The position numbers and the translations under genes were made by a program. A stretch of DNA of 64,000 nt. It comes from Enterobacter cancerogenus. Its GTDB lineage: Bacteria; Pseudomonadota; Gammaproteobacteria; Enterobacterales; Enterobacteriaceae. Location of the stretch: the NCBI RefSeq assembly GCF_019047785.1, contig NZ_CP077290.1, positions 434,001 through 498,000 of the forward strand. The letters run 5' to 3'. Below, piece after piece: positions 1 through 64,000 of the stretch; positions within the stretch are counted from its first letter, which is position 1; every line of letters begins with the position of its first letter. Under the pieces are notes generated by a model that worked only from the letters and a program-made list of their open reading frames with translations, was not told the DNA's origin and did no database searches.

Positions 1-869
1 CGCTCAGCGCAGTTGCACACCTGCCCGGTGTTGATGACGCGGGAGTCAACGATGGCTTTCACCGCCAGCTCCAGATCCGCATCGTCCATCACGATGGCCG
101 GCGCTTTACCGCCGAGTTCCAGTCCGACTTTGGTAATGTTTTTTGCCGCCGCGGCCATGATTTTCTCGCCCGCGCCGACGCTTCCGGTCATGCTGACCAT
201 CGCCACTTTCGGATTGCCTGCCAGCTCCTGGCCGACGGTTTCGCCACGGCCCAGCACCAGGTTAAAAACCCCTTTTGGCAGGCCGATATCATCGACAATT
301 TTGGCAAAGGCAATGGCGTTGTTGGGGGTAAACTCGCTCGGTTTAATGACGATGGTGTTGCCGGTGAGCAGTGCGGGCGCGAGCTTGCGTGCGATCAGGA
401 AGAACGGGAAGTTCCACGGCAAGATCCCGGTGGTCACCCCCAGGGCGCGTTTGAAGACGAGGATGTTCTCGCCCGGACGGTCGCTCTGAATGATTTCTCC
501 TTCGTAGCGGCGCGCCCATTCGGCCATATAGTCGATGTAGTCCGCCGTGAAGTTGACTTCCACTTCCGCCAGCTGCTGGATCTTTCCCCCTTCGGCGACA
601 ATCAGGGCGCTGATTTCGCTGACGCGCTCGCGGATCCCGGCGGAAATTTTGCGCAGCCAGTTTGCACGCTCAATCGCAGGCAGCGCCTCCCAGCCCGCCT
701 GCGCACGTTCGGCGGCGTCAATGGCTTTTCGGGCATCGTCGGCGCTGCCATCGGGAATACGGGAAATGACCTCTTCGGTTGCCGGGTTGATGACGTCAAT
801 CCAGGCGTCACCCTGCCAGGCCACAAACTGTCCATCGATATACATAGGATGTTGTACGGGTACTGTCAT
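1..869 (-). CDS. aldA: Lactaldehyde/glycolaldehyde dehydrogenase AldA (3' part missing)
   Basis: NAD-dependent aldehyde dehydrogenase that oxidises L-lactaldehyde to lactate and glycolaldehyde to glycolate in the cytoplasm, downstream of fucose and rhamnose use. About 289 N-terminal codons are present. The start at 869 gives MTVPVQHPMYIDGQF, close to E. coli AldA, and GAGCAGG-like purines precede it. Visible motifs are the PWNFP oxyanion/cofactor loop, the IVIKPSE NAD-binding strand, MTGSVGAG, the LELGGKAP glutamate motif and GQVCNCAE with the catalytic cysteine. The window edge cuts the gene just after that cysteine, so this is truncation by sampling, not a pseudogene. ydcF follows in the same orientation, as in E. 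coli, where a few other genes lie nearby. Confidence 0.96.
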   Translation of the reverse strand, partial: MTVPVQHPMYIDGQFVAWQGDAWIDVINPATEEVISRIPDGSADDARKAIDAAERAQAGWEALPAIERANWLRKISAGIRERVSEISALIVAEGGKIQQLAEVEVNFTADYIDYMAEWARRYEGEIIQSDRPGENILVFKRALGVTTGILPWNFPFFLIARKLAPALLTGNTIVIKPSEFTPNNAIAFAKIVDDIGLPKGVFNLVLGRGETVGQELAGNPKVAMVSMTGSVGAGEKIMAAAAKNITKVGLELGGKAPAIVMDDADLELAVKAIVDSRVINTGQVCNCAE

Positions 870-1021
870 AACCTGCTCCTGTAATTACACTGTTTTTAAC
901 AAGTAAATTTATTGTTAAAAATTACAATCACAGGGGCACTTGCCTACTCTATCAGGCTGTTTTTGTGAGGTATCTCATAGAAGAATCGGGTCAGCAGAAC
1001 ATTCAAATTACAAAGTCGCAA

Positions 1022-1062
1022 CACAAAATGCCCGTTTGCGAAAAAGACGCCGCAAACGGGCA
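1022..1062 (-). terminator. Intrinsic terminator of ydcF
   Basis: Just past the ydcF stop on the minus strand is a perfect 12-bp inverted repeat (1029-1040 with 1051-1062, arm TGCCCGTTTGCG) with a 10-nt loop. In the direction of transcription it is followed by ATTTTGTG. Stem, spacing and U-rich tail fit a rho-independent terminator. Confidence 0.85.
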
Positions 1063-1067
1063 GAAGG

Positions 1068-1862
1068 TTAGATAAGGGAACGGCTTTCAAGCGCCTCGGT
1101 AAGGATCGCATCCTCACGCAGGATACGCCATGCGGCTTGAACCTCGGCAGGAAAATCCACGTGGACGATAAAGCCACGCCCCGCCGGTCCATAGCCGTTG
1201 ATGTCGTCCCACAAGCGCGGAAGCTCGCCCAGCAGCAGCGAAACATAGCGTTCGACCGGCCAAAGCCTCTCGTGTCCGCCGCTGAACGTCAGGCCGTTAT
1301 CGCTGTTTTGCAGAACGGGCGTCAGGCCGGGGTGGCTGATGAATAGCGGGGCCGCCAGTTCGTCCCGACATACATGGGCAAAGGTCGCCATGGTGCGGCG
1401 CTGCATGGTGGGGTCCTGTACCACCAGCACACGTTCAGGCGTCAGCCCCGTCTGTTTGATCCGCTCCCAGCTGAAGCGGGCATTCTCTCCGCAATTGGTA
1501 GACTGGTCTTCCACCAGGATGCGCTCGGGCGGTATGGACCAGACCTCCCGGGCGATGTCAGCCAGGATAGCCGCCTCCGCGCGCCCGGTGGTAGGAATGC
1601 GGTTATAGCGCGGGTGGCGCGCAATGGCAGCATATAAAAAGGTGGTGGAGTGTCCGATACCACCGCTTATCAGCAGCGGGACACCCTGTTCCGAGGCCAC
1701 CCTGCACGCCGCATCGATAGCCGGGATCACCGCGTTGCCCGCGAGAATAACCAAATCGACGGGCGCATTGGGTTGCAGGTCATCCTGCGCCAGCCAGCGT
1801 CCTGCGACGTTAGCGGCATTCAGGGTTGCCTCGGGTAAACAAGGAAAAAGTGCCAGTGTCAT
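1068..1862 (-). CDS. ydcF: YdcF family DUF218 protein
   Basis: 264-residue soluble protein of the DUF218 superfamily. E. coli YdcF has a Rossmann-like fold and has been reported to bind S-adenosylmethionine, but its physiological reaction is not established. Visible family signatures are [10 protein letters not shown] near residue 40, [11 protein letters not shown] near 85, TTGRAEA near 115, [13 protein letters not shown] near 140 and [12 protein letters not shown] near 170. Length is within two residues of the E. coli protein. It has its own terminator downstream, and 217 bp separate it from the divergent efflux operon. The aldA-ydcF-hrpA neighbourhood matches E. coli. Confidence 0.95.
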
Positions 1863-2004
1863 TGTTACCTCCTCACAGCAGTTAGGTTCAGCGTACCGTA
1901 CTCGTCAGTCCTGAAAAGGAGATCACTCCGAATCCCGGCGTGTCCGTACTCTTTCATTTTGTCACCTTTCAACCCAACCTAAAATGTCTGATAATCATAT
2001 TCAC

Positions 2005-2034
2005 TTGAATTATGATTTACGGCAGACGTAGAAT
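2005..2034 (+). promoter_or_regulatory. Candidate promoter of the efflux operon
   Basis: TTGAAT (2005-2010) and TAGAAT (2029-2034) are separated by 18 bp, 45 bp before the first ATG of the MFS gene. Both hexamers are one or two bases off the sigma-70 consensus. No regulator gene adjoins the operon. This is a reading of base patterns only. Confidence 0.4.
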
Positions 2035-2079
2035 CATTAGCCCACTAACTATTCAACAATTTCAAAGGTAAACGACGCT

Positions 2080-3732
2080 ATGCGCCTGCCCCAGCGCGAC
2101 CCTTATGCTCCTCGCGAGTGGCAGCCACACGAAAAACCCGCCCTGCTGGGTTCCCCTTCAACGCCGGAACACAGCACACCGAAACGGATAGCTTATGGCG
2201 TGGTGGGGTTGCTGGTCTGCCTGACGGGCGCACTCGGCAACGCGGTCGTTACCGCCAACCTGCAAAATTTACAGGGCACGTTTGGCGCCTGGTCAACCGA
2301 AATTGCCTGGCTGCCTGCCGTGTACGTCATGACCAACGTCTCCATTAACCTGCTGCTGGTGAAATTCCGCCAGCAGTACGGTTTGCGGGCCTTCACCGAA
2401 GGGTTTCTGGTGCTCTATGTACTGGTGACCTTTTTCCACCTCTTCGTTAACGATCTTAGCTCCGCGCTGATGGTCCGCGCCGCGCACGGGATGGTGGCAG
2501 CGGCGCTGAGTTCGCTCGGCATCTATTACCAGATCCAGGCCTGGCCCGCGAAGCATCGCCTGAAAGCACTCACCATCGGCATCACCGGATCGTCACTGGC
2601 CATTCCCCTTGCACGGTTGTTTTCCACCGAACTGTTGCAGCTTGATGAGTGGCGCGGGCTGTACTTTTTCGAGCTTGGCCTGGCGCTGATCTCGCTGGCC
2701 TGCGTGATGGCGTTGAAACTCCCGCCGGGAGATCGGCGCAAGGTGTTTGAAAAGAAAGATTTCCTCACCTTTTTTCTGCTGGCTCCGGGCATGGCGTTGC
2801 TGTGCGCGGTACTCTCGTTGGGCCGCCTCGACTGGTGGTTTGAAGCGCCGTGGATTGGCTGGTCGCTGGCGTTATCGCTGGTGCTGGTGGTCTCGGCAAT
2901 CGTGTTTGAGCATAACCGCAGCAACCCTCTGCTCAACACCCGCTGGCTTTCGAGCGGCAGTATTTTACGCCTTGGGCTGATCATGCTGCTGATCCGTATC
3001 GTGCTGGCGGAACAGAATACCGGCGTCATCGGCTGGCTGCAGTACGTCGGGTTACAGAACGAACAGATGACCCATCTGGCGTGGGCCATTTTTGCCGGTA
3101 TCGTCTGCGGCATCGTCACCAGCTGCCTGACGATTAAACCCACGAAGCTGGCCTGGCCGATCGTCACGTCGCTGGTGTTAATGATTATCGCCTCGCTGCT
3201 GGACAGCCAGTCGAACAACCTGACCCGACCGGATCAACTGATGTTCAGCCAGTTCCTGCTGGGTTTTGGCAGCGCCTTCTTCCTTGCCCCGGCCATGCTG
3301 GCGGGCATCGGCGGGGTTATCGCCGACCCGCGCAACCTGGTGAGCTTCTCGGTGCTGTTTGGTATGAGCCAGAACGTCGGCGGCCTGCTGGGTTCAGCCA
3401 TACTCGGCACCTTCCAGACCTGGCGCGAAAAGTATCACTCCAGCCTGCTGGCCGATCAGCTCACCACCCTCAATCCGCTGGTCAACGAGCGCATTCAGGC
3501 CTATACCCAACTGTATAAAAGCCTGATCGGTGACAGCGCGCTGCTGAGCACGCAGGCCATTACCCAGCTCCAGACGGTGACCGCGCTTGAGGCGAATATT
3601 CTGGCTTACAATGATACCTACCTGCTGACGGCAAGCATCGCGGCCGCCACGCTAGTGTGGATTTTATGGCGCTTGCTGCGTCTGCGCATCACTGCCCAAA
3701 TGGCGTTAAAAAATGCCACCGGCAACAAATAA
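2080..3732 (+). CDS. MFS multidrug efflux transporter (DHA2-like)
   Basis: 550-residue inner-membrane protein with about 14 hydrophobic segments starting near residue 38, as in DHA2/EmrB-type proton antiporters. The soluble N-terminus (about 35 residues, PQRDPYAPREWQPHEKP) is unusual for EmrB. It is the first gene of a three-gene set: the HlyD-like adaptor begins 33 bp downstream and an outer-membrane factor overlaps that. Together they would form a tripartite pump carrying a toxic solute or drug from the inner membrane to the outside. The substrate cannot be read from sequence. The cassette sits between ydcF and hrpA, where E. coli has no such genes. Confidence 0.88.
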   Translation: MRLPQRDPYAPREWQPHEKPALLGSPSTPEHSTPKRIAYGVVGLLVCLTGALGNAVVTANLQNLQGTFGAWSTEIAWLPAVYVMTNVSINLLLVKFRQQYGLRAFTEGFLVLYVLVTFFHLFVNDLSSALMVRAAHGMVAAALSSLGIYYQIQAWPAKHRLKALTIGITGSSLAIPLARLFSTELLQLDEWRGLYFFELGLALISLACVMALKLPPGDRRKVFEKKDFLTFFLLAPGMALLCAVLSLGRLDWWFEAPWIGWSLALSLVLVVSAIVFEHNRSNPLLNTRWLSSGSILRLGLIMLLIRIVLAEQNTGVIGWLQYVGLQNEQMTHLAWAIFAGIVCGIVTSCLTIKPTKLAWPIVTSLVLMIIASLLDSQSNNLTRPDQLMFSQFLLGFGSAFFLAPAMLAGIGGVIADPRNLVSFSVLFGMSQNVGGLLGSAILGTFQTWREKYHSSLLADQLTTLNPLVNERIQAYTQLYKSLIGDSALLSTQAITQLQTVTALEANILAYNDTYLLTASIAAATLVWILWRLLRLRITAQMALKNATGNK

Positions 3733-3765
3733 TGGATACGAGTCAATGACGTTTTGGGAGTTGTT

Positions 3766-4848
3766 ATGAGTCAGCAGGATGCCGCTAAAGAGCAGGCCAA
3801 TACCCGCAAAAATGTGCGCATAGTGTCTGTTTTCACCGCTGCGGCAATCGGTATTGTCGGGGTGCTGGTGATCCTTTATGCGTGGCAGCTTCCGCCGTTT
3901 ACGCGCCACGCCCAGTTTACCGACAACGCCTACGTCCGGGGGCAGACCACCTTTATCAGCCCGCAGGTCAATGGCTATATCACGGACGTGAGAGTTAAGG
4001 ATTTCGATAAGGTCAAAAAGGGTGACCTGCTGCTGCAAATCGATGACCGTATCTATCGCCAGCGCGTCCATCAGGCCGAAGCGCAGCTGGCAATGAAGAT
4101 AGCCGCGCTGAACAACAACCTGCAACAGCGCAAAAGCGCGGAAGCGGTGATCGCCAAAAACGATGCGGCCCTGAAAAATGCCCGCGCGCAGAACCTGAAA
4201 AATCAGGCGGATTTAAAACGCGTAAAAGATCTGACGGCAGACGGGTCGCTCTCTGTTCGCGAGCGCGACGCGGCGCTGGCGAGTGCTGCTCAGGGCAGCG
4301 CTGACATCGAACAGGCGAAAGCCACGCTTGAGATGTCGCGTCAGGATCTGCAGACGGTGATCGTGAATCGCGGCTCGCTGGAAGCCGATGTCGATAACGC
4401 TAAAGCCGCGCTGGAGCTGGCGCAGATTGACCTGCAAAACACCCGTATCGTGGCCCCGCGCGACGGCCAGCTCGGCCAGATCGCCGTCCGTCTGGGGGCT
4501 TATGTCACCGCAGGCACCCACCTCACCACGCTGGTCCCGCCGCAGCACTGGGTTATCGCGAATATAAAAGAGACGCAGTTGGCCAATCTGCGCGTCGGAC
4601 AGCCGGTCACGTTCACCGTGGATGCGCTGAACGATAAGGCCTATCAGGGCCGCGTTGAGAGTATCTCGCCGGCGACGGGGGTGGAGTTCAGCGCCATCAC
4701 GCCGGACAACGCCACGGGCAACTTCGTCAAAATCGCCCAGCGTATTCCGGTGCGCATTGAGGTACTGGGTGATCCGGAAGCGTCTGCGCTGCTGCGCCCC
4801 GGCATGTCGGTGCAGGTCACGATTGATACCCGGGAGGCGAAGCCATGA
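3766..4848 (+). CDS. HlyD/EmrA-family periplasmic adaptor
   Basis: 360-residue membrane fusion protein linking the upstream MFS pump to the downstream outer-membrane channel. It has one N-terminal transmembrane helix (about residues 22-44), then DNAYVRGQTTFISPQV typical of the EmrA barrel/lipoyl region, a long alanine- and glutamine-rich coiled coil (about 95-210) and a lipoyl/beta-barrel C-terminal half with VAPRDGQLGQ. The ATG at 3766 is chosen over an in-frame TTG at 3754 because GGGAG lies 5 bp before it. Its stop overlaps the next start in ATGA (4845-4848), implying translational coupling. Confidence 0.92.
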   Translation: MSQQDAAKEQANTRKNVRIVSVFTAAAIGIVGVLVILYAWQLPPFTRHAQFTDNAYVRGQTTFISPQVNGYITDVRVKDFDKVKKGDLLLQIDDRIYRQRVHQAEAQLAMKIAALNNNLQQRKSAEAVIAKNDAALKNARAQNLKNQADLKRVKDLTADGSLSVRERDAALASAAQGSADIEQAKATLEMSRQDLQTVIVNRGSLEADVDNAKAALELAQIDLQNTRIVAPRDGQLGQIAVRLGAYVTAGTHLTTLVPPQHWVIANIKETQLANLRVGQPVTFTVDALNDKAYQGRVESISPATGVEFSAITPDNATGNFVKIAQRIPVRIEVLGDPEASALLRPGMSVQVTIDTREAKP

Positions 4849-6224
4849 TCCTTCGCCCGCTGGTCGGTTTACTCATAGCCGCCCTGCTTGGCGGCTGCCA
4901 GTCCGTCGACGTTAAGCCCGCGCAATCGACGCTGCACATTCCTGCGCAATGGCGCGCGGCGACCGGCCCGGGCAGTGCGACAGAACAGCTGTGGTGGCGA
5001 AATTTTCACGACAGCTACCTGAACCGCTACGTCGATCTGGCGCTGGAAAACAACAGCGATGTGCTGATTGCCCGCGAGCGGATTAACGAATATCAGGCGC
5101 GGGTGTATGCCGCCGACGGTAGCCTGTTTCCCTCCCTGGATGCGGGCGTGACGGGCACCCGCGCCCGCTCCCAGTCTGCTGCTACCGGGCTTCCGGTATA
5201 CGGCTCCCTGTATAAAGGCAGCCTGACCGCCAGCTACGATGTGGATATCTGGGGGGTGAACCGCAGCACCGCCAACGCCGCAGAGGCATCGCTGGAGGCG
5301 CAAAAAGCCGCCGCCGCCGCCGCAGACCTGACCGTCGCCTCATCGGTGGCCTCCGGCTATGTCACCCTGCTCTCTCTGGATGCACAGCTTCAGGTGACGC
5401 AGTCGACGCTTAAATCCCGCGAAGAGGCATTCAACCTCGCCCGACGTCAGTTTGAAACCGGCTACAGTTCGCGGCTGGAGCTGATGCAATCCGATTCCGA
5501 ACTGCGCGCCACGCGCGCGCAGGTGCCGTTGATTAAGCACCAGATTGCACAGCAGGAGAACGCGTTGAGCGTGCTGCTCGGCACGCAGCCCGGCGAGGTG
5601 GCGCGCAGCGAGAGTTTCGATGTCCTTACGCCACTGAAGTTGCCATCACAGCTCCCTTCCACGCTCCTCAACCGTCGCCCGGATATCGTCCAGGCAGAGC
5701 GGGCGCTGGTTGCTTCAGATGCCACGCTCGCGGCCTCCCGCGCCAGCCTGCTGCCGTCGATCAACCTGACGGCAACCGGATCGGTACAGGATCGCACGCT
5801 GTCGGGGCTGCTGGACAATCCGCTCCAGCTCTGGAGCGCAGGCGGGAGTATTCTTGCGCCGCTGCTGAACCGCCAGGCGCTGAATGCGCAGGTGGACATT
5901 TCACAATCCCAGCGCAATCAGGCGCTGTACACCTATGAAAAGACCGTGCGTAACGCGTTCGTGGAGGTTAACGATAGCCTTGACGCCATTACGCGCTATC
6001 AGGAACAACTGACGGAACTGCTGGCCCAGCAGGCGGTTTCCCAAGAGACGCTGCGCATCGCGCAAAATCGCTATCGCAACGGCTACTCCTCTTATATGGA
6101 CGTCCTCGACGCACAGCGCACGCTCTATTCGGTGCAAACTAACGTGGTGCAGGTGAAAAATAACCTGCTGCTGGCGCAGATTGATCTGTATAAGGCGCTC
6201 GGCGGAGGATGGCGCAGTCAGTGA
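4845..6224 (+). CDS. NodT/OprM-family outer-membrane efflux lipoprotein
   Basis: 459-residue outer-membrane factor forming the exit duct of the tripartite pump. The N-terminus MILRPLVGLLIAALLGGC is a lipoprotein signal peptide with lipobox LGGC, so Cys18 would be lipidated. Two repeated coiled-coil halves typical of the TolC/OprM fold are visible, with the conserved LLNRRPDIVQAER near residue 278 and NRYRNGYSSYMDVLDAQRTLY near the C-terminus. It overlaps the adaptor gene by 4 bp. A dedicated outer-membrane factor makes the operon self-sufficient and independent of TolC, unlike emrKY later in the window. Confidence 0.92.
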   Translation: MILRPLVGLLIAALLGGCQSVDVKPAQSTLHIPAQWRAATGPGSATEQLWWRNFHDSYLNRYVDLALENNSDVLIARERINEYQARVYAADGSLFPSLDAGVTGTRARSQSAATGLPVYGSLYKGSLTASYDVDIWGVNRSTANAAEASLEAQKAAAAAADLTVASSVASGYVTLLSLDAQLQVTQSTLKSREEAFNLARRQFETGYSSRLELMQSDSELRATRAQVPLIKHQIAQQENALSVLLGTQPGEVARSESFDVLTPLKLPSQLPSTLLNRRPDIVQAERALVASDATLAASRASLLPSINLTATGSVQDRTLSGLLDNPLQLWSAGGSILAPLLNRQALNAQVDISQSQRNQALYTYEKTVRNAFVEVNDSLDAITRYQEQLTELLAQQAVSQETLRIAQNRYRNGYSSYMDVLDAQRTLYSVQTNVVQVKNNLLLAQIDLYKALGGGWRSQ

Positions 6225-6230
6225 CAGCGT

Positions 6231-6262
6231 GCCGGGTGGCGGCTGCGCCTTACCCGGCCTAC
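6231..6262. repeat. REP-like extragenic palindrome
   Basis: GCCGGGTGGCGGC is followed by TTACCCGGCCTAC, an imperfect palindrome of the enterobacterial REP type, 7 bp after the efflux operon stop. A related element lies at 61216-61262. It falls between convergent genes, the usual location, and could stabilise or terminate the transcript. Confidence 0.7.
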
Positions 6263-6289
6263 TGCCGCTTATGCGCGCATCGAACCATT

Positions 6290-6325
6290 CCCTCGCCCCT
6301 TTGGGGAGAGGGTCAGGGTGAGGGG
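6290..6325. repeat. Half copy of a G/C-palindromic intergenic repeat
   Basis: The arms CCCTC.CCCC and GGGG.GAGGG fold over a TTT loop, followed by TCAGGGTGAGGGG. The same building blocks appear as a full double-hairpin element at 45568-45645. Both copies lie between genes, so this looks like a dispersed repeat family. Confidence 0.65.
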
Positions 6326-6368
6326 AAACATACGGCTCGGGTGCCCGACGCCCCCAAACCGCTAATGT

Positions 6369-9300
6369 TTATGCCGAAATCTGCTCCATGGCCTGCAAAA
6401 TACGCTTGTCCGAAATCGGATACGGTGTCCCCAGCTGCTGCGCGAAGAAGCTGACGCGCAGCTCCTCGATCATCCAGCGGATCTCCTGCACGTCCTCATC
6501 ATTCCGGCGTGCCGGGGGCAGTTTATTCAGCCACTGCTGCCACGCCTGCTGGACGCTTTCCACTTTCAGCATCTGGGCACGATCGCGGTGCGGGTCGACG
6601 GCCATTTTCTCCAGGCGCTTTTCAATCGCATTGAGATAACGCAGCGTGTCGCCAAGGCGCCTGAAGCCGTTGCCGGTCACAAAACCACGGTACACCAGCC
6701 CCGCCATCTGTGCCTTCACGTCTGACAGCCCCAGCGCCATGGTCATGTCCACCCGGCCCTTCAGACGCTTGTTGATGTTAAACACCGCCGTCAGGATCTG
6801 CTCGACCTGTTTAGCAATCTCTACCACGGTATCGTTCAGCTCGGCGCGGACTTTTTCGTGCAGTCGGGCAAACGCCTCTTCCGTCCAGACCGGGCCGCCC
6901 GCCTCGTTGATCAGCTTGTCCACACCGCAGGAGATGCAGTCGTCAATCAAATCCAGCACCTTGCCGTACGGGTTAAAGTACAGCCCCAGCTTGGCCTTGT
7001 TAGGCAACTTCTCGTGCAGGTACTTGATTGGCGACGGGATGTTCAGCAGCAGCAGGCGGCGCAGACCGCGCCACATCATCTGCTGCTGTTCCTGCGGATT
7101 ATCAAACAGCTTGATGGCAACGCTGTCACGTTCATCCACCAGCGCAGGCCAGGCCTTCACCTTGTAGTTGCCGCGCTTCTGCTCGTAGCTTTCCGGAAGC
7201 TGACCAAAGCTCCAGATATGCAGCCCGCTCTGCTCGATACCGTCGTCGGCAACCGCCGAGAGCGTCTCCTGAACTTTGCCTTTTAGCGCCTCTTTCAGCG
7301 CCGTCAGAGAGCGACCTTCCTGCAGTTTTCGGTTTTTCTCATCCACGACACGGAAGCTGACTTTCAGGTGATCGGGCACCTGATCCCAGTTCCAGTCTTC
7401 CCGGTCGATGGTGGTGCCGGTCATGCGCCGGAATTCGCGCTCCAGGGAATCCAGCAGCGGCAGTTCCAGCGGCGTGACGCGGCCTAAAAACGCCTCGGCG
7501 TAGTTTGGCGCAGGCACAAAATTACGTCGCACCGGTTTCGGCAGCGATTTGATCAGCGCAATCACCAGCTCGCGGCGCAGCCCGGGGATTTGCCACTCAA
7601 AACCGCTCTCTTCTACCTGGTTTAGCAGCGGCAGCGGGATGTGAACGGTGACGCCATCCGCATCCGTGCCCGGCTCAAACTGGTAAGTTAAGCGCAGCTT
7701 CAGGTTACCCTGATGCCAGAAGTTCGGGTAATCGAGCTTGCTGACCGATTCCGCCCACTCTTTGATGAGCATGCTCTTTTCAAAGTTGAGCAGGTCCGGC
7801 GTCTCTTTACTCGCCTTTTTCCACCAACTGTCGAAGTGGCGGGCAGAAATCACGTCGTGGCTGATACGCTGATCGTAAAACTCGAACAGCGCCTCGTCGT
7901 CCACCAGAATGTCGCGGCGACGCGATTTATGCTCCAGTTCTTCCACTTCGGCGCGCAGTTTCAGGTTTTCGCGGAAGAACGCATGGCGCGTCTGCCAGTC
8001 GCCTTCCACCAGCGCATGACGGATAAACAGCTCACGGCTCAGGGCCGGGTCGATTTGGCTGTAGTTCACCTTACGCGCCGCCACAATCGGCAGCCCGTAA
8101 ACCGTCACTTTTTCCGTTGCCATTACCGCGCCCTGCGCCCGCTCCCAGTGGGGTTCACTGTATGAGCGTTTCAGCAGGTGCTGAGCCAGGGGTTCAACCC
8201 ATTCCGGATCGATGCGCGCGGCAATACGTCCCCACAGACGGCTGGTTTCAACCAGTTCCGCCACCATGGTCCATTTCGGCGGTTTCTTGAATAAACCGGA
8301 ACCCGGGAAGATGGAGAAGCGCGCATTGCGTGCGCCGGTAAATTCCTGTTTATCTGCATCCTTCATCCCGATGTGGGACAACAGGCCGGTCAGTAGCGCG
8401 ATATGAATTTCGCGGTACTCCGCCGGTTCACTGTTAACCGGGATGCCTAACTCTTTCACCACCTGACGCAGTTGGGTGTAGATATCCTGCCACTCGCGTA
8501 CCCGCAGATAGTTCAGGAAATCCACGCGGCACTGGCGGCGGAACTGGTTCGATGAGAGCGCTTTTTGCTGCTCACCCAGGTAGTTCCACAGGTTCACGAA
8601 GGCGAGGAAATCGGACTCTTTATCGTGGAAGCGGCGATGTTTTTCGTCGGACGCCTGCTGTTTGTCCATCGGACGCTCGCGCGGATCCTGAATAGAGAGC
8701 GCCGACGTAATGATCATCGCCTCGCGCACGCAGCCGTGCTTCTGCGCCTCCAGCACCATACGCGCCAGACGCGGGTCGACCGGCAGCTGGCTCAGCTGAC
8801 GCCCCAGCGGGGTCAGTTTGTATGCGGTGGCCTGTTCATCGGTGGTGATCGCCCCTAGCTCTTCAAGCAGACGCACACCGTCCTGAATGTTGCGTTTATC
8901 CGGCGCCTCAACAAACGGAAACGCAGCGATATCGCCCAGCCCCAGTGCCGTCATCTGGAGGATAACGGAGGCCAGGTTGGTACGCAGAATTTCCGGATCG
9001 GTAAATTCCGGACGCGACAGGAAATCGTCTTCGGAGTAGAGACGAATACAGATCCCCTCGGAGACGCGGCCGCAGCGCCCTTTACGCTGGTTGGCGGAGG
9101 CCTGTGAAATTGGCTCAATCGGCAGACGCTGGACCTTGGTGCGATAGCTGTAGCGGCTGATACGCGCCGTGCCCGGATCGATAACGTACTTGATGCCCGG
9201 TACGGTGAGCGAGGTTTCCGCCACGTTGGTTGCCAGCACAATGCGACGCCCGCTATGCGCCTGGAACACTCGGTTTTGCTCGCTGTTCGACAGACGGGCA

Positions 9301-10271
9301 TACAGCGGCAGGATCTCGGTATGGCGCAGATCGCGCTTGCTCAGCGCATCGGCGGTATCGCGGATTTCGCGCTCGCCGCTCATAAAGATCAGGATATCGC
9401 CCGCGCTTTCATTACCCAGTTCGTCAACGGCGTCGAAAATCGCCTGCAGCTGGTCGCGTTCGGTATCGTCTGCCTCTTCTACAATCGGGCGATAGCGCAC
9501 TTCTACCGGGTACGTCCGACCCGACACTTCAATAATTGGCGCATTGCTGAAGTGCTTCGAGAAGCGCTCCGGATCGATGGTCGCGGAGGTGATGATAATT
9601 TTCAGGTCCGGGCGACGCGGCAGCAGCTCTTTCAGATAGCCGAGCAGGAAGTCGATGTTAAGGCTGCGCTCGTGCGCTTCGTCAATGATGATGGTGTCAT
9701 ACTGCATCAGCAGCCGGTCCTGCTGGATCTCGGCCAGCAGGATACCGTCGGTCATCAGCTTCACCATGGTGTTGTCGCTGACGTGATCGCTGAATCGCAC
9801 CTTGTAGCCGATGCAGCCACCCGGCTCGGTCTGCAACTCTTCGGCAATACGGTTCGCCACGGTCCGTGCCGCCAGACGGCGCGGCTGGGTGTGGCCGATC
9901 AGCCCTTTAACCCCGCGACCCAGCTCCATACAAATTTTCGGCAACTGGGTGGTTTTACCGGAGCCGGTTTCTCCCGCCACAATCACCACCTGGTGATCGC
10001 GCACGGCCTCAAGGATGTCCTGCTTTTTCTGGCTGACGGGCAGGTTTTCCGGGTAGGTAATCGCCGGGCGTGCGGCTTCGCGCAGCACAACTTTCCCTGC
10101 AGCCTGGTCAATCTCTTTTGCCATCTCCTGGTAAATGGCCTGTTGTGCATCAGGATTTTTAACCTTCTTGACCCCGTGCAGACGGCGGGCAAAACGCTGC
10201 TTATCGCGCAGCATCAGGGAATCAAGCTGTTGCAGGAGCATCGGGAAGGTTAATTTTTGTTGTTCTGTCAT
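6369..10271 (-). CDS. hrpA: ATP-dependent RNA helicase HrpA
   Basis: 1300-residue DEAH-box RNA helicase, full length for the E. coli family. HrpA has been linked to ribosome and mRNA quality control. Walker A GETGSGKT is at residues 101-108, the DEAH box at about 197-200 and SATID in motif III, followed by the conserved AETSLTVPGI and QRKGRCGR motif VI. These are followed by winged-helix/OB regions and the long HrpA-specific C-terminal extension (DUF3418). It is transcribed alone toward the repeats at 6225-6368. azoR is divergent across a 204-bp gap, as in E. coli. Confidence 0.98.
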   Translation of the reverse strand: MTEQQKLTFPMLLQQLDSLMLRDKQRFARRLHGVKKVKNPDAQQAIYQEMAKEIDQAAGKVVLREAARPAITYPENLPVSQKKQDILEAVRDHQVVIVAGETGSGKTTQLPKICMELGRGVKGLIGHTQPRRLAARTVANRIAEELQTEPGGCIGYKVRFSDHVSDNTMVKLMTDGILLAEIQQDRLLMQYDTIIIDEAHERSLNIDFLLGYLKELLPRRPDLKIIITSATIDPERFSKHFSNAPIIEVSGRTYPVEVRYRPIVEEADDTERDQLQAIFDAVDELGNESAGDILIFMSGEREIRDTADALSKRDLRHTEILPLYARLSNSEQNRVFQAHSGRRIVLATNVAETSLTVPGIKYVIDPGTARISRYSYRTKVQRLPIEPISQASANQRKGRCGRVSEGICIRLYSEDDFLSRPEFTDPEILRTNLASVILQMTALGLGDIAAFPFVEAPDKRNIQDGVRLLEELGAITTDEQATAYKLTPLGRQLSQLPVDPRLARMVLEAQKHGCVREAMIITSALSIQDPRERPMDKQQASDEKHRRFHDKESDFLAFVNLWNYLGEQQKALSSNQFRRQCRVDFLNYLRVREWQDIYTQLRQVVKELGIPVNSEPAEYREIHIALLTGLLSHIGMKDADKQEFTGARNARFSIFPGSGLFKKPPKWTMVAELVETSRLWGRIAARIDPEWVEPLAQHLLKRSYSEPHWERAQGAVMATEKVTVYGLPIVAARKVNYSQIDPALSRELFIRHALVEGDWQTRHAFFRENLKLRAEVEELEHKSRRRDILVDDEALFEFYDQRISHDVISARHFDSWWKKASKETPDLLNFEKSMLIKEWAESVSKLDYPNFWHQGNLKLRLTYQFEPGTDADGVTVHIPLPLLNQVEESGFEWQIPGLRRELVIALIKSLPKPVRRNFVPAPNYAEAFLGRVTPLELPLLDSLEREFRRMTGTTIDREDWNWDQVPDHLKVSFRVVDEKNRKLQEGRSLTALKEALKGKVQETLSAVADDGIEQSGLHIWSFGQLPESYEQKRGNYKVKAWPALVDERDSVAIKLFDNPQEQQQMMWRGLRRLLLLNIPSPIKYLHEKLPNKAKLGLYFNPYGKVLDLIDDCISCGVDKLINEAGGPVWTEEAFARLHEKVRAELNDTVVEIAKQVEQILTAVFNINKRLKGRVDMTMALGLSDVKAQMAGLVYRGFVTGNGFRRLGDTLRYLNAIEKRLEKMAVDPHRDRAQMLKVESVQQAWQQWLNKLPPARRNDEDVQEIRWMIEELRVSFFAQQLGTPYPISDKRILQAMEQISA

Positions 10272-10418
10272 AGCGTTAACGGGCAGTGCACTGCCGGATA
10301 AAATCTCTTTTTAATGATTGATATAGAGTACCACATCAGCGCTTTTCGCGCCTTATTCAAAAATTTCGAACATAGACTTCGATATATTGCGCTATCCCTG
10401 TGGCAGGATTGTGAATAA

Positions 10419-11081
<663 letters not shown>

Positions 11082-11088
11082 GTATTCC

Positions 11089-11120
11089 CCCTCTCACCGC
11101 CCGGTGGGAGGGTTTTTCTT
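11089..11120 (+). terminator. Intrinsic terminator of azoR
   Basis: CCCTCTCACCG (11089-11099) pairs with CGGTGGGAGGG (11102-11112) with one G-T wobble, followed by TTTTTCTTTTT. It begins 7 bp past the azoR stop. Confidence 0.9.
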
Positions 11121-11171
11121 TTTCCCCGCATTTCGTTATCATCCGCTCCCACTCTTAAGCCGGGCAGCCTG

Positions 11172-11858
11172 ATGTCTGTAATTATCGATACCTTTATTGC
11201 CCCACCGTGTACGCAAGACATTGAGATCCTCTGGCAGGACGACGATCTTATTCTGATCAACAAGCCCAGCGGGCTGCTGAGCCTGTCGGGGAAGAACCCG
11301 CAGAATCTCGATTCGGTGCATTACCGCCTGGTCCAGACGTTCCCCGGCTGCACCCTGGTGCATCGCCTGGATTTCGGCACATCCGGCATTATGGTGATTG
11401 CGCGAAACAAAGCGATCAACGCGGCGCTGTGCCATCAGTTCAGCCAGCGCGCCGTAAGCAAAGCGTACACCGCCCTGCTCTGCGGACACGTTAAGGACGA
11501 CGAAGGGATAATCGATGCCCCAATTGCTAAAGACCCGGCCCTGTTCCCGTTAATGTCAATTTGCGCCATCAGCGGCAAACCGGCCCGCTCCCGCTTTCGG
11601 GTAGTGGAGCGTATTGATAAGGGTAAGGAATTGCCGTTAACGCGCGTCGAACTGATTCCGGAAACCGGGCGGACCCACCAGCTACGCATTCACTGCCAGC
11701 AGCTGGGGCACCCTATTCTGGGCTGCGATTTATACGGTGGGCTTGAAATGCCGGGGGCTGAAGGGACGCCGCGTTTGATGTTGCACGCCAGCGGGCTGGA
11801 CTTTGTGCATCCGGTGAGCGGAGAGGCGATCAACGCCCGTCACGCTGCACCGTTTTGA
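11172..11858 (+). CDS. RluA-family RNA pseudouridine synthase (paralogue)
   Basis: 228-residue protein of the RluA family, which isomerises uridine to pseudouridine in rRNA or tRNA. The catalytic motif HRLDFGTSG (near residue 64, Asp as nucleophile) and the C-terminal GRTHQLRIH motif are intact. Size fits RluA (about 219 residues) without an S4 domain. E. coli keeps rluA in a different neighbourhood and has no such gene here, so this is probably an additional RluA-type enzyme. Its target RNA cannot be stated. It converges on the yaiL-like gene, 7 bp apart. Confidence 0.9.
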   Translation: MSVIIDTFIAPPCTQDIEILWQDDDLILINKPSGLLSLSGKNPQNLDSVHYRLVQTFPGCTLVHRLDFGTSGIMVIARNKAINAALCHQFSQRAVSKAYTALLCGHVKDDEGIIDAPIAKDPALFPLMSICAISGKPARSRFRVVERIDKGKELPLTRVELIPETGRTHQLRIHCQQLGHPILGCDLYGGLEMPGAEGTPRLMLHASGLDFVHPVSGEAINARHAAPF

Positions 11859-11865
11859 CAGGTAT

Positions 11866-12405
11866 TTACCACATCAAATCATCAGGAATTTTAAAGTCAG
11901 CATACGGATCGTCTTCATCCTGCTCTTCCTGACTCAGCGCGCTGTTTAATACAATGCTGTCGGCATCGCGCTGGGCGATTTTATCCGCCACCACCGCCGG
12001 GATGATTGCATATTCGCAGTCGCCATTGGCATTGATGACCAGACGCGCAATCGCCAGTCGACCGTTAATAAGCTGAGCCTGAGTTTGTTTATCCACCTCA
12101 ATCTTTTTAATTAGATTGCCGTCGGTGAAGTTAAAGGTGATGTTGCCCTTTGATACGGTGATGCGGTTCATCTCAATAAGCTGTTTCACCTGCGCCTTAA
12201 ACTCTTTTGCCAGCACAGCCTGCTTATGCTGTTCGCTAAGCTGCTTGTCACGCTCAAGCTGCGCCTTTTTGTTCTCTTCCACTGCTTCTCTGGCCTCACG
12301 AGCCTGTACGCGTGACTTCTTCGCCGTACGCTGAACCTTGGCCATCTTCTTGCTTGATACCAGACCCGCTTTCAGCATCTGCTCTTGTAGGGTGAGTTTT
12401 GTCAT
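11866..12405 (-). CDS. yaiL: YaiL-like DUF2058 protein
   Basis: 179 residues, the same length as E. coli YaiL, with the shared start KLTLQEQMLKAGLVSSKK, a lysine/arginine/glutamate-rich coiled-coil stretch (about 20-75), VKQLIEMNRI near 80 and the acidic end DDPYADFKIPDDLMW. DUF2058 proteins are described only as nucleoid or polynucleotide associated, so no reaction is assigned. In E. coli yaiL lies in a different map region, so this is either a relocated gene or a paralogue. Only the rest of the genome would tell. Confidence 0.88.
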   Translation of the reverse strand: MTKLTLQEQMLKAGLVSSKKMAKVQRTAKKSRVQAREAREAVEENKKAQLERDKQLSEQHKQAVLAKEFKAQVKQLIEMNRITVSKGNITFNFTDGNLIKKIEVDKQTQAQLINGRLAIARLVINANGDCEYAIIPAVVADKIAQRDADSIVLNSALSQEEQDEDDPYADFKIPDDLMW

Positions 12406-12487
12406 TTTCGTTTCTAAACCGGTTGTAAATTTTAGTGATTATATCTGGAATCCGCCGGGCTGTGCCAGCGACACGGTTTGGCGTGAA

Positions 12488-12521
12488 TGAAGAACCCTCA
12501 TGTTGCAGTGAAATTAAGTCA
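12488..12521 (+). promoter_or_regulatory. Two MetR-like half-palindromes in front of mesX
   Basis: TGAAGAACCCTCA (12488-12500) and TGAAATTAAGTCA (12509-12521) each match the MetR consensus TGAANNTNNTTCA apart from one outer base (and an A at the centre of the first). They begin exactly 21 bp apart, two helical turns, and end 81 bp before the mesX start. MetR is the homocysteine-responsive activator of metE. I infer that it may activate this alternative methionine synthase. Confidence 0.5.
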
Positions 12522-12602
12522 CTTCCCCTCGCCCCGTCGCTCAGGCATAAATTATGCATTGTTAACGAATCAGCAACATGAACAGTCAGGATACAAACCA
12601 CG

Positions 12603-13586
12603 ATGAGCCAGGCTTTTACCTTTACGCTTAAGCGCAGTTGCTTTGATGAAAATTATAACCCTTCAGAAAACACGCGCACGACGACCAACTTTGCCAATCT
12701 GGCACGCGGGGAGAAACGTCAGGAAAATTTGCGTAATACTCTCGTGATGATTAACAACCGCTTCAACGCGTTAGCCCACTGGGATAACCCCAACGCGGAT
12801 CGCTACGCCGTGGAACTTGAGATCATTTCAGCCGACCTGAATATTGCTGAAGAAGGTAGCCATGCCACCTTCCCGGCCATTGAAATCCTGAAAACCTATA
12901 TCGTTGATAAAAAAACCAACGAACGCCTCGACGGGATCGTCGGAAACAACTTCTCTTCTTACGTGCGGGACTATGATTTCAGCGTCGTACTGCCCGAGCA
13001 CAATGCAAACCGGGCGGCGTTCAGCCTTCCCGAGGACTTTGGCGTGCTGCACGGGAATCTGTTTAAAAGCTTCGTCAATTCAGGCGTCTATAAACAGAAT
13101 TTCAAAAAAGGGCCGGTGATTTGCTTAAGCGTTTCCAGCAAAGACACCTATCAACGCACCGGAAATCAGCATCCGGTACTGGGGATAGAGTATCGCCCGA
13201 ACGGCACCTCGCTGACCGAGCAATACTTCGGGAAAATGGGGTTACAGGTGCGTTATTTCATGCCTGAAAACAGCGTCGCGCCGTTTGCCTTCTATTTCTC
13301 CGGCGATTTGCTCCGTGATTACACCGACCTGGAACTGATCGGCACCATCAGCACGATGGAAACCTTCCAGAAAATTTATCGCCCGGAAATATACAACGCC
13401 AACTCGGCGGCGGGGCATTGCTATCAGCCCGATCTGAACCAGCAGGATCACTCCTTGACCAAAATTGTTTACGACCGGGAAGAACGCAGTCATTTAGCGG
13501 TTGAACAGGGTAAGTTCACGCAAGAGCATTTTATTAAGCCCTACAAACACATACTCGAGCAGTGGTCTGATTGCTACGCGCTTTAA
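12603..13586 (+). CDS. mesX: MesX, DUF1852 partner of methionine synthase MesD
   Basis: 327-residue DUF1852 protein. In described systems MesX is needed together with the core methionine synthase MesD, and the pair works only with oxygen and without folate. MesX was proposed to be an oxygenase-like enzyme supplying or enabling the methyl donor. I see no classical cofactor motif. The next gene starts 26 bp past this stop and is MesD, so the assignment rests on family resemblance plus the diagnostic neighbour. AGGA lies 11 bp before the ATG. Two MetR-like sites lie upstream. Confidence 0.88.
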   Translation: MSQAFTFTLKRSCFDENYNPSENTRTTTNFANLARGEKRQENLRNTLVMINNRFNALAHWDNPNADRYAVELEIISADLNIAEEGSHATFPAIEILKTYIVDKKTNERLDGIVGNNFSSYVRDYDFSVVLPEHNANRAAFSLPEDFGVLHGNLFKSFVNSGVYKQNFKKGPVICLSVSSKDTYQRTGNQHPVLGIEYRPNGTSLTEQYFGKMGLQVRYFMPENSVAPFAFYFSGDLLRDYTDLELIGTISTMETFQKIYRPEIYNANSAAGHCYQPDLNQQDHSLTKIVYDREERSHLAVEQGKFTQEHFIKPYKHILEQWSDCYAL

Positions 13587-13612
13587 TACATCGTCACCAA
13601 AGGTCTTTTATT

Positions 13613-14644
13613 ATGAAAACATTGCTCCCGACGTCCACGGCAGGCAGCTTACCTAAACCGTCATGGCTTGCCCAACCCGAGACGCTGTGGTCCCCCTGGA
13701 AATTGCAGGATGAAGAATTAATTGCCGGTAAACGCGATGCGCTGCGTTTATCCCTCGACGATCAGATCCGAGCGGGCATTGATATTGTCAGCGACGGCGA
13801 ACAGACCCGTCAGCACTTTGTCACCACGTTTATTGAGCATCTCAGCGGCGTTGATTTTGAAAACCGTCAGACGGTACGCATTCGTAACCGTTACGACGCC
13901 AGCGTACCCACCGTGGTTGATGCCGTCGCGCGTCAGAAACCGGTGTTCGTAGACGACGCGAAGTACCTGCGCCAGCTGACGGACAAACCGATTAAATGGG
14001 CGCTGCCAGGCCCAATGACGATGATCGACACGCTCTATGACGCACATTACAAAAGCCGTGAAAAGCTGGCGTGGGAATTCGCCAAAATCCTCAATCAGGA
14101 AGCGAGGGAGCTGGAGGCCGCGGGCGTCGATATCATCCAGTTTGACGAGCCAGCCTTTAACGTCTTCTTTGATGAGGTCAACGACTGGGGTATCGCCGCG
14201 CTGGAACGCGCCATTGAAGGGCTTAAGTGCGAAACCGCGGTACACATTTGCTACGGTTATGGCATCAAGGCCAACACCGACTGGAAGAAAACGCTGGGTT
14301 CAGAGTGGCGGCAATATGAAGAAGCCTTCCCGAAGCTGCAAACGTCTAACATCGACATCATCTCCCTCGAGTGCCATAACTCGCGCGTGCCGATGGATCT
14401 GCTGGAGCTGATCCGCGGTAAAAAGGTGATGGTCGGGGCAATTGACGTGGCGACAAATCACGTCGAAACGCCGGAGGAAGTAGCCGATACGCTGCGCAAA
14501 GCGCTGCAGTTTGTCGATGCCGATAAGCTCTACCCGTCGACCAACTGCGGCATGGCTCCGTTGCCCCACAAGGTCGCACAAGGTAAATTGCAGGCATTGA
14601 GCGCTGGGGCGGAAATCATCCGCCAGGAAATTCTGAAAAAATAG
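13613..14644 (+). CDS. mesD: MesD, folate-independent core methionine synthase
   Basis: 343-residue protein equivalent to only the catalytic C-terminal barrel of MetE, methylating homocysteine to methionine in the cytoplasm. Zinc ligands are recognisable: His211 and Cys213 in VHICYGYG, Glu253 in SLECHNS and Cys312 in STNCGM. The MetE N-terminal half that positions methyl-tetrahydrofolate is absent. The ATG at 13613 (AAAGG 9 bp upstream) is chosen over an in-frame upstream start at 13571 that lies inside mesX. Its adjacency to a DUF1852 gene places it in the MesD family and not among the MesA-C types. Confidence 0.9.
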   Translation: MKTLLPTSTAGSLPKPSWLAQPETLWSPWKLQDEELIAGKRDALRLSLDDQIRAGIDIVSDGEQTRQHFVTTFIEHLSGVDFENRQTVRIRNRYDASVPTVVDAVARQKPVFVDDAKYLRQLTDKPIKWALPGPMTMIDTLYDAHYKSREKLAWEFAKILNQEARELEAAGVDIIQFDEPAFNVFFDEVNDWGIAALERAIEGLKCETAVHICYGYGIKANTDWKKTLGSEWRQYEEAFPKLQTSNIDIISLECHNSRVPMDLLELIRGKKVMVGAIDVATNHVETPEEVADTLRKALQFVDADKLYPSTNCGMAPLPHKVAQGKLQALSAGAEIIRQEILKK

Positions 14645-14665
14645 CCTGAACGACTTAATAGCGAT

Positions 14666-14686
14666 AGGCCAGATCACGTCTGGCCT
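14666..14686. terminator. Hairpin between convergent mesD and decarboxylase gene
   Basis: AGGCCAGA (14666-14673) and TCTGGCCT (14679-14686) form a perfect 8-bp stem with a TCACG loop, 21 bp after mesD and 8 bp after the opposing stop. The flanking U tracts are short, so it is only a modest bidirectional terminator candidate. Confidence 0.55.
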
Positions 14687-14694
14687 TCTGATCC

Positions 14695-15969
14695 TCAACA
14701 ACAATCTTTAGGTTTCACCGTCGCTATTTTGGCATTAACCGGAATGTTATGACTTTCCAGGCCAGGCACTTGTCCCTGGAGATCAAAATCGAGCACGACA
14801 TCTTTGGCAAAGAATAGACAATGCGTCGAGCCACCGAAATGGAACATACCCAGCTCATCGCCTTTATGCACGTACTGCCCTTCGTAAACCCGGATATCAC
14901 AGGTGGACACTTCCGCCATGCCAACAGCCATAAAACAGAGTAGACCGATATCTTTATTATCTGCCTCGATAAAAATTAATCCACGGGTAGCCACCTCGGT
15001 AATATAACCCTGTGACGCATTCGGACCCGCATCGTCCCGTCCCTGAGATAACGCTTCGGAATAATACGTGCCATCTATAATTTTCGTTTTGACAATGCGT
15101 CCGGATACTGGCGCATGCCAGCGGTGATAGCTAAGGGCACTCAGGAACGCCTGATAGATTGTTCCACCGACAAAATGCTCGGCCAGTTCGTCGTGATCCA
15201 GCATGTAATTCAACGCATAAGGTTGTGCTTTAAGCCAGAATTTGTCCACCGGTTGGACATCTGTGGCCAGACGGTAAGGCGCGGATTCACAGGCATTGAT
15301 GATGACGTTGTCATCTTCTGGGGAAGCTACGGGACGAACCCCTTCCCTGAAACGACGCGTGAAAAAGTCATCCCATGATGTAAAACCATAGTGTGGTCTG
15401 GTTGGGTCGCATTGAAAATCATCAATGAAAGTGGGCATGGCTTTGCGGGCACGCTCGCCAAACCAGCCAGTTTCAGGATCATCATTCAGGACCCGCACAC
15501 TTTCAGCTGACTGCAGGAACACGGCCCATTCATTGAGGATTTTTTTCAGGTGCGCGTTAATTTTATCATTCAGGAATGCGCTCCAGCCATTTTCAGTAGC
15601 CATAGACCAGTTAAAAATGGCGTTAAAAGGGAATCCAACTAACCCGCTCTCATCGAATTCCGGAGCGTGTGTCATGATAATGTTCATTAATCGAAGCATA
15701 TGTTCATAATCCCTAACCTGCGGTACGTTCATCGGTGAATGGGTCAGACGATGAGGAACCTCTTCGAACATTTCATTGAAATGCATGAAAATAACGGGAT
15801 CGCTTTCGATAAAATCTTTAAATTCCTGAATAACCGGCAGTAAAGGTCGTTCAGTCACCGCTTCTTCTTTCATGATTTTATTGAGCCAGAATGCCAATGT
15901 ATTTTCATCAGACGGCATCCATTTGCCCGTAATATATGTGTTCTTCGCTGGTAAAATATGTGCTTTCAT
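14695..15969 (-). CDS. PSD-family pyruvoyl-dependent decarboxylase resembling fungal PsiD
   Basis: 424-residue member of the phosphatidylserine-decarboxylase superfamily. Bacterial Psd is about 300-320 residues and membrane-bound. This protein instead has the N-terminal extension of the amino-acid-acting branch and no membrane helix. It shares with Psilocybe L-tryptophan decarboxylase PsiD the blocks FIESDPV (about residue 53), YGFTSWDDFF (about 173), ACES in place of the Psd PADG, SYHRWHAPVSG, FIEADNK and GMFHFGGS. Self-cleavage is expected at Gly380-Ser381 to make the pyruvoyl group. The start at 15969 has GAGG 6 bp upstream; an upstream in-frame ATG lies inside the antiporter gene. The antiporter gene precedes it by 28 bp in the same direction. 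The substrate is inferred to be a free, possibly aromatic, amino acid. This is not proven. Confidence 0.82.
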   Translation of the reverse strand: MKAHILPAKNTYITGKWMPSDENTLAFWLNKIMKEEAVTERPLLPVIQEFKDFIESDPVIFMHFNEMFEEVPHRLTHSPMNVPQVRDYEHMLRLMNIIMTHAPEFDESGLVGFPFNAIFNWSMATENGWSAFLNDKINAHLKKILNEWAVFLQSAESVRVLNDDPETGWFGERARKAMPTFIDDFQCDPTRPHYGFTSWDDFFTRRFREGVRPVASPEDDNVIINACESAPYRLATDVQPVDKFWLKAQPYALNYMLDHDELAEHFVGGTIYQAFLSALSYHRWHAPVSGRIVKTKIIDGTYYSEALSQGRDDAGPNASQGYITEVATRGLIFIEADNKDIGLLCFMAVGMAEVSTCDIRVYEGQYVHKGDELGMFHFGGSTHCLFFAKDVVLDFDLQGQVPGLESHNIPVNAKIATVKPKDCC

Positions 15970-15997
15970 ACGATCCTCAACTTGATATATAGATAAA

Positions 15998-17485
15998 TTA
16001 AAACGAATAAATTTCCGGAAGCATGCCATCGAATAGCATAACCAGAGAGATAATGGCGATAGCGACCATGATCAGGCTGATATAAAGTTCATGACGTGTA
16101 AATGCGGGTTCATCGGGTGACTCTTCTTTCCTGGCTTTATAGAAAACCAGCAAACCGATGGTGTAAATAACGCAACCCACCAGGATGTACGATAGCCCCG
16201 CAGCATAAATAAGCCAAAAACCATAGACAGTTGCGAAAATACTCGTCAGAAGTGCCGTCGTCGCCCCGTACGCTGCTTCTGCAGGATATTTCTTTGTGTA
16301 GATCAAACGCCATAAATATGCCGAAGAACAAATATAAGCGGGAAGTAAAATCACGCCGGTGATTGACAGCATGACGTTCCATGCATTATTTGAGAAATAA
16401 ACCAGCAGCATTGCTAACTGCATAACCACAGTGGACGTCCACAATGATACATTCGCTACGCCAGCATCATTGGTTCTGGCAAAAACCTTCGGAAAAGCCC
16501 CGTCTTTAGCGCACGCCCAGGGAAGTTCCGCGACAAGCATTGTCCACACCAGCCAGGATGAAAGTAAAGCAACGATCACACCGAAATTAATCATAACTGC
16601 CCCCCAGTGCCCGACCATTTTAGACAATATTGCGGCGGTTGAAGGCGGAGCCATAGCGGCCAGTTCTCCCTGGGAGAAATAGCCATAGGGCAGTACCGAA
16701 ACGGCAACGTAGAGTACCGTTGTAATGATAAAACCTAATATCGTTGCTTTACCGACGGTCTTACTATCAGCCTTATCAGAGAGCACCACAGCACCTTCGA
16801 TACCGATATACATCCACAGCGTAACCAGCATCGTGCTCTTTATTTGGTCGAAAATACTTCCCAGTGGCTTATCGCTGAGTATATTCGACTTCATGTTCCC
16901 CCAGAAATCTACAGAAAAACGATGATATTGAACGGCGTAAAACAGCGCGATAGCAATAAAAATGATGACAGGAACAAATTTTGCGATTGTGCCGATATTA
17001 TTCAATAGCGTAGCGGCCTTTACGCCACGAATCACCAGGAAACTCATCCCCCAGATACAGAGCGAGGCCAATGCAACAGCCTGCCATGTGTTTCCGCCTT
17101 TAAACCAGGGCGGGAAGAAATAGTTAAGTGCATCCATTAAGAGAACCGCATAGCCTACATTACCAAATGCGGTAGACATCCAATATCCCCAGGCTATGAG
17201 AAAACCAACAAGTTTTCCAAAGCCCGCTCTGGAGTACATATAAATTCCTGATTTCATCTCAGGTTTTACATTGGAGAGTATTTGAAACGTTTTCGCCAGA
17301 AAGAAAATACCCAGAGCTGTCACTATCCAGGCGATAATAATCGCACCAAGCGCGGCAGACTGGGACATATTTTGAGGGATATTGAATATACCGCCGCCAA
17401 ACATGGCGCTGACGACCAATAGCGTCATCGCCAGAACACCCAACTGATGACCTGCCGATGAGGCTTTAGGTTTATTATTGTCCAT
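15998..17485 (-). CDS. APC-family amino acid/amine antiporter
   Basis: 495-residue inner-membrane protein with about 12 hydrophobic helices. The first helix carries SAMFGGGIFNIP, the substrate-binding signature of the basic amino-acid/polyamine antiporter group that includes AdiC, CadB and ArcD. Members exchange an external amino acid for the decarboxylated amine. It is the first gene of a two-gene unit with the PsiD-like decarboxylase, the arrangement used by decarboxylase-based acid resistance. An EvgA-like box lies 131 bp upstream. The exact substrate cannot be deduced. Confidence 0.88.
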   Translation of the reverse strand: MDNNKPKASSAGHQLGVLAMTLLVVSAMFGGGIFNIPQNMSQSAALGAIIIAWIVTALGIFFLAKTFQILSNVKPEMKSGIYMYSRAGFGKLVGFLIAWGYWMSTAFGNVGYAVLLMDALNYFFPPWFKGGNTWQAVALASLCIWGMSFLVIRGVKAATLLNNIGTIAKFVPVIIFIAIALFYAVQYHRFSVDFWGNMKSNILSDKPLGSIFDQIKSTMLVTLWMYIGIEGAVVLSDKADSKTVGKATILGFIITTVLYVAVSVLPYGYFSQGELAAMAPPSTAAILSKMVGHWGAVMINFGVIVALLSSWLVWTMLVAELPWACAKDGAFPKVFARTNDAGVANVSLWTSTVVMQLAMLLVYFSNNAWNVMLSITGVILLPAYICSSAYLWRLIYTKKYPAEAAYGATTALLTSIFATVYGFWLIYAAGLSYILVGCVIYTIGLLVFYKARKEESPDEPAFTRHELYISLIMVAIAIISLVMLFDGMLPEIYSF

Positions 17486-17615
17486 AACTGTTCCACTTCA
17501 ATAGGAAAGAGAATTTGTCCTGTACCTTTCACTTCTTAAATAATACAGTTATTAATGATCGTAACAGGCTCTATTAAATAAAACATAGGACACGTATACT
17601 CTATTTGTATTATCA

Positions 17616-17633
17616 TTCCTACATAAGTCGGAA
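17616..17633 (+). promoter_or_regulatory. EvgA-like box before the antiporter gene
   Basis: TTCCTACATAAGTCGGAA carries the TTCYTACA half-site and the GTC core of the motif repeated in this island, but ends GGAA instead of ATCC. It lies 131 bp upstream of the antiporter start. The rest of the 259-bp gap 17486-17744 is AT-rich, with a weak second match at 17689-17706 and a CCTCCC/GGGAGG stem near 17705-17730 behind the dehydrogenase gene. Confidence 0.55.
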
Positions 17634-17744
17634 AAGGATATCTCTAGCACTTATATTTATTGCGTGGAAAGTTATGTGGGATGGAGCATCTCTGCCTGAG
17701 TCATCCCTCCCCTACAATCTGTGAGGGAGGTATTGACTAAAAGG

Positions 17745-18854
17745 TTATTTAAAATCGACAATCATTTGTTGAGGAATGGGCAACTCTCGGGTGGTCTGAA
17801 CACAGCGAGAGAGGTAATCGGTAAATTTGGGTGGTTTTACCATGCCCAGTCTTAGCAATTTTTCATTGTTAAAACGCACATTCATCATCGCAAATGCGCC
17901 ATACAAGCGCATCGCTTTCAACATCAGCCGTTCGTTACAAGGACCAAAGATTTTTTTAAGTTGATGACGCATTTTCACAAGCGCTTCATAATCCACCTGC
18001 CTGTAGCGATCGCCGACAGGCTGCGCTTTAAGAGCCTGTGCCATTGCCCTGTCGATATCAGAAAACTTTACGCTATTCTCTTCCCCGGCAGAAATGTGGA
18101 CAATCTCGCCGTTTTCCAGCTCGCTTTCAAGAAGCATCAGTAACGCATTAGCACAATAGTCTACGGGTATAACATCAATTTTGTCGTCCAGCGAACACAT
18201 AAATTTCTGTAGCATCAACCCCATCCGGAAGACCCAAAAAATACTGCTTGAAGGCTGACACCCATACAGCGTATGACCGACAACAATAGAAGGTCTGGCG
18301 ATAACCAGTGGCAATTGGGGAAAATTTTCGCGCATTAAGCGCTCAATGGTAGATTTTGAACGCGTGTATTCAACCAGGTGTTCTGCATCCTGTGGGAAAC
18401 TCGCATTTTCTGAGACCAATGAATCGGGTTCTGGGGTGCATGACATGGCCGTGCCCACATGTAGAAAACGTTTCAGATTTTTGTTTTCATTCATCCGTTT
18501 AGCGAATTCAAAAGTCCCCGTTATATTCACCTTTTCGATCAGCGGATTATTGCCAAAAGAGGCCACTGCTGCGCAGTTAATAACATGAGTGACATCCTGA
18601 AGTTCAGTAGCGTTAAGAAACGTTGCGGGAGCCGCTAAATCTCCCAGTAAAATGTGGGATTTATTCAAACGCTGCAGACATCGTTCATCGACATTGAACT
18701 TGCGCATGTTATTTTTGACCCGTTCAAGTGCAGCATCATGATCGACCGCCCTGACAAGTAATAATAAATTCAACTCTTCATTTTGGTTGATAATCTTTTC
18801 CAGAACTGCACCACCAATGAACCCGGTTACGCCGGTAATCATTAACTTATCCAT
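17745..18854 (-). CDS. Extended SDR, thioester-reductase/male-sterility-like NAD(P)-binding protein
   Basis: 369-residue extended short-chain dehydrogenase. GVTGFIGGAVLEK at residues 8-20 is the TGxxGxxG Rossmann motif, INCAA near 90 is the second NAD(P) contact and YTRSK near 163 provides the catalytic Tyr and Lys. The overall pattern resembles the reductase domain that releases acyl thioesters as aldehydes (NAD_binding_4 family), but no carrier or adenylation domain is present or adjacent. GTGAGG stands 10 bp before the ATG. It lies upstream of the antiporter in the same orientation, 259 bp away, probably as its own unit. An EvgA-like box is 158 bp upstream. Substrate unknown. Confidence 0.75.
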   Translation of the reverse strand: MDKLMITGVTGFIGGAVLEKIINQNEELNLLLLVRAVDHDAALERVKNNMRKFNVDERCLQRLNKSHILLGDLAAPATFLNATELQDVTHVINCAAVASFGNNPLIEKVNITGTFEFAKRMNENKNLKRFLHVGTAMSCTPEPDSLVSENASFPQDAEHLVEYTRSKSTIERLMRENFPQLPLVIARPSIVVGHTLYGCQPSSSIFWVFRMGLMLQKFMCSLDDKIDVIPVDYCANALLMLLESELENGEIVHISAGEENSVKFSDIDRAMAQALKAQPVGDRYRQVDYEALVKMRHQLKKIFGPCNERLMLKAMRLYGAFAMMNVRFNNEKLLRLGMVKPPKFTDYLSRCVQTTRELPIPQQMIVDFK

Positions 18855-19011
18855 TTACTTTAACCTCACCATTTATTCTTTCCGGAAGTGTAAGTCCATC
18901 TTCATAAACGCCAATTAAATGGATAAGGAACACATGTAACATCTCTTTTGTTATAAATTGTGATAATCAAACAAGAAATGTGTCCACCGATCTTCCTCGA
19001 AATCATCATCA

Positions 19012-19029
19012 GGATGACATGCGAAAGAA
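19012..19029 (-). promoter_or_regulatory. EvgA-like box between the SDR and small-protein genes
   Basis: Reading on the minus strand, TTCTTTCGCATGTCATCC matches the island motif TTCYTACANNTGTCATCC at all but two defined positions. It is 158 bp before the SDR start and 83-86 bp before the divergent small gene. Relative to the small gene it has the same orientation as the slp, emrK and antiporter boxes. Confidence 0.5.
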
Positions 19030-19114
19030 TTCGCTTTCTGGCCCATACATTCTTTCTGATTTATGAATGATAGTGTTCATGCCAGACTAACGGGATGATA
19101 AGCCTCAAAAAGTG

Positions 19115-19432
19115 ATGAAGAAAATGACAAACAATTTAACAAATAGTAAAGAATACGCTGGGTTTGAAACAGGGGTTTCAAAGGAAAGCGTCTCCCATTT
19201 AATCTGGTGTGCACTTATATCACTCTATTTGCATAAGCAGCAGAGAGGTGAAATGACCTCGAATAGTGAAAATTTTCACCTTTTACGATGGTATGCACGA
19301 GCAATGAAAAACAGAACATTTGCTGAAAAGTATTCGCAGACATTACGGTTTTTGCTGCATAACTGGCAAGAATCGGGGTTGTCTAACCAGCTCCACCAGT
19401 ATCTTCTGCATATGTGGATTGCCTACGTTTAA
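19115..19432 (+). CDS. Small hypothetical protein, 105 residues
   Basis: I do not recognise this protein. It is hydrophilic and probably all-helical, has no signal peptide, and carries HLIWCALISLYLHKQQRGEMTS in the middle. The spacing of a first helix, a short polar turn and two later helices recalls the small YmgB/AriR-type regulators of acid and biofilm response, but similarity by eye is too weak to assign. Starts at GTG 19112, ATG 19115 and ATG 19124 are all possible, with no strong Shine-Dalgarno. Support for it being real comes from its isolated position with no overlapping gene, the EvgA-like box upstream, and the slp terminator beyond its stop. Confidence 0.6.
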   Translation: MKKMTNNLTNSKEYAGFETGVSKESVSHLIWCALISLYLHKQQRGEMTSNSENFHLLRWYARAMKNRTFAEKYSQTLRFLLHNWQESGLSNQLHQYLLHMWIAYV

Positions 19433-19483
19433 TTCGTCGCAACACCGTCGCTAAACCCAAGCCTTAGAGCAAGTATTTCAATG

Positions 19484-19516
19484 TTAAAAAGCGTCACGAT
19501 GTAAATCCTGACGCTT
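19484..19516 (-). terminator. Intrinsic terminator of the slp-like gene
   Basis: AAGCGTCA (19489-19496) and TGACGCTT (19509-19516) are perfect arms. In the minus-strand direction the stem is followed by TTTTTAACATT. It begins 28 bp past the slp-like stop. Confidence 0.8.
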
Positions 19517-19544
19517 CCAACGTGATAAGATAATGCCTCCTGGA

Positions 19545-20126
19545 TCAAGGTTCCAGATACGAGTTTTCATTTACCGTTTCTGGCGCACTATAGAAGTACC
19601 CTGGCGGAGGGGCAATACCCCATTCAGGGGACCATGCATAAACCCAACCATCATTTGGCATGAAAGTATTTTCGAGCTGCCACGTCTGATAACTGATCAG
19701 GCCAACATTCAGAAAACGGTAAGGTCGCTTGCCAATAAGTCGATTCTCGGTTCCGTCCATTTTTCCAAGAACGGTAATATATCGATTGCGGAAATTATCA
19801 GGATCAAGGAATTTATCTGAATAGATCAACACACGGCCCTGGAAAGATTGTTGAATTTTAGGTTGCGCATAGCTATTGAGAGGCAGCACCCCTAATTCAA
19901 TAATTGTACGGTTTGGAAGGTTAATGACATTCAGAACCTTCCCGCCCAGTCGAACCTCCTGCCCCTTATACATATCAGGCATCAATGAAAGTTGTTCATA
20001 GGTTGCGGGACTCACTGCAACCTCCCCGCCCTTCAAACTATCAGGTATCATGGAACATCCTGAGAGCAACAGGGTTGAAAAAAGGGTAAAGCTAATGATT
20101 GTTTTCTTAACACTTTTCATCGTCAC
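19545..20126 (-). CDS. Slp-family outer-membrane lipoprotein
   Basis: 193-residue Slp-family lipoprotein. The N-terminus has a positively charged stretch, a hydrophobic core and lipobox LLSGC, so the mature protein begins at a lipidated cysteine near residue 24. E. coli Slp is induced by starvation and acid and sits beside hdeD/hdeAB-type genes. The domain body includes YKGQEVRLGGKVLNV and the GKRPYRFLNV block. The GTG at 20126 is preferred because AAGGA lies 7 bp upstream; the ATG two codons in would be 13 bp away. It has its own terminator and an EvgA-like box 165 bp upstream. The protein is likely a stress envelope factor. Confidence 0.88.
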   Translation of the reverse strand: MTMKSVKKTIISFTLFSTLLLSGCSMIPDSLKGGEVAVSPATYEQLSLMPDMYKGQEVRLGGKVLNVINLPNRTIIELGVLPLNSYAQPKIQQSFQGRVLIYSDKFLDPDNFRNRYITVLGKMDGTENRLIGKRPYRFLNVGLISYQTWQLENTFMPNDGWVYAWSPEWGIAPPPGYFYSAPETVNENSYLEP

Positions 20127-20290
20127 TCGAATATCCTTGGTGAAATAAAGCGAAATAGATTACGTTCAACGTAACGCGTCTTGATTCGATTCGAATTACG
20201 CCCCGAATGGAATCAATACAACACTTGAACGATTTTAATGACTAACACATCAGCAAAGAATGAGATTACAGATCACGCTTTGTCATCTCC

Positions 20291-20308
20291 GTCTTACCGT
20301 TGTCATCC
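20291..20308 (+). promoter_or_regulatory. EvgA-like box upstream of slp
   Basis: GTCTTACCGTTGTCATCC matches TTCYTACANNTGTCATCC with two differences. It lies 165 bp before the slp-like start in the 243-bp gap 20127-20369. Nothing else in that gap stands out except AT-rich sequence and a GATTCGATTCGAATT block near 20192. Confidence 0.5.
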
Positions 20309-20369
20309 TGAGGGGAATTACGGGAGAAATTAACATCCACAACCCAGGCGGATTACTTTATGGATTCCT

Positions 20370-21923
20370 TTAGCGATCTGTAACGCTCCCCTTTCTTCCC
20401 TCGCTAAAAGGAGGACGGGCGAACCAAACCAGTACAGTGAGCAGGATAAATGCAATAGCAGAAAGGCGAAATATTTCATTTGCAGAAATCACCATTCCTT
20501 GCTGTGTTATCAATTGATTAATTTCACCTAGCGACTGAGAAAATGACAACCCAATATGTCCTGTTTGTTCAAGGAAGGCATGTAAAACGGGGTTAAAAAA
20601 ATTAATTGGACCGGTCAGTAACGTATGCTGGTCGGATTCCCAGCGACTCCAGAGGGTCATGGTCAGTGAGGTGCCAATTGACCCCGACAACGTGCGGAAA
20701 AAGTTACTCATACTTGAGGCATTAGCAAATTTATTATCCGACAGGCCTGAAAGGGTTATCGTGGTCAGTGGAAGGAAAAAGCACGCCACCGCGCAGCCTT
20801 GCAGAATCTGAGGGCTAATGATATTGAGAAAATTTATCTCAGCCGTAAACGTCACTGACCGCCAGTAATAGCAGATAGCATAAATTATGAAACTGAAGGT
20901 CACAAGAATGCGCATATCAATCTTGTTGCCATAAAAGCCGATGACAGGTGATAGAATTAAAGGCATGATTCCGATTGGAGCATAGGCCAGCCCCGCCCAG
21001 ATTGCATTATACCCCATTGTTTCCTGCAATAGCTGCGGCATTAGTACAATCGCACCTGAATAAAATAGAAAAGCACAGGAAGTGCAGACGATTCCAATGC
21101 TAAAATTCCTCGATTTAAATAAACTCAGGTCAAGAATGGGGTTATCGTCCGTTGATTCCCAGATAATCAATGATATAAGTGAGATAACCGATATTATTGC
21201 GAGTGCTATAATCGTGGTAGAATTAAACCAGTCCAAATCTTTGCCTTTATCAAGCATGATTTGTAAGGCCCCCACCCCCAGAACCAGCAGGGTTAACCCA
21301 AAGTAATTCATTTTCACGGATTGCGTTTCAGTTTCACGTCCTTTTAACAGTGTGGCGGTGAGTGAAACAGCGATGACGCCCATGGGCACATTAATTAAAA
21401 ATATCCAGCCCCAGCTGTAATTATCGCAAATATATCCCCCCAAAATGGGGCCGCAAATAGGCGCAATAATCACCGTCATTGACCACATGGCCAGTGCAAA
21501 GGTCCTTTTTTCTGGCGGATAATTTCGCAGCAGCAGGCTCTGTGACAGCGGGACAAGCGGGCCCGCCATCGCCCCCTGCACTACGCGAAAGAAAATCAGC
21601 ATATCAAGGCTCGTCGAGCAGCCGCATGCCAGCGACGCGAGTGAAAAACAGGTTACTGAGGATAAAAAAAGGCGTAATTCACCGAAGCGCTGGGCGAGGC
21701 GACCCGTTAAAGGAATCGCGATCGCATTTGCGACCCCAAAGGAGGTGATTACCCACGTCCCTTCATCCGTGGAGGCGCCCAGAAATCCTGAAATGGTCGG
21801 GATTGCGACATTGGAAATCGTGGAGTCCAGCATCTGCATAAAGGTCGCCAGCGAAAGCGCGAACGTCATGCAGATCAGCGTCGCACCGCGCAATGGCTCC
21901 GGCAAAGATTTGAGGGTTTTCAT
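20370..21923 (-). CDS. emrY: EmrY-like MFS efflux transporter
   Basis: 517-residue DHA2-family proton antiporter with about 14 membrane helices, the inner-membrane part of the EmrKY-TolC pump. Helix 1 contains MLDSTISNVAIPTI, the family's motif D1-like signature, and the region after helix 4 carries RVVQGAMAGPLVPLSQSLLL. It overlaps the emrK stop by one base (TAATG), so the two are co-translated. Gene order emrY-emrK-evgA-evgS-yfdE is exactly that of E. coli, where EvgA activates emrKY. Confidence 0.93.
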   Translation of the reverse strand: MKTLKSLPEPLRGATLICMTFALSLATFMQMLDSTISNVAIPTISGFLGASTDEGTWVITSFGVANAIAIPLTGRLAQRFGELRLFLSSVTCFSLASLACGCSTSLDMLIFFRVVQGAMAGPLVPLSQSLLLRNYPPEKRTFALAMWSMTVIIAPICGPILGGYICDNYSWGWIFLINVPMGVIAVSLTATLLKGRETETQSVKMNYFGLTLLVLGVGALQIMLDKGKDLDWFNSTTIIALAIISVISLISLIIWESTDDNPILDLSLFKSRNFSIGIVCTSCAFLFYSGAIVLMPQLLQETMGYNAIWAGLAYAPIGIMPLILSPVIGFYGNKIDMRILVTFSFIIYAICYYWRSVTFTAEINFLNIISPQILQGCAVACFFLPLTTITLSGLSDNKFANASSMSNFFRTLSGSIGTSLTMTLWSRWESDQHTLLTGPINFFNPVLHAFLEQTGHIGLSFSQSLGEINQLITQQGMVISANEIFRLSAIAFILLTVLVWFARPPFSEGRKGSVTDR

Positions 21924-23086
21924 TAGCGTTGACCATTGATTTTGATGATTGTGTGAATTTCATCGTCTACTGGCCCGGTATCAATTACGAGGGCATCGCT
22001 GGCGTACGCAGGAACAACTGAGGTAACGTATGAATTCACCGGCATCGGGGCGCTGGTGGTTCCGTCAGTATCGATTGTTGCATTCATCGACAAGCCAATT
22101 CGCAGGGGGTATCGTCCTATTTCACCTTTATCCAGTTCTATTTCAACAGGCACGCGCTGAACAACTTTGATCCAATTACCGGATGCATTTTGCGATGGAA
22201 GCAGCGAAAACGCATTGCCCGTTCCCATATTGATGCCCTTAACATGACCGTGAAAGATGACCTTATCTCCATAGAGATCGCTGGTAAGCGTAACCCTTTG
22301 GCCGATTTTGACGTTCGTTAATTGTGTCTCTTTGAAATTGGCATTTACCCACATTTGCTGGGCTGGCACCACGGCCAGCAGCGGCTGGGCAGAAGCGATC
22401 GTCTCGCCAACCTGGACATTACGCTGCGCCACATAGCCCGTAACAGGGCTGCGTATATCCGTTCGCTGCAGCGCAAGCCAGGCCTGTTTCATCTGTTCCG
22501 CGGCCTGGAGCACCTGAGGCTGTTTCTCCAGGGTGGTATCCATAATTAAAGCCCTGTTAGCGTTATAGGCCTGAATAGCCGCTTCCAGTGCCGCTTTGCT
22601 GCTGATCGCATTATCTTTTGAATGTTCCAAATCTTCATGGGCGATAAGTCCACTTCCCGCAAGACGTTGCCTCCTGAGATAATCCTCTGAAGCCTGTTTT
22701 GATTGAATTTGCGCAGCGGCAACATTGGCCTGATATTGAGATGCGAGTAGATAAAGTTTACGCATTTCGCGTACCGTATTAGCAAGATTGTTTTTTGCCT
22801 GATTGAAGGCAATCAGCGTATCTGTTTTATCCAAACTGACAAGGATATCCCCCTGATGCACATATTCCGTATTGGTATAATTTACGCTCGTCACGCTGCC
22901 GCTTATTTGTGATGAGATGGAATTCATGTTACCCGTCACATAAGCATCATCCGTACTAACCTGATGCCTGAGAATAATATCCCAGTAAGAAAATAGGCTA
23001 ATCGCTGCCAACAGTAACACGACTAAAAATACAGCAAAATATATTTTCCTGGTCTTCTTTTTTTCTAATGTTTTGTCCTGTTCCAC
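21923..23086 (-). CDS. emrK: EmrK-like periplasmic adaptor
   Basis: 387-residue HlyD-family membrane fusion protein. One N-terminal transmembrane helix (about 15-36) is followed by VSTDDAYVTGNMNSISSQ, the EmrA/EmrK barrel start, then a coiled-coil hairpin (about 95-205) and the C-terminal barrel. It connects EmrY to TolC, which must be encoded elsewhere because no outer-membrane factor adjoins. emrY is coupled by a 1-bp overlap, and evgA is divergent across 409 bp. Confidence 0.93.
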   Translation of the reverse strand: MEQDKTLEKKKTRKIYFAVFLVVLLLAAISLFSYWDIILRHQVSTDDAYVTGNMNSISSQISGSVTSVNYTNTEYVHQGDILVSLDKTDTLIAFNQAKNNLANTVREMRKLYLLASQYQANVAAAQIQSKQASEDYLRRQRLAGSGLIAHEDLEHSKDNAISSKAALEAAIQAYNANRALIMDTTLEKQPQVLQAAEQMKQAWLALQRTDIRSPVTGYVAQRNVQVGETIASAQPLLAVVPAQQMWVNANFKETQLTNVKIGQRVTLTSDLYGDKVIFHGHVKGINMGTGNAFSLLPSQNASGNWIKVVQRVPVEIELDKGEIGRYPLRIGLSMNATIDTDGTTSAPMPVNSYVTSVVPAYASDALVIDTGPVDDEIHTIIKINGQR

Positions 23087-23495
23087 TTTTCAGTCTCTTG
23101 TTAAGATCATGTATTGATAACTCACATAAGATTTAACAAACAGTAAACACCTCTGTTTGTGAGAAATGCACAATATGTCCATTGCGAATGAGAACAGGAT
23201 AGAAAGACTTCATAAATATAAAAGCAGATTTCCCTGATATATTTGCCTCAAAATTCCTACAACTGTCATCCCACGCTCAAAAAGATAACCGTAAGAACAT
23301 GATTTTCAACAACTAATAACTCCAATTGCATTCATTCATGTTTCGTTTACTTTGTTGGCTTTACCATGACTCTTGTTTTATACCTCTCTTTCCTCCAGGT
23401 CAGTTTTGACATGGAACTATTATCGTTTGAATCTTCAATCTCTGTGACACGTTGAGTTCGCAGCGAAAACAATTTTAATTGGATAAGATATTTAA
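23087..23495. promoter_or_regulatory. emrK-evgA divergent control region (409 bp)
   Basis: AT-rich gap between divergent emrK and evgA with no believable open frame. It contains the EvgA box at 23254-23271. A TTGACA at 23406-23411 could serve evgA, but the best -10 (TTGAAT, 23427) is only 15 bp away, so the promoter is not certain. GGATAAGA precedes the evgA ATG. Confidence 0.6.
23254..23271 (+). promoter_or_regulatory. EvgA box between emrK and evgA
   Basis: TTCCTACAACTGTCATCC is a full match to the island consensus TTCYTACANNTGTCATCC and includes TTCCTACA, the half-site known for EvgA in E. coli. It lies 168 bp before emrK and 225 bp before evgA. In E. coli EvgA acts in this same intergenic region. 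Confidence 0.75.
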
Positions 23496-24110
23496 ATGAA
23501 AGCGATTATCATTGACGATCACCCTCTTGCTATTACGGCTATACGTAATTTACTGCGTAAGCACGCCATGGAAATTTTGGCCGAACTCGGCGATGGCAGT
23601 AAGGCAGTTCATTACATGGAAACGCTAAAACCTGACATCATGATCATTGACGTAGATATTCCAGGTTACAATGGCATTCAAGTTTTAGAGAAGCTGAGAA
23701 AACGCCATTACACCGGCATAGTCATTATCGTTTCGGCCAAAAATGATTATTTTTATGGTCGCTATAGTGCGGAAGCAGGAGCAAACGGATTTGTTAGTAA
23801 AAAGGAGGGTGTCAATAATATTATTGCGGCCATTGAAGCGGCGAAAAATGGTTATTGTTACTTTCCCTTCGCCCTCGAACGTTTTACCGGACGTCTTACT
23901 TCTGACCAGCAGAAATTAGATTCGCTGTCCCGGCAGGAGATCGCCGTACTGCGCTACATACTCGACGGGTGTGATAACAATACCATCGCCGAGAAAATGT
24001 TTATCAGCAATAAAACCGTAAGTACCTATAAAAGTCGACTGATGGAAAAACTTGAGTGCAAATCACTTATGAACCTTTTCACGTTTGCGCAGAACACTAA
24101 GATCTGGTAA
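23496..24110 (+). CDS. evgA: EvgA response regulator
   Basis: 204-residue NarL/FixJ-type response regulator, the same length as E. coli EvgA. The receiver domain has acidic Asp7-Asp8, phosphoacceptor Asp52 in IIDVDIPG and Lys102 in the VSKKEG segment. The LuxR-type helix-turn-helix (about residues 140-200) contains NNTIAEKMFISNKTVSTYKS. EvgA activates acid resistance and multidrug efflux genes when phosphorylated by EvgS. evgS starts 4 bp after the stop, and emrKY are divergent. A consensus box upstream suggests autoregulation. Confidence 0.97.
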   Translation: MKAIIIDDHPLAITAIRNLLRKHAMEILAELGDGSKAVHYMETLKPDIMIIDVDIPGYNGIQVLEKLRKRHYTGIVIIVSAKNDYFYGRYSAEAGANGFVSKKEGVNNIIAAIEAAKNGYCYFPFALERFTGRLTSDQQKLDSLSRQEIAVLRYILDGCDNNTIAEKMFISNKTVSTYKSRLMEKLECKSLMNLFTFAQNTKIW

Positions 24111-24114
24111 CCGA

Positions 24115-27100
24115 ATGCATCTGATCAACGTTTTTGTCATCCCCTTTTTTCTCTTTTTCCATGTACATGCCTTTGCCCTACCAACTTACACGGATGTCAA
24201 TATTCAGTACACCAATGGCAGCGTCGAACTGGACGATTTGCGTTTAACTGATGACGAGCTTCGCTGGCTCAACAGCAAGAAGCAATTTTTTATTGCCATC
24301 GACCGCACCATGCATTCGACGCTGCTGCAAACCGTTCCTGATCAAAAAGCGAAAGGGATCAACGTCGATTATCTGGGATTACTGCAGCAAAACCTCAAGG
24401 TTAATATCGTGCTGCGGATCTATCCTCAAGCGAGTGATGCCGCTAACGCGCTAAAGAATGGTGATGTCGACGTCATGCTGACGGACCTGCTTAACACACG
24501 TCCGAAAGATGTCTCCTTTAACGTCTCCCGACCCCTTATCACCACCTATCCGGTGCTGGTAACCACGATTGAAAACACCATGAGCCCCATCGGTACTAAC
24601 CAGCCCGTGAGCATTGCTCGGGTGAAAGGCTATCCAACGAACTCGGACATTTATCGTTCATTCCCCAATGCCACCATTATCGATTATGATGATTACTACG
24701 AGGCGCTTGCCTCCGTTTCGTCCGGCGATAATCTGTATTTTATCGGCAGCAATATCGTGACCAGTACGTTAATCTCTCGCTACTTCACACACTCTCTCAA
24801 TACTATCAAATATTATGATTGCCCCTGTAAAAGCAGCTTCTTTTTCACCCGTAAAGAGATGCCCGTACTACCCGAGATCCTGAACAGGTTTGTCAAAAGT
24901 CTGACGAATGAGGTCAGACGGGATGTTGCGCAAAATTGGCTTAATGTCGGCAATCTGGATTTTATTAACCAGCCTCTGGCGCTAACGAAGCAGGAAAGGA
25001 AATGGATAAAAAAGCACCCAACGGTCAATGTGCTGGTAACGTCCTTCCACCCTCCTTTTCTCATCACCGATAAAGAAGGAACCCCTCGCGGCATGATGGG
25101 CGACCTGCTTAATATCATCGAGCTGCAAACGGGAATGAAATTTGTGCCTGTCTCTTCCCCCGTGACACCCGCGGGCGAAGCCCTGCATCCTGAAGGAAAC
25201 TGGGATATTTTTCCTGGCGCAATCTATACAGAGCAGCGTGAACATCAGGTCGCTTTCACCAATGCACTCATGATGTCACCCTATGTCTATGTCATAAAAA
25301 AAGATCGGATGAAAATCCACAAAATTCTGCCGGGTATGAAGGTCGGATTACCCCTTTATTACGGGTTGGGAGAAACGCTGAAAGCGCAGCACCCTGATGT
25401 GGAATGGGTGGCTGTCGACAATGCGAGTGCAGCATTTCATCAGGTTCAGGAAGGTAAGCTTGATGCGCTAGTTACCTTACAGCCCACGGCGCAATATATG
25501 CTCGACCATTACTATCCGGATTCGCAGATTTTCTTTCGCATTCAGGATATTCCTCGTGCGGCAATTACCTTTGCCCTGCCTCGCGGTGAACCTGAGTTAA
25601 AAAGTATTATTGATAAAGCCCTGAATAATTTACCGCCGAGCGAATTGCTGCGCTTAACCGAAAAATGGACAAAGATGCCCAATGTCACAATCGATACATG
25701 GGATCTTTATAGCCAGCAGTTTTACATTGTCACAGCTCTTGCGGTGTCACTGATAGTCAGTAGCCTGCTTTGGGGCTTTTATCTGCTACGCGAAGTGAAT
25801 CGTCGTAAAGCGATACAGGGCGATCTGGAAAATCAAATCTCCTTTCGCAAAGCCTTGTCAGATTCTTTACCCAATCCAAGCTATGTGGTTGAACCCTCAG
25901 GTCTTATTGCCAGTCATAACAGCGCATTTGCTCAGTATTTCACCCCGGAATACTACGCGACAGCATCGTTGCCCTTAACGCATCCGCATTCGCCATTCTT
26001 AACCATCATGGCTGAATTTTCGGGCTTGCAACTCGACGAGAACGGCTATCGTCCCATCATTACGTGCGAGTTTGAAATCAGTAATGGCCTGGCGACGCGT
26101 TATATCAAACACTGGGTGACCTTTTGCGACATGCCTGCCAGCGCAGACAGGGTGTTCATTTGTGGCTGGGAAGACATCACTGAAACGCATTCTCTCATTC
26201 ATGCACTCGAGGTTGAAAAAAACAAAGCCATTGACGCGACGGTAGCCAAGAGTCAATTCCTGGCCACGATGAGTCACGAGATTAGAACACCAGTAAGCTC
26301 CATTATGGGTTTTCTGGAACTGCTCGCCAGTCAAACACAGTCCGCTGAACAACAGGCGGAAGCCATGAAACTCGCGTATTCAACAGGACAATCTCTGCTT
26401 GGCCTGATTGGTGAAATCCTGGACGTCGACAAAATAGAGTCCGGCAAGTATCAGTTGCAGCCCGAATGGGTTGGCCTGGCAGACCACCTCATGATGATTT
26501 ACCGTGCCTACCACACGCTCGCCGCCAGAAAAAACATTGCCTTAACGATCGAAAGTTCTATCGCTCAAAATAGCCTGGTCATGATTGATCCTCAGGCAAT
26601 CAAGCAGGTCCTTAACAACCTGTTAAGCAATGCGTTGAAATTTACAGAGGCAGGTGGCGTAACGCTTCATGCTTCGCTGACTCAGGAAGATAACGACACG
26701 GCAAGACTGGTTATCCACGTCAAAGACTCCGGCTGCGGGTTAAGCGAAGAGGAACAAAAAGTGCTCTTCAAGCCTTACAGCCAGACACGATGTGGGCGTC
26801 AGCAAACGGGCTCAGGGCTTGGATTGCTTATTTGCAAACAGCTTGTCGCCAAAATGCAGGGTGAGATTAGCGTAAAAAGTTGTCCTGGCGTTGGGTCGAC
26901 TTTCAGCATTTCTATCCCCGTTGCCATCATGTCACGCAAGAGCATGGTAGCCGATAACCATCAGAATTCCTGTCAGCTCTCAGCCCGTTTAAAGATCCTT
27001 ATTGCGGACGATCACCCGACCAATCGTCTCCTTCTTAAAAGACAGCTGAATACGCTTGGCTATGCCGTGACAGAGGCTTGCGATGGCCAGGATGCGCTTA

Positions 27101-27708
27101 TCAAAGCCAGTGAGCAGCATGTTGATTTGTTAATCACTGATATCAACATGCCAAAACTCGACGGGTTCGAGTTGACGCAGGCGCTACGTCAGAAAAATCA
27201 CCCGCTAACGATATGGGGACTCACTGCCAATGCGCAAACGCACGAACGTGAGCGCGCGCTGAGCCATGGCATGGATCTGTGTCTGTTTAAACCCCTAACC
27301 CTGGATAGGCTAAAAATCCACCTGAGCCAACTGAATGTCGTCACGGCACCTTATACCGCGTATCAACATCTCGATATCGAAAGGCTTCAGGCCGATACCG
27401 AAAATGATCCGGAGCTCATACGCGAAATCCTGATGACCTTCATCGACGCTCTCCATGAAGATTTATCCCTGGCGCAACTGGCGTGGCAGGAGGAGGACTG
27501 GCCGGCGTTCAAAAAACGTATCCATCGTATTCATGGCTCCGCCGGCATACTTAATCTGATAGATTTGCGCAAAATATGCCACCAGCTCGAGTCCCTGGTC
27601 ACTCCACCTGACGCTAAGATAATTACAAAGCAAATGGAAAAACTGGAAGCCTGCTCGGGCGAAATTGAACAGGAGATTGCACACTATCTTACCAACGCTG
27701 ACGCCTGA
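24115..27708 (+). CDS. evgS: EvgS hybrid sensor kinase
   Basis: 1197-residue unorthodox sensor kinase, exactly the E. coli length from the ATG at 24115. An in-frame start at 24085 lies inside evgA and is rejected. Order: signal peptide ending near Ala21, two tandem periplasmic SBP3-type domains (about 40-290 and 300-530), one transmembrane helix (about 540-560), a PAS-like domain, a HisKA domain with His721 in MSHEIRTP, an HATPase with NNLLSNALKFTE, a receiver with Asp1009 in ITDINMP, and an HPt with His1137 in HRIHGSAG. All three phosphorelay positions coincide with the E. coli numbering. EvgS senses mild acid and redox state and signals to EvgA. Confidence 0.97.
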   Translation: MHLINVFVIPFFLFFHVHAFALPTYTDVNIQYTNGSVELDDLRLTDDELRWLNSKKQFFIAIDRTMHSTLLQTVPDQKAKGINVDYLGLLQQNLKVNIVLRIYPQASDAANALKNGDVDVMLTDLLNTRPKDVSFNVSRPLITTYPVLVTTIENTMSPIGTNQPVSIARVKGYPTNSDIYRSFPNATIIDYDDYYEALASVSSGDNLYFIGSNIVTSTLISRYFTHSLNTIKYYDCPCKSSFFFTRKEMPVLPEILNRFVKSLTNEVRRDVAQNWLNVGNLDFINQPLALTKQERKWIKKHPTVNVLVTSFHPPFLITDKEGTPRGMMGDLLNIIELQTGMKFVPVSSPVTPAGEALHPEGNWDIFPGAIYTEQREHQVAFTNALMMSPYVYVIKKDRMKIHKILPGMKVGLPLYYGLGETLKAQHPDVEWVAVDNASAAFHQVQEGKLDALVTLQPTAQYMLDHYYPDSQIFFRIQDIPRAAITFALPRGEPELKSIIDKALNNLPPSELLRLTEKWTKMPNVTIDTWDLYSQQFYIVTALAVSLIVSSLLWGFYLLREVNRRKAIQGDLENQISFRKALSDSLPNPSYVVEPSGLIASHNSAFAQYFTPEYYATASLPLTHPHSPFLTIMAEFSGLQLDENGYRPIITCEFEISNGLATRYIKHWVTFCDMPASADRVFICGWEDITETHSLIHALEVEKNKAIDATVAKSQFLATMSHEIRTPVSSIMGFLELLASQTQSAEQQAEAMKLAYSTGQSLLGLIGEILDVDKIESGKYQLQPEWVGLADHLMMIYRAYHTLAARKNIALTIESSIAQNSLVMIDPQAIKQVLNNLLSNALKFTEAGGVTLHASLTQEDNDTARLVIHVKDSGCGLSEEEQKVLFKPYSQTRCGRQQTGSGLGLLICKQLVAKMQGEISVKSCPGVGSTFSISIPVAIMSRKSMVADNHQNSCQLSARLKILIADDHPTNRLLLKRQLNTLGYAVTEACDGQDALIKASEQHVDLLITDINMPKLDGFELTQALRQKNHPLTIWGLTANAQTHERERALSHGMDLCLFKPLTLDRLKIHLSQLNVVTAPYTAYQHLDIERLQADTENDPELIREILMTFIDALHEDLSLAQLAWQEEDWPAFKKRIHRIHGSAGILNLIDLRKICHQLESLVTPPDAKIITKQMEKLEACSGEIEQEIAHYLTNADA

Positions 27709-27713
27709 TCTGC

Positions 27714-27752
27714 CCTTTCCCGGAAGCGCTGTCATCCTTCTTTCGGGAAAGG
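27714..27752. terminator. Stem-loop between convergent evgS and yfdE
   Basis: CCTTTCCCG (27714-27722) and CGGGAAAGG (27744-27752) are perfect 9-bp arms flanking a 21-nt loop. It lies 5 bp after the evgS stop and 5 bp after the opposing yfdE stop. The short ATTTCTTA tail makes a bidirectional terminator likely but not strong. Confidence 0.65.
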
Positions 27753-27757
27753 ATTTC

Positions 27758-28900
27758 TTAGGTAAATTCCCTACGGACTGCCTCGCCATGCTGGTTAAGC
27801 GTGGCCGCTCCCGTGCGGTAATGCGGATCCTGATAGCCGCTGAGCTTAATTGGGTTACCGGGCATCCGTACGCCACCGGCTTCAATCATCATATTTCTGA
27901 CCTGCGTCTGCGGGAGTTCTACCGCTTCTGCCACGCTCAGAATGGGGGCTACGGGCACACCTGCGTCGTCCAGGCGCGCCAGCCAGACGGCGGAGGGTTG
28001 TCTGGACACTATCGCCTCAATTTCTGCCTTAAGCGCCGCCTGATTTTCCACGCGCTGCAGGTTCGTGGCGAAACGCGGGTCGACGCTCAACTCCGCTCGC
28101 CCAAGGGCGCGACACAATGCGTCGAACAACTTGTCGTTCCCACAACAAATGCTGATGGGTTTATCCGCTGTGCTGAATACGTCAAAGGGCGCCATATAGG
28201 GATGGCGGTTGCCAAGACGCGGTGGCGTGTGGTGTGTGGCGATGTAGCTCATCATTCCATGTTCAAGAAACGTGAGCGTCGAATCAAACATCGCGATATC
28301 CACCTGTACGCCGCGCCCCGTTTTTTCCCGTCCGTATAGAGCGCTGGCAATACCACTAAACAAATACAGCCCCGCACACAGATCGGAAATAGAGGTGCCC
28401 ACTCTAACGGGAGGCCCGTCTGGAAAACCGGTCTCCATCATCAGGCCACTCATGCCCTGAATCACGGTATCATACGCAGGGGCATCTTTCAGTGGCCCGG
28501 TGTGACCAAACCCTGACGACGATGCGTAGATAAGCCGGGGATTAATCGTCTGTAAGGTTTTCCACGAGTATCCCAGTTTTTCCAGCGTCCCTGGGCGAAA
28601 ATTTTCTGCCAGCACATCGGCTTTTTTCAGCATATTGATGAAGACTGCCCGGTCCGTGTCGGTCTTAAGATCGAGCACCACGCTCTCTTTGCCCCGATTA
28701 ACGAAGCTGTAATATAAAGACTGACCGTTTAGAAACGGGCCGTACATCCGGGTATCATCTCCGTGGCCGGGCGGCTCGATTTTAATCACGCGTGCGCCCA
28801 GGTCGCATAAAATTTGCGTACCGAACGGGCCATTCAGTACATGTGTCATATCAATCACCAGAAGGCCGCTAAAAGGCCCTGGTACGTTCGTTTCATTCAT
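27758..28900 (-). CDS. yfdE: YfdE, acetyl-CoA:oxalate CoA-transferase
   Basis: 380-residue class III CoA-transferase. E. coli YfdE moves CoA from acetyl-CoA to oxalate, giving oxalyl-CoA for decarboxylation. The N-terminal LVIDMTHVLNGPFGTQ, FRPGTLEKLG, IYASSSGFGHTGP and RVGTSISDLCAG, the last containing the expected catalytic aspartate region, match the family closely. It is last in the yfdX-frc-oxc-yfdV-yfdE series, as in E. coli. Confidence 0.95.
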   Translation of the reverse strand: MNETNVPGPFSGLLVIDMTHVLNGPFGTQILCDLGARVIKIEPPGHGDDTRMYGPFLNGQSLYYSFVNRGKESVVLDLKTDTDRAVFINMLKKADVLAENFRPGTLEKLGYSWKTLQTINPRLIYASSSGFGHTGPLKDAPAYDTVIQGMSGLMMETGFPDGPPVRVGTSISDLCAGLYLFSGIASALYGREKTGRGVQVDIAMFDSTLTFLEHGMMSYIATHHTPPRLGNRHPYMAPFDVFSTADKPISICCGNDKLFDALCRALGRAELSVDPRFATNLQRVENQAALKAEIEAIVSRQPSAVWLARLDDAGVPVAPILSVAEAVELPQTQVRNMMIEAGGVRMPGNPIKLSGYQDPHYRTGAATLNQHGEAVRREFT

Positions 28901-28918
28901 GACGTTAAGCTCAGTGTG

Positions 28919-28951
28919 GGTTGCGAAAAACCATCAAGGCTTCTCGCAACC
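28919..28951 (-). other. Stem-loop in the yfdV-yfdE gap
   Basis: GGTTGCGA (28919-28926) pairs perfectly with TCGCAACC (28944-28951) across a 17-nt loop. It occupies the 69-bp gap between yfdV and yfdE and could affect processing or partial termination of the operon message. Confidence 0.5.
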
Positions 28952-28969
28952 AAAATGCGAAAGTGCGAC

Positions 28970-29914
28970 TTAAGAAAAGAGGCGGCTGATGTATATCCAC
29001 ATCGGTGCAGTGATCATAAAACCCACGACGCTGACAGCCAGGGAGGCGGTACCGGAACGTGTATAGGTATTAAACCGACTGGCGATGATAATGCCGGAGA
29101 AGGCTGGAGGCAGTGCGCCAACCAAAACGGTCATCTGGAGCTGCTCCGCATTGAGATGGAATAGCACGCCCACGATCAGCAAAATCAACGGCATAAGTAT
29201 CAGCTTAAGGAAGGTGTTATAAACAATCTCCAGACTGAGTTCGAACTTATGGGCCGCCAGCGTAAGCCCGGCTGCGAATACCGCTACACCCGAGTTAGTT
29301 TTGGCGATGAGATTGAAGCACGGATCCCAGGAAGCCGGAATTTTTATACCAAGCAGTACCAAAATCGTGGCCAGCAGCGGCACCCAAACTACGGGTTCTT
29401 TAGCTGCAGATATAAGCGCATCAAATTTGCCTCCTTTCATGCCCTCTTTACCCTCAGCAGGATTGAGTAAATACAACCCGAGAGGAATCGTAATCGCGTT
29501 CACAATAATCGAGATGATGGCGACCACCAGCCCGGTTGAAACCGAGGCACCGTAGATGGGGTCAAGCACGGCAAACCCAAGAAAACCTACAGTGGGTGAA
29601 CCCGCTATCAGCGCACAGACTGCTGCTTCCGCCCGGGTTCGTTTGAAGAATTTGTAACAGCTGAACCAGGAAAACAGAAAACAGCCCACGATGACAACCA
29701 GCGAAATCAGCGTCAGCCGGGAGTCGGCAAAGATCATGTCGCGATTCGCTCGGGCAATCGACACAAAGAGTGCCGCAGGGAGCGCATAATTTAGCACCAG
29801 CTTGTTAAGCGCCCTTGCCTGCTCCTCATCAAAAGCCTGGCGCTTACCGCTGACATACCCCAGCAGCATAACGACGATGATGGGCAACAAATCGCCGGTA
29901 AAAAAAGTAAACAT
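28970..29914 (-). CDS. yfdV: YfdV, AEC-family transporter
   Basis: 314-residue inner-membrane protein with about 10 helices of the auxin efflux carrier family. Family members move small carboxylates. Context between oxalyl-CoA decarboxylase and oxalate CoA-transferase genes suggests oxalate or formate, but this is not shown. The first helix is followed by [23 protein letters not shown], typical of AEC proteins. It lies in the same operon order as E. coli. Confidence 0.92.
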
Positions 29915-29933
29915 AACGATATCCTTACGATCT

Positions 29934-29957
29934 CCCCTCTGCGCTACACCAGAGGGG
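29934..29957 (-). other. Stem-loop in the oxc-yfdV gap
   Basis: CCCCTCTG (29934-29941) and CAGAGGGG (29950-29957) form a perfect 8-bp stem with an 8-nt loop in the 63-bp gap between oxc and yfdV. No U tract follows, so a role in mRNA stability is more likely than termination. Confidence 0.5.
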
Positions 29958-29977
29958 AAGTTAATGCGGGGAGTGTC

Positions 29978-31672
29978 TTAATGACTGGCCAGATGTTTAG
30001 GATTCAGCCTTGTAATATGACCGCTCTCTGTGCCCACCTCTGGATCAATCACCACATTAATGATTGAAGGCTTTCTGGATTCAATGCTGGCCGTGAGCGC
30101 GTGACGGATCTCTTCTTCGTTTGTCGCGTTAAAGCCCAGCCCACCAAAGGCATCCATGAGTTTGTCATAGCGCGCGTGGCGTAGCAGATCTGTCGGTGAG
30201 GGGTCGCCCTTGCCGCTGAGATCTTTCCCATCACCGCGATAGATCCCGTTGTTATTGAAGATGATGACGGTCACAGGCAGGCCGTACCGACAGACGGTTT
30301 CGATGTCCATGCCGCTAAATCCGAACGCACTGTCGCCTTGAATCGTCACCACCGGGTTGCCGGTTGTGGTGCTGGCTCCGATGGCATAGCCCATCCCTAT
30401 TCCCATAACACCCCAGGTCCCACAATCCAGGCGGCGGCGAGGTTTATACATTTCGATAATGTTTCTCGCATTATCCAGCGTATTGGCCCCTTCATTGACG
30501 AGGTAAATATCGGGGTAGTCGGCGAGCACATCGCGGATCGTTCCAAGTGCGTTGAAATAGTTCAGCGGAGCGGTGACAGTGTTCACTTTCGCCTGCATTT
30601 TATCGGTATTGACCTGTTTATGGACGTTCAGGATATCGCGCCACGCCAGGGGTACGCTGAACGGATTTTGGGTCAATACAGACACCATTTTCTCCATTCC
30701 TGAGCTGATATCGCCCACAACCGGTGCAGCAATTTTTCGGTTGCTGTCGATTTCCTGAGGTTCAATATCCAGTTGAATAAACTGCACATCCTCTGACCAC
30801 CCTTTTTTACCGTGACCGAGCAGCCAGTTGAGACGGGCCCCCACAAGCATCACGACATCGGCATTCTCCAGTGCAAACGAACGCGCCGCCGCCGCCGAGA
30901 GCGGATGCGTGTCTTCCAGCAGCCCCTTGGCCATGGACATAGGAAGAAAGGGAATCTGAATACCCTCTATAAAGTTGCGGATCGTTTCATCAGCTTGGGA
31001 ATACGCCGCCCCTTTTCCAAGGATGACCAGCGGACATTCAGCCTTTTCCAGCAGCGATATCGCACGAAGGATCGAAACGTCATCCGGCTGCTGCCTGAAG
31101 GCCAGTTGTTCAAGCTTAACAATACTTTTTTGGGCCTCGGTGACGCTCAGCGTGGCGGACAAAACGCCTGCCGTCAGATCGAGATACACCCCACCCGGCC
31201 GCCCGGACGTCGCTGCACGCATAGCGCGTGCCAGCGCAATACCAAGATCTTCTGGCTTGTTGACACGATAAGAGGCTTTAGCATAGGGTTTAGCCGCATT
31301 CATCTGGTCCAACTCTTCGTAATCGCCTTGCTGAAGGTCGACGATGGCACGGTCGCTGGAGCCACTGATCATAATCATCGGAAAACCGTTTACCGTGGCA
31401 TTGGCAAGGGCTGCCAGCCCGTTCATAAAGCCCGGCGCGGAAACGGTCAGACAAATTCCTGGCGTTTGGGTGAGATACCCGCGGATGGCCGCAGCATGAC
31501 CTGCTGATTGCTCGTGACGAAAACCGATATAGCGAATGCCTTCCTCCTGTGCATGTCGCGCCATATCCGTAATGGGAATACCCGCGACCCCATAAATACA
31601 GTCAATATTGTTTTGCTTAAGTGCCTCGACGATAATATGCATACCGTCAGTCAGTTCTTGTTCTTCCGACAT
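29978..31672 (-). CDS. oxc: Oxalyl-CoA decarboxylase Oxc (YfdU)
   Basis: 564-residue thiamine-diphosphate enzyme converting oxalyl-CoA to formyl-CoA and CO2, which consumes a proton and underlies oxalate-induced acid tolerance. The N-terminal pyrimidine-binding domain has GVAGIPITD and the activating Glu in RHEQSAGHAA. The C-terminal diphosphate motif runs from GDSAFGFSGMD to NNNG (about residues 445-475), and Mg2+ and ADP sites are expected there. Length equals E. coli YfdU. Frc upstream supplies oxalyl-CoA and reuses formyl-CoA. Confidence 0.96.
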   Translation of the reverse strand: MSEEQELTDGMHIIVEALKQNNIDCIYGVAGIPITDMARHAQEEGIRYIGFRHEQSAGHAAAIRGYLTQTPGICLTVSAPGFMNGLAALANATVNGFPMIMISGSSDRAIVDLQQGDYEELDQMNAAKPYAKASYRVNKPEDLGIALARAMRAATSGRPGGVYLDLTAGVLSATLSVTEAQKSIVKLEQLAFRQQPDDVSILRAISLLEKAECPLVILGKGAAYSQADETIRNFIEGIQIPFLPMSMAKGLLEDTHPLSAAAARSFALENADVVMLVGARLNWLLGHGKKGWSEDVQFIQLDIEPQEIDSNRKIAAPVVGDISSGMEKMVSVLTQNPFSVPLAWRDILNVHKQVNTDKMQAKVNTVTAPLNYFNALGTIRDVLADYPDIYLVNEGANTLDNARNIIEMYKPRRRLDCGTWGVMGIGMGYAIGASTTTGNPVVTIQGDSAFGFSGMDIETVCRYGLPVTVIIFNNNGIYRGDGKDLSGKGDPSPTDLLRHARYDKLMDAFGGLGFNATNEEEIRHALTASIESRKPSIINVVIDPEVGTESGHITRLNPKHLASH

Positions 31673-31694
31673 TATGAATTGCCTCTGAAGTCTT

Positions 31695-31719
31695 TAAAAA
31701 GAGGAGCCAACGCTCCTCT
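31695..31719 (-). terminator. Terminator-like hairpin between frc and oxc
   Basis: AGAGGAGC (31700-31707) and GCTCCTCT (31712-31719) form a perfect 8-bp stem with a CAAC loop. In the minus direction it is followed by TTTTTAAAG. This is a textbook intrinsic terminator 5 bp after the frc stop, yet oxc follows in the same direction, so partial read-through or a separate oxc promoter is implied. Confidence 0.7.
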
Positions 31720-31723
31720 AGAA

Positions 31724-32974
31724 TTAAATGGCGTTGCTATTTTTGAGCGCCGTAATCTCGTCATCGCTATAATTGAGCTCCTTCAGGATCTCAACCGTGT
31801 GCTCGCCCAACAGAGGGGCTGATTTAATTTCAGGCGTAAACCCAGAGAATTTCATTGGGCATCCCACCGTCAGATATTTTCCACGCAAAGGTTGCTCAAC
31901 TTCGACGACGCTGCCGCTCTCTCTTAATGAGGGATCATGCGCGATTTCTTTCATGCTGAGTACCGGGGCGCATGGAATATCAAATGAGGAGAGATAAGCC
32001 ACGGCTTGATGCTTATCCAGAGTCAATGTATATTTTTCGATAACATCAAAAATCTCGAAAATTTTTGGCTGACGCACCTTCGCGGTGTTGTAAGCGTTAT
32101 CGTCAATCCATTCCGGTTTGCCGATAGCGTTACACGTATTGGCCCAGTTCTGCTCCTGAATGGTAAAATAAATATACGCGTTAGGATCGGTTTCCCATCC
32201 TTTGCATTTCAGGATCCATCCAGGCTGACCGCCACCGCCAGCATTCCCTCCGCGAGGAACAGCATCGCCGAACGTTCCATCAGGATATTGCGGATACTCT
32301 TCCAGATAGCCCACTTTTTCCAGACGCTGCTGATCGCGCAGTTTTACGCGACAAAGATTAAGAACCGCATCCTGCATCGACATGGTGACGCGCTGGCCGC
32401 GGCCCGTTTTTTCCCTGTGCAAAAGCGCGGCAAGCAGCCCAATCAACAGGTGCATACCCGTATTACTGTCTCCTAAGGCCGCAGCGCTCACCAGCGGCGG
32501 ACCATCCCAGAAGCCAGTTGTAGACGCTGCTCCGCCTGCTGCCTGGGCGACATTTTCGTATGCCTTCACATTGACGTAAGGAGAGCATGCGTTAAATCCT
32601 TTAATCGAGCCGAAAATAAGTCGTGGGTTAATTTCCTGAATATGTTCCCAGGTGAATCCCATGTGATCGATAGCACCAGGGTGAAAATTTTCGACCAACA
32701 CATCGGCTTCGCGGATCAATTTTTCCATCACTGCTTTTCCTTCAGCAGTTTTGGTATTTAATTCGAGCGAACGCTTATTACTGTTCAACATCGTAAAATA
32801 GAGCGCGTCAATATCTGGGATATCTCGCAGCTGGCGGCGTGTCACATCGCCCACGCCTGGTCGTTCAATTTTAATGACGTCTGCACCAAACCACGCCAGC
32901 ATTTGCGTACAGGATGGACCAGACTGCACACCGGTAAAATCCAGAATTTTAATACCCTGAAGAGGAGTAGACAT
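31724..32974 (-). CDS. frc: Formyl-CoA:oxalate CoA-transferase Frc (YfdW)
   Basis: 416-residue class III CoA-transferase that exchanges CoA between formyl-CoA and oxalate. With Oxc it makes an oxalate-to-formate cycle. [21 protein letters not shown] at the start and the [11 protein letters not shown] segment near residue 166, with the expected catalytic Asp, match the characterised E. coli protein. The ATG at 32974 has AAAGG 7 bp upstream. The longer frame would begin at a TTG overlapping that site and is rejected. The length from the chosen start equals E. coli Frc. Confidence 0.96.
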
Positions 32975-33003
32975 GATGATACCTTTACTCAAAAGATGCT
33001 ATG

Positions 33004-33039
33004 CGCAGAGACACCGTCCACAGGGTGAGTGCCTCTGCG
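33004..33039 (-). other. Stem-loop in the yfdX-frc gap
   Basis: CGCAGAG plus CAC (33004-33014) pairs with GTG plus CTCTGCG (33029-33039) with one mismatch. It fills much of the 115-bp gap between yfdX and the frc start. No U tract follows in the minus direction. Confidence 0.5.
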
Positions 33040-33089
33040 AGGGAAATAACGTCGGTATTTAGCACTTCTCCGACATCAAAAAAGATTGG

Positions 33090-33719
33090 CTAGTCGGCGA
33101 CAAGCGCAGTGCTGTCCATCACAATGCCGTCCTCTGCCCCTTTCAGCGCCAGGTTGGCTTCATAATACTTATGTTCGGTCAGCAGCTTTTTAGCCTTTAC
33201 AACAGCACTGCGGGTTTGCTTCAGCGGCATCAGGCAGACGTTCTCCATTACGCTAATACCGGCCAGACGTAGTTCTTCGACCGCGCCTTTTTTGTCACCA
33301 ATTTCTAGTTTTTTATTGGCTCGCTTGATAGCCTCTTGTTTTTCTGGTGACGCGACGAAATCCTCAGAAATACCCATCGCGGCATCAACGGCCACATAGT
33401 TGTCATCTTTTAGGCCTGCTTTTTTATTGGTACGGAAGTATTTTGACCAGTCCGTACTGTCATCGGCCAACAGCGCTGCGGCACGATTTGTCAGTGTTTC
33501 AGCTTTATCCGGGTGTCCCTGAAATAAGGCCACGCGGGCTAATTGAATATCGTGAAGTGCATTCTTTCCCTGAGCGGCAATTTGATCGGCGGCGCGGACC
33601 TGCTGTGCAGTTACATTCGTAGCGGAATCAGAAGTTGTCGATGCTGTCGCTGCTGACGCTAGCGCGGGGGCCGCTGCAATCATGGCTGCAACCAAGGTGA
33701 CCAATGCAAAACGTTTCAT
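33090..33719 (-). CDS. yfdX: YfdX periplasmic stress protein
   Basis: 209-residue exported protein with a clear signal peptide (about residues 1-23, ending ALASA). Mature YfdX-family proteins are helical and have been reported to act as periplasmic chaperone-like factors. The gene is EvgA-induced in E. coli. Features include VRAADQIAAQGKNALHDIQLAR near residue 45 and a C-terminal block with VMENVCLMPLKQTRSAV. It is the promoter-proximal gene of the oxalate operon, and hdeD diverges from it. An EvgA consensus box lies 104 bp upstream. Confidence 0.94.
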   Translation of the reverse strand: MKRFALVTLVAAMIAAAPALASAATASTTSDSATNVTAQQVRAADQIAAQGKNALHDIQLARVALFQGHPDKAETLTNRAAALLADDSTDWSKYFRTNKKAGLKDDNYVAVDAAMGISEDFVASPEKQEAIKRANKKLEIGDKKGAVEELRLAGISVMENVCLMPLKQTRSAVVKAKKLLTEHKYYEANLALKGAEDGIVMDSTALVAD

Positions 33720-33822
33720 AATTGAATTTTCCTTTGATTTAAATATTAAGTGAAACCGAAGTCATATTAGCCTTTGCAAACACGGGTTGATATCAGAGCG
33801 ACGAGGCCGTTTTGAGCGATGT

Positions 33823-33840
33823 GGATGACACGTGTAAGAA
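33823..33840 (-). promoter_or_regulatory. EvgA box between yfdX and hdeD
   Basis: On the minus strand the sequence is TTCTTACACGTGTCATCC, a full match to TTCYTACANNTGTCATCC. It is 104 bp before yfdX and 111 bp before hdeD, so it could serve both. The rest of the 231-bp gap shows no clear open frame. Confidence 0.75.
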
Positions 33841-33950
33841 CCAGACGAGGGTGTGTTGCACACTTTCTGATGGGCAACTCACTACGGCATCAATAAAATA
33901 CCCCTTAACAGTCGCCCTATTAAATTCCATCTCAAAACAAAGGTGTAGTA

Positions 33951-34547
33951 ATGTTGCTTATTGATCGTAATACCCTGAACGGTCTCAATGAAAAGATTCT
34001 TGAGAAATATAAAAAAACCGCCTTTAGCCTTGCCTTGCTGCTGCTGGTTTGCGGTATATTATGTTTGTTTTTCCCCTTTTATGCCGGGGTTGCACTCAGT
34101 TACTTAACCGGTGTATTACTCGTCGCCTGCGGTATTTTTTCCCTGACCAGCATCTATACCTTCAGAAAAAGTGGAAAACTGGCTATCTTTTGTTTGATTA
34201 TCTTCGGTCTGATCTATTCAGTTATGGGCGTCGCGGTATTTCTGAGCCCACTCGTCGGAATGAATATACTCTCGGCAACAATATGCTTTGTATTTTTGCT
34301 GGCCGGTATATGTCGTCTCTCTGCGGCCTTTAAAAACGCCATCATGGTCGGCCGTTACTGGTGTATGCTGATCGGTTTTTTGGATTTGGTTATTGCTTTC
34401 ATTTGGCTGGGCGCCAACGAAGACACAACTTTTGTGCTGACATCGGTGTTTATTGGTCTGGAAATGATATCCAGTTCATTTACCTATTTCATTCTTTATA
34501 ACAAATTTTGGCACCTGCTAAAAAGATCAGCAATTCATTACGCTTAA
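33951..34547 (+). CDS. hdeD: HdeD-family membrane protein
   Basis: 198-residue inner-membrane protein with six predicted helices, for example FSLALLLLVCGILCLFFPF near residue 25, and the HdeD-type glycine-rich YLTGVLLVACGIFSLTSIY. HdeD contributes to acid resistance at high cell density in E. coli, with an unknown mechanism. An hdeB-like gene follows 44 bp downstream in the same orientation, so they are likely one transcript. GTAGT-type purines are weak before the ATG. Confidence 0.87.
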   Translation: MLLIDRNTLNGLNEKILEKYKKTAFSLALLLLVCGILCLFFPFYAGVALSYLTGVLLVACGIFSLTSIYTFRKSGKLAIFCLIIFGLIYSVMGVAVFLSPLVGMNILSATICFVFLLAGICRLSAAFKNAIMVGRYWCMLIGFLDLVIAFIWLGANEDTTFVLTSVFIGLEMISSSFTYFILYNKFWHLLKRSAIHYA

Positions 34548-34591
34548 CATGACTTCTATCTTATTGACTATCTAACATCAGGACAAACGCG

Positions 34592-34894
34592 ATGAAAAAT
34601 ATTTGTAAATCATTTCTTGTTATTGCCACGTTCACGACATTGATCGGCATGGCTCATGCAGAGAAACTCAACGAGAATATCCCGCAGGATATGACCTGCA
34701 AAGAATTTGTTGATATGAACCCAAAAGCGATGACGCCAGTGGCTTTCTGGATCATTAACAAAGACACACAGTTTAAAGGGGGTGATTACGTTGACTGGCA
34801 TGAAGTCGATACCACATCCGTGCCCTTGCTGATTAAAATCTGCAAATCTAAACCTGAGTCTAAACTTCAACAATGGATTAATGACATCCGCTAA
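34592..34894 (+). CDS. hdeB: HdeB-like periplasmic acid chaperone
   Basis: 100-residue exported protein with signal peptide MKNICKSFLVIATFTTLIGMAHA. The mature part keeps the HdeA/HdeB cysteine pair in QDMTCKEF and LIKICKSKP plus the conserved LNPKAMTPVAFW-type block, here DMNPKAMTPVAFWIINKD. HdeB and HdeA keep periplasmic proteins soluble in strong acid. The sequence is nearer HdeB than HdeA, and no hdeA is adjacent. It lies in the hdeD transcript within the EvgAS island. Confidence 0.9.
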   Translation: MKNICKSFLVIATFTTLIGMAHAEKLNENIPQDMTCKEFVDMNPKAMTPVAFWIINKDTQFKGGDYVDWHEVDTTSVPLLIKICKSKPESKLQQWINDIR

Positions 34895-34998
34895 ATTCCG
34901 CAGGCCTCATGCGTAATATCGCTGGGGCCTGAAAAGTCATTCGTGGTTCAAACCCTACAAAAATGGCCCCTCTCTCCACGATACTTTTACAGCATTTG

Positions 34999-35017
34999 AG
35001 TAAAGTAACACTTTACT
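34999..35017. promoter_or_regulatory. Perfect 8-bp inverted repeat, operator-like
   Basis: AGTAAAGT (34999-35006) and ACTTTACT (35010-35017) are perfect arms around AAC. It is the only ordered structure in the 376-bp stretch 34895-35270 besides a GGCCTG hairpin at 34901-34931 and the small frame at 35035. No T-tract follows, so a protein-binding site is at least as likely as an RNA structure. Confidence 0.4.
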
Positions 35018-35034
35018 GTAGCAGGAATAACGAA

Positions 35035-35175
35035 ATGAAAATAATCACTGCCGCCGTGCTCTTTCCGGCTTTTTTTTGGCTTCTGGATCATCTGTGCGCC
35101 CCATCAATTGTTCCGGCAAAACTGGCCTATCACTTTGTAAAAACATTATCCGAAATCATCATTCAGCAATGTTAA
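35035..35175 (+). CDS. Possible 46-residue small membrane protein
   Basis: The ATG at 35035 has AGGA 8 bp upstream. The frame encodes KIITAAVLFPAFFWLLDHL, a plausible single helix, then a short amphipathic tail ending in QQC. I do not recognise it. A perfect inverted repeat just upstream and the absence of any overlapping gene are the only support. It could be chance sequence at the edge of the AT-rich island. The remaining 35176-35270 shows nothing. Confidence 0.3.
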   Translation: MKIITAAVLFPAFFWLLDHLCAPSIVPAKLAYHFVKTLSEIIIQQC

Positions 35176-35270
35176 ATTCACATGTGCTGGTTTTATTAAA
35201 TAGATGATTGCCGTACTGAGAGCATTGCCCGCCGCCTGACCGGATACAACGCCTTCAGATAACAAATTTC

Positions 35271-35756
35271 TCATTGTTGTCTCCCCATCAGCAGGTGGAA
35301 AAACAGCATCAGCACCAGCCAGCCGGGGATCATCCAGCTGATGACGATAAAGGTCGGCTCCTGAAACGTGATAGCCCCCAGACGCTCACCGATGAGATAG
35401 GCCACCGGCCCGCCCAGGGTCGCCAGCGCGGTCAGCAGCCAGCCCGGCAAGGTGGTGGTGCGGGTGAGTTGCGTCCAGACGCAGGCAAACATCAGCCACA
35501 GGGCTATCATCCATAGCGGCATCAGCGATGCACCGGTGAAGGCGATGAGCCCCGTCAGCGCCCAGAGGGTATCAAGCAGCCCGCCCGTGACGGCCAGCAC
35601 CAGGGCATACCCCCAGTATGATGGCGGCAGCATCAGCCAGGCCAGCACCGCCAGCGCAAACCAGATGACAAGCCCCTGCTCGCGAAACAGCACCACCAGC
35701 GTCCAGTAGAGATCAAACCCGATAGCCAGCAGGAACACCTGCCCGTACCGTTTCAT
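35271..35756 (-). CDS. DUF2878 membrane protein
   Basis: 161-residue inner-membrane protein with about five or six helices (MKRYGQVFLLAIGFDLYWTLVVL start, GGLLDTLWALTGLI near residue 60). DUF2878 genes commonly close clusters containing a cyclopropane-synthase-like enzyme, DUF1365 and an FAD oxidoreductase. The function is unknown. It is the last gene of a six-gene operon and overlaps the preceding stop by 4 bp (ATGA). Confidence 0.82.
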   Translation of the reverse strand: MKRYGQVFLLAIGFDLYWTLVVLFREQGLVIWFALAVLAWLMLPPSYWGYALVLAVTGGLLDTLWALTGLIAFTGASLMPLWMIALWLMFACVWTQLTRTTTLPGWLLTALATLGGPVAYLIGERLGAITFQEPTFIVISWMIPGWLVLMLFFHLLMGRQQ

Positions 35757-36973
35757 ACACGTTCCGCAGTCAGTTGCACCACGCTGATGGTACGGGCGTT
35801 AAACCCGGCTTCACAGTAGCCAAAATAGTACAGCCACATCCGGCGGAAACGTTCATCAAACCCCAACTTTTCAATCTCCTGCCAGGCGTGAACGAAACGC
35901 TGCCGCCAGTGCGCCAGCGTCCGGGCGTAATCGGGGCCCATATCGAAGAGGTTACGTACCACAAAATCGGTATGGCGCGTCATCAGCGCGTTGATGGCGG
36001 TAATGCTGGGTAAAAAGCCGCCGGGGAAGATGTAACGCTGAATAAAATCAACGCTTTTGCTGTAGGCGTGATAGCGCTGGTCCTGGATGGTGATGGCCTG
36101 AATAGCCATGCGCCCACCCGGGCGCAGGCGCGACTGACAGGTCCGGAAAAAGGTTGGCAGATACTGCTGTCCGACGGCCTCAATCATCTCAATCGACACC
36201 AGCTTATCGTAGACCCCGGTCAGATCGCGGTAATCGCAAAGCAACACCTCGACGCGATCCTGCAACCCCGCCCGGGCGATCCGTTCCGTGGCCCAGTGGT
36301 ACTGCTCCTGCGACAGAGTGGTGGTGGTCACCCGGCAGCCGTAATGTCGGGCGGCGTATTCCGCCATCGCCCCCCAGCCGGTGCCAATCTCCAGCAGGTG
36401 ATCGTTCTCACTGAGCGCCAGCTGGTCGCAGAGCCTCGCCATCTTGGCCTGCTGGGCCGCAGTGAGATCCTGCGTATCAGCAGTAAACAGCGCGCTGGAG
36501 TACAGCAGCTGCTCATCAAGAAAATGGGCGTAAAAGGAATTGCCGAGATCGTAATGGGCGGCAATATTGTCACGCGCCTGAGCACGCGAGTTGCGCCGCA
36601 TCCAGTGGCGGAGCCGTTCCACGGGCTTACCGAACAGGCGAAATCCTTTTTCCAGTTGGCCGAGGATCTGGCTGTTAAGCGCGATCAACTCCAGCAGCGG
36701 CGTGAGCTGTGACGTCTCCCATTCGCCATCCATCCAGGCTTCCGCCGCGGCGAGGCTGCCTCCGGTTAAGATGCGCCAGTACACGCCTGGAGAGAGAACC
36801 TGCACCTGGGCGTGGAGCGCGGCAGAAGTATCACCAAACTGGAACGTCTGCGCGCCATCACGCAGCGTCAGCGAGCCGCCGCGTAAGCCCTTCAACAGGC
36901 GAAAGAGTAACCAGCGCGCGACGCGAACATTGCGCGGGATATCGGGTTCAAGCACAAAGACGGGATCGCTCAT
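35753..36973 (-). CDS. Cyclopropane-fatty-acid synthase-like methyltransferase
   Basis: 406-residue SAM-dependent methyltransferase of the Cfa family, which adds a methylene or methyl group to unsaturated acyl chains of membrane lipids. NIAAHYDLGNSFYAHFLD (about 128) and LYSSALF match Cfa lipid-binding signatures. LLEIGTGWGAMAEYAARHYG (about 193) is the SAM loop, followed by SIEMIEAVG and FQRYIFPGG. The context differs from housekeeping cfa and resembles clusters making modified, such as furan, fatty acids under photo-oxidative stress. It overlaps both neighbours by 4 bp. Confidence 0.92.
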   Translation of the reverse strand: MSDPVFVLEPDIPRNVRVARWLLFRLLKGLRGGSLTLRDGAQTFQFGDTSAALHAQVQVLSPGVYWRILTGGSLAAAEAWMDGEWETSQLTPLLELIALNSQILGQLEKGFRLFGKPVERLRHWMRRNSRAQARDNIAAHYDLGNSFYAHFLDEQLLYSSALFTADTQDLTAAQQAKMARLCDQLALSENDHLLEIGTGWGAMAEYAARHYGCRVTTTTLSQEQYHWATERIARAGLQDRVEVLLCDYRDLTGVYDKLVSIEMIEAVGQQYLPTFFRTCQSRLRPGGRMAIQAITIQDQRYHAYSKSVDFIQRYIFPGGFLPSITAINALMTRHTDFVVRNLFDMGPDYARTLAHWRQRFVHAWQEIEKLGFDERFRRMWLYYFGYCEAGFNARTISVVQLTAERV

Positions 36974-37692
36974 GAGCGTTCACTCCTGCTGAGGGGATGG
37001 TTATGCAGCGGCACGCGTTTCAGCCACAGCCTGAGCGCCTGCCAGTAAATCGCTAAAACGGTTTTAAGGGTCATCAACGGAATACGCACCAGCAGCGATC
37101 GCAGCGCCCCGCGCGTTAGCGGCTCCCGGCGCAGCGTCAACGTGGCATCAAACACCCTGGACGCCTGATGGTTTTCAATATGCATGTGCAGCGTCTTGTC
37201 CGGGCTGTTGAAGCGCCAGTGGTAGACCATGTCCATCGGGTTGAACGGCGAAACATGAAACGCTTTCACCGTGGGCTGCGCGTCCTGCCCCTCCACCGCG
37301 TAGTAATGACGTTCATTCCAGGGCGTATTGCGTACCTCGGCGAGCACCCAACGCAGGGTGTCCTGCGCGTCATAGCAGTAGTAGAAATTGACCGGATTAA
37401 AATGGAAGCCGAAATAACGCAGCTGCGTCAGGAGCATGACCCTTCCTGTCGGACGTTCGCCGGTCAGGCTTTCCAGCCGCAGCAGGACCTGCTCTTTAAG
37501 CGGCGTGCCCAGCGGGTAATCCGCATCATAAAACGCCGCTGGCGCAAAGCGGTTTCGCCGCACGCCTACGCTGGGCAGCGCGTCCAGCTCATCCAGATCG
37601 AGCCAGGCCATAAAGACGCGGTAGGTAAAGCGATGCGCTGTCGGCTGCAGGCGGCGATGCCGCAATGCGCCGTGGTAAAGGCAGCTGTTCAT
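36970..37692 (-). CDS. DUF1365 protein
   Basis: 240-residue DUF1365 protein starting MNSCLYHGALRHRRLQP, with the family features HRFTYRVFMAWLDLDEL, LLTQLRYFGFHFNPVNFYYCYD and HVSPFNPMDMVYHWRF. DUF1365 proteins accompany cyclopropane-synthase-like enzymes and FAD oxidoreductases and probably act on lipids, but no reaction is established. The start at 37692 leaves 1 bp after the upstream FAD gene. A longer frame into that gene is rejected. Confidence 0.88.
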   Translation of the reverse strand: MNSCLYHGALRHRRLQPTAHRFTYRVFMAWLDLDELDALPSVGVRRNRFAPAAFYDADYPLGTPLKEQVLLRLESLTGERPTGRVMLLTQLRYFGFHFNPVNFYYCYDAQDTLRWVLAEVRNTPWNERHYYAVEGQDAQPTVKAFHVSPFNPMDMVYHWRFNSPDKTLHMHIENHQASRVFDATLTLRREPLTRGALRSLLVRIPLMTLKTVLAIYWQALRLWLKRVPLHNHPLSRSERS

Positions 37693-37693
37693 C

Positions 37694-38950
37694 TCAGTTT
37701 TCCTCGCCCGCAATCGCGTTGACCACGTCCAGCGCGCTGCGCACGCCATCTTCGTGAAAACCGTTGTACCAGTACGCCCCGCAGAACCAGCTTCTCTGCT
37801 GCCCGTTTATTTCTCCGCGTCGCGCCTGGGCGCGCCAGCTTTTCGGGTTAAACAGCGGATGCTCATAGACAAAACGGCGCAGGACAAAGCGGTCTTCTAC
37901 GGGCGTTTCCGGGTTGAGGGTGACGCAAAACAGCGGGCTGCCTGCGGGCAGGCCCTGCAAAATGTTCATGTTGTACGTCACGCAGGCGCTGGCCTGAACC
38001 TGTTCGCTCAGGCGATAGTTCCAGCTGGCCCACGCACGCTTACGCACCGGTAGCCAGCGTGGATCGCTGTGAAGCACGACCTCATTACGCTGCCAGCCGA
38101 TATCCCCCAGCACTTCGCGTTCTGCCTGGGTTGGATCGGCGAGCATCGCCAGCGCCTGGGCGGAGTGACAGGCAAAGATCACCTGATCGAAGGTGTGACT
38201 TTCGCCCTCTACCGCAATCTCGACCCCCTGCGGGTGGCGGATAACCTGCTGCACGGGCGCGCTGAGGTGTAGCGTTAGGCGGTCTCCCAGTTTATCCATC
38301 ATGTCGCGAATGTACTCTCGGGAGCCGCCCGGCACCACGTACCACTGCGGACGATGCGTGACGTCCAGCAGGCCGTGGTGTTCAAAAAAGCGCAAAAAGA
38401 GCGGCAGCGGGAAGCGCTTCATCTCCTGCAACGACGAAGACCAGATAGCCGCCCCCATAGGCAGGATGTAGTGACGCGCAAAGAACGGCGTGAAGCCGTG
38501 CTGTTGCAGGAAGGTTTGCAGCGTGGCGCGCTCGTCAATCTCCGCCTTAAGCGTCTGTTTTGCCAGCCGGTTAAAGCGTACGATCTCTTTCAGCAGCGTC
38601 CAGAACGCAGGGTTAACCAGATTACGGCGCTGGGCAAACAGCGAGGTCAAGGTGTGACCGTTGTACTCGAGCCCACTCTGCGGGTTGTGCACCGAAAAAC
38701 TCATCTGCGTTTTTTGCCCGCTGATGCCCAGTTCACTGAGCAGCCCCATAAAGCGCGGATAGGTGCGGTCGTTGTAGACGATAAAGCCGGTATCGATGGC
38801 ATACGTGCCCTGGGGCGTGTCGATATCCACCGTCGCGGTATGCCCACCAGGGGTGGGCTGCGCTTCAAACAACGTTACCTGATGGTGCCCGGCGAGTCGC
38901 CAGGCGCAGGTTAAGCCGGCAATGCCGCCGCCGATAATCGCGATGTTCAT
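37694..38950 (-). CDS. FAD-dependent oxidoreductase (amine-oxidase fold)
   Basis: 418-residue flavoprotein. IAIIGGGIAGLTCAWRLA at residues 3-20 is the FAD dinucleotide motif, followed by LFEAQPTPGGHTATV. The IYNDRTYPRF and SLQEMKRFPLPLFLRFFEHHG regions are typical of the NAD(P)-binding amine-oxidase-like proteins found beside cfa and DUF1365. It presumably oxidises or desaturates a lipid intermediate. It overlaps the SDR stop by 4 bp. Confidence 0.9.
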   Translation of the reverse strand: MNIAIIGGGIAGLTCAWRLAGHHQVTLFEAQPTPGGHTATVDIDTPQGTYAIDTGFIVYNDRTYPRFMGLLSELGISGQKTQMSFSVHNPQSGLEYNGHTLTSLFAQRRNLVNPAFWTLLKEIVRFNRLAKQTLKAEIDERATLQTFLQQHGFTPFFARHYILPMGAAIWSSSLQEMKRFPLPLFLRFFEHHGLLDVTHRPQWYVVPGGSREYIRDMMDKLGDRLTLHLSAPVQQVIRHPQGVEIAVEGESHTFDQVIFACHSAQALAMLADPTQAEREVLGDIGWQRNEVVLHSDPRWLPVRKRAWASWNYRLSEQVQASACVTYNMNILQGLPAGSPLFCVTLNPETPVEDRFVLRRFVYEHPLFNPKSWRAQARRGEINGQQRSWFCGAYWYNGFHEDGVRSALDVVNAIAGEEN

Positions 38951-39666
38951 GGTCGCACCATCCTGCGCAACAGCGCGCGTTGAAGAACGTCCGGCAGGCC
39001 GGAGAGCAGGCGCAGCACCAGGCTAAAGCCGGCGGGAAACGCGATATGATCCTTCTCTTTTTCCAGCCCGTGGCGGATGGCTTTTACCGCCGCGTCCACG
39101 TTTACGCGCCCCGGCATTGAGAAATCGTTTTTACGGGTCAGCGGCGTATCGACAAAACCAGGCGAAACAACCGTGACGGCAATGCCTTTGGTTTCCCAGT
39201 CGAGACGCAGCGTACTGGCAAACCAGGTCAATGCGGCTTTGGAAGCGCCATAGGCTTCGGCGCGCGGGAAGTGCAGCCAGTGCGCCATGGAACTGACCAG
39301 CACCACGCGGTTTCCGGAGACCAGCTGCGTTTGCAGCGCAGCCAGGCAGTTCACCGGCCCCATGAAATTGGTGGTCATCACCCGCTCGACCAGCGCGGCA
39401 TCCACCACGCCATTATCAAGATATTCGCAGGTACCGGCGCAGAGGATCACCGTATCGGCAGCGCAGCCCTGCAGCGCCTGGAGACAGGCTTCCCTGTCGG
39501 TCATGTCGAACAGGCGAATCGTGATATTGGGGCTGTGCTGTTGCAACGACGCCAGACGCGCTGGATCGCGCCCGCAGGCAATCACCCGGTAGCCGTCATC
39601 GGCGTAGGATGTCGCCAGCCCAGCCCCAATGCCCGAACTTGCGCCGGTAATCAGGACCGTTTTCAT
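38947..39666 (-). CDS. Short-chain dehydrogenase/reductase
   Basis: 239-residue classical SDR with TGASSGIGAGLA at residues 7-18 for NAD(P) binding, catalytic Ser in LVSSMAHW and YGASK (Tyr and Lys) near 140. The substrate is unknown, and operon context points to a fatty-acyl derivative. It overlaps both neighbours by 4 bp, so expression is tightly coupled. Confidence 0.9.
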   Translation of the reverse strand: MKTVLITGASSGIGAGLATSYADDGYRVIACGRDPARLASLQQHSPNITIRLFDMTDREACLQALQGCAADTVILCAGTCEYLDNGVVDAALVERVMTTNFMGPVNCLAALQTQLVSGNRVVLVSSMAHWLHFPRAEAYGASKAALTWFASTLRLDWETKGIAVTVVSPGFVDTPLTRKNDFSMPGRVNVDAAVKAIRHGLEKEKDHIAFPAGFSLVLRLLSGLPDVLQRALLRRMVRP

Positions 39667-40097
39667 GATTTCACTCTCCGCTTAACGCCGCGGACGGCCC
39701 AGCCGAGTACGGGCAGATGCTCATAAATCATCTCTCCCGCATCGTAGTAATCGCGCTGGCGAATAATGCGATCGTTGTGCATGTTCACCACCGAACACCC
39801 CGGCAGATGACGCAACGCCCCACCCGCAATGCGCGGGTGCGACCAGTGCATAACCCAGGTCACCACAAAGCGGTCGCCCTGCTGTAACGGCGCATCGACG
39901 GTAAATCGGCACTCCTGAACGTTGGCCAGCAGATGGGTGAAGTAGCGCTGAAGCGCCAACAGCCCGTGATGTTCGCCAAAGGGATCGACGAGCGTGGCAT
40001 CGGAATGATAAATCTCCGCCAGCGCCGACGGTGGCTGAGTATCCAGCGCGACGTAATAGTTAACGAAGCGACTGATAACGGTTGGCAACGTGCTCAT
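39663..40097 (-). CDS. NTF2-like (SnoaL-type) protein, first gene of lipid operon
   Basis: 144-residue protein with an NTF2/SnoaL-like cone fold: RFVNYYVALDTQPPSALAEIYHSDATLVDPFGEHHGL at the start of the domain, then FTVDAPLQQGDRFVVTWVMHW. Such domains are small enzymes or binding proteins, and the role here is unknown. The ATG at 40097 has AGGA 8 bp upstream and is preferred to two upstream in-frame starts. It is promoter-proximal in the six-gene operon, and an inverted repeat straddles the presumed promoter 47-78 bp upstream. Confidence 0.82.
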   Translation of the reverse strand: MSTLPTVISRFVNYYVALDTQPPSALAEIYHSDATLVDPFGEHHGLLALQRYFTHLLANVQECRFTVDAPLQQGDRFVVTWVMHWSHPRIAGGALRHLPGCSVVNMHNDRIIRQRDYYDAGEMIYEHLPVLGWAVRGVKRRVKS

Positions 40098-40143
40098 GGG
40101 ACACATCCTGGGTATTAATAACGTAGCGTAATCACATAATTTA

Positions 40144-40175
40144 AACTTACACAATTAACGTTATTTGTCCAAGTT
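40144..40175 (-). promoter_or_regulatory. Inverted repeat covering the lipid-operon promoter
   Basis: AACTTACACAA (40144-40154) and TTGTCCAAGTT (40165-40175) match as an inverted repeat at 9 of 11 positions with a 10-bp spacer. On the minus strand the arms contain TTGGAC and TAAGTT 17 bp apart, usable as -35 and -10. The repeat therefore brackets the promoter, the geometry seen with MerR/LitR-type regulators. No such regulator gene is in the window. The rest of 40176-40355 is AT-rich without further pattern. Confidence 0.5.
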
Positions 40176-40355
40176 TGTGCGCAACTATTTATTTTACCCT
40201 ATTCTTTTCAAGAAGATAAAAGCATCCATCAAGTGCAGGTTTTCAGCCAAAATTAGACGGCATCGTCACGCCCATATTTTTTTAGGGATAACCTTAAGGA
40301 AAATATCCCTTTTCTCTTCCAGACTTATCCTTTTAATTCATAAGGATGTCATGCG

Positions 40356-40553
40356 ATGAAAAGGTTACTGATGGCACTCTTTGCCAGCCCGGAATCCCTT
40401 CTGCAGGTAATTAGTCACCAGGAGATTATCGAAGCCGTAGAGGATGGCGACCGCATCATCATCGATCAGGACGGAAACGCCTCGGTGAACTACAAAAGTA
40501 ACGAGGTACGGCAGGACTTTCTGCGCCATGTCAACGCGCTGAAGAGGGCCTGA
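40356..40553 (+). CDS. Hypothetical 65-residue protein
   Basis: I do not recognise this protein. It is hydrophilic except for a short start MKRLLMALF, has an acidic centre (EIIEAVEDGDRIIIDQDGN) and a basic end. No signal peptidase site is evident, so it is probably cytoplasmic or loosely membrane-associated. The stop is followed after one base by the ATG of a membrane protein, so the two are translationally coupled and likely act together. Translation quality and coupling argue that it is real. Confidence 0.75.
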   Translation: MKRLLMALFASPESLLQVISHQEIIEAVEDGDRIIIDQDGNASVNYKSNEVRQDFLRHVNALKRA

Positions 40554-40554
40554 A

Positions 40555-41325
40555 ATGGGAACGGCAATATTCATGGTGTTGATGGTCTGTGGGTACTGGT
40601 ACACCAGTCGCGATCTCTCAACGCGTTTCAAAATTAAGCGTTCGTTCGGCTGGGATGTCTATTTTCTCGTTGCGCTGTATGGCTGTATTTTCGTTCTTCA
40701 GGGGGTGATTGCCACCGGCCTGCTCTGGCTGATACTGCTGGCCCTCTCGGCCGCAGACAACAAGTTCCACTTCACTTCGGATAAATATTCCGACTGGCAA
40801 ATTGATTTTATGAACTGGAGTTTCCTGGGGATCCAGGCTCCGGTGGTGGTGATGCTGGCATTCGCCATACTGTTCTGTCTGTACCGTTCTAACTGGGCGG
40901 GCAGCGCCAGGCTGGACGGTGACGGCAGGAAAAAACTCTACAAGCGCCTGGCGCAGTCCAGCGGCATCGAACAGGTGCTGTATCAGTGCATGGAGCAAGG
41001 GGAACTGGCGCAGGTGGCGCTGAGGTCGCGGCGGATTTATATCGGCATGATCCACACCGCCACGCTGGAGTATGAAAAGACGGCCAATATCGTACTCATC
41101 CCGATGCTGAGCGGCTACCGCGACGAAAAAACGATGAACCTGCGCATCGAAAATAACTACAGCAGATGGTACGACGAGCACGGCATTACGCTTGATTCCG
41201 ATCCGCGCAGCGCCATGGACTTCCGCAAGGTGATTATGCTCAACCAGATTGAGAGCATTTCGTTATTTGACCCCGCCAGTGCCAGCGCGCTGGAAATGGC
41301 TCAGGAGGAGAATGCCGACCGCTAG
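40555..41325 (+). CDS. Hypothetical membrane protein with cytosolic domain
   Basis: 256 residues, not recognised. Hydrophobic segments lie at about 1-15, 34-62 (YFLVALYGCIFVLQGVIATG) and 90-110 (APVVVMLAFAILFCLY). They are followed by a soluble domain of about 145 residues with SSGIEQVLYQCMEQGELAQV and IPMLSGYRDEKTMNLRIENN. The start follows the upstream stop by one base. No enzymatic motif was found. The pair stands alone between the lipid operon and a TetR gene. Confidence 0.8.
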   Translation: MGTAIFMVLMVCGYWYTSRDLSTRFKIKRSFGWDVYFLVALYGCIFVLQGVIATGLLWLILLALSAADNKFHFTSDKYSDWQIDFMNWSFLGIQAPVVVMLAFAILFCLYRSNWAGSARLDGDGRKKLYKRLAQSSGIEQVLYQCMEQGELAQVALRSRRIYIGMIHTATLEYEKTANIVLIPMLSGYRDEKTMNLRIENNYSRWYDEHGITLDSDPRSAMDFRKVIMLNQIESISLFDPASASALEMAQEENADR

Positions 41326-41394
41326 CCGCCCCCCGTAGCGGCGCAGAGGGATAGCGCAACGTTTTAATACTGTCGCAAGGACAAAGCGTGTAAA

Positions 41395-41407
41395 CTACGT
41401 TTAGTAG
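41395..41407. promoter_or_regulatory. Candidate autoregulatory operator of the TetR gene
   Basis: CTAC-GTTTA-GTAG is a perfect inverted repeat 18 bp before the TetR start. It shares the form YTACNNNTAGTAR with TTACCAATAGTAA at 42045-42057 before the oxidoreductase, suggesting one regulator binds both. Confidence 0.45.
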
Positions 41408-41425
41408 ATAAATTCAGGGGGGAAT

Positions 41426-42019
41426 ATGGTCGTTAAGCGCTTAAGAAAAGAAGATCGACGCGTTCAGTTACTGGAGGTTGCACGCGGCATTGTTCGTCAG
41501 CAAGGCACCGAAGCGCTCACGCTGGGCTATCTGGCCGAGCGGGCGAACGTCACCAAACCGATTCCCTACGATCACTTTGGCGATCGTGAGGGATTGTTGA
41601 TGGCGCTTTACCAGGATTTCAGCGATCGACAGCTCAAAAAATTCCGCGAGACGCTGGACAGGGACAATAAAACGCTCGCTGACACCCTTCGTTTTTTCAG
41701 TGCGGCCTATATCGACTGCGCCATCAGCGCCGGGCCTGAAACTGGCCCGATAGCGGCTGCCCTGTCCGGGTCCCGCGCGCTGCAAGATTTTCGCGAAGCC
41801 TGCGTTGCCGACTGTGCAGACTGCCTGCGCACCGCGCTTGCGCCATTCATCACCTTAAAAGGAGTACGGGGCGAAGCAGCGCTGACGGCGATTATCGGTG
41901 CGGCGGACGCGCTCAGCACCGCAGCCGGTAACGGGATTCTGGCGCGTAACGTCGCCGAAGAGATGCTCAACGGCGCGATGTCTGGCGTACTGGATACCTA
42001 CGTCGATAGCACAAAATGA
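41426..42019 (+). CDS. TetR-family regulator
   Basis: 197-residue TetR repressor. The N-terminal helix-turn-helix is GTEALTLGYLAERANVTKPIPYDHFGDREGLLMALY (residues about 29-64), with proline in place of the usual threonine in the recognition helix. The C-terminal ligand domain is unremarkable. GGGGGG precedes the ATG. It is followed in the same direction after 74 bp by a quinone-reductase-like gene with a matching operator, which is its likely target. Confidence 0.9.
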   Translation: MVVKRLRKEDRRVQLLEVARGIVRQQGTEALTLGYLAERANVTKPIPYDHFGDREGLLMALYQDFSDRQLKKFRETLDRDNKTLADTLRFFSAAYIDCAISAGPETGPIAAALSGSRALQDFREACVADCADCLRTALAPFITLKGVRGEAALTAIIGAADALSTAAGNGILARNVAEEMLNGAMSGVLDTYVDSTK

Positions 42020-42032
42020 GCGGATGGGCAGA

Positions 42033-42060
42033 TTGACAACTAAGTTACCAATAGTAAGAT
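42033..42060 (+). promoter_or_regulatory. Promoter with embedded operator before the oxidoreductase
   Basis: TTGACA (42033-42038) and TAAGAT (42055-42060) are 16 bp apart. The spacer and first bases of the -10 hold TTAC-CAATA-GTAA (42045-42057), related to the operator before the TetR gene. Repressor binding there would block RNA polymerase. Confidence 0.5.
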
Positions 42061-42093
42061 AAAACCTCATTCACTCCCCCTTGTGAGGTGGCT

Positions 42094-42693
42094 ATGTCTG
42101 CTACAACCGCAATAAATACTGCGCTGATCGTTACGGCTCACCCGGTCAAAAACGCCCTAAACCATTCCCTCTCGGCGCGTATTGCCGCGACCCTGCGTGA
42201 GCAAGGTGTGCAGGTAGAGATAGCCGATCTTCATGCGGAAGGCTTTTCTCCGGTGATGTCCGGTGCCGATCTTGACCTGTATCACGGCGACGCCAGCGCG
42301 CTTCCCGCCGAGATCCTGCGTGAACAGCAGCGGGTTGATCGGGCAGACATGCTGGTCTTCGTCTTCCCCATCTACTGGTGGTCCGTTCCCGGTATCCTGA
42401 AAGGCTGGTTTGATCGGGTACTTACCCTGAACTGGGCGTACAAAGTGGCAGCTGATGGCCGGATCCAGGGCAATTTACGCGACGTGCCGGTTCGCCTTAT
42501 TGCTACCGCCGGTAGCGACCTTGCCGGGTTCGATAAACACGGTTACACCAACGCGATGCAGGCCCAGATCGTTGACGGCGTTTTCGGCTTCTGCGGCCTT
42601 AAGAACGTGAAGCTTGATATTCTTTATCAGGCCGATACCGCAACGCCGCAGCAGGTTGAGGATTTCCTGCAAACGCTCGGTCATATTCATTAA
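42094..42693 (+). CDS. NAD(P)H dehydrogenase (quinone)-like flavoprotein
   Basis: 199-residue flavodoxin-fold enzyme of the NQO/MdaB/KefF family. ALIVTAHPVKNALNHSLS at the N-terminus is the FMN/FAD-phosphate motif, and VFPIYWWSVPGILKGWFDRVL with LTLNWAYK is diagnostic of this family. It would reduce quinones or nitro compounds by two electrons. The ATG at 42094 has GAGG 6 bp upstream and is preferred to the GTG at 42088. Regulation by the upstream TetR gene is inferred from the shared operator form. Confidence 0.88.
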   Translation: MSATTAINTALIVTAHPVKNALNHSLSARIAATLREQGVQVEIADLHAEGFSPVMSGADLDLYHGDASALPAEILREQQRVDRADMLVFVFPIYWWSVPGILKGWFDRVLTLNWAYKVAADGRIQGNLRDVPVRLIATAGSDLAGFDKHGYTNAMQAQIVDGVFGFCGLKNVKLDILYQADTATPQQVEDFLQTLGHIH

Positions 42694-42740
42694 GTATTAC
42701 GCTTTACCGGTGGCGTAATCGGCACACGTTTATGCGTCGA

Positions 42741-43337
42741 TTACGCCCCGCTCAACGCAGCGTGATCGATTATTTTTTCAAGTCCACTTTTCAGTTGTTC
42801 GATAACCTCCTCCACCTCCATACCCATTTGCGCATGAATAATGGCCCCGTCGATGAGTATCATAATTTCATTAAGTATTTGCGGATCGGTAATATGGGTT
42901 AACGCGGCAATATTGGCTTTTGTTTCTTGTTTATGGCTGCGGCATATTTCTTTTATCTCGCGTTCAATCTCTTCTGATTTCGCCTCTGCGCTGGCGTTGA
43001 TAAACGCACAGCCGTGGAAGTCGGGCGACATAAACCAGTCCTGAAGCGTTGCGGATAAGGCCTGCGCCGGTGTTTTACCCTTCGCCAGATGCAGACGTAA
43101 CGCGGTGACGAAGTCGTTTATCCATAATTCATGGCGGTAATTCAGATAGGCCAGAATAAGTAAACTTTTACTCGGAAAATGGCGATAAAACGTCACTTTG
43201 GTGACGTGTGCCTGCTTAATGATGGTATCCACGCCCGTTGCTTTAAACCCTGTGGAATAAAACAGGTCATGCGCGGTAAGCACTATTTTATCCCTGACGC
43301 TCATTTTCTCGTCTTTATTTTTGATGGATGTTTTCAT
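42741..43337 (-). CDS. TetR-family regulator
   Basis: 198-residue TetR repressor with helix-turn-helix GFKATGVDTIIKQAHVTKVTFYRHFPSKSLL at about residues 30-60. The lysine-rich start KTSIKNKDEK is followed by a normal helix 1. It is divergent from the DUF1348 gene, and an 18-bp perfect palindrome sits between them at 43398-43415. It probably represses the DUF1348 gene and perhaps itself. The ligand is unknown. Confidence 0.9.
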   Translation of the reverse strand: MKTSIKNKDEKMSVRDKIVLTAHDLFYSTGFKATGVDTIIKQAHVTKVTFYRHFPSKSLLILAYLNYRHELWINDFVTALRLHLAKGKTPAQALSATLQDWFMSPDFHGCAFINASAEAKSEEIEREIKEICRSHKQETKANIAALTHITDPQILNEIMILIDGAIIHAQMGMEVEEVIEQLKSGLEKIIDHAALSGA

Positions 43338-43361
43338 CCAATTCCGTCCTCAAATGATGTA

Positions 43362-43415
43362 TTGACAGCATTATTTTTCAGGCATAGATTAACGCAAGTA
43401 GACAGACCTGTCTAC
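43362..43415 (+). promoter_or_regulatory. Promoter and TetR operator of the DUF1348 gene
   Basis: TTGACA (43362-43367) and TAGATT (43385-43390) are separated by an ideal 17 bp. GTAGACAGACCTGTCTAC at 43398-43415 is a perfect palindrome starting about where transcription would begin. TAGACAG/CTGTCTA is a form common for TetR operators. Confidence 0.8.
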
Positions 43416-43439
43416 CTAATATCAACCTGAGGTATGACT

Positions 43440-43907
43440 ATGAATACGCGCCCACCGTTACCGCCATTTACCCGTGAAACGGCCATTGAAAAAGTGAGGC
43501 TGGCAGAGGATGGCTGGAACAGCCGCGACCCGGCAAAAGTCGCCCTTGCCTACTCGCTGGATACGAAATGGCGAAACCGCGCAGAATTCGCCACCAACCG
43601 GGAAGAAGCGCAGGCTTTTCTGGACCGCAAATGGAAGAAGGAGCTGGATTATCGGCTGATCAAAGAGCTGTGGGCATTTACGGATAACCGGATTGCCGTG
43701 CGCTATGCCTATGAATGGCATGATGATTCAGGCAACTGGTTCCGTTCTTATGGCAATGAGAACTGGGAGTTTGATAAGGATGGTCTGATGACGCGCCGTT
43801 TCGCCTGCGTTAATGACATGCCCATCAAAGAATCGGAGCGGCTGTACCACTGGCCGCTGGGCAGACGCCCTGACGACCATCCCTCTTTGAGCGATCTTGG
43901 GTTATAG
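43440..43907 (+). CDS. DUF1348 / NTF2-like protein
   Basis: 155-residue protein of the DUF1348 family in the NTF2-like superfamily, with [56 protein letters not shown] and [14 protein letters not shown]. The biochemical role is unknown. The second ATG (43440) is used because TGAGG lies 7 bp before it and only 1 bp before the first. It is divergently controlled by the neighbouring TetR protein. Confidence 0.85.
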
Positions 43908-43972
43908 GAAATCAGGTGTTACCTGAAGGTGTGACCCTTAACCGAAGTCCCACTCAGGTAACACAATTAACC

Positions 43973-44569
43973 CTATGAAGCCGACTTGGGCCGCAGGTTT
44001 TCGTCAAACACCAGCCGCTTGCGCCCCTCTTCCACTTCACGCAGCGGCTCTACCTGATGCATCGTGTGTTTGCAGCGCTCCACCAGAACCTGATATTCAC
44101 GGGTGCCCTGCTTTTTCCATGCCATTTCCTGCTCGCTGAGCTGGCGTATCGCTTTGGCCGGGCTGCCAATAATCAGATAATTGGCAGGCATTTCGGCTTT
44201 GGCTTTCACAAACGCCGCCGCGCCAACGATGCTGTTTTCACCGATGATCGCGCCGTCCATCACCACGGCATTCATCCCCACCAGCGCGTTTCGGCGGATC
44301 ACGCAGCCGTGCAGGATCGCGCTGTGGCCGATATGCCCGTCTTCCTCAACAACCGTGTCCTGTTCCGGGAACCCGTGCATCACGCAGTTATCCTGAATGT
44401 TCGCACCATCTCTAATGACGATACGACCAAAATCCCCGCGCAGGCTGGCGTTGGGGCCAACGTATACGCCTTTGCCGAGGATCACGTCACCAATCAGCAC
44501 CGCCGTCGGGTGAACGTAGCTCTCTTCGGGCACGACCGGCGTCAGGCCGTCAATTTGATAAACAGGCAT
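43973..44569 (-). CDS. paaY: PaaY, phenylacetate-pathway thioesterase
   Basis: 198-residue left-handed beta-helix protein of the gamma-carbonic-anhydrase-like group, with hexapeptide repeats (about 10-150) such as [33 protein letters not shown]. PaaY has been shown to hydrolyse dead-end CoA esters of the ring-epoxide/oxepin stage, rescuing CoA. It follows paaX by 9 bp, as in E. coli. Lowest-expressed end of the paa cluster. Confidence 0.95.
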
Positions 44570-44578
44570 ACTTTCTCC

Positions 44579-45505
44579 TTAAACGCTATGCAGACCACCA
44601 AAGCGCTGGTAATAGAGCGTGCCGGGCACGGGCAGTTCACCCACGGACGTTTCGCCCTTCTCGGTGACGAACGCCTGCGCTCCCGGCGCGACGCGCTGGT
44701 AGATGTTGATACAGAGCTGTCGCGCGTTTTGCCCCGCCCAGTGCGCCGGAAGTAACTCCTCGGGCAGCAGCGGATCTTTAAGCACGACGCGACGGTAGAA
44801 ATGGATAAGTAGCAGCTGGATCTGGAAGCAGCGCTCGGGAGTGAGATCTTCCGGCGCGGCCTCTTTCAACAGCGGCAGCAGCGGACGAAACGAGTCGATG
44901 AACGTCTCGTACATCATGTTTTGTTCGGTAAGCTGCCAGCACTCCTCAACCCGCGCACGCAGCGCGGCACGGGAGAGCGCCAGCGGGGAGTGGGCTTCAA
45001 AGAAGATGACGTTTTCCGCCACGCCCGCGTCGTGCAGAAGCGACTGCACGTCCGCCAGATGCTGTGACGGCGACGCCATCAGGCTGGGGGCCAGGGTGCC
45101 AAACCCCTGCCAGATGAGCTGCTTTTTGACGTCGGCGAGCGTGGTTTTATCCAGCCCTTCCGACAGCAGCAGCAGCCATTTGCCATCCCAGGCGGGCAGT
45201 TCGGCGCGGTAGATTTTATTCTCCGCGCGGCGCGTCAGACGCAGCCCTTTGTCGCTCAGGCGGTAAAAGCTGCGACGGCCAATGCGCGAAACGTCCAGCC
45301 AGCCCTCTTTATTGAGGCGGAACAGCGCGGTGCGCACAAAACGTTCGCCAAACCCCATCCCCTCCAGCAGGGCTGCCAGGCTTCCGAGCCAGATTTCGCC
45401 GCCGCGATGGGACAGCGCATCGCCGTATAACGAAGAGATAAGCGATGTCCCGCTGATGGGTACTGAGCTGACGGCGTGCTGGATAAAGGCATCAAGTTTA
45501 TTCAT
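44579..45505 (-). CDS. paaX: PaaX, phenylacetyl-CoA-responsive repressor
   Basis: 308-residue repressor of the paa operons, released by phenylacetyl-CoA. The winged-helix N-terminus spans GTSLISSLYGDALSHRGGEIWLGSLAALLEGMGFGERFVRTALFRL. The body matches E. coli PaaX to RFGG, then ends HSV, so about ten C-terminal residues of the E. coli protein are missing. Start 45505 (MNKLDAF) aligns with E. coli. An ATG three codons earlier has no better ribosome site. Its operators are proposed at 55178-55217 and 55395-55434. Confidence 0.94.
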   Translation of the reverse strand: MNKLDAFIQHAVSSVPISGTSLISSLYGDALSHRGGEIWLGSLAALLEGMGFGERFVRTALFRLNKEGWLDVSRIGRRSFYRLSDKGLRLTRRAENKIYRAELPAWDGKWLLLLSEGLDKTTLADVKKQLIWQGFGTLAPSLMASPSQHLADVQSLLHDAGVAENVIFFEAHSPLALSRAALRARVEECWQLTEQNMMYETFIDSFRPLLPLLKEAAPEDLTPERCFQIQLLLIHFYRRVVLKDPLLPEELLPAHWAGQNARQLCINIYQRVAPGAQAFVTEKGETSVGELPVPGTLYYQRFGGLHSV

Positions 45506-45567
45506 GTGATTCATTCTGGTGAGGTTTTTTTTATGGATGAATCATAGCATACGAATGAGGGGGTGTA

Positions 45568-45645
45568 CCCTCACCCTAACCCTCTCCCAAAGGGAGAGGG
45601 AACGTAAGACTACCTCTCCCTTTGGGAGAGGACTGGGGTGAGGGG
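45568..45645. repeat. Three-stem palindromic intergenic repeat between paaX and paaK
   Basis: Outer arms CCCTCACCC (45568-45576) and GGGTGAGGG (45636-45644) enclose two perfect hairpins: 9 bp around AAA (45580-45600) and 8 bp around TTT (45613-45631). The inner hairpins are near mirror copies. A half element of the same kind is at 6290-6325. It separates paaX from the paaA-K operon and may terminate or stabilise its message. Confidence 0.8.
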
Positions 45646-45654
45646 AAATAAACC

Positions 45655-46971
45655 TCAACCGTTCGCCGCCACCTTACGCAAATCAAACACCCGGCACGCC
45701 TTGCCTTCCGAGCGTGGGATGCTGCCGCAGTTAACAATCGTCACGTCGGTCGAGATCCCCACCATCGATTTGATGCGGTGGCGCAGCTGGTGGCACACCT
45801 GGCAGCGCTGTTCGTGGGTCAGGGTTAAGCTGCTCTCTTTTAGCTCCACCTTCACAGAAAGTGAATCAAGATGCCCGCGGCGGTTCACCTCCAGCTGGTA
45901 ATGCGGAGAGAGATGTTCGAACTTAACGATCTCCTCTTCCAACTGAGACGGGAAGACGTTCACGCCGCGGATGATCAGCATGTCGTCGCTGCGCCCGCTG
46001 ATGCGATCCATGCGGCGCATGGTGCGCGCGGTGCCGGGCAGCAGACGCGTCAGATCGCGGGTGCGGTAGCGGATCACCGGCAGCGCCTCTTTGGTCAGCG
46101 TGGTGAACAGCAGTTCGCCCTGCTGGCCGTCGGCGAGCGGCGTCCCGTCGTTCGGGTTGACGATTTCCGGATAGAAATGATCTTCCCAGATGGTCGGGCC
46201 ATCGGCCGTTTCCAGACATTCCATCGCCACGCCCGGCCCCATGACTTCGGACAAACCGTAGATATCGAGCGCGGTGATACCCAGACGTTTTTCGATCTCG
46301 CGGCGCATCGCCTGGGTCCAGGGCTCTGCACCAAACACGCCGACACGCAGGGAGCAGCGGCTGGCGTCGCCGCCCATCTGGCGCTCCAGCTCTTCGATCA
46401 GATTCAGGCAATAGGAAGGCGTCACCATGATCATATCCGGCTGAAAATCGCGGATCAGCTGCGCCTGTTTTTCGGTCTGGCCGCCGGACATCGGGATCAC
46501 CGTCGCCCCCAGGCGCTCGGCACCGTAATGCGCGCCCAGCCCGCCGGTAAACAGGCCATAGCCGTACGCCACGTGAATCTTGTCTTTCGCACTGCCTCCG
46601 GCGGCACGCAGGGAGCGGGCCACGATATTGGCCCAGTTATCGATGTCGTTCTGGGTATAGCCCACTACGGTTGGCTTGCCGGTGGTGCCGGACGAGGCGT
46701 GAATACGCACCACCTGCTCCATCGGCACGGCAAAGGTGTCGAACGGATAGTTATCGCGCAGATCCTGCTTGGTGGTGCACGGGAATTTGCAGATATCCGC
46801 CAGTTCGTTGAAATCGTCAGGGTGAACGCCCGCCGCGTCAAACTTGCGTTTGTACATCGGGACGTTGCTGTAGGCGTGATGCAGCGTCCACTTCAGGCGC
46901 TCGGTTTGCAGGGCCTGCAGCTCGTCGAGGGAGGCGGTTTCGATCGGATCAAGCATTGTTGTATTTGTCAT
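45655..46971 (-). CDS. paaK: Phenylacetate-CoA ligase PaaK
   Basis: 438-residue adenylate-forming ligase that activates phenylacetate to phenylacetyl-CoA, the first cytosolic step. The P-loop-like HASSGTTGKPTVVGYT is near residue 92, the aromatic-binding AYGYGLFTGGLGAHYGAE near 145, DIYGLSEVMGPG near 238 and RSDDMLIIRGVNVFPSQ marks the C-terminal domain. Start 46971 matches E. coli PaaK; the longer frame begins at a TTG inside the paaJ spacer and is rejected. It is the last gene of paaA-K. Confidence 0.96.
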   Translation of the reverse strand: MTNTTMLDPIETASLDELQALQTERLKWTLHHAYSNVPMYKRKFDAAGVHPDDFNELADICKFPCTTKQDLRDNYPFDTFAVPMEQVVRIHASSGTTGKPTVVGYTQNDIDNWANIVARSLRAAGGSAKDKIHVAYGYGLFTGGLGAHYGAERLGATVIPMSGGQTEKQAQLIRDFQPDMIMVTPSYCLNLIEELERQMGGDASRCSLRVGVFGAEPWTQAMRREIEKRLGITALDIYGLSEVMGPGVAMECLETADGPTIWEDHFYPEIVNPNDGTPLADGQQGELLFTTLTKEALPVIRYRTRDLTRLLPGTARTMRRMDRISGRSDDMLIIRGVNVFPSQLEEEIVKFEHLSPHYQLEVNRRGHLDSLSVKVELKESSLTLTHEQRCQVCHQLRHRIKSMVGISTDVTIVNCGSIPRSEGKACRVFDLRKVAANG

Positions 46972-46996
46972 TGTAGGGTACTCACAGTGTGATTGC

Positions 46997-48202
46997 TCAA
47001 ACACGCTCAAGGATCATGGCAATGCCCTGACCCACACCGATACACATCGTGCACAGGGCATAGCGCCCGCCGCGTCGGTGTAATTCATTGCTGGCTGCCA
47101 GCGCCAGTCGCGCGCCGCTCATGCCCAGCGGATGGCCTAAGGCAATCGCCCCGCCGTTCGGGTTGACGTGCGCGGCATCGTCCGGCAAACCGAGCTGGCG
47201 CAATACGCCCAGCGCCTGCGACGCAAAGGCTTCGTTAAGCTCGATCACGTCCATGTCGGTAATACTGAGACCGGCGCGCTCCAGCACTTTACGCGTGGCG
47301 GGTACTGGACCCAGCCCCATCAGACGCGGCTCAACGCCTGCGCTCGCCATCGCCACGATTCGCGTACGCGGCACCAGCCCCTGGGCAAGCGCCATAGGTT
47401 CGCTGGCGATAATCAGCGCCGCCGCCCCGTCGTTCACGCCGGAGGCATTCCCCGCCGTGACCACGCCGTTTTTGCGAAACGGGGTTTTCAGGGCCGCAAG
47501 CTGTTCTGCGGTGGTGTCTGCCCGCGGATGCTCGTCGACCGAAACGTCTGTCACCGCGCCCTTTTTACCGGCAACCGTGACCGGCACAATCTCCTGCGCC
47601 AGAACGCCGTTTTCCTGGGCCCGCGCGGTACGCTGCTGGCTGCGCAGTGCAAAGGCATCCTGATCGGCACGGCTAATATTTAACAATTCAGCTACATTCT
47701 CTGCCGTTTCCGGCATGCTGTCAGTACCAAATTGCTGATGCATGAGCGGGTTCACAAACCGCCAGCCAATCGTGGTATCGAACATTTCTGCCTGGCGCTG
47801 AAAGGCGGAGGTCGCCTTGCCCATCACAAACGGCGCGCGCGACATGGACTCCACGCCGCCGGCCAGCAGCAGATCGCCATCACCGGCTTTAATGGCCCGC
47901 GCCGCAAAGCCAATCGCGTCCAGCCCTGAGCCGCACAGGCGGTTGATGGTGGTGCCGGATACCGTCTGCGGCAGGCCCGCCAGCAGCGCCGCCATGCGCG
48001 CCACGTTGCGGTTATCTTCCCCCGCCTGGTTGGCGCAGCCGAAAATCACGTCATCAATACGCTCCGCGTCCAGCTGCGGGTAGCGAGCCAGCAGCGCACG
48101 CAGCGGCACGGCACCCAGATCGTCAGCGCGAACGCCGGATAACGCCCCGCCGTAGCGGCCAATTGGCGTACGAACACCATCACAAATAAATGCTTCGCGC
48201 AT
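46997..48202 (-). CDS. paaJ: 3-oxoadipyl-CoA/3-oxo-5,6-dehydrosuberyl-CoA thiolase PaaJ
   Basis: 401-residue thiolase catalysing two steps: cleavage of 3-oxo-5,6-dehydrosuberyl-CoA after ring opening, and final cleavage of 3-oxoadipyl-CoA to acetyl-CoA and succinyl-CoA. The active-site Cys is in [10 protein letters not shown] (about residue 90), and the C-terminal [19 protein letters not shown] and [10 protein letters not shown] hold the catalytic His and Cys. The ATG at 48202 overlaps the paaI stop (TGATG) and has AGGAG 7 bp upstream. Confidence 0.97.
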
Positions 48203-48624
48203 CAAGCTTCTCCTGTGACACTGCCGCCAATGCGGTGAGATTTCCCGCGAAAGAGAGCGACGGTTTTCTGTTGTTGATTCTGAATTTCAATGTCGTATAC
48301 GCCGGTCAGTTTGCCCTGATGCTTTACCCGCGCGGTGGCGGTCAGCCTGTCTCCGGCAAACCCCGGACGCAGAAAGTCGATTGCGCAGCCGGAGGCCACC
48401 GCTGCCAGCCCCTGGCTGTTGCAGGCGTAGGCAAACGCGGTGTCGGCCAGGGAGAACAGCTGTCCGCCGTGACAGGTTTTATGCCCGTTCAGCATCTGCG
48501 GGGTGATGGTCATGGTGACTTTCGCGTAACCCTCGTCCATCTCGATAATGTCGATCCCCAGCGCCTGTGCGCAGGCGTCCTGTTCATACATAGTGCGGGC
48601 GTTGTGCCAGGCGTTATGACTCAT
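48202..48624 (-). CDS. paaI: PaaI hotdog-fold thioesterase
   Basis: 140-residue hotdog thioesterase that clears aberrant hydroxyphenylacetyl-CoA esters. LNGHKTCHGGQLFSLADTAFAYACN (about residues 46-70) contains the conserved HGG and the catalytic Asp. The start at 48624 gives the E. coli length and lies 11 bp inside the end of paaH. Upstream in-frame starts would run deep into paaH and are rejected. It overlaps paaJ by one base. Confidence 0.96.
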   Translation of the reverse strand: MSHNAWHNARTMYEQDACAQALGIDIIEMDEGYAKVTMTITPQMLNGHKTCHGGQLFSLADTAFAYACNSQGLAAVASGCAIDFLRPGFAGDRLTATARVKHQGKLTGVYDIEIQNQQQKTVALFRGKSHRIGGSVTGEA

Positions 48625-50041
48625 AGCTACTCTCCAGAAGCGCACGCTGGCGCAGCAGGGAACAGGGGCGATAGCGTTCCTCGCCGTAATGTCGTTGCAG
48701 GTTTTCCAGCAGCGCCAGCAGACGCTGCCAGCCAAGGCGTTCCCCCCAGGCGATTGGGCCGCTCGGGTAATTGACGCCAAGCCGCATGGCGGTATCGATA
48801 TCTTTCTCGCTGGCGACGCCCTTTTGCAGGGCATCCAGCGCCTCGTTGGCAATCATCGCCACCGTACGCCAGACCAGCAGCCCGGGATAATCGGCAATTT
48901 GCACGACCCGATGGCCCCGCTGTTGCAGATAAAAGATCGCTTTTTGCGTGGCAGAGTGCGGATTGCTGGCGGCGACGGCGATAACCGCCACATCCCGTTC
49001 GATACGGTCCACCACGACGACCGGGCCGTTATGGCGTACCGCCAGCGACTGCGCGGTTTCGCCCCGGGTTTCAATCAGCAGGACCTCATCAATTTGCGTG
49101 ACACCGTCACTTTTTCGCTGCACGCTCATCGGGCTGTAGCTGTCGCTCACCGGCGCAAGCCACGGTACGTGTGGTTTTTCGCCCTGCCAGTCATATACGC
49201 CCTTCCCGCTTTTTTTGCCGAGACGCCCGGCCAGCACCAGCTCCTGCTGCACCAGCGACGGCAGAAAACGGCGCTCCTGCCAGAAGGCGTTGAACACCGA
49301 GCAGGTAACCGCGAAGTTAACGTCCTGACCGATCATGTCAGTCAGCTCCAGCGGCCCCATCGGGAAGCCGCCGCCTTCGCGCAGCGCAGCGTCAATCACC
49401 TCTGGCGCAGCGACCTGCTCTTCCAGCGCGCGCCAGGCTTCGGAATAGAAGGGTCGCGCCACGCGGTTGACGATAAAGCCCGGCGTCGACTGGCAGCGCA
49501 CCGGCTGTTTTCCCCAGTTCAGCGCCAGCTCGCACAGGGCGTCAGCCACTTCCGTCGAGGTCGCCAGGCCGCTCACCACCTCCACCAGCTTCATCACCGG
49601 CGCGGGGTTGAAGAAGTGCAGCCCTGCCACACGCTCGGGATGCGCGATCTCCGCCGCAATGGCGGTGACGGAAATGGACGACGTGTTGCTGGTCAGTAAC
49701 GTCTGCGGGGGGCAAATGTCCGCCAGCGTCGCAAACAGCGCCTTTTTCACCTCCAGCCGTTCGGACGCGGCCTCAATCACCAGATCCGCCGCGGCAAGCG
49801 CGTTAATGTCGGTGACGGGGGTCAGCCGTGCCAGAATGTGATCGCAGGCATCTGCGGACAACTTCCCGCGCGCTACCCGCGACATCAGGCGCTGGTGAAT
49901 ACCGTCGATAGCGCGTGATATGGCCTCGGCGTTGATATCGTAAATCAGGACCTGATGACCATGGCTCGCCGCCACTTCAGCAATCCCCGCGCCCATGGTG
50001 CCGCTGCCGATAACAGCGACGGTGTGAAGCGTCGTCACCAT
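48614..50041 (-). CDS. paaH: 3-hydroxyadipyl-CoA dehydrogenase PaaH
   Basis: 475-residue NAD-dependent dehydrogenase oxidising 3-hydroxyadipyl-CoA to 3-oxoadipyl-CoA. The Rossmann motif VIGSGTMGAGIAEVAASHGH is at residues 9-28. LHFFNPAPVMKLVEVV holds the catalytic His of the family, and GFIVNRVARPFYSEAW starts the C-terminal domain. The start at 50041 equals the E. coli length and follows the paaG stop by one base. The longer frame inside paaG is rejected. Confidence 0.97.
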   Translation of the reverse strand: MVTTLHTVAVIGSGTMGAGIAEVAASHGHQVLIYDINAEAISRAIDGIHQRLMSRVARGKLSADACDHILARLTPVTDINALAAADLVIEAASERLEVKKALFATLADICPPQTLLTSNTSSISVTAIAAEIAHPERVAGLHFFNPAPVMKLVEVVSGLATSTEVADALCELALNWGKQPVRCQSTPGFIVNRVARPFYSEAWRALEEQVAAPEVIDAALREGGGFPMGPLELTDMIGQDVNFAVTCSVFNAFWQERRFLPSLVQQELVLAGRLGKKSGKGVYDWQGEKPHVPWLAPVSDSYSPMSVQRKSDGVTQIDEVLLIETRGETAQSLAVRHNGPVVVVDRIERDVAVIAVAASNPHSATQKAIFYLQQRGHRVVQIADYPGLLVWRTVAMIANEALDALQKGVASEKDIDTAMRLGVNYPSGPIAWGERLGWQRLLALLENLQRHYGEERYRPCSLLRQRALLESSYES

Positions 50042-50042
50042 C

Positions 50043-50828
50043 TTATTTCCCCGTAAAGTTTGGCGTGCGCTTCGCCAGGAACGCGCTGACGCCTTCGCGG
50101 TAATCATCGCTGCGCCCGGCCAGGCGCTGGTAATCCCGCTCCAGATCGAGCTGGGCATCGAGGGTGTTGGTTTCGGCGGCGTTAATTGCCTGCTTGATCA
50201 GCCCCAGGCCAAAGGTCGGCTGCGAGGCAAAGTGCAGCGCAAGCTGCTGCGCCGTGGCGGAGAGTTGTTCATCGTCGACCACCTGCCAGATCATTCCCCA
50301 CGCCAGCGCCTGTTCGGCGCTGAGTTTGTCACCGAGCAGCGCCAGCCCCATCGCCCGGGCGCGTCCGGCGATACGCGGCAGCAGCCAGGTGCCGCCGCAG
50401 TCGGGCACTAAACCGAGCTTGCTAAACGCCATCACAAAATTGGCCGAGCGCGCGGCGATCACCATGTCGCAACCGAGTGCCAGCGTAGCGCCCGCCCCGG
50501 CCGCCACGCCGTTGACCGCGCAAATTACCGGCTTCGGCAGTTTCGCCAGACGGCGAACCAGCGGGTTATAGAAGGTTTCCACCGACATCCCGAGATCCGG
50601 CGCCGGGCCGTTAGGGTCCACGTTACGGTCATTCAGGTCCTGTCCCGCGCAGAAACCGCGTCCTGCCCCGGTGATCAGCAGGCAGCGGATAGTCTCGTCA
50701 CGCTCGGCCTGCTTCAGGCAGTCGGAAAGCTGCCGGTGCATCACGTCGTTAAAGCTGTTCAACCGCTCCGGACGGTTCAGCGTAATGGTCATCACGCCTT
50801 GCTCAATCTGACTCAGAATACATTCCAC
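50043..50828 (-). CDS. paaG: Ring-1,2-epoxyphenylacetyl-CoA isomerase PaaG
   Basis: 261-residue crotonase-fold enzyme converting the 1,2-epoxide to the oxepin form and isomerising a later dehydrosuberyl-CoA. AGQDLNDRNVDPNG and CAVNGVAAGAGATLALGCDM carry the oxyanion-hole residues, and FSKLGLVPDCGGTWLLPRIAG holds the acid/base Asp. 2 bp separate it from paaF, and paaH follows directly. Confidence 0.96.
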   Translation of the reverse strand: MECILSQIEQGVMTITLNRPERLNSFNDVMHRQLSDCLKQAERDETIRCLLITGAGRGFCAGQDLNDRNVDPNGPAPDLGMSVETFYNPLVRRLAKLPKPVICAVNGVAAGAGATLALGCDMVIAARSANFVMAFSKLGLVPDCGGTWLLPRIAGRARAMGLALLGDKLSAEQALAWGMIWQVVDDEQLSATAQQLALHFASQPTFGLGLIKQAINAAETNTLDAQLDLERDYQRLAGRSDDYREGVSAFLAKRTPNFTGK

Positions 50829-50830
50829 AA

Positions 50831-51598
50831 TTAACGTCCTTTGAAGTCGGGTGTGCGTTTGTGTAGGAAGGCGTCGATGCCCTCGCGGCGGTCCTCGGTG
50901 GCTGAGAGCAGCGTGAACAGCTGCCGCTCCTGCGCCAGTCCGGCCTGCAGCGGCACTTCGTAAGACTGACGCAGCGCCTGCTTCGCTGCCTGCAGGGCCA
51001 GCGGCGCGTGGCGCGCCATCAGCGCCGCCTGTTTCAGGGCATACTCCAGCGTCAGCGAGGCCGGGAACACATCGCTGACCAGCCCGGCGCGCTGCGCCTG
51101 CTCTGCAGAGAGGCTTTCGCCGGTCAGCACCATTTTGCTGGCGAGGGATTTGCCGACACAGCGAATAAGGCGCTGGGTACCGCCCGCGCCCGGCATGATG
51201 CCGAGGGTGATCTCCGGCAGCCCGAAACGGGCGTTATCCCCGGCGATCACCACGTCGCAGAGCAGCGCGAGTTCACATCCTGCCCCCAGCGCAAAGCCGT
51301 TTACGGCGGCAATCAGCGGTTTATTGAAGGCGTTAATCCGCGCCCACAGCTGCGGACGGATGTCGTTCAGGGTGGCGGAGAGATCGTTTTCCGCCATTTC
51401 GTTGAGATCTGCCCCGGCGGCGAAGCAGCGTTCGTTGCCGGCGATCACGCAGGCGGAGATATCGCCATCAACCGCAGCGCTTTCCAGCGCGTCGGCGATT
51501 TGCCTTAACAGGGCGTTATTCAGCGCATTGCGTGCCGCCGGGCGGTTCAGCGTCAGCTGGAGCACGCGGCCATGACGGGTGACAATCAGTTCGCTCAT
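50831..51598 (-). CDS. paaF: 2,3-dehydroadipyl-CoA hydratase PaaF
   Basis: 255-residue enoyl-CoA hydratase hydrating 2,3-dehydroadipyl-CoA to 3-hydroxyadipyl-CoA. AAGADLNEMAE and AAVNGFALGAGCELALLCD form the oxyanion hole, and LPEITLGIMPGAGGTQRL includes both glutamates typical of hydratases, unlike PaaG. It overlaps the paaE stop by 4 bp (ATGA). Confidence 0.96.
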   Translation of the reverse strand: MSELIVTRHGRVLQLTLNRPAARNALNNALLRQIADALESAAVDGDISACVIAGNERCFAAGADLNEMAENDLSATLNDIRPQLWARINAFNKPLIAAVNGFALGAGCELALLCDVVIAGDNARFGLPEITLGIMPGAGGTQRLIRCVGKSLASKMVLTGESLSAEQAQRAGLVSDVFPASLTLEYALKQAALMARHAPLALQAAKQALRQSYEVPLQAGLAQERQLFTLLSATEDRREGIDAFLHKRTPDFKGR

Positions 51599-52665
51599 GC
51601 CATCCCCTTCGCATCAAAATCGACCACCACGTCGGCGGTTAACGGCAGCGCCTGACAGCTCAGTACGTAGCCTGCCGCCAGTTCGTCCGGCTCCAGGCTG
51701 TAGTTGGTTGCCATGTCCACTTTTCCGCGCAGCACCTTGCATTTACAGGTGGCACAGACGCCGCCCTTGCAGGCGTAGGGCAAATCTGCCCCCTGGCGCA
51801 GCGCGGCATCAAGAATGCTCTCATCGTCCGCCGTCAGGGTTATCTCGCGGTCGCGTCCGTCCTGACGAACGGTGACTTTCTGGCCTTCCGTCTGCACGCT
51901 CAGGGTACGTTTGATCGCGGAGCCCGGCGTATTAAAGCGTTCAAGGTGGATGGATTGCTCCGGCATCCCCAGTGCTTTCAGGGCCGCTTCGGCATCATCC
52001 ATCATTGATGACGGGCCGCAGATAAAGGCTTCGTCATACTGGCGGAAGTTGATCAGGGTTTTTGCCAGCGCCTGCAGCTTTTCGCCGTCGATGCGCCCGT
52101 GCAGCAGATCGCTGTCGAGCGTCTCCTGGCTAAAGATGGACACCAGCTGCAGCCGCTGCGGATATTTGTCCTTCAGGTCCGCCAGGGCGCTGCGGAACAT
52201 CATGGTCTGGCTGCTGCGGTTGCCGTAAATCAAAGTGAAATGGCTGTTGGGTTCGATGACAAGGGTGGCGGAGATAATCGCCAGCATTGGGGTAATGCCC
52301 GACCCGGCGGCAATCGCCAGATAGTGCCCCTGACGTTCGGCCTGCGGCTGGTAGCCAAATTGCCCCTGGGGCACCATTACCTCCAGCGCCATACCCTGCT
52401 TGATTTCGTCGCGGGCATAGCGGGAGAAGCGCCCGCCCTCTATGGCTTTCACCGCCACGCTGATTTCACCCGGCGCGGCATGTCGGCAAATCGAGTAGCA
52501 GCGGCGCAGTTCATCGCCGCCAAGGGTTGCCTTCAGCGTCAGATGCTGGCCGGGACGAAAGCGATATGCGTCCTGTAACGCGTCCGGCACCGCAAAGGTG
52601 ATGGTGACCGCGTCGCGGGTTTCGGGTTCTACTTTTGCCACTGTTAAGGAGTGAAACGTTGTCAT
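51595..52665 (-). CDS. paaE: Phenylacetyl-CoA epoxidase reductase PaaE
   Basis: 356-residue electron-transfer subunit passing electrons from NADPH via FAD and a plant-type 2Fe-2S cluster to PaaA. It has an N-terminal FAD domain with RCYSICRHAAPGE, an NAD(P) domain with AAGSGITPMLAII and a C-terminal ferredoxin domain with CKGGVCATCKCKV. The ATG at 52665 gives the E. coli length, with a longer upstream frame rejected because it runs into paaD. paaD lies 7 bp upstream. Confidence 0.96.
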   Translation of the reverse strand: MTTFHSLTVAKVEPETRDAVTITFAVPDALQDAYRFRPGQHLTLKATLGGDELRRCYSICRHAAPGEISVAVKAIEGGRFSRYARDEIKQGMALEVMVPQGQFGYQPQAERQGHYLAIAAGSGITPMLAIISATLVIEPNSHFTLIYGNRSSQTMMFRSALADLKDKYPQRLQLVSIFSQETLDSDLLHGRIDGEKLQALAKTLINFRQYDEAFICGPSSMMDDAEAALKALGMPEQSIHLERFNTPGSAIKRTLSVQTEGQKVTVRQDGRDREITLTADDESILDAALRQGADLPYACKGGVCATCKCKVLRGKVDMATNYSLEPDELAAGYVLSCQALPLTADVVVDFDAKGMA

Positions 52666-52672
52666 GGCAGCC

Positions 52673-53170
52673 TCAAATACATTTGAAATAATCGAAAGGC
52701 TCACGGCAGGTATTGCAGCGGTAGAGCGCTTTGCAGGCCGTGGATCCAAATTCACTGATAAGCGAGGTGTTGGTGCTCGCACAGCGCGGGCAGCTCACCT
52801 CAGCAGGCGCATGGGCGTGGCAGCTGTGGCCGACGGGTGGGCTGATGCCATATTCCCGCAGGCGTTCACGGGCATCCGCCGTCATCCAGTCGGTCGTCCA
52901 CGCAGGTTCAAGCTGGAGCACGATATGCACCGGGGTAAAGCCGCTCGCGGTCATCGCTTCACGGATCGCCCCCAGCAGGTGTTCCGTTGCCGGGCAGCCC
53001 GAATAGGTCGGTGTAAAACCAATGACCCAGCCCTCGCCCTGCGCCTTTACGCTGCGCACCATGCCTAAATCGGTGATGGTGAGCACCGGAACTTCCGGGT
53101 CCGGGATCTGGCTTAACAGCGCCCAGATTTGCGGGATTTGTGCCGGTGCGATGTCGACGAGGCGTTGCAT
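52673..53170 (-). CDS. paaD: PaaD, Fe-S maturation-type accessory protein
   Basis: 165-residue protein with an N-terminal MIP18/DUF59 domain (PDPEVPVLTITDLGMVR and FTPTYSGCPATEHLLGAI with the conserved Cys) and a C-terminal zinc-ribbon-like CPRCASTNT/CNTCREPF segment. It is thought to help mature the PaaE iron-sulphur cluster. The start at 53170 matches E. coli; the upstream start lies within the intergenic purines. Confidence 0.94.
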   Translation of the reverse strand: MQRLVDIAPAQIPQIWALLSQIPDPEVPVLTITDLGMVRSVKAQGEGWVIGFTPTYSGCPATEHLLGAIREAMTASGFTPVHIVLQLEPAWTTDWMTADARERLREYGISPPVGHSCHAHAPAEVSCPRCASTNTSLISEFGSTACKALYRCNTCREPFDYFKCI

Positions 53171-53181
53171 AGCGCTCTCCT

Positions 53182-53928
53182 TTACCACTGCTGACCGGGG
53201 TAGACGCGCTGGAGATACTGCATCTCCGCCAGCATCGGCCCCAGATGTTCGGTATGCAGGCCACGTTTGCCCCCCGTGCGGTACGCCGCTTCATCGGGGA
53301 CGCTCAGGGTGGCTTCCTGTAAACCCGCGAACACTTCACGTTCCCACGGCTCGCGCAGGGTGCGCGGATCAACCGCCACGCCGGAGGCGATCAGCGCCAG
53401 CTCAACGTCGTCGGCGTCGAACAGCTCCGCCGTAAAGCGCCACAGGCTGTTCACCGCCTGCTGCATTTTTTGCGAGGAGAGCGCCGTGCCGTCGCCCAGA
53501 CGCACCAGCCAGCCGCGGCTAAAGCGCAGGTGATAGCGCACCTCTTTAATCGCTTTGGCGGCAATGGCGGCCAGCCGGGCGTCGCTGCTGTGGATCAGGC
53601 GTTCGTACAGCGCCACGTTCCATGCGTCCATCAGGTACTGGCGGACAAGGGTGTCAGCGAAGCTGCCGTTCGGCTGCTCCACCAGCAGGAGATTGCAAAA
53701 CTGGCGTTCATCGCGACCAAACGCCAGCGAATCTTCATCGCCCTGGCCTTCCCGCTCGGCGGCGTAGGTCAGAAAGTTGCGCGCCTGGCCCAGCAGGTCG
53801 AGGGCGATATTCGCCAGCGCGAGGTCAATTTCCAGCTCCGGCGCGTGACCGCACCAGGCGCCAAGACGCTGGGACAACACCAGACCGTTGTCGCCCAAAC
53901 GCAGGGCGTATGCAGATACGTTATTCAT
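53182..53928 (-). CDS. paaC: Phenylacetyl-CoA epoxidase structural subunit PaaC
   Basis: 248-residue ferritin-like helical protein that pairs with PaaA in the epoxidase but lacks a complete diiron site. LALANIALDLLGQARNFLTYAAE and AIKEVRYHLRFSRGWLVRLG show degenerate ligand helices. The ATG at 53928 has GAGG 6 bp upstream. Two upstream in-frame starts overlap paaB and are rejected. Confidence 0.96.
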   Translation of the reverse strand: MNNVSAYALRLGDNGLVLSQRLGAWCGHAPELEIDLALANIALDLLGQARNFLTYAAEREGQGDEDSLAFGRDERQFCNLLLVEQPNGSFADTLVRQYLMDAWNVALYERLIHSSDARLAAIAAKAIKEVRYHLRFSRGWLVRLGDGTALSSQKMQQAVNSLWRFTAELFDADDVELALIASGVAVDPRTLREPWEREVFAGLQEATLSVPDEAAYRTGGKRGLHTEHLGPMLAEMQYLQRVYPGQQW

Positions 53929-53936
53929 CCCCAACC

Positions 53937-54224
53937 TCACATATGCTCGATGCCATCAGGGATGGTGTAAAACGTCGGATGGCGATAGACCTTGCTCTCG
54001 GCCGGATCGAAAAATTCACCGCTCTCTTCGGGCTGAGAGGCAATAATTTCGCTGGCCTTCACCACCCAGATGGAACAGCCTTCGCTGCGGCGGGTATAGG
54101 CGTCGCGGGCGTTTTCCAGCGCCATACGATCATCGGCGGCATGCAGGCTGCCCACGTGACGATGGGATAATCCTTGTTTGCTGCGTACGAACACTTCGTA
54201 CAGCGGCCAGTAGACATTGCTCAT
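53937..54224 (-). CDS. paaB: PaaB epoxidase subunit
   Basis: 95-residue subunit bridging PaaAC heterodimers. Sequence SNVYWPLYEVFVRSKQGLSHRHVGSLHAADDRMALENARDAYTRR is almost that of E. coli PaaB, and length is identical. It lies 11 bp after paaA and 8 bp before paaC. Confidence 0.97.
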   Translation of the reverse strand: MSNVYWPLYEVFVRSKQGLSHRHVGSLHAADDRMALENARDAYTRRSEGCSIWVVKASEIIASQPEESGEFFDPAESKVYRHPTFYTIPDGIEHM

Positions 54225-54235
54225 GATGTTTCCTC

Positions 54236-55165
54236 TTACGCTGCGCTGCGCGCGTGTTGTTTTTCTGCGTGCGCCAGGGCGGCTTCGCGCACCCAGGCGC
54301 CGTCGTCCCAGGCTTTACGTTTTGCGGCCAGACGCTCGTGGTTACAGATCCCGCGCCCGTTAATCACCTCGTCAAATTCCTGCCAGTCGATCTCGCCAAA
54401 GCGGTAGTGGCCGCTCTGTTCATCGAAATGCAGATCGGCGTCCGGCACCGTCATGCCCAGCATCTCCACCTGCGGGACGGTGTTATCCACAAAACGCTGG
54501 CGCAGTTCATCGTTGCCGAAACGTTTGATTTTCCAGGCCAGGCTGCGGGCGCTGTTTGGGGAGTTATCATCGTTTGGCCCGAACATCATCAGCGCGGGCC
54601 ACCAGAAGCGGTTAATGGCGTCCTGCAACATCTGGCGCTGCGATTCGCTGCCCTGTGCCAGCGCCATGCAGGCTTCAAAGCCCTGACGCTGGTGGAAGCT
54701 CTCTTCTTTACAGATTTTCACCATCGCCCGGGCATACGGCCCGTACGAGGTACGGCAAAGCGCCACCTGGTTGACGATGGCCGCGCCGTCCACCAGCCAG
54801 CCAATTACGCCGATGTCGGCCCAGCTCAGGGTGGGGTAGTTGAAGATCGAGGAGTATTTCATCTTGCCGTCGAGCATCTTCTGGTAGATGTCCTCCCGCG
54901 CACAGCCCAGCGTTTCCGCCGCGCTGTAGAGGTACAGCCCGTGCCCGGCTTCGTCCTGCACCTTCGCCAGCAGAATGGCTTTGCGGCGCAACGTCGGCGC
55001 GCGGGTGATCCAGTTCCCCTCCGGCAGCATGCCGACGATTTCGGAGTGCGCGTGCTGACCAATCTGGCGGATCAGCGTTTTGCGGTAGGCGTCAGGCATC
55101 CAGTCCTGTGGCTCGATGGCTGTCTCCTGCTCTATGCGCTGCTCAAAGCGTTGTTCTTGCGTCAC
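54236..55165 (-). CDS. paaA: Phenylacetyl-CoA 1,2-epoxidase catalytic subunit PaaA
   Basis: 309-residue diiron monooxygenase subunit forming the 1,2-epoxide of phenylacetyl-CoA with O2. The four-helix ligand set is visible: [17 protein letters not shown] (Glu and His) and [19 protein letters not shown]. Length equals E. coli PaaA. It is the first gene of paaABCDEFGHIJK, and a PaaX operator starts 13 bp upstream of its ATG. Confidence 0.97.
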
Positions 55166-55177
55166 GTCATCACCTTA

Positions 55178-55217
55178 TGATTCGTAAATTTATTTAAACA
55201 GGCAAAATGATGAATCA
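55178..55217 (-). promoter_or_regulatory. PaaX operator before paaA
   Basis: TGATTC (55178-55183) and GAATCA (55212-55217) are perfect inverted half-sites separated by 28 bp, fitting the known PaaX pattern TGATTC-N26-28-GAATCA. Position between the paaA start and its presumed promoter fits repression. The rest of the 283-bp gap holds AT-rich sequence and the paaZ operator. Confidence 0.8.
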
Positions 55218-55394
55218 CTTCGTTTCATAAAAGTTACACAAAGGTTAAATATAACCCCAAGATGTGTTTGTTTATTTTGTGACGTGGCTCGCAAGGCTTT
55301 TCACACAAGGCCTGCCAGCGGGCGTTTAAAGCGCCTCTTCTCCTCCTGCCAGATCACAATGTTAACAATTCTTTAAAACTCAGCTTGATTTTTA

Positions 55395-55434
55395 TGATTC
55401 ATGATCAAACTATCTATAGTGAAATTACGAAACA
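55395..55434 (+). promoter_or_regulatory. PaaX operator and promoter of paaZ
   Basis: TGATTC (55395-55400) and GAAACA (55429-55434) are again 28 bp apart, with one mismatch in the second half. TATAGT at 55415-55420 is a good -10 lying between them, 29 bp before the paaZ ATG, with only a weak -35 (TTATGA, 55392). PaaX would cover the promoter. Confidence 0.65.
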
Positions 55435-55448
55435 CTTGGAGATAAGCG

Positions 55449-57488
55449 ATGCAGCAGTTAGCCAGCTTCTTGTCCGGCATCTGGCAGTCTGGCCGGGGCC
55501 GTGAGCGCACGATTCATCACGCCATCAGCGGTGAAGCCTTATGGGAAGTCACCAGCGAAGGGCTGGATATGGCGGCCGCGCGCCGCTACGCCATCGAGCG
55601 CGGGGGCGAAGCACTTCGCGCGATGACCTTTATTGAACGCGCCGCCATGCTGAAGGCGGTGGCGAAGCACCTCCTGAGCCAGAAAAAGCAGTTTTATACG
55701 TTGTCCGCCCAGACCGGCGCGACCCGTGCCGATGGCTGGGTGGATATTGAGGGCGGGATCGGCACTCTGTTTACCTATGCAGGCCTCGGCAGCCGCGAGC
55801 TGCCGGACGATACGCTGTGGCCGGAAGACGAGCTGATCCCGCTCTCTAAAGAGGGCGGATTTGCCGCCCGCCACGTCTTAACGTCAAAAGCCGGCGTGGC
55901 GGTGCATATCAACGCCTTTAACTTCCCGTGCTGGGGTATGCTGGAAAAACTGGCCCCCACCTGGCTTGCCGGCATGCCCGCCATCATTAAGCCCGCCACC
56001 GCCACCGCGCAGGTGACGCAGGCGATGGTGAAAGCGATCGTCGACAGCGGCCTGGTGCCGGACGGTGCAATCAGCGTGATTTGCGGCGGCGCAGGCGATC
56101 TGCTGAGCCACCTGGACAGCCAGGACGTGGTGACGTTCACCGGCTCGGCCTCAACAGGGCAAAGCCTGCGCCTTCATCCTAATATTGTGGCGAACTCGAT
56201 TCCGTTCACCATGGAAGCAGACTCGCTGAACTGCTGCGTGCTGGGTGAAGACGTCACGCCGGAGCAGCCGGAGTTTGCGCTGTTTATTCGCGAAGTGGTG
56301 CGTGAGATGACCGCCAAAGCCGGGCAAAAATGTACCGCCATCCGCCGAATACTGGTTCCTCAGCGCCAGACGGAGGCCGTCAGCCAGGCGCTGATTGCGC
56401 GGCTGGAAAAGGTGGTGATGGGCGACCCGGCGCAGGAAGGGGTCAAAATGGGCGCGCTGGTCAACAGCGATCAGCGTGCCGACGTGCAGGCCAACGTGGA
56501 TCGCCTGGTGGCCGCGGGCTGCCAGATCCGCCTTGGCGGAAAAGCCGACCTGAACGCCGCCGGGGCATTCTTCCCGCCGACCCTACTCTTCTGCCCGCAG
56601 CCGGATGAAACCTCGGCGGTCCATGCCATCGAAGCCTTTGGCCCTGTCGCCACGCTGATGCCTTATCGCCATGCCGACCACGCAATGGCGCTTGCCCGAG
56701 CGGGCGGCGGAAGCCTGGCGGGCACGCTGGTCACGGCAGAACCCGCCACCGCGCGGCAGTTCATTGCCGGCGCGGCGCGCGCCCACGGACGCATTCAGAT
56801 CCTCAACGAGGCGTCGTCAAAAGAGTCAACCGGGCACGGTTCACCGCTGCCGCAGCTGGTGCACGGCGGTCCGGGTCGTGCGGGCGGCGGCGAAGAGCTT
56901 GGCGGCCTGCGCGCCGTGAAGCATTACCTCCAGCGCACCGCGATCCAGGGCAGCCCTTCGATGCTGGCGGCCATCGGTAAACAGTGGGTGCGCGGCGCAG
57001 AGGTGCAGGAAGACCGCGTGCATCCGTTCCGCAAATACTTCGAGGAGCTTCAGCCTGGCGACAGCCTGCTGACGCCGCGCCGTACGTTGACGGAAACCGA
57101 CATCGTGAATTTTGCCTGTCTGAGCGGGGATCACTTCTACGCGCACATGGACAAAATCGGCGCTGCCGAGTCCATCTTTGGTGAGCGCGTGGTGCATGGC
57201 TACTTCCTGATCTCCGCCGCCGCCGGGCTGTTTGTTGATGCGGGCGTCGGCCCGGTCATCGCCAACTACGGCATGGAGAACCTGCGCTTTATCGAGCCGG
57301 TGAAGCCGGGCGACACCATTCAGGTGCGTCTGACCTGTAAGCGCAAAACGCTGAAGAAACAGCGCACCCCCGATGAAAAACCGACCGGCGTGGTGGAGTG
57401 GTCAGTGGAAATCTACAACCAGCACCAGCAGGCCGTGGCCCTTTACTCCATTCTGACGCTGGTCGCCCGCCAGCACGGCGACGTCTGA
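55449..57488 (+). CDS. paaZ: Bifunctional oxepin-CoA hydrolase/aldehyde dehydrogenase PaaZ
   Basis: 679-residue fusion. The N-terminal aldehyde dehydrogenase (about 1-520) has [38 protein letters not shown] and the catalytic Cys in GQKCTAIRR. The C-terminal MaoC-type hotdog hydratase (about 535-679) has [15 protein letters not shown] with the catalytic Asp and His. It opens the oxepin ring and oxidises the resulting aldehyde before it cyclises to a dead-end product. It is divergent from paaA under a PaaX operator. GGAG lies 7 bp before the ATG. Confidence 0.97.
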
Positions 57489-57512
57489 TCCCTTTCCTTC
57501 ACCGTCTTTCCT

Positions 57513-57582
57513 GCCGGGTAACGCGACGTTTACCCGGCCAACGACGGCCTGCCGGGGTGTGACGTCACCCCGCTCTTTTTTT
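57513..57582 (+). terminator. Two stem-loops ending the paaZ transcript
   Basis: GCCGGGTAA (57513-57521) pairs with TTACCCGGC (57530-57538). A second stem GGGGTG/CACCCC (57554-57571) is followed by GCTC and eight T residues. The second is a good intrinsic terminator, and the first resembles a REP unit. They lie 24-94 bp after paaZ and just before the FeaR sites of tynA. Confidence 0.8.
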
Positions 57583-57586
57583 AACC

Positions 57587-57624
57587 TGGCAAACCTGACA
57601 AATAACCTGGCAGATGCAGGCAAA
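57587..57624 (+). promoter_or_regulatory. Tandem FeaR-like sites before tynA
   Basis: TGGCA-N8-AAA at 57587-57602 fits the FeaR consensus TGNCA-N8-AAA. TGGCA at 57608-57612 is followed by AAA after 9 bp (57622-57624). The two begin 21 bp apart and end 69 bp before the tynA ATG, suggesting side-by-side activator binding on one DNA face. Confidence 0.65.
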
Positions 57625-57693
57625 CGCTTTTCTCAGGCTGCTGTCAGGATAAGGCTGACACAACACAATAAACACAACAAGATGAGGTCTACG

Positions 57694-59970
57694 ATGGGAA
57701 GCAATGCTACTTTTTCTGCCCGTAGAACGGCGCTGGCGATGGCCATTGCGCTGTGTTGCGCGTGGCAATCCCCTGTTTTCGCTCACGGCAGCGAGGCGCA
57801 CATGGTGCCGATGGAAAAAACGCTGAAAGACTTTGGCGCGGATGTGCAGTGGGATGATTACGCCCAAATGTTCACCCTCTCGAAAGATGGTGCGTTTGTG
57901 AAGGTTAAGCCGGGCGCGAAAACCGCCATTGTTAACGGCAAGCCGCTGACGCTGCAGGTACCTGTCGTGATGAAGAATAACCAGGCGTTTATCCCGGAGA
58001 CCTTTATCAACGATGTGTTTCAGTCAGGCCTTGACCAGACGTTCCAGGTAGAAAAGCGCCCTCATCCCCTCAATGCGCTGACAGCGGAGGAGATCAAACA
58101 GGCTGTTGAGATTGTGAAAGCCTCTGCCGACTTCAAACCCAATACCCGTTTCACCCAGATTGCGCTGGCCGAACCGGAGAAAGCCAAAGTCTGGGACTTT
58201 GTGCTCAACGGCACGGCGGTCGACGCTCCCCGCCAGGCGAACCTCACCCTGCTGGACGGGAAACAGATCATCGAAAGCCTGGTGGACCTGAAGGATAAGA
58301 AGATCCTGCGCTGGGAAACCATCAAAGACGCCCACGGCATGGTCCTGCTGGACGACTTTGCTACCGTGCAGCAGATTATTAACGACAGCGCAGAGTTTGC
58401 TTCGGTGCTGAAAAAACGCGGTATCACCGACACGAAGAAGGTGATCACCACCCCGCTGACCGTGGGCTATTTCGACGGGAAAGATGGCCTGAAACAAGAG
58501 GACCGTCTGCTGAAAGTGGTGAGCTACCTTGACGTGGGCGATGGCAACTACTGGGCGCACCCTATTGAAAATCTGGTCGCGGTGGTCGATCTCGAACAGA
58601 AGAAAATCCAGAAAATTGAGGAAGGCCCGGTGGTCCCCGTACCGCTCACGCCCCGCCCTTATGATGGCCGCGACCGCATTGAAACAGCCAAAAAACCGCT
58701 GGAGATCATCGAGCCAGAGGGCAAGAACTACACCATTACCGGCGATATGGTCCACTGGCAGAACTGGGATTTCCACCTGAGCCTGGATTCGCGCGTCGGA
58801 CCGATGCTCTCAACCGTTACGTACAACGATAACGGTAAAAAACGTCAGGTGATGTACCAGGGATCGCTGGGCGGGATGATTGTTCCGTACGGCGACCCGG
58901 ATGTGGGCTGGTACTTCAAAGCCTATCTTGATTCCGGGGACTACGGTATGGGCACCCTGACCTCACCGCTGGTGCGCGGCAAAGACGTGCCCACTAACGC
59001 CGTACTGCTGAACGAGACAATCCCCGACTACACCGGCGCACCGATGGATATCCCGCGTGCTATCGCCATTTTTGAACGCTATGCCGGGCCGGAGTATAAG
59101 CATCAGGAGATGGGCCAGCCGAACGTCAGCGCCGAGCGCCGCGAGCTGGTGGTGCGCTGGGTAAGCACCGTGGGGAATTACGACTACATCTTCGACTGGG
59201 TATTCCACGAAAACGGCACCATCGGCATTGATGCAGGCGCGACGGGGATCGAGGCGGTTAAAGGCGTGCAGGCGAAAACCATGCATGACGCCACCGCCAA
59301 AGATGACACCCGATACGGAACGCTGATCGACCACAACATCGTGGGGACCACGCATCAGCACATCTATAACTTCCGTCTGGATTTGGACGTGGACGGAACC
59401 AATAACAAGCTGGTGGCGATGGATCCGGAAGTGAAGCCGAATACCGCAGGCGGTCCCCGCACCAGCACCATGCAGGTCAATCAGTACGATATCGACAGTG
59501 AACTGCAGGCCGCGCAAAAATTCGACCCGGGCACCATTCGTCTGCTGAGTAACACAACGAAAGAGAATCGCATGGGCAACCCGGTTTCATACCAGATTAT
59601 CCCGTACGCGGGCGGCACGCACCCGGTTGCCACCGGCGCGAAGTTTGCCCAGGACGAGTGGATTTACCACCGTCTGAGCTTTATGGATAAGCAGCTGTGG
59701 GTAACGCGTTACCATCCCAACGAGATGTACCCGGAAGGCAAATTCCCGAACCGTTCAACCCACGATACCGGCCTGGGGCAGTACAGCAAGGATAACGAGT
59801 CGGTGAACGACCAGGATGACGTGGTCTGGATGACCACCGGCACCACCCACGTTGCCCGCGCGGAGGAGTGGCCGATCATGCCGACAGAATGGGTACATAC
59901 CCTGCTCAAACCGTGGAACTTTTTCGACGAAACGCCGACGCTGGGTAAGAAAAAAGAGCAACAGCAATAA
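57694..59970 (+). CDS. tynA: Copper amine oxidase TynA (periplasmic)
   Basis: 758-residue precursor of the topaquinone amine oxidase that converts phenylethylamine or tyramine with O2 to the aldehyde, ammonia and H2O2 in the periplasm. It has a signal peptide to about Ala30 (SPVFA-HG), then a copper-amine-oxidase N-terminal domain and the catalytic domain. Tyr496 in GNYDYIFDW is the topaquinone precursor, the same position as in E. coli. Copper ligand region THQHIYNFRLD and a C-terminal His (THVAR) are present. The ATG at 57694 has TGAGG 7 bp upstream; a longer frame into the promoter is rejected. Confidence 0.97.
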   Translation: MGSNATFSARRTALAMAIALCCAWQSPVFAHGSEAHMVPMEKTLKDFGADVQWDDYAQMFTLSKDGAFVKVKPGAKTAIVNGKPLTLQVPVVMKNNQAFIPETFINDVFQSGLDQTFQVEKRPHPLNALTAEEIKQAVEIVKASADFKPNTRFTQIALAEPEKAKVWDFVLNGTAVDAPRQANLTLLDGKQIIESLVDLKDKKILRWETIKDAHGMVLLDDFATVQQIINDSAEFASVLKKRGITDTKKVITTPLTVGYFDGKDGLKQEDRLLKVVSYLDVGDGNYWAHPIENLVAVVDLEQKKIQKIEEGPVVPVPLTPRPYDGRDRIETAKKPLEIIEPEGKNYTITGDMVHWQNWDFHLSLDSRVGPMLSTVTYNDNGKKRQVMYQGSLGGMIVPYGDPDVGWYFKAYLDSGDYGMGTLTSPLVRGKDVPTNAVLLNETIPDYTGAPMDIPRAIAIFERYAGPEYKHQEMGQPNVSAERRELVVRWVSTVGNYDYIFDWVFHENGTIGIDAGATGIEAVKGVQAKTMHDATAKDDTRYGTLIDHNIVGTTHQHIYNFRLDLDVDGTNNKLVAMDPEVKPNTAGGPRTSTMQVNQYDIDSELQAAQKFDPGTIRLLSNTTKENRMGNPVSYQIIPYAGGTHPVATGAKFAQDEWIYHRLSFMDKQLWVTRYHPNEMYPEGKFPNRSTHDTGLGQYSKDNESVNDQDDVVWMTTGTTHVARAEEWPIMPTEWVHTLLKPWNFFDETPTLGKKKEQQQ

Positions 59971-59978
59971 CCATCACG

Positions 59979-60001
59979 CCGGGCGCAACGCCCGGTTTTT
60001 T
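59979..60001 (+). terminator. Intrinsic terminator of tynA
   Basis: CCGGGCG (59979-59985) and CGCCCGG (59989-59995) around CAA, followed by seven T residues, 9 bp after the tynA stop. Confidence 0.92.
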
Positions 60002-60091
60002 ATGCTCATTGATTTGATGAATAGTCGAGGCTGCTTATAGTTAAAGATAAACCTCTGGCATGCACGCCCCCCCGGACGGGATCCCACCTTC

Positions 60092-61198
60092 ATGGAAAAA
60101 AGACGCAATACGACGCCTGAACTCGCGACATGGCCCACCCACAAATCGATGGTGCGCCACGGTCTGGCAATGAATCTCCCGTGGCTGGCCTTTGTGAACC
60201 TGAGCCTGGCGGTCATGCTTCTGCTGCGTAACACTATCGTGGGCAACATGGATACGCTGCTGGGCGCGTCCAGATCGCTGACGACGATGGTCGACACCGC
60301 GATGCTGGGCATCATTTTACTTTCGGCCACGCTGGTGGTGATGGCCTGGCGGCATATTGCCGGTATCGGCATCGTGCTGTTTATCTGCAGCCTGCTGTGG
60401 TCGTTGTGCAGCTACTGGCTCATCGCGGTTGCTCAACTCCCTCATGCCTGGCCTGTCTATGTGATCCTGATGCTCGCGGGAATGACGGCGCTCTATTTTT
60501 ACCCGTCAGGGCTGCTGGCATTTCTCCTGCCGCTGTGGATTGCGCTGTCGGTGGCCAGTATTGCGCTCAACCACGGGATTAACCTGCGCTTTGCCGTTAT
60601 CTGGGGGGTGTTTACGCTCATCCTCGTCTGCGGGCGGGTTATTCTGCACCGCTGGTTTGAAGAGGCCTGGCGGCGGAACCAGCAGAATCAGCGCCTGATC
60701 CTGCGTCTGGACGCGCTCGCACATCTTGATGCGTTAACCCAGACCGCGAATCGCCGGGCGATGGAGACCCTGCTGGAGGATGCGACCGAACGCAAAAAGG
60801 CCTTCTCGCTGATCATGCTTGATGTCGATTTTTTCAAGCGTTACAACGACACCTACGGCCATCAGGCGGGGGATGCCTGTTTAACGTCCGTAGCCCAGGT
60901 GTTGAAGCAGTCGGTGCGCACGCCGAATGACGTGGTGTCCCGCTACGGCGGCGAAGAGTTCGTGGTGATCCTCTTCGATTGCCCGTTACGGGGGGCTGAG
61001 CAGGTTGCCCTGCGTATTCAGGAGAAATTGCGTGCCGCCGCAATCCCGCATAGCGCCTCAAACGCCAGCGAATACGTTACCGTGAGCATGGGGATCGCAG
61101 AGATGGCCGAAGGGCTGGCCGGAACGGAGCTTCTCGCCCGCGCTGACGCCGCGCTGTATCGGGCGAAGGAGACCGGGCGGGATCGGTGGTCGCTCTAA
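60092..61198 (+). CDS. Membrane-bound diguanylate cyclase
   Basis: 368-residue GGDEF protein. Six hydrophobic segments fill residues 25-185, then a linker and the cyclase domain from about 205. The active-site loop is RYGGEEF with GGEEF at 286-290, and the Mg2+-binding DVDFFKRYNDTYGHQAGD is at 244-261, so it should make c-di-GMP. At the inhibitory-site position it reads TPND instead of RxxD, suggesting no classical product inhibition. No EAL domain is present. It has no strong ribosome site and sits alone between tynA and feaB, where E. coli has nothing comparable. Confidence 0.9.
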   Translation: MEKRRNTTPELATWPTHKSMVRHGLAMNLPWLAFVNLSLAVMLLLRNTIVGNMDTLLGASRSLTTMVDTAMLGIILLSATLVVMAWRHIAGIGIVLFICSLLWSLCSYWLIAVAQLPHAWPVYVILMLAGMTALYFYPSGLLAFLLPLWIALSVASIALNHGINLRFAVIWGVFTLILVCGRVILHRWFEEAWRRNQQNQRLILRLDALAHLDALTQTANRRAMETLLEDATERKKAFSLIMLDVDFFKRYNDTYGHQAGDACLTSVAQVLKQSVRTPNDVVSRYGGEEFVVILFDCPLRGAEQVALRIQEKLRAAAIPHSASNASEYVTVSMGIAEMAEGLAGTELLARADAALYRAKETGRDRWSL

Positions 61199-61215
61199 AT
61201 GTCGCTTTAAATGAA

Positions 61216-61262
61216 GCCGGTTGGCGCTGCGCTTACCCGGCCTACAAAACCCGCCACCCGGC
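61216..61262. repeat. REP pair/terminator between diguanylate cyclase and feaB
   Basis: GCCGGTTGGCG and CGCCACCCGGC (ends 61216-61226, 61252-61262) are inverted copies matching at 10 of 11 positions, with the REP-like TTACCCGGCCTAC between. On the plus strand it is followed by TTGTTTTTT, so it can also end the cyclase transcript. Related to the element at 6231-6262. Confidence 0.75.
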
Positions 61263-61269
61263 TTGTTTT

Positions 61270-62769
61270 TTAATACCGGACGCACACCGACTTCGTTTCG
61301 CACCAGCCGTCCAGCCAGTCCGGGCCAAAGTCACGCCCGGTGCCAGACTGTTTCATGCCGCCGAACGGCAGGTTGGCATCGATCAGGGTATGACTGTTTA
61401 CCCAGACGGTGCCGGCCTGCAGCCTGTCGGTGTATTCCAGCGCCTTGCTGATGTTTTGCGTCCAGACGCTGGCCGTCAGGCCATATTCGGTGTCGTTAGC
61501 CAGCCGTAACGCCTCTTCGCCATCCGCGACCCGCACCAGGTTGACCACCGGGCCGAAGACCTCTTCACGGGTGAGTCGCAGCGACGCGTCCGGGTTAACC
61601 ACCAGCGTCGGTGAAACATAGTATCCCTTACCGTCCGGGCCGCGGCTGCCGCTAATAAGCTCGGCCTTTCGGGAGGCGGCTTCATCAAGGAAGGTCTGGA
61701 CCTTATCGCAGTGGGCGCGGGAGACCAGCGGATTAATAAACGCCTGCGGCGACATGCCCGGCCCGACGCTGAGGGATTTAACCGCTTGTTCAAACCCGCT
61801 CACCAGCGTGTCAAACAGCGGCGCTTCGATATAGATGCGCGAGCTTGCCGCACAGACCTGCCCCTGATTAAGGAAGCTGCCGGTCATCAGCCCTTCAATG
61901 ACCCATGCCGGATCGGCGTCTTTCAGGACGATAGCCGGGTTTTTACCGCCCAGCTCCAGCGTGACGCCCGTCAGCGTCTCTGCAGCCGTACGCGCAATCT
62001 GTTTCCCCGTCGCCGTAGAGCCGGTAAAACTCACCTTGGCGATGCGCGGATGCGACGTCAGGGCTGCACCGCAGGTGGCTCCGCTGCCGGTGATGACGTT
62101 GAACACGCCATCCGGAATACCCGCCTCACTCGCCAGTTCCGCCACGCGCAGCAGGGTCAGCGGCGTCGTCTCTGAGGGTTTGATAACGATCGAGCAGCCA
62201 GCCGCCAGGGCGGGCATCACTTTCCACATGCCGATCATCAGCGGGAAGTTCCAGGGTACGATCCCCGCCACCACCCCGACCGGCTCTTTACGGGTCCACG
62301 CCTGATAACGCGCCCCCTGCGGCAGCGGAATAGAGAGATCGAGCGTTTTGCCCGCAATTTTGGTCGTCAGCCCGGCGGTGTAACGCATCCAGTTCAGGGT
62401 GCAGCCGACCTCAAAGGCGCGGGAGATGTTGATGGATTTCCCCTGCTCCAGCGTTTCAAGCTGCGCCAGCTCCTCGCCGTGCTGCTCGACCAGATCGGCA
62501 AAGTGCAGCAGAATGCGCTCGCGTTCGGCGGGCAGTTTTCCCGCCCAGCTGCGCGAAACAAAAGCGCGCCAGCCAGACATCACCGCGCGATCCACATCGT
62601 CCACGCTGGCATCCGCCGTTGAGGCAATCACCTCGCCCGTCGCCGGGTTATAGACGTTCAGGCGTTTTTCGCCGTCAGACGCCACTTCGCGCCCTTCGAT
62701 CCACAGGCCATGGTGACGGTCGAGAAACTGTTGCACGCACGGCAGAACGGCTACCTGTGATTCAGACAT
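61270..62769 (-). CDS. feaB: Phenylacetaldehyde dehydrogenase FeaB
   Basis: 499-residue NAD-dependent aldehyde dehydrogenase oxidising phenylacetaldehyde from TynA to phenylacetate. [46 protein letters not shown] and catalytic Cys in NQGQVCAAS are complete. The start at 62769 gives the E. coli length. Tandem FeaR sites stand 66-102 bp upstream, and feaR is divergent. Confidence 0.96.
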
Positions 62770-62834
62770 CGGGTACTCCTTGGTTATTCTTCTCAGGATG
62801 TTAATGCAGTCTAAGAGGGGTTTTGCCATCCCGC

Positions 62835-62871
62835 TTTTGTCTGTGTGACATTCGCTTTGCCACCTGTGACA
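62835..62871 (-). promoter_or_regulatory. Tandem FeaR sites before feaB
   Basis: On the minus strand there are two perfect TGNCA-N8-AAA sites: TGACA at 62846-62850 with AAA at 62835-62837, and TGACA at 62867-62871 with AAA at 62856-62858. They repeat with a 21-bp period, two helical turns, 66-102 bp before the feaB start. The remaining gap to feaR (62872-63010) shows no further site. Confidence 0.8.
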
Positions 62872-63010
62872 GGCTCCGCAAAACGTGATAATTACCGCTT
62901 ATATCGCTGTTCCGCATGAGCGTTCTTTCCTATAGTCAGCCTCGAAGGCCAGACAAAATGCAACACAAATGCAACAATGCGAAAACATTGACGGTGCGGC
63001 GAGAGAAACC

Positions 63011-63919
63011 ATGGCGTGTGCGAGCGAACAGGAAAAGTATCAGCAATGGCTGGCGCAAATTAACCAGGCGTGCGGCCGGTTTGATGCGCGTCCTTTAGAG
63101 GGAGAGTTTATCGGTGAACTGGAAACCAGCTATGCCCGCAGCCTGAAGTTAAGCACCGTCACCGCAGCCGGGGTTAATCTGTTCCGCACCCGTCGGGAAA
63201 TTGCCCACGGCAACGATGCGTGGTTCTATACCGTGTTTCAGCTCGACGGCAGCGCGGAGATTGAACAGGACGGGCGGCGCTCAAGTCTTAAAACGGGCGA
63301 TATCACCCTACTGGACGCCTCGCGCCCCTGCTCGATTTACTGGCAGGACAAATCCCGCCAGATTTCTCTGCTCGTGCCGCGTCAGATCATTGAACAGCAG
63401 TGCCGCTTTCAGGAAGTGAGCTGCGCGCTCACGCTTTCCCGCAGCCTGCCGACCGTGCAGTTGAGCCATCGTCTGCTTCAGGAGAGTATGGGCAATACCG
63501 GGCTGAGTGAGGTCGAAAGCGAAGCGGCGCTGGAAGCGATGGTTTGCCTGCTGCGCCCGGCATTTCAGCAACGCGACGCGGTGCAGCCGCGCAAGGAACG
63601 TCAGTTCCAGAACGTGCTTTCCCTGATAGACGACCATATTCAGTCAGACGCGCTGCGCCCGGAGTGGATCGCCACAGAGAGTGGGATGTCGGTGCGCAGT
63701 TTGTATCGTATGTTCGCCGAGAAAGGGCTGGTGGTGGCGCAGTACATTAAAAACCGTCGACTCGATCTCTGCGCGCAGATGCTGCGTTCAGCCGGCGACG
63801 ACGAGAAGCTGGCGGGCATTGGCTACAGCTGGGGTTTTGCCGATCACAGCCATTTTTCCACCGCCTTTAAGCAGCGTTTCGGCGTCTCGCCCGGCGAGTA
63901 CCGTAAACGCTGCCGCTAG
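63011..63919 (+). CDS. feaR: FeaR, AraC-family activator of amine oxidation genes
   Basis: 302-residue regulator. The N-terminal sensing domain includes LKLSTVTAAGVNLFRT and GDITLLDASRPCSIYWQ. The C-terminal AraC double helix-turn-helix (about 205-300) contains PEWIATESGMSVRSLYRMFAEKG and GIGYSWGFADHSHFSTAFKQRFG. FeaR activates feaB and tynA in response to aromatic amines or aldehydes. The ATG at 63011 matches the E. coli N-terminus better than the upstream 62969 start. Confidence 0.95.
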   Translation: MACASEQEKYQQWLAQINQACGRFDARPLEGEFIGELETSYARSLKLSTVTAAGVNLFRTRREIAHGNDAWFYTVFQLDGSAEIEQDGRRSSLKTGDITLLDASRPCSIYWQDKSRQISLLVPRQIIEQQCRFQEVSCALTLSRSLPTVQLSHRLLQESMGNTGLSEVESEAALEAMVCLLRPAFQQRDAVQPRKERQFQNVLSLIDDHIQSDALRPEWIATESGMSVRSLYRMFAEKGLVVAQYIKNRRLDLCAQMLRSAGDDEKLAGIGYSWGFADHSHFSTAFKQRFGVSPGEYRKRCR

Positions 63920-63930
63920 ATTTTTTCAGT

Positions 63931-64000
63931 TCACTCTTTTTTCAGCCACTTACCGTTAATCCCCTTCACGTACTCGCCCGGCTGCGCACGGGCCACCAGC
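63931..64000 (-). CDS. ydbL: YdbL, DUF1318 protein (C-terminal fragment)
   Basis: The last 22 codons and stop are visible on the minus strand: LVARAQPGEYVKGINGKWLKKE, nearly the end of E. coli YdbL, a small exported DUF1318 protein of unknown role encoded after ydbH-ynbE and next to feaR. The rest lies outside the window. The convergent gap to feaR is only 11 bp, with a T-rich run. Confidence 0.85.
   Translation of the reverse strand, partial: LVARAQPGEYVKGINGKWLKKE

Follow-up and report, generated by a model that had tools for sequence, protein, structure and literature searches.

We show that an Enterobacter cancerogenus antiporter gene and the PSD-superfamily decarboxylase gene behind it form a real, conserved module that is probably related to acid. 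With a probability of roughly 0.6, we read the pair as an antiporter-coupled, arginine-dependent acid-resistance module whose enzyme would combine the PSD fold with a pyruvoyl group; its substrate, self-cleavage and acid phenotype are what we infer from sequence and gene context. Arginine is the best-supported substrate, a choice suggested by operons in which relatives of the pair stand with agmatine-catabolic genes. The pair lies in the window, by which we mean the whole stretch of 64,000 nucleotides that was analysed, within an island of acid-related genes (Table 1).

Table 1. Features of the island in the window (strand in the third column; a dot, no strand)
Feature	Position	Strand	Remarks
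Acquired island	14645..35268	.	20.6 kb; of four relatives read, two have the same flanks around 2990 bp of other DNA
PSD-superfamily decarboxylase CDS, proposed arginine decarboxylase	14695..15969	-	424 aa; PSDC and PS_Dcarbxylase
Gly380-Ser381 codons, predicted self-cleavage/pyruvoyl site, GGS motif	14827..14832	-	sequence and alignment
APC basic amino acid/polyamine antiporter, ArcD-like branch, proposed arginine/agmatine exchanger	15998..17485	-	495 aa
EvgA-type palindromic box TTCCTACATAAGTCGGAA	17616..17633	.	1 mismatch; 130 bp upstream of antiporter start
NAD-binding SDR, thioester-reductase type, island gene	17745..18854	-	profile matches
Variant EvgA-type box upstream of SDR	19012..19029	-	1 mismatch; post hoc pattern
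Slp family outer-membrane lipoprotein	19545..20126	-	profile matches
Variant EvgA-type box upstream of slp	20291..20308	+	1 mismatch; post hoc pattern
emrY and emrK, efflux pump	20370..23086	-	78% and 63% identical to K-12
Variant EvgA-type box between emrK and evgA	23254..23271	+	0 mismatch; post hoc pattern
evgA and evgS, acid-sensing two-component system	23496..27708	+	81% and 56% identical to K-12 EvgA, EvgS
yfdE, yfdV, oxc, frc, yfdX	27758..33719	-	74, 82, 77, 90 and 53% identical to K-12
Variant EvgA-type box upstream of yfdX	33823..33840	-	0 mismatch; post hoc pattern
HdeD-family protein	33951..34547	+	149 bits, below equivalog cut-off 189

The decarboxylase and its place in the PSD superfamily

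The mechanically called reading frame of the decarboxylase starts at 16029 and runs for 444 residues to its stop at 14695 on the minus strand; we place the start at the ATG at 15969, the same Met that is used by the closest homologues (422-427 residues). Both Pfam domains are recognised well above their cut-offs (PSDC, 166 bits against 23.4; PS_Dcarbxylase, 122 bits against 22), and 28 bp (15970-15997) separate the antiporter stop from this ATG, in agreement with the original prediction of a 424-residue PSD-superfamily enzyme encoded 28 bp behind an antiporter gene. The Ser381 codon (14829-14827) directly follows that of Gly380, and both residues are invariant in all 43 rows of the decarboxylase alignment. 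Glu228, His282 and Ser381 align, with a one-column slip at Ser, with three catalytic residues of Psd enzymes (Asp, His and Ser). The blocks said to be shared with the fungal PsiD all occur in the window protein; of these, the printed alignment to PsiD shows in common FIESDPV, ACES, YHRWHAPV, FIEADNK and GMFHFGG, while the leading Ser of SYHRWHAPV is not shared (Ala). Homologues are abundant, 6965 of 7998 scored candidates matching at E<=1e-3, and the pair is found again in other classes of bacteria; neither the decarboxylase nor the pair is thus a product of chance.

The evidence from sequence supports the assignment of the decarboxylase to the non-lipid members of the superfamily. It stands apart from lipid Psd in both the tree and the structure comparison, it reaches at best 101.8 bits with the Psd equivalog models (cut-off 371), and the window genome has a separate lipid Psd of its own. 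The earlier view that the enzyme is not a bacterial Psd is therefore borne out by the tree built with PsiD and Psd, as well as by these models. The choice between its non-lipid relatives is less straightforward. The structure search returned the Aspergillus oryzae arginine decarboxylase (9jf5) at 43% identity and PsiD at 44%, and the profile score was 362 bits for ADC1 vs 337 for PsiD. PDB titles and sequences identify the A. oryzae enzyme as a PSD-family member, and we take entries 9jer, 9jf5 and 9jfn to be the ADC1 of Murakami et al. 2024. In the tree, the window protein falls within a starred 17-row bacterial clade, nested in a larger starred group of 45 rows, mostly bacterial, to which the PsiD group does not belong. 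The decarboxylase is thus not inside the PsiD-containing clade; the bacteria as a whole join the basidiomycete group containing PsiD, not the ADC1 clade (support 89/81, PsiD being a long branch). A 2025 paper (PMC12283126) counts the A. oryzae enzyme among three pyruvoyl arginine decarboxylases that arose by convergence.

Individual residues were considered as a discriminator between arginine and tryptophan and rejected: of 165 usable columns that do not vary across nine bacterial rows, the ADC1 clade but not PsiD matches at 25, and PsiD but not the ADC1 clade at 28, which is a draw. Five acidic columns common to the bacterial rows and the ADC1 clade are all acidic in PsiD too. PsiD has lost seven residues (N116, W121, W199, F244, W245, Y272 and Q320) that persist in the bacterial rows, in the ADC1 clade and in the majority of the remaining fungal rows compared. 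Six columns set the aguAB-linked bacterial rows (see below) apart from the others, so the substrate could differ between them; residues 113 (F or C) and 120 (N or D) vary between the two sets. Sequence by itself does not choose between the arginine and tryptophan readings.

The antiporter and its pairing with the decarboxylase

The antiporter belongs to the basic amino acid/polyamine antiporter subfamily TIGR00905 (494 bits, cut-off 409), and its nearest equivalog is ArcD (TIGR03810; 482 bits, below the cut-off of 591). It had been described as AdiC/CadB-type, an assignment that we revise, since it reaches only 146 of the 574 bits set for AdiC and 104 of the 585 set for CadB; it lies instead in the ArcD-like branch of TIGR00905. 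The other near equivalog, the histidine-histamine model NF040512, gave 441 bits (cut-off 725) and the tyrosine-tyramine antiporter model 25 bits (cut-off 630). All equivalog scores being below their cut-offs, none of these profiles confirms a substrate.

Of 210 loci confirmed in genome contigs, 80 were retained to survey the pairing. A window-type antiporter stands beside the decarboxylase in 13 of them and a PotE-type one in two (L007, L015); these 15 loci are the 15 closest relatives of the window decarboxylase, so that the pairing first proposed from the window alone proves to be conserved among its kin. One further locus (L023) has a weaker antiporter relative two reading frames away, and no such antiporter was found in the remaining 64 fetched loci, some of them short stretches. 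Conserved adjacency of this kind is one mark of antiporter-coupled acid-resistance systems. The orientation of the pair varies between groups, so the link has been maintained or formed on more than one occasion. A family survey of 392 genomes gave, besides the window's own, 16 loci of 3.4 kb each, with a window-type antiporter in five, a PotE-type one in two and none within the stretch in nine; several of these come from the same genomes as in the 80-locus survey.

Neighbour clustering placed 76 of 81 loci, five having been dropped because the decarboxylase reading frame was lost in the overlap filter. The largest cluster is the antiporter, with 16 loci including the window's own; L004 is absent from it, although its antiporter starts 5 bp away from the decarboxylase. 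A family-wide linkage to polyamine genes was considered and set aside, as the clusters of 3-5 loci beyond the antiporter are mostly confined to related genomes (76 of 81 loci). In three to four loci of unrelated organisms (L004, L006, L029, L076), a TetR-type regulator and RND-type efflux genes lie near the decarboxylase.

Mobile elements and E. coli were also searched. A Photobacterium damselae plasmid carries the pair (antiporter 69% and decarboxylase 47% identical). Among 72,556 plasmid records 34 match the decarboxylase, one of them above 60% (pUPC1, 80%), and phages yielded two partial, Psd-like matches. In 5426 complete E. coli genomes the sole blastn match was partial (11%) and to an antiporter.

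Agmatine genes beside relatives of the pair

Agmatine is the product of arginine decarboxylase, and AguA (agmatine deiminase) and AguB (N-carbamoylputrescine amidase) convert it to putrescine. In Utexia (G672), an operon with all genes intact on one strand consists of aguB (13051-13962), aguA (11949-13049), an antiporter (10362-11873) and the decarboxylase (8985-10256); it thus ends with a window-type pair, whose antiporter is 70% identical to that of the window, and its AguA and AguB score above their equivalog cut-offs. Klebsiella sp. BIGb0407 and Winslowiella (G178) share the gene order aguB-aguA-PotE-decarboxylase, and Pseudomonas psychrophila has aguB-PotE-decarboxylase, its PotE being assigned by 83% identity to that of Klebsiella BIGb0407. 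Winslowiella also has a window-type pair, convergent with this operon. Genome-wide, AguA is above its cut-off in three of nine PSDC genomes, as a single copy located at the coordinates of the PSDC operon; in the Utexia, Klebsiella BIGb0407 and Winslowiella genomes, no agmatine deiminase other than the one in that operon was found. Another of the nine (G384) has a weaker AguA relative. A genome search gave no AguA match whatsoever in the window genome, and neither aguA nor aguB is in the window. In Ruegeria haliotis (L013), aguB and a copy of aguA interrupted by an in-frame stop lie 3-5 kb from the decarboxylase; we do not count this locus as support.

All nine PSDC genomes have SpeA, and agmatine supply therefore does not need the PSDC enzyme. 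Besides SpeA, the window genome encodes two ornithine decarboxylases (one of them SpeF with PotE), one lysine decarboxylase with LdcC as its top score, and one diaminobutyrate-decarboxylase-like protein in the GadA/B-containing family. AdiA was found at its cut-off neither in this genome nor in any of the eight other PSDC genomes; two of them, G404 and G115, have AdiA relatives at 742 and 739 bits, below the cut-off of 1167.

The island and its link to EvgA

The island has been acquired: PSDC occurs in one of 60 relatives, that one being the window's own genome (G000). EvgS at E<=1e-200 occurs in three of 60 genomes of the genus, namely G000 and, at 41% identity, two others. A gene flanking the island is present in 37 of 40, and two relatives (G002, G009) have 2990 bp of other DNA between the flanks. 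For G021 and G024, the roughly 9.4 kb read past the left flank did not contain the right one.

The wider surroundings of 10 other loci with PSDC proteins of at least 52% identity (L111, L113-L116, L120-L123, L139) were inspected for EvgA. The pair lies near EvgA-type genes in four of them, making five loci with the window. In G115 the gene order is the same as in the window. The Erwinia pair at L115 is near EvgA (L003 is 99.6% identical), that on a Pantoea ananatis plasmid is near an EvgA-like gene (55%), with no EvgS seen in the fetched stretch, and that on pUPC1, a conjugative Enterobacter cancerogenus plasmid, is near evgA, with no EvgS match in the 41-kb stretch. pUPC1 also carries aspT with an aspartate 4-decarboxylase gene (asd), cadBA and another Orn/Lys/Arg-type decarboxylase. 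The EvgAS acid-resistance setting proposed at the outset is supported by these four loci and by the island itself, with its evgAS, emrKY, slp, yfdX and hdeD-like genes.

The search for EvgA-type boxes used known half-sites with spacers of 2-8 and then a spacer of 4, seen in five K-12 promoters. In K-12, TTCYTAC-N4-GTARGAA stands at 0-2 mismatches in the promoters of five EvgA targets (frc, evgA/emrK, yfdX, safA and ydeP) and nowhere else at <=2 mismatches in the 35 kb read. The window has a single palindromic box at <=1 mismatch (17616-17633), against none in 100 shuffles, and first-order Markov resampling of the antiporter promoter gave such a box in 10 of 20000 cases; at <=3 mismatches there is no excess in the window (4 observed vs 3.7 expected). 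In its sequence, the antiporter promoter thus carries a predicted site of the kind that marks the EvgA regulon. The same box at <=1 mismatch precedes the antiporter in three of the five EvgA-linked pairs: the window, G115 and the Pantoea plasmid, the latter two each with one mismatch and as the sole such site in the fetched stretch. The Erwinia antiporter promoter has no palindromic box at <=3 mismatches, nor the fetched Erwinia stretch one at <=2, and none was found at <=2 in the 41-kb stretch of pUPC1. Other island promoters have a variant box, TTCYTAC-N4-GTCATCC; its expectation of 0.03 is no independent test, since the pattern was read off the same sites.

Proposed mechanism and alternatives

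We propose that EvgS/EvgA would sense mild acid and switch the pair on, and that the proenzyme would cut itself at Gly380-Ser381 to form the pyruvoyl group. The mature enzyme would then decarboxylate L-arginine in the cytoplasm to agmatine, with one proton consumed for each CO2, and the ArcD-like antiporter would swap this agmatine for arginine from outside. Where aguA and aguB belong to the operon (Utexia, Klebsiella sp. BIGb0407 and Winslowiella), their products would carry agmatine on to putrescine, and the ammonia freed may bind more protons; in the operons of the last two, a PotE-type antiporter would take the place of the ArcD-like one. The module would serve the same purpose as AdiA-AdiC, with a decarboxylase of unrelated fold.

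Several other explanations deserve consideration. That the enzyme is the lipid phosphatidylserine decarboxylase of its annotation, placed beside an antiporter by chance, agrees with the database names and the PS_Dcarbxylase domain, and is hardly credible given the comparisons above. A PsiD-like aromatic amino-acid decarboxylase with export of tryptamine-type amines is suggested by the common motif blocks, the 44% structural identity, the basidiomycete group set next to the bacteria and the 28 columns shared with PsiD and not the ADC1 clade. However, PsiD is a long branch in its own group that has lost the seven residues listed above, and the antiporter sits in a basic-amino-acid branch with only 25 of 630 bits for tyrosine-tyramine. 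We regard this explanation as very improbable and production of tryptamine by the pair as unlikely; the tryptophan substrate originally envisaged gives way before an equally close arginine decarboxylase, a basic-amino-acid antiporter and the aguA/aguB operons of relatives.

An acid-resistance module acting on another cationic amino acid, either ornithine or lysine (yielding putrescine or cadaverine) or histidine (yielding histamine), is a more serious competitor, if still unlikely. It would fit the PotE-type (putrescine-ornithine) partners in Klebsiella BIGb0407, Winslowiella and Pseudomonas psychrophila, the 441 bits, below cut-off, with the histidine-histamine model, and the pyruvoyl histidine decarboxylases beside AaxC-type antiporters described in PMC8465708. 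On the other hand, AguA and AguB of these operons have agmatine and its product as substrates and are not needed for decarboxylation of ornithine or histidine, and a solved family enzyme uses arginine. Somewhat less probable again is a module for arginine catabolism or nitrogen use, incidentally placed in an acid island, a view favoured by the presence of SpeA, by the aguA-aguB operons and by the pairs or operons of Utexia, Klebsiella BIGb0407, Edwardsiella and Ruegeria, around which the stretch read has no EvgA match. The five EvgA-linked loci, three with an EvgA-type box before the antiporter, and the grouping of the pair with aspT-asd, cadBA and evgA on a conjugative plasmid argue against it. 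Arginine-dependent acid resistance thus remains our preferred reading.

Relation to known systems

The A. oryzae arginine decarboxylase is fungal, 42% identical in the alignment, and differs at R283, H285 and F378 (C, N, S). Psilocybe PsiD (8x4q, 8zia) has the same architecture, and differs in its aromatic substrate and in many residues common to the other groups. We know of no antiporter link for either enzyme. E. coli AdiA-AdiC likewise joins a decarboxylase to an APC antiporter, under acid-associated regulation, and four AdiC substrate-site residues have counterparts in the window antiporter; however, AdiA depends on PLP and has a different fold, and the antiporter is only a distant AdiC relative. 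The E. coli EvgAS island (emrYK-evgAS-yfdE-yfdV-oxc-frc-yfdX) shares its core genes and the EvgA-type box with the window, but slp, the SDR and the antiporter-decarboxylase pair are missing from the K-12 locus.

The logic of the module is already known from pyruvoyl precedents, and the suggestion that all such systems use PLP was too strong. Chlamydia AaxB-AaxC couples a pyruvoyl arginine decarboxylase to an antiporter for arginine and agmatine, acidification resistance being one of several proposed roles (PMC2720952), and pyruvoyl histidine decarboxylases adjoin AaxC- or GadC-type antiporters (PMC8465708). AaxB has 195 residues, against 424 in the window decarboxylase. It also has another pyruvoyl fold than PSD, and to our knowledge no EvgA-type acid island accompanies AaxB-AaxC. 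In the published literature searched, mostly without subscription papers, we found neither a paper on the PSDC decarboxylase-antiporter pairing nor mention of the PSD fold, the EvgA link or the antiporter exchange in such a module.

A tentative extension, whose chances we put somewhat below even, is that the thousands of bacterial PSDC-type "phosphatidylserine decarboxylase family" proteins are largely unrecognised pyruvoyl arginine decarboxylases. One branch would then be a mobile acid-resistance cassette. By swapping its antiporter, with an ArcD-like one for arginine/agmatine and a PotE-like one, along with AguA-AguB, for arginine/putrescine, it would change the number of protons bound per arginine. 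If our preferred reading is true, a branch of the PSD superfamily in which we found free-amino-acid activity shown only for fungal enzymes would also serve bacterial acid survival, and the widely copied lipid-enzyme annotation of a large family would be wrong. Arginine-dependent acid resistance would have evolved with one more decarboxylase fold, and could be plasmid-borne.

Putative regulatory sites and the SDR gene

Four island promoters (window positions 19012, 20291, 23254 and 33823) have in common a box, TTCYTAC-N4-GTCATCC, a pattern read off these sites post hoc. Whereas the K-12 EvgA-type box is a palindrome, this one is asymmetric; the window's EvgA perhaps reads an altered half-site. 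Of these variant EvgA-type boxes, the one at 19012 lies upstream of the island's SDR gene, whose counterpart is retained at 83% identity in G115, another genome with the pair near EvgA.

Decarboxylase relatives and their neighbours

In Winslowiella (G178, locus L116), two adjacent decarboxylase modules are convergent. A second PSDC subfamily of about 470-510 residues (33% identical, two members aligned) occurs in other genomes of the family (loci L089-L095), with no matching antiporter within the 3.4-kb stretches. On Plesiomonas shigelloides plasmid p1 (L141), a 46%-identical PSDC gene adjoins an operon of cyclopropane synthase, DUF1365, FAD oxidoreductase and SDR genes, homologues of which flank the island. 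Loci L004, L006, L029 and L076, which come from unrelated organisms, repeatedly show genes for a TetR-type regulator and RND-type efflux in the vicinity of the decarboxylase gene, and in Ruegeria haliotis an in-frame stop breaks an aguA-like gene adjacent to aguB.

Positions and composition of the features
Feature	Locus	Position	Strand	Composition or context
SDR, thioester-reductase type	window	17745-18854	-	between slp and antiporter gene
p1 operon homologues (39-55% identity)	window	35753-39666		
Double module	L116	4981-12894		
Module 1	L116			aguB-aguA-PotE-decarboxylase
Module 2	L116			decarboxylase + window-type antiporter
Broken aguA-like gene	L013	1886-2863		

A plasmid-borne gene group

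The conjugative E. cancerogenus plasmid pUPC1 (L139, NZ_LR881937.1) carries multiple decarboxylase-antiporter pairs, namely aspT-asd, cadBA and the pair as in the window, adjoining evgA, yfdX, a DUF308 (HdeD-like) gene and emrKY; evgS had no match in the stretch examined. This gene group is a predicted mobile acid-resistance island.
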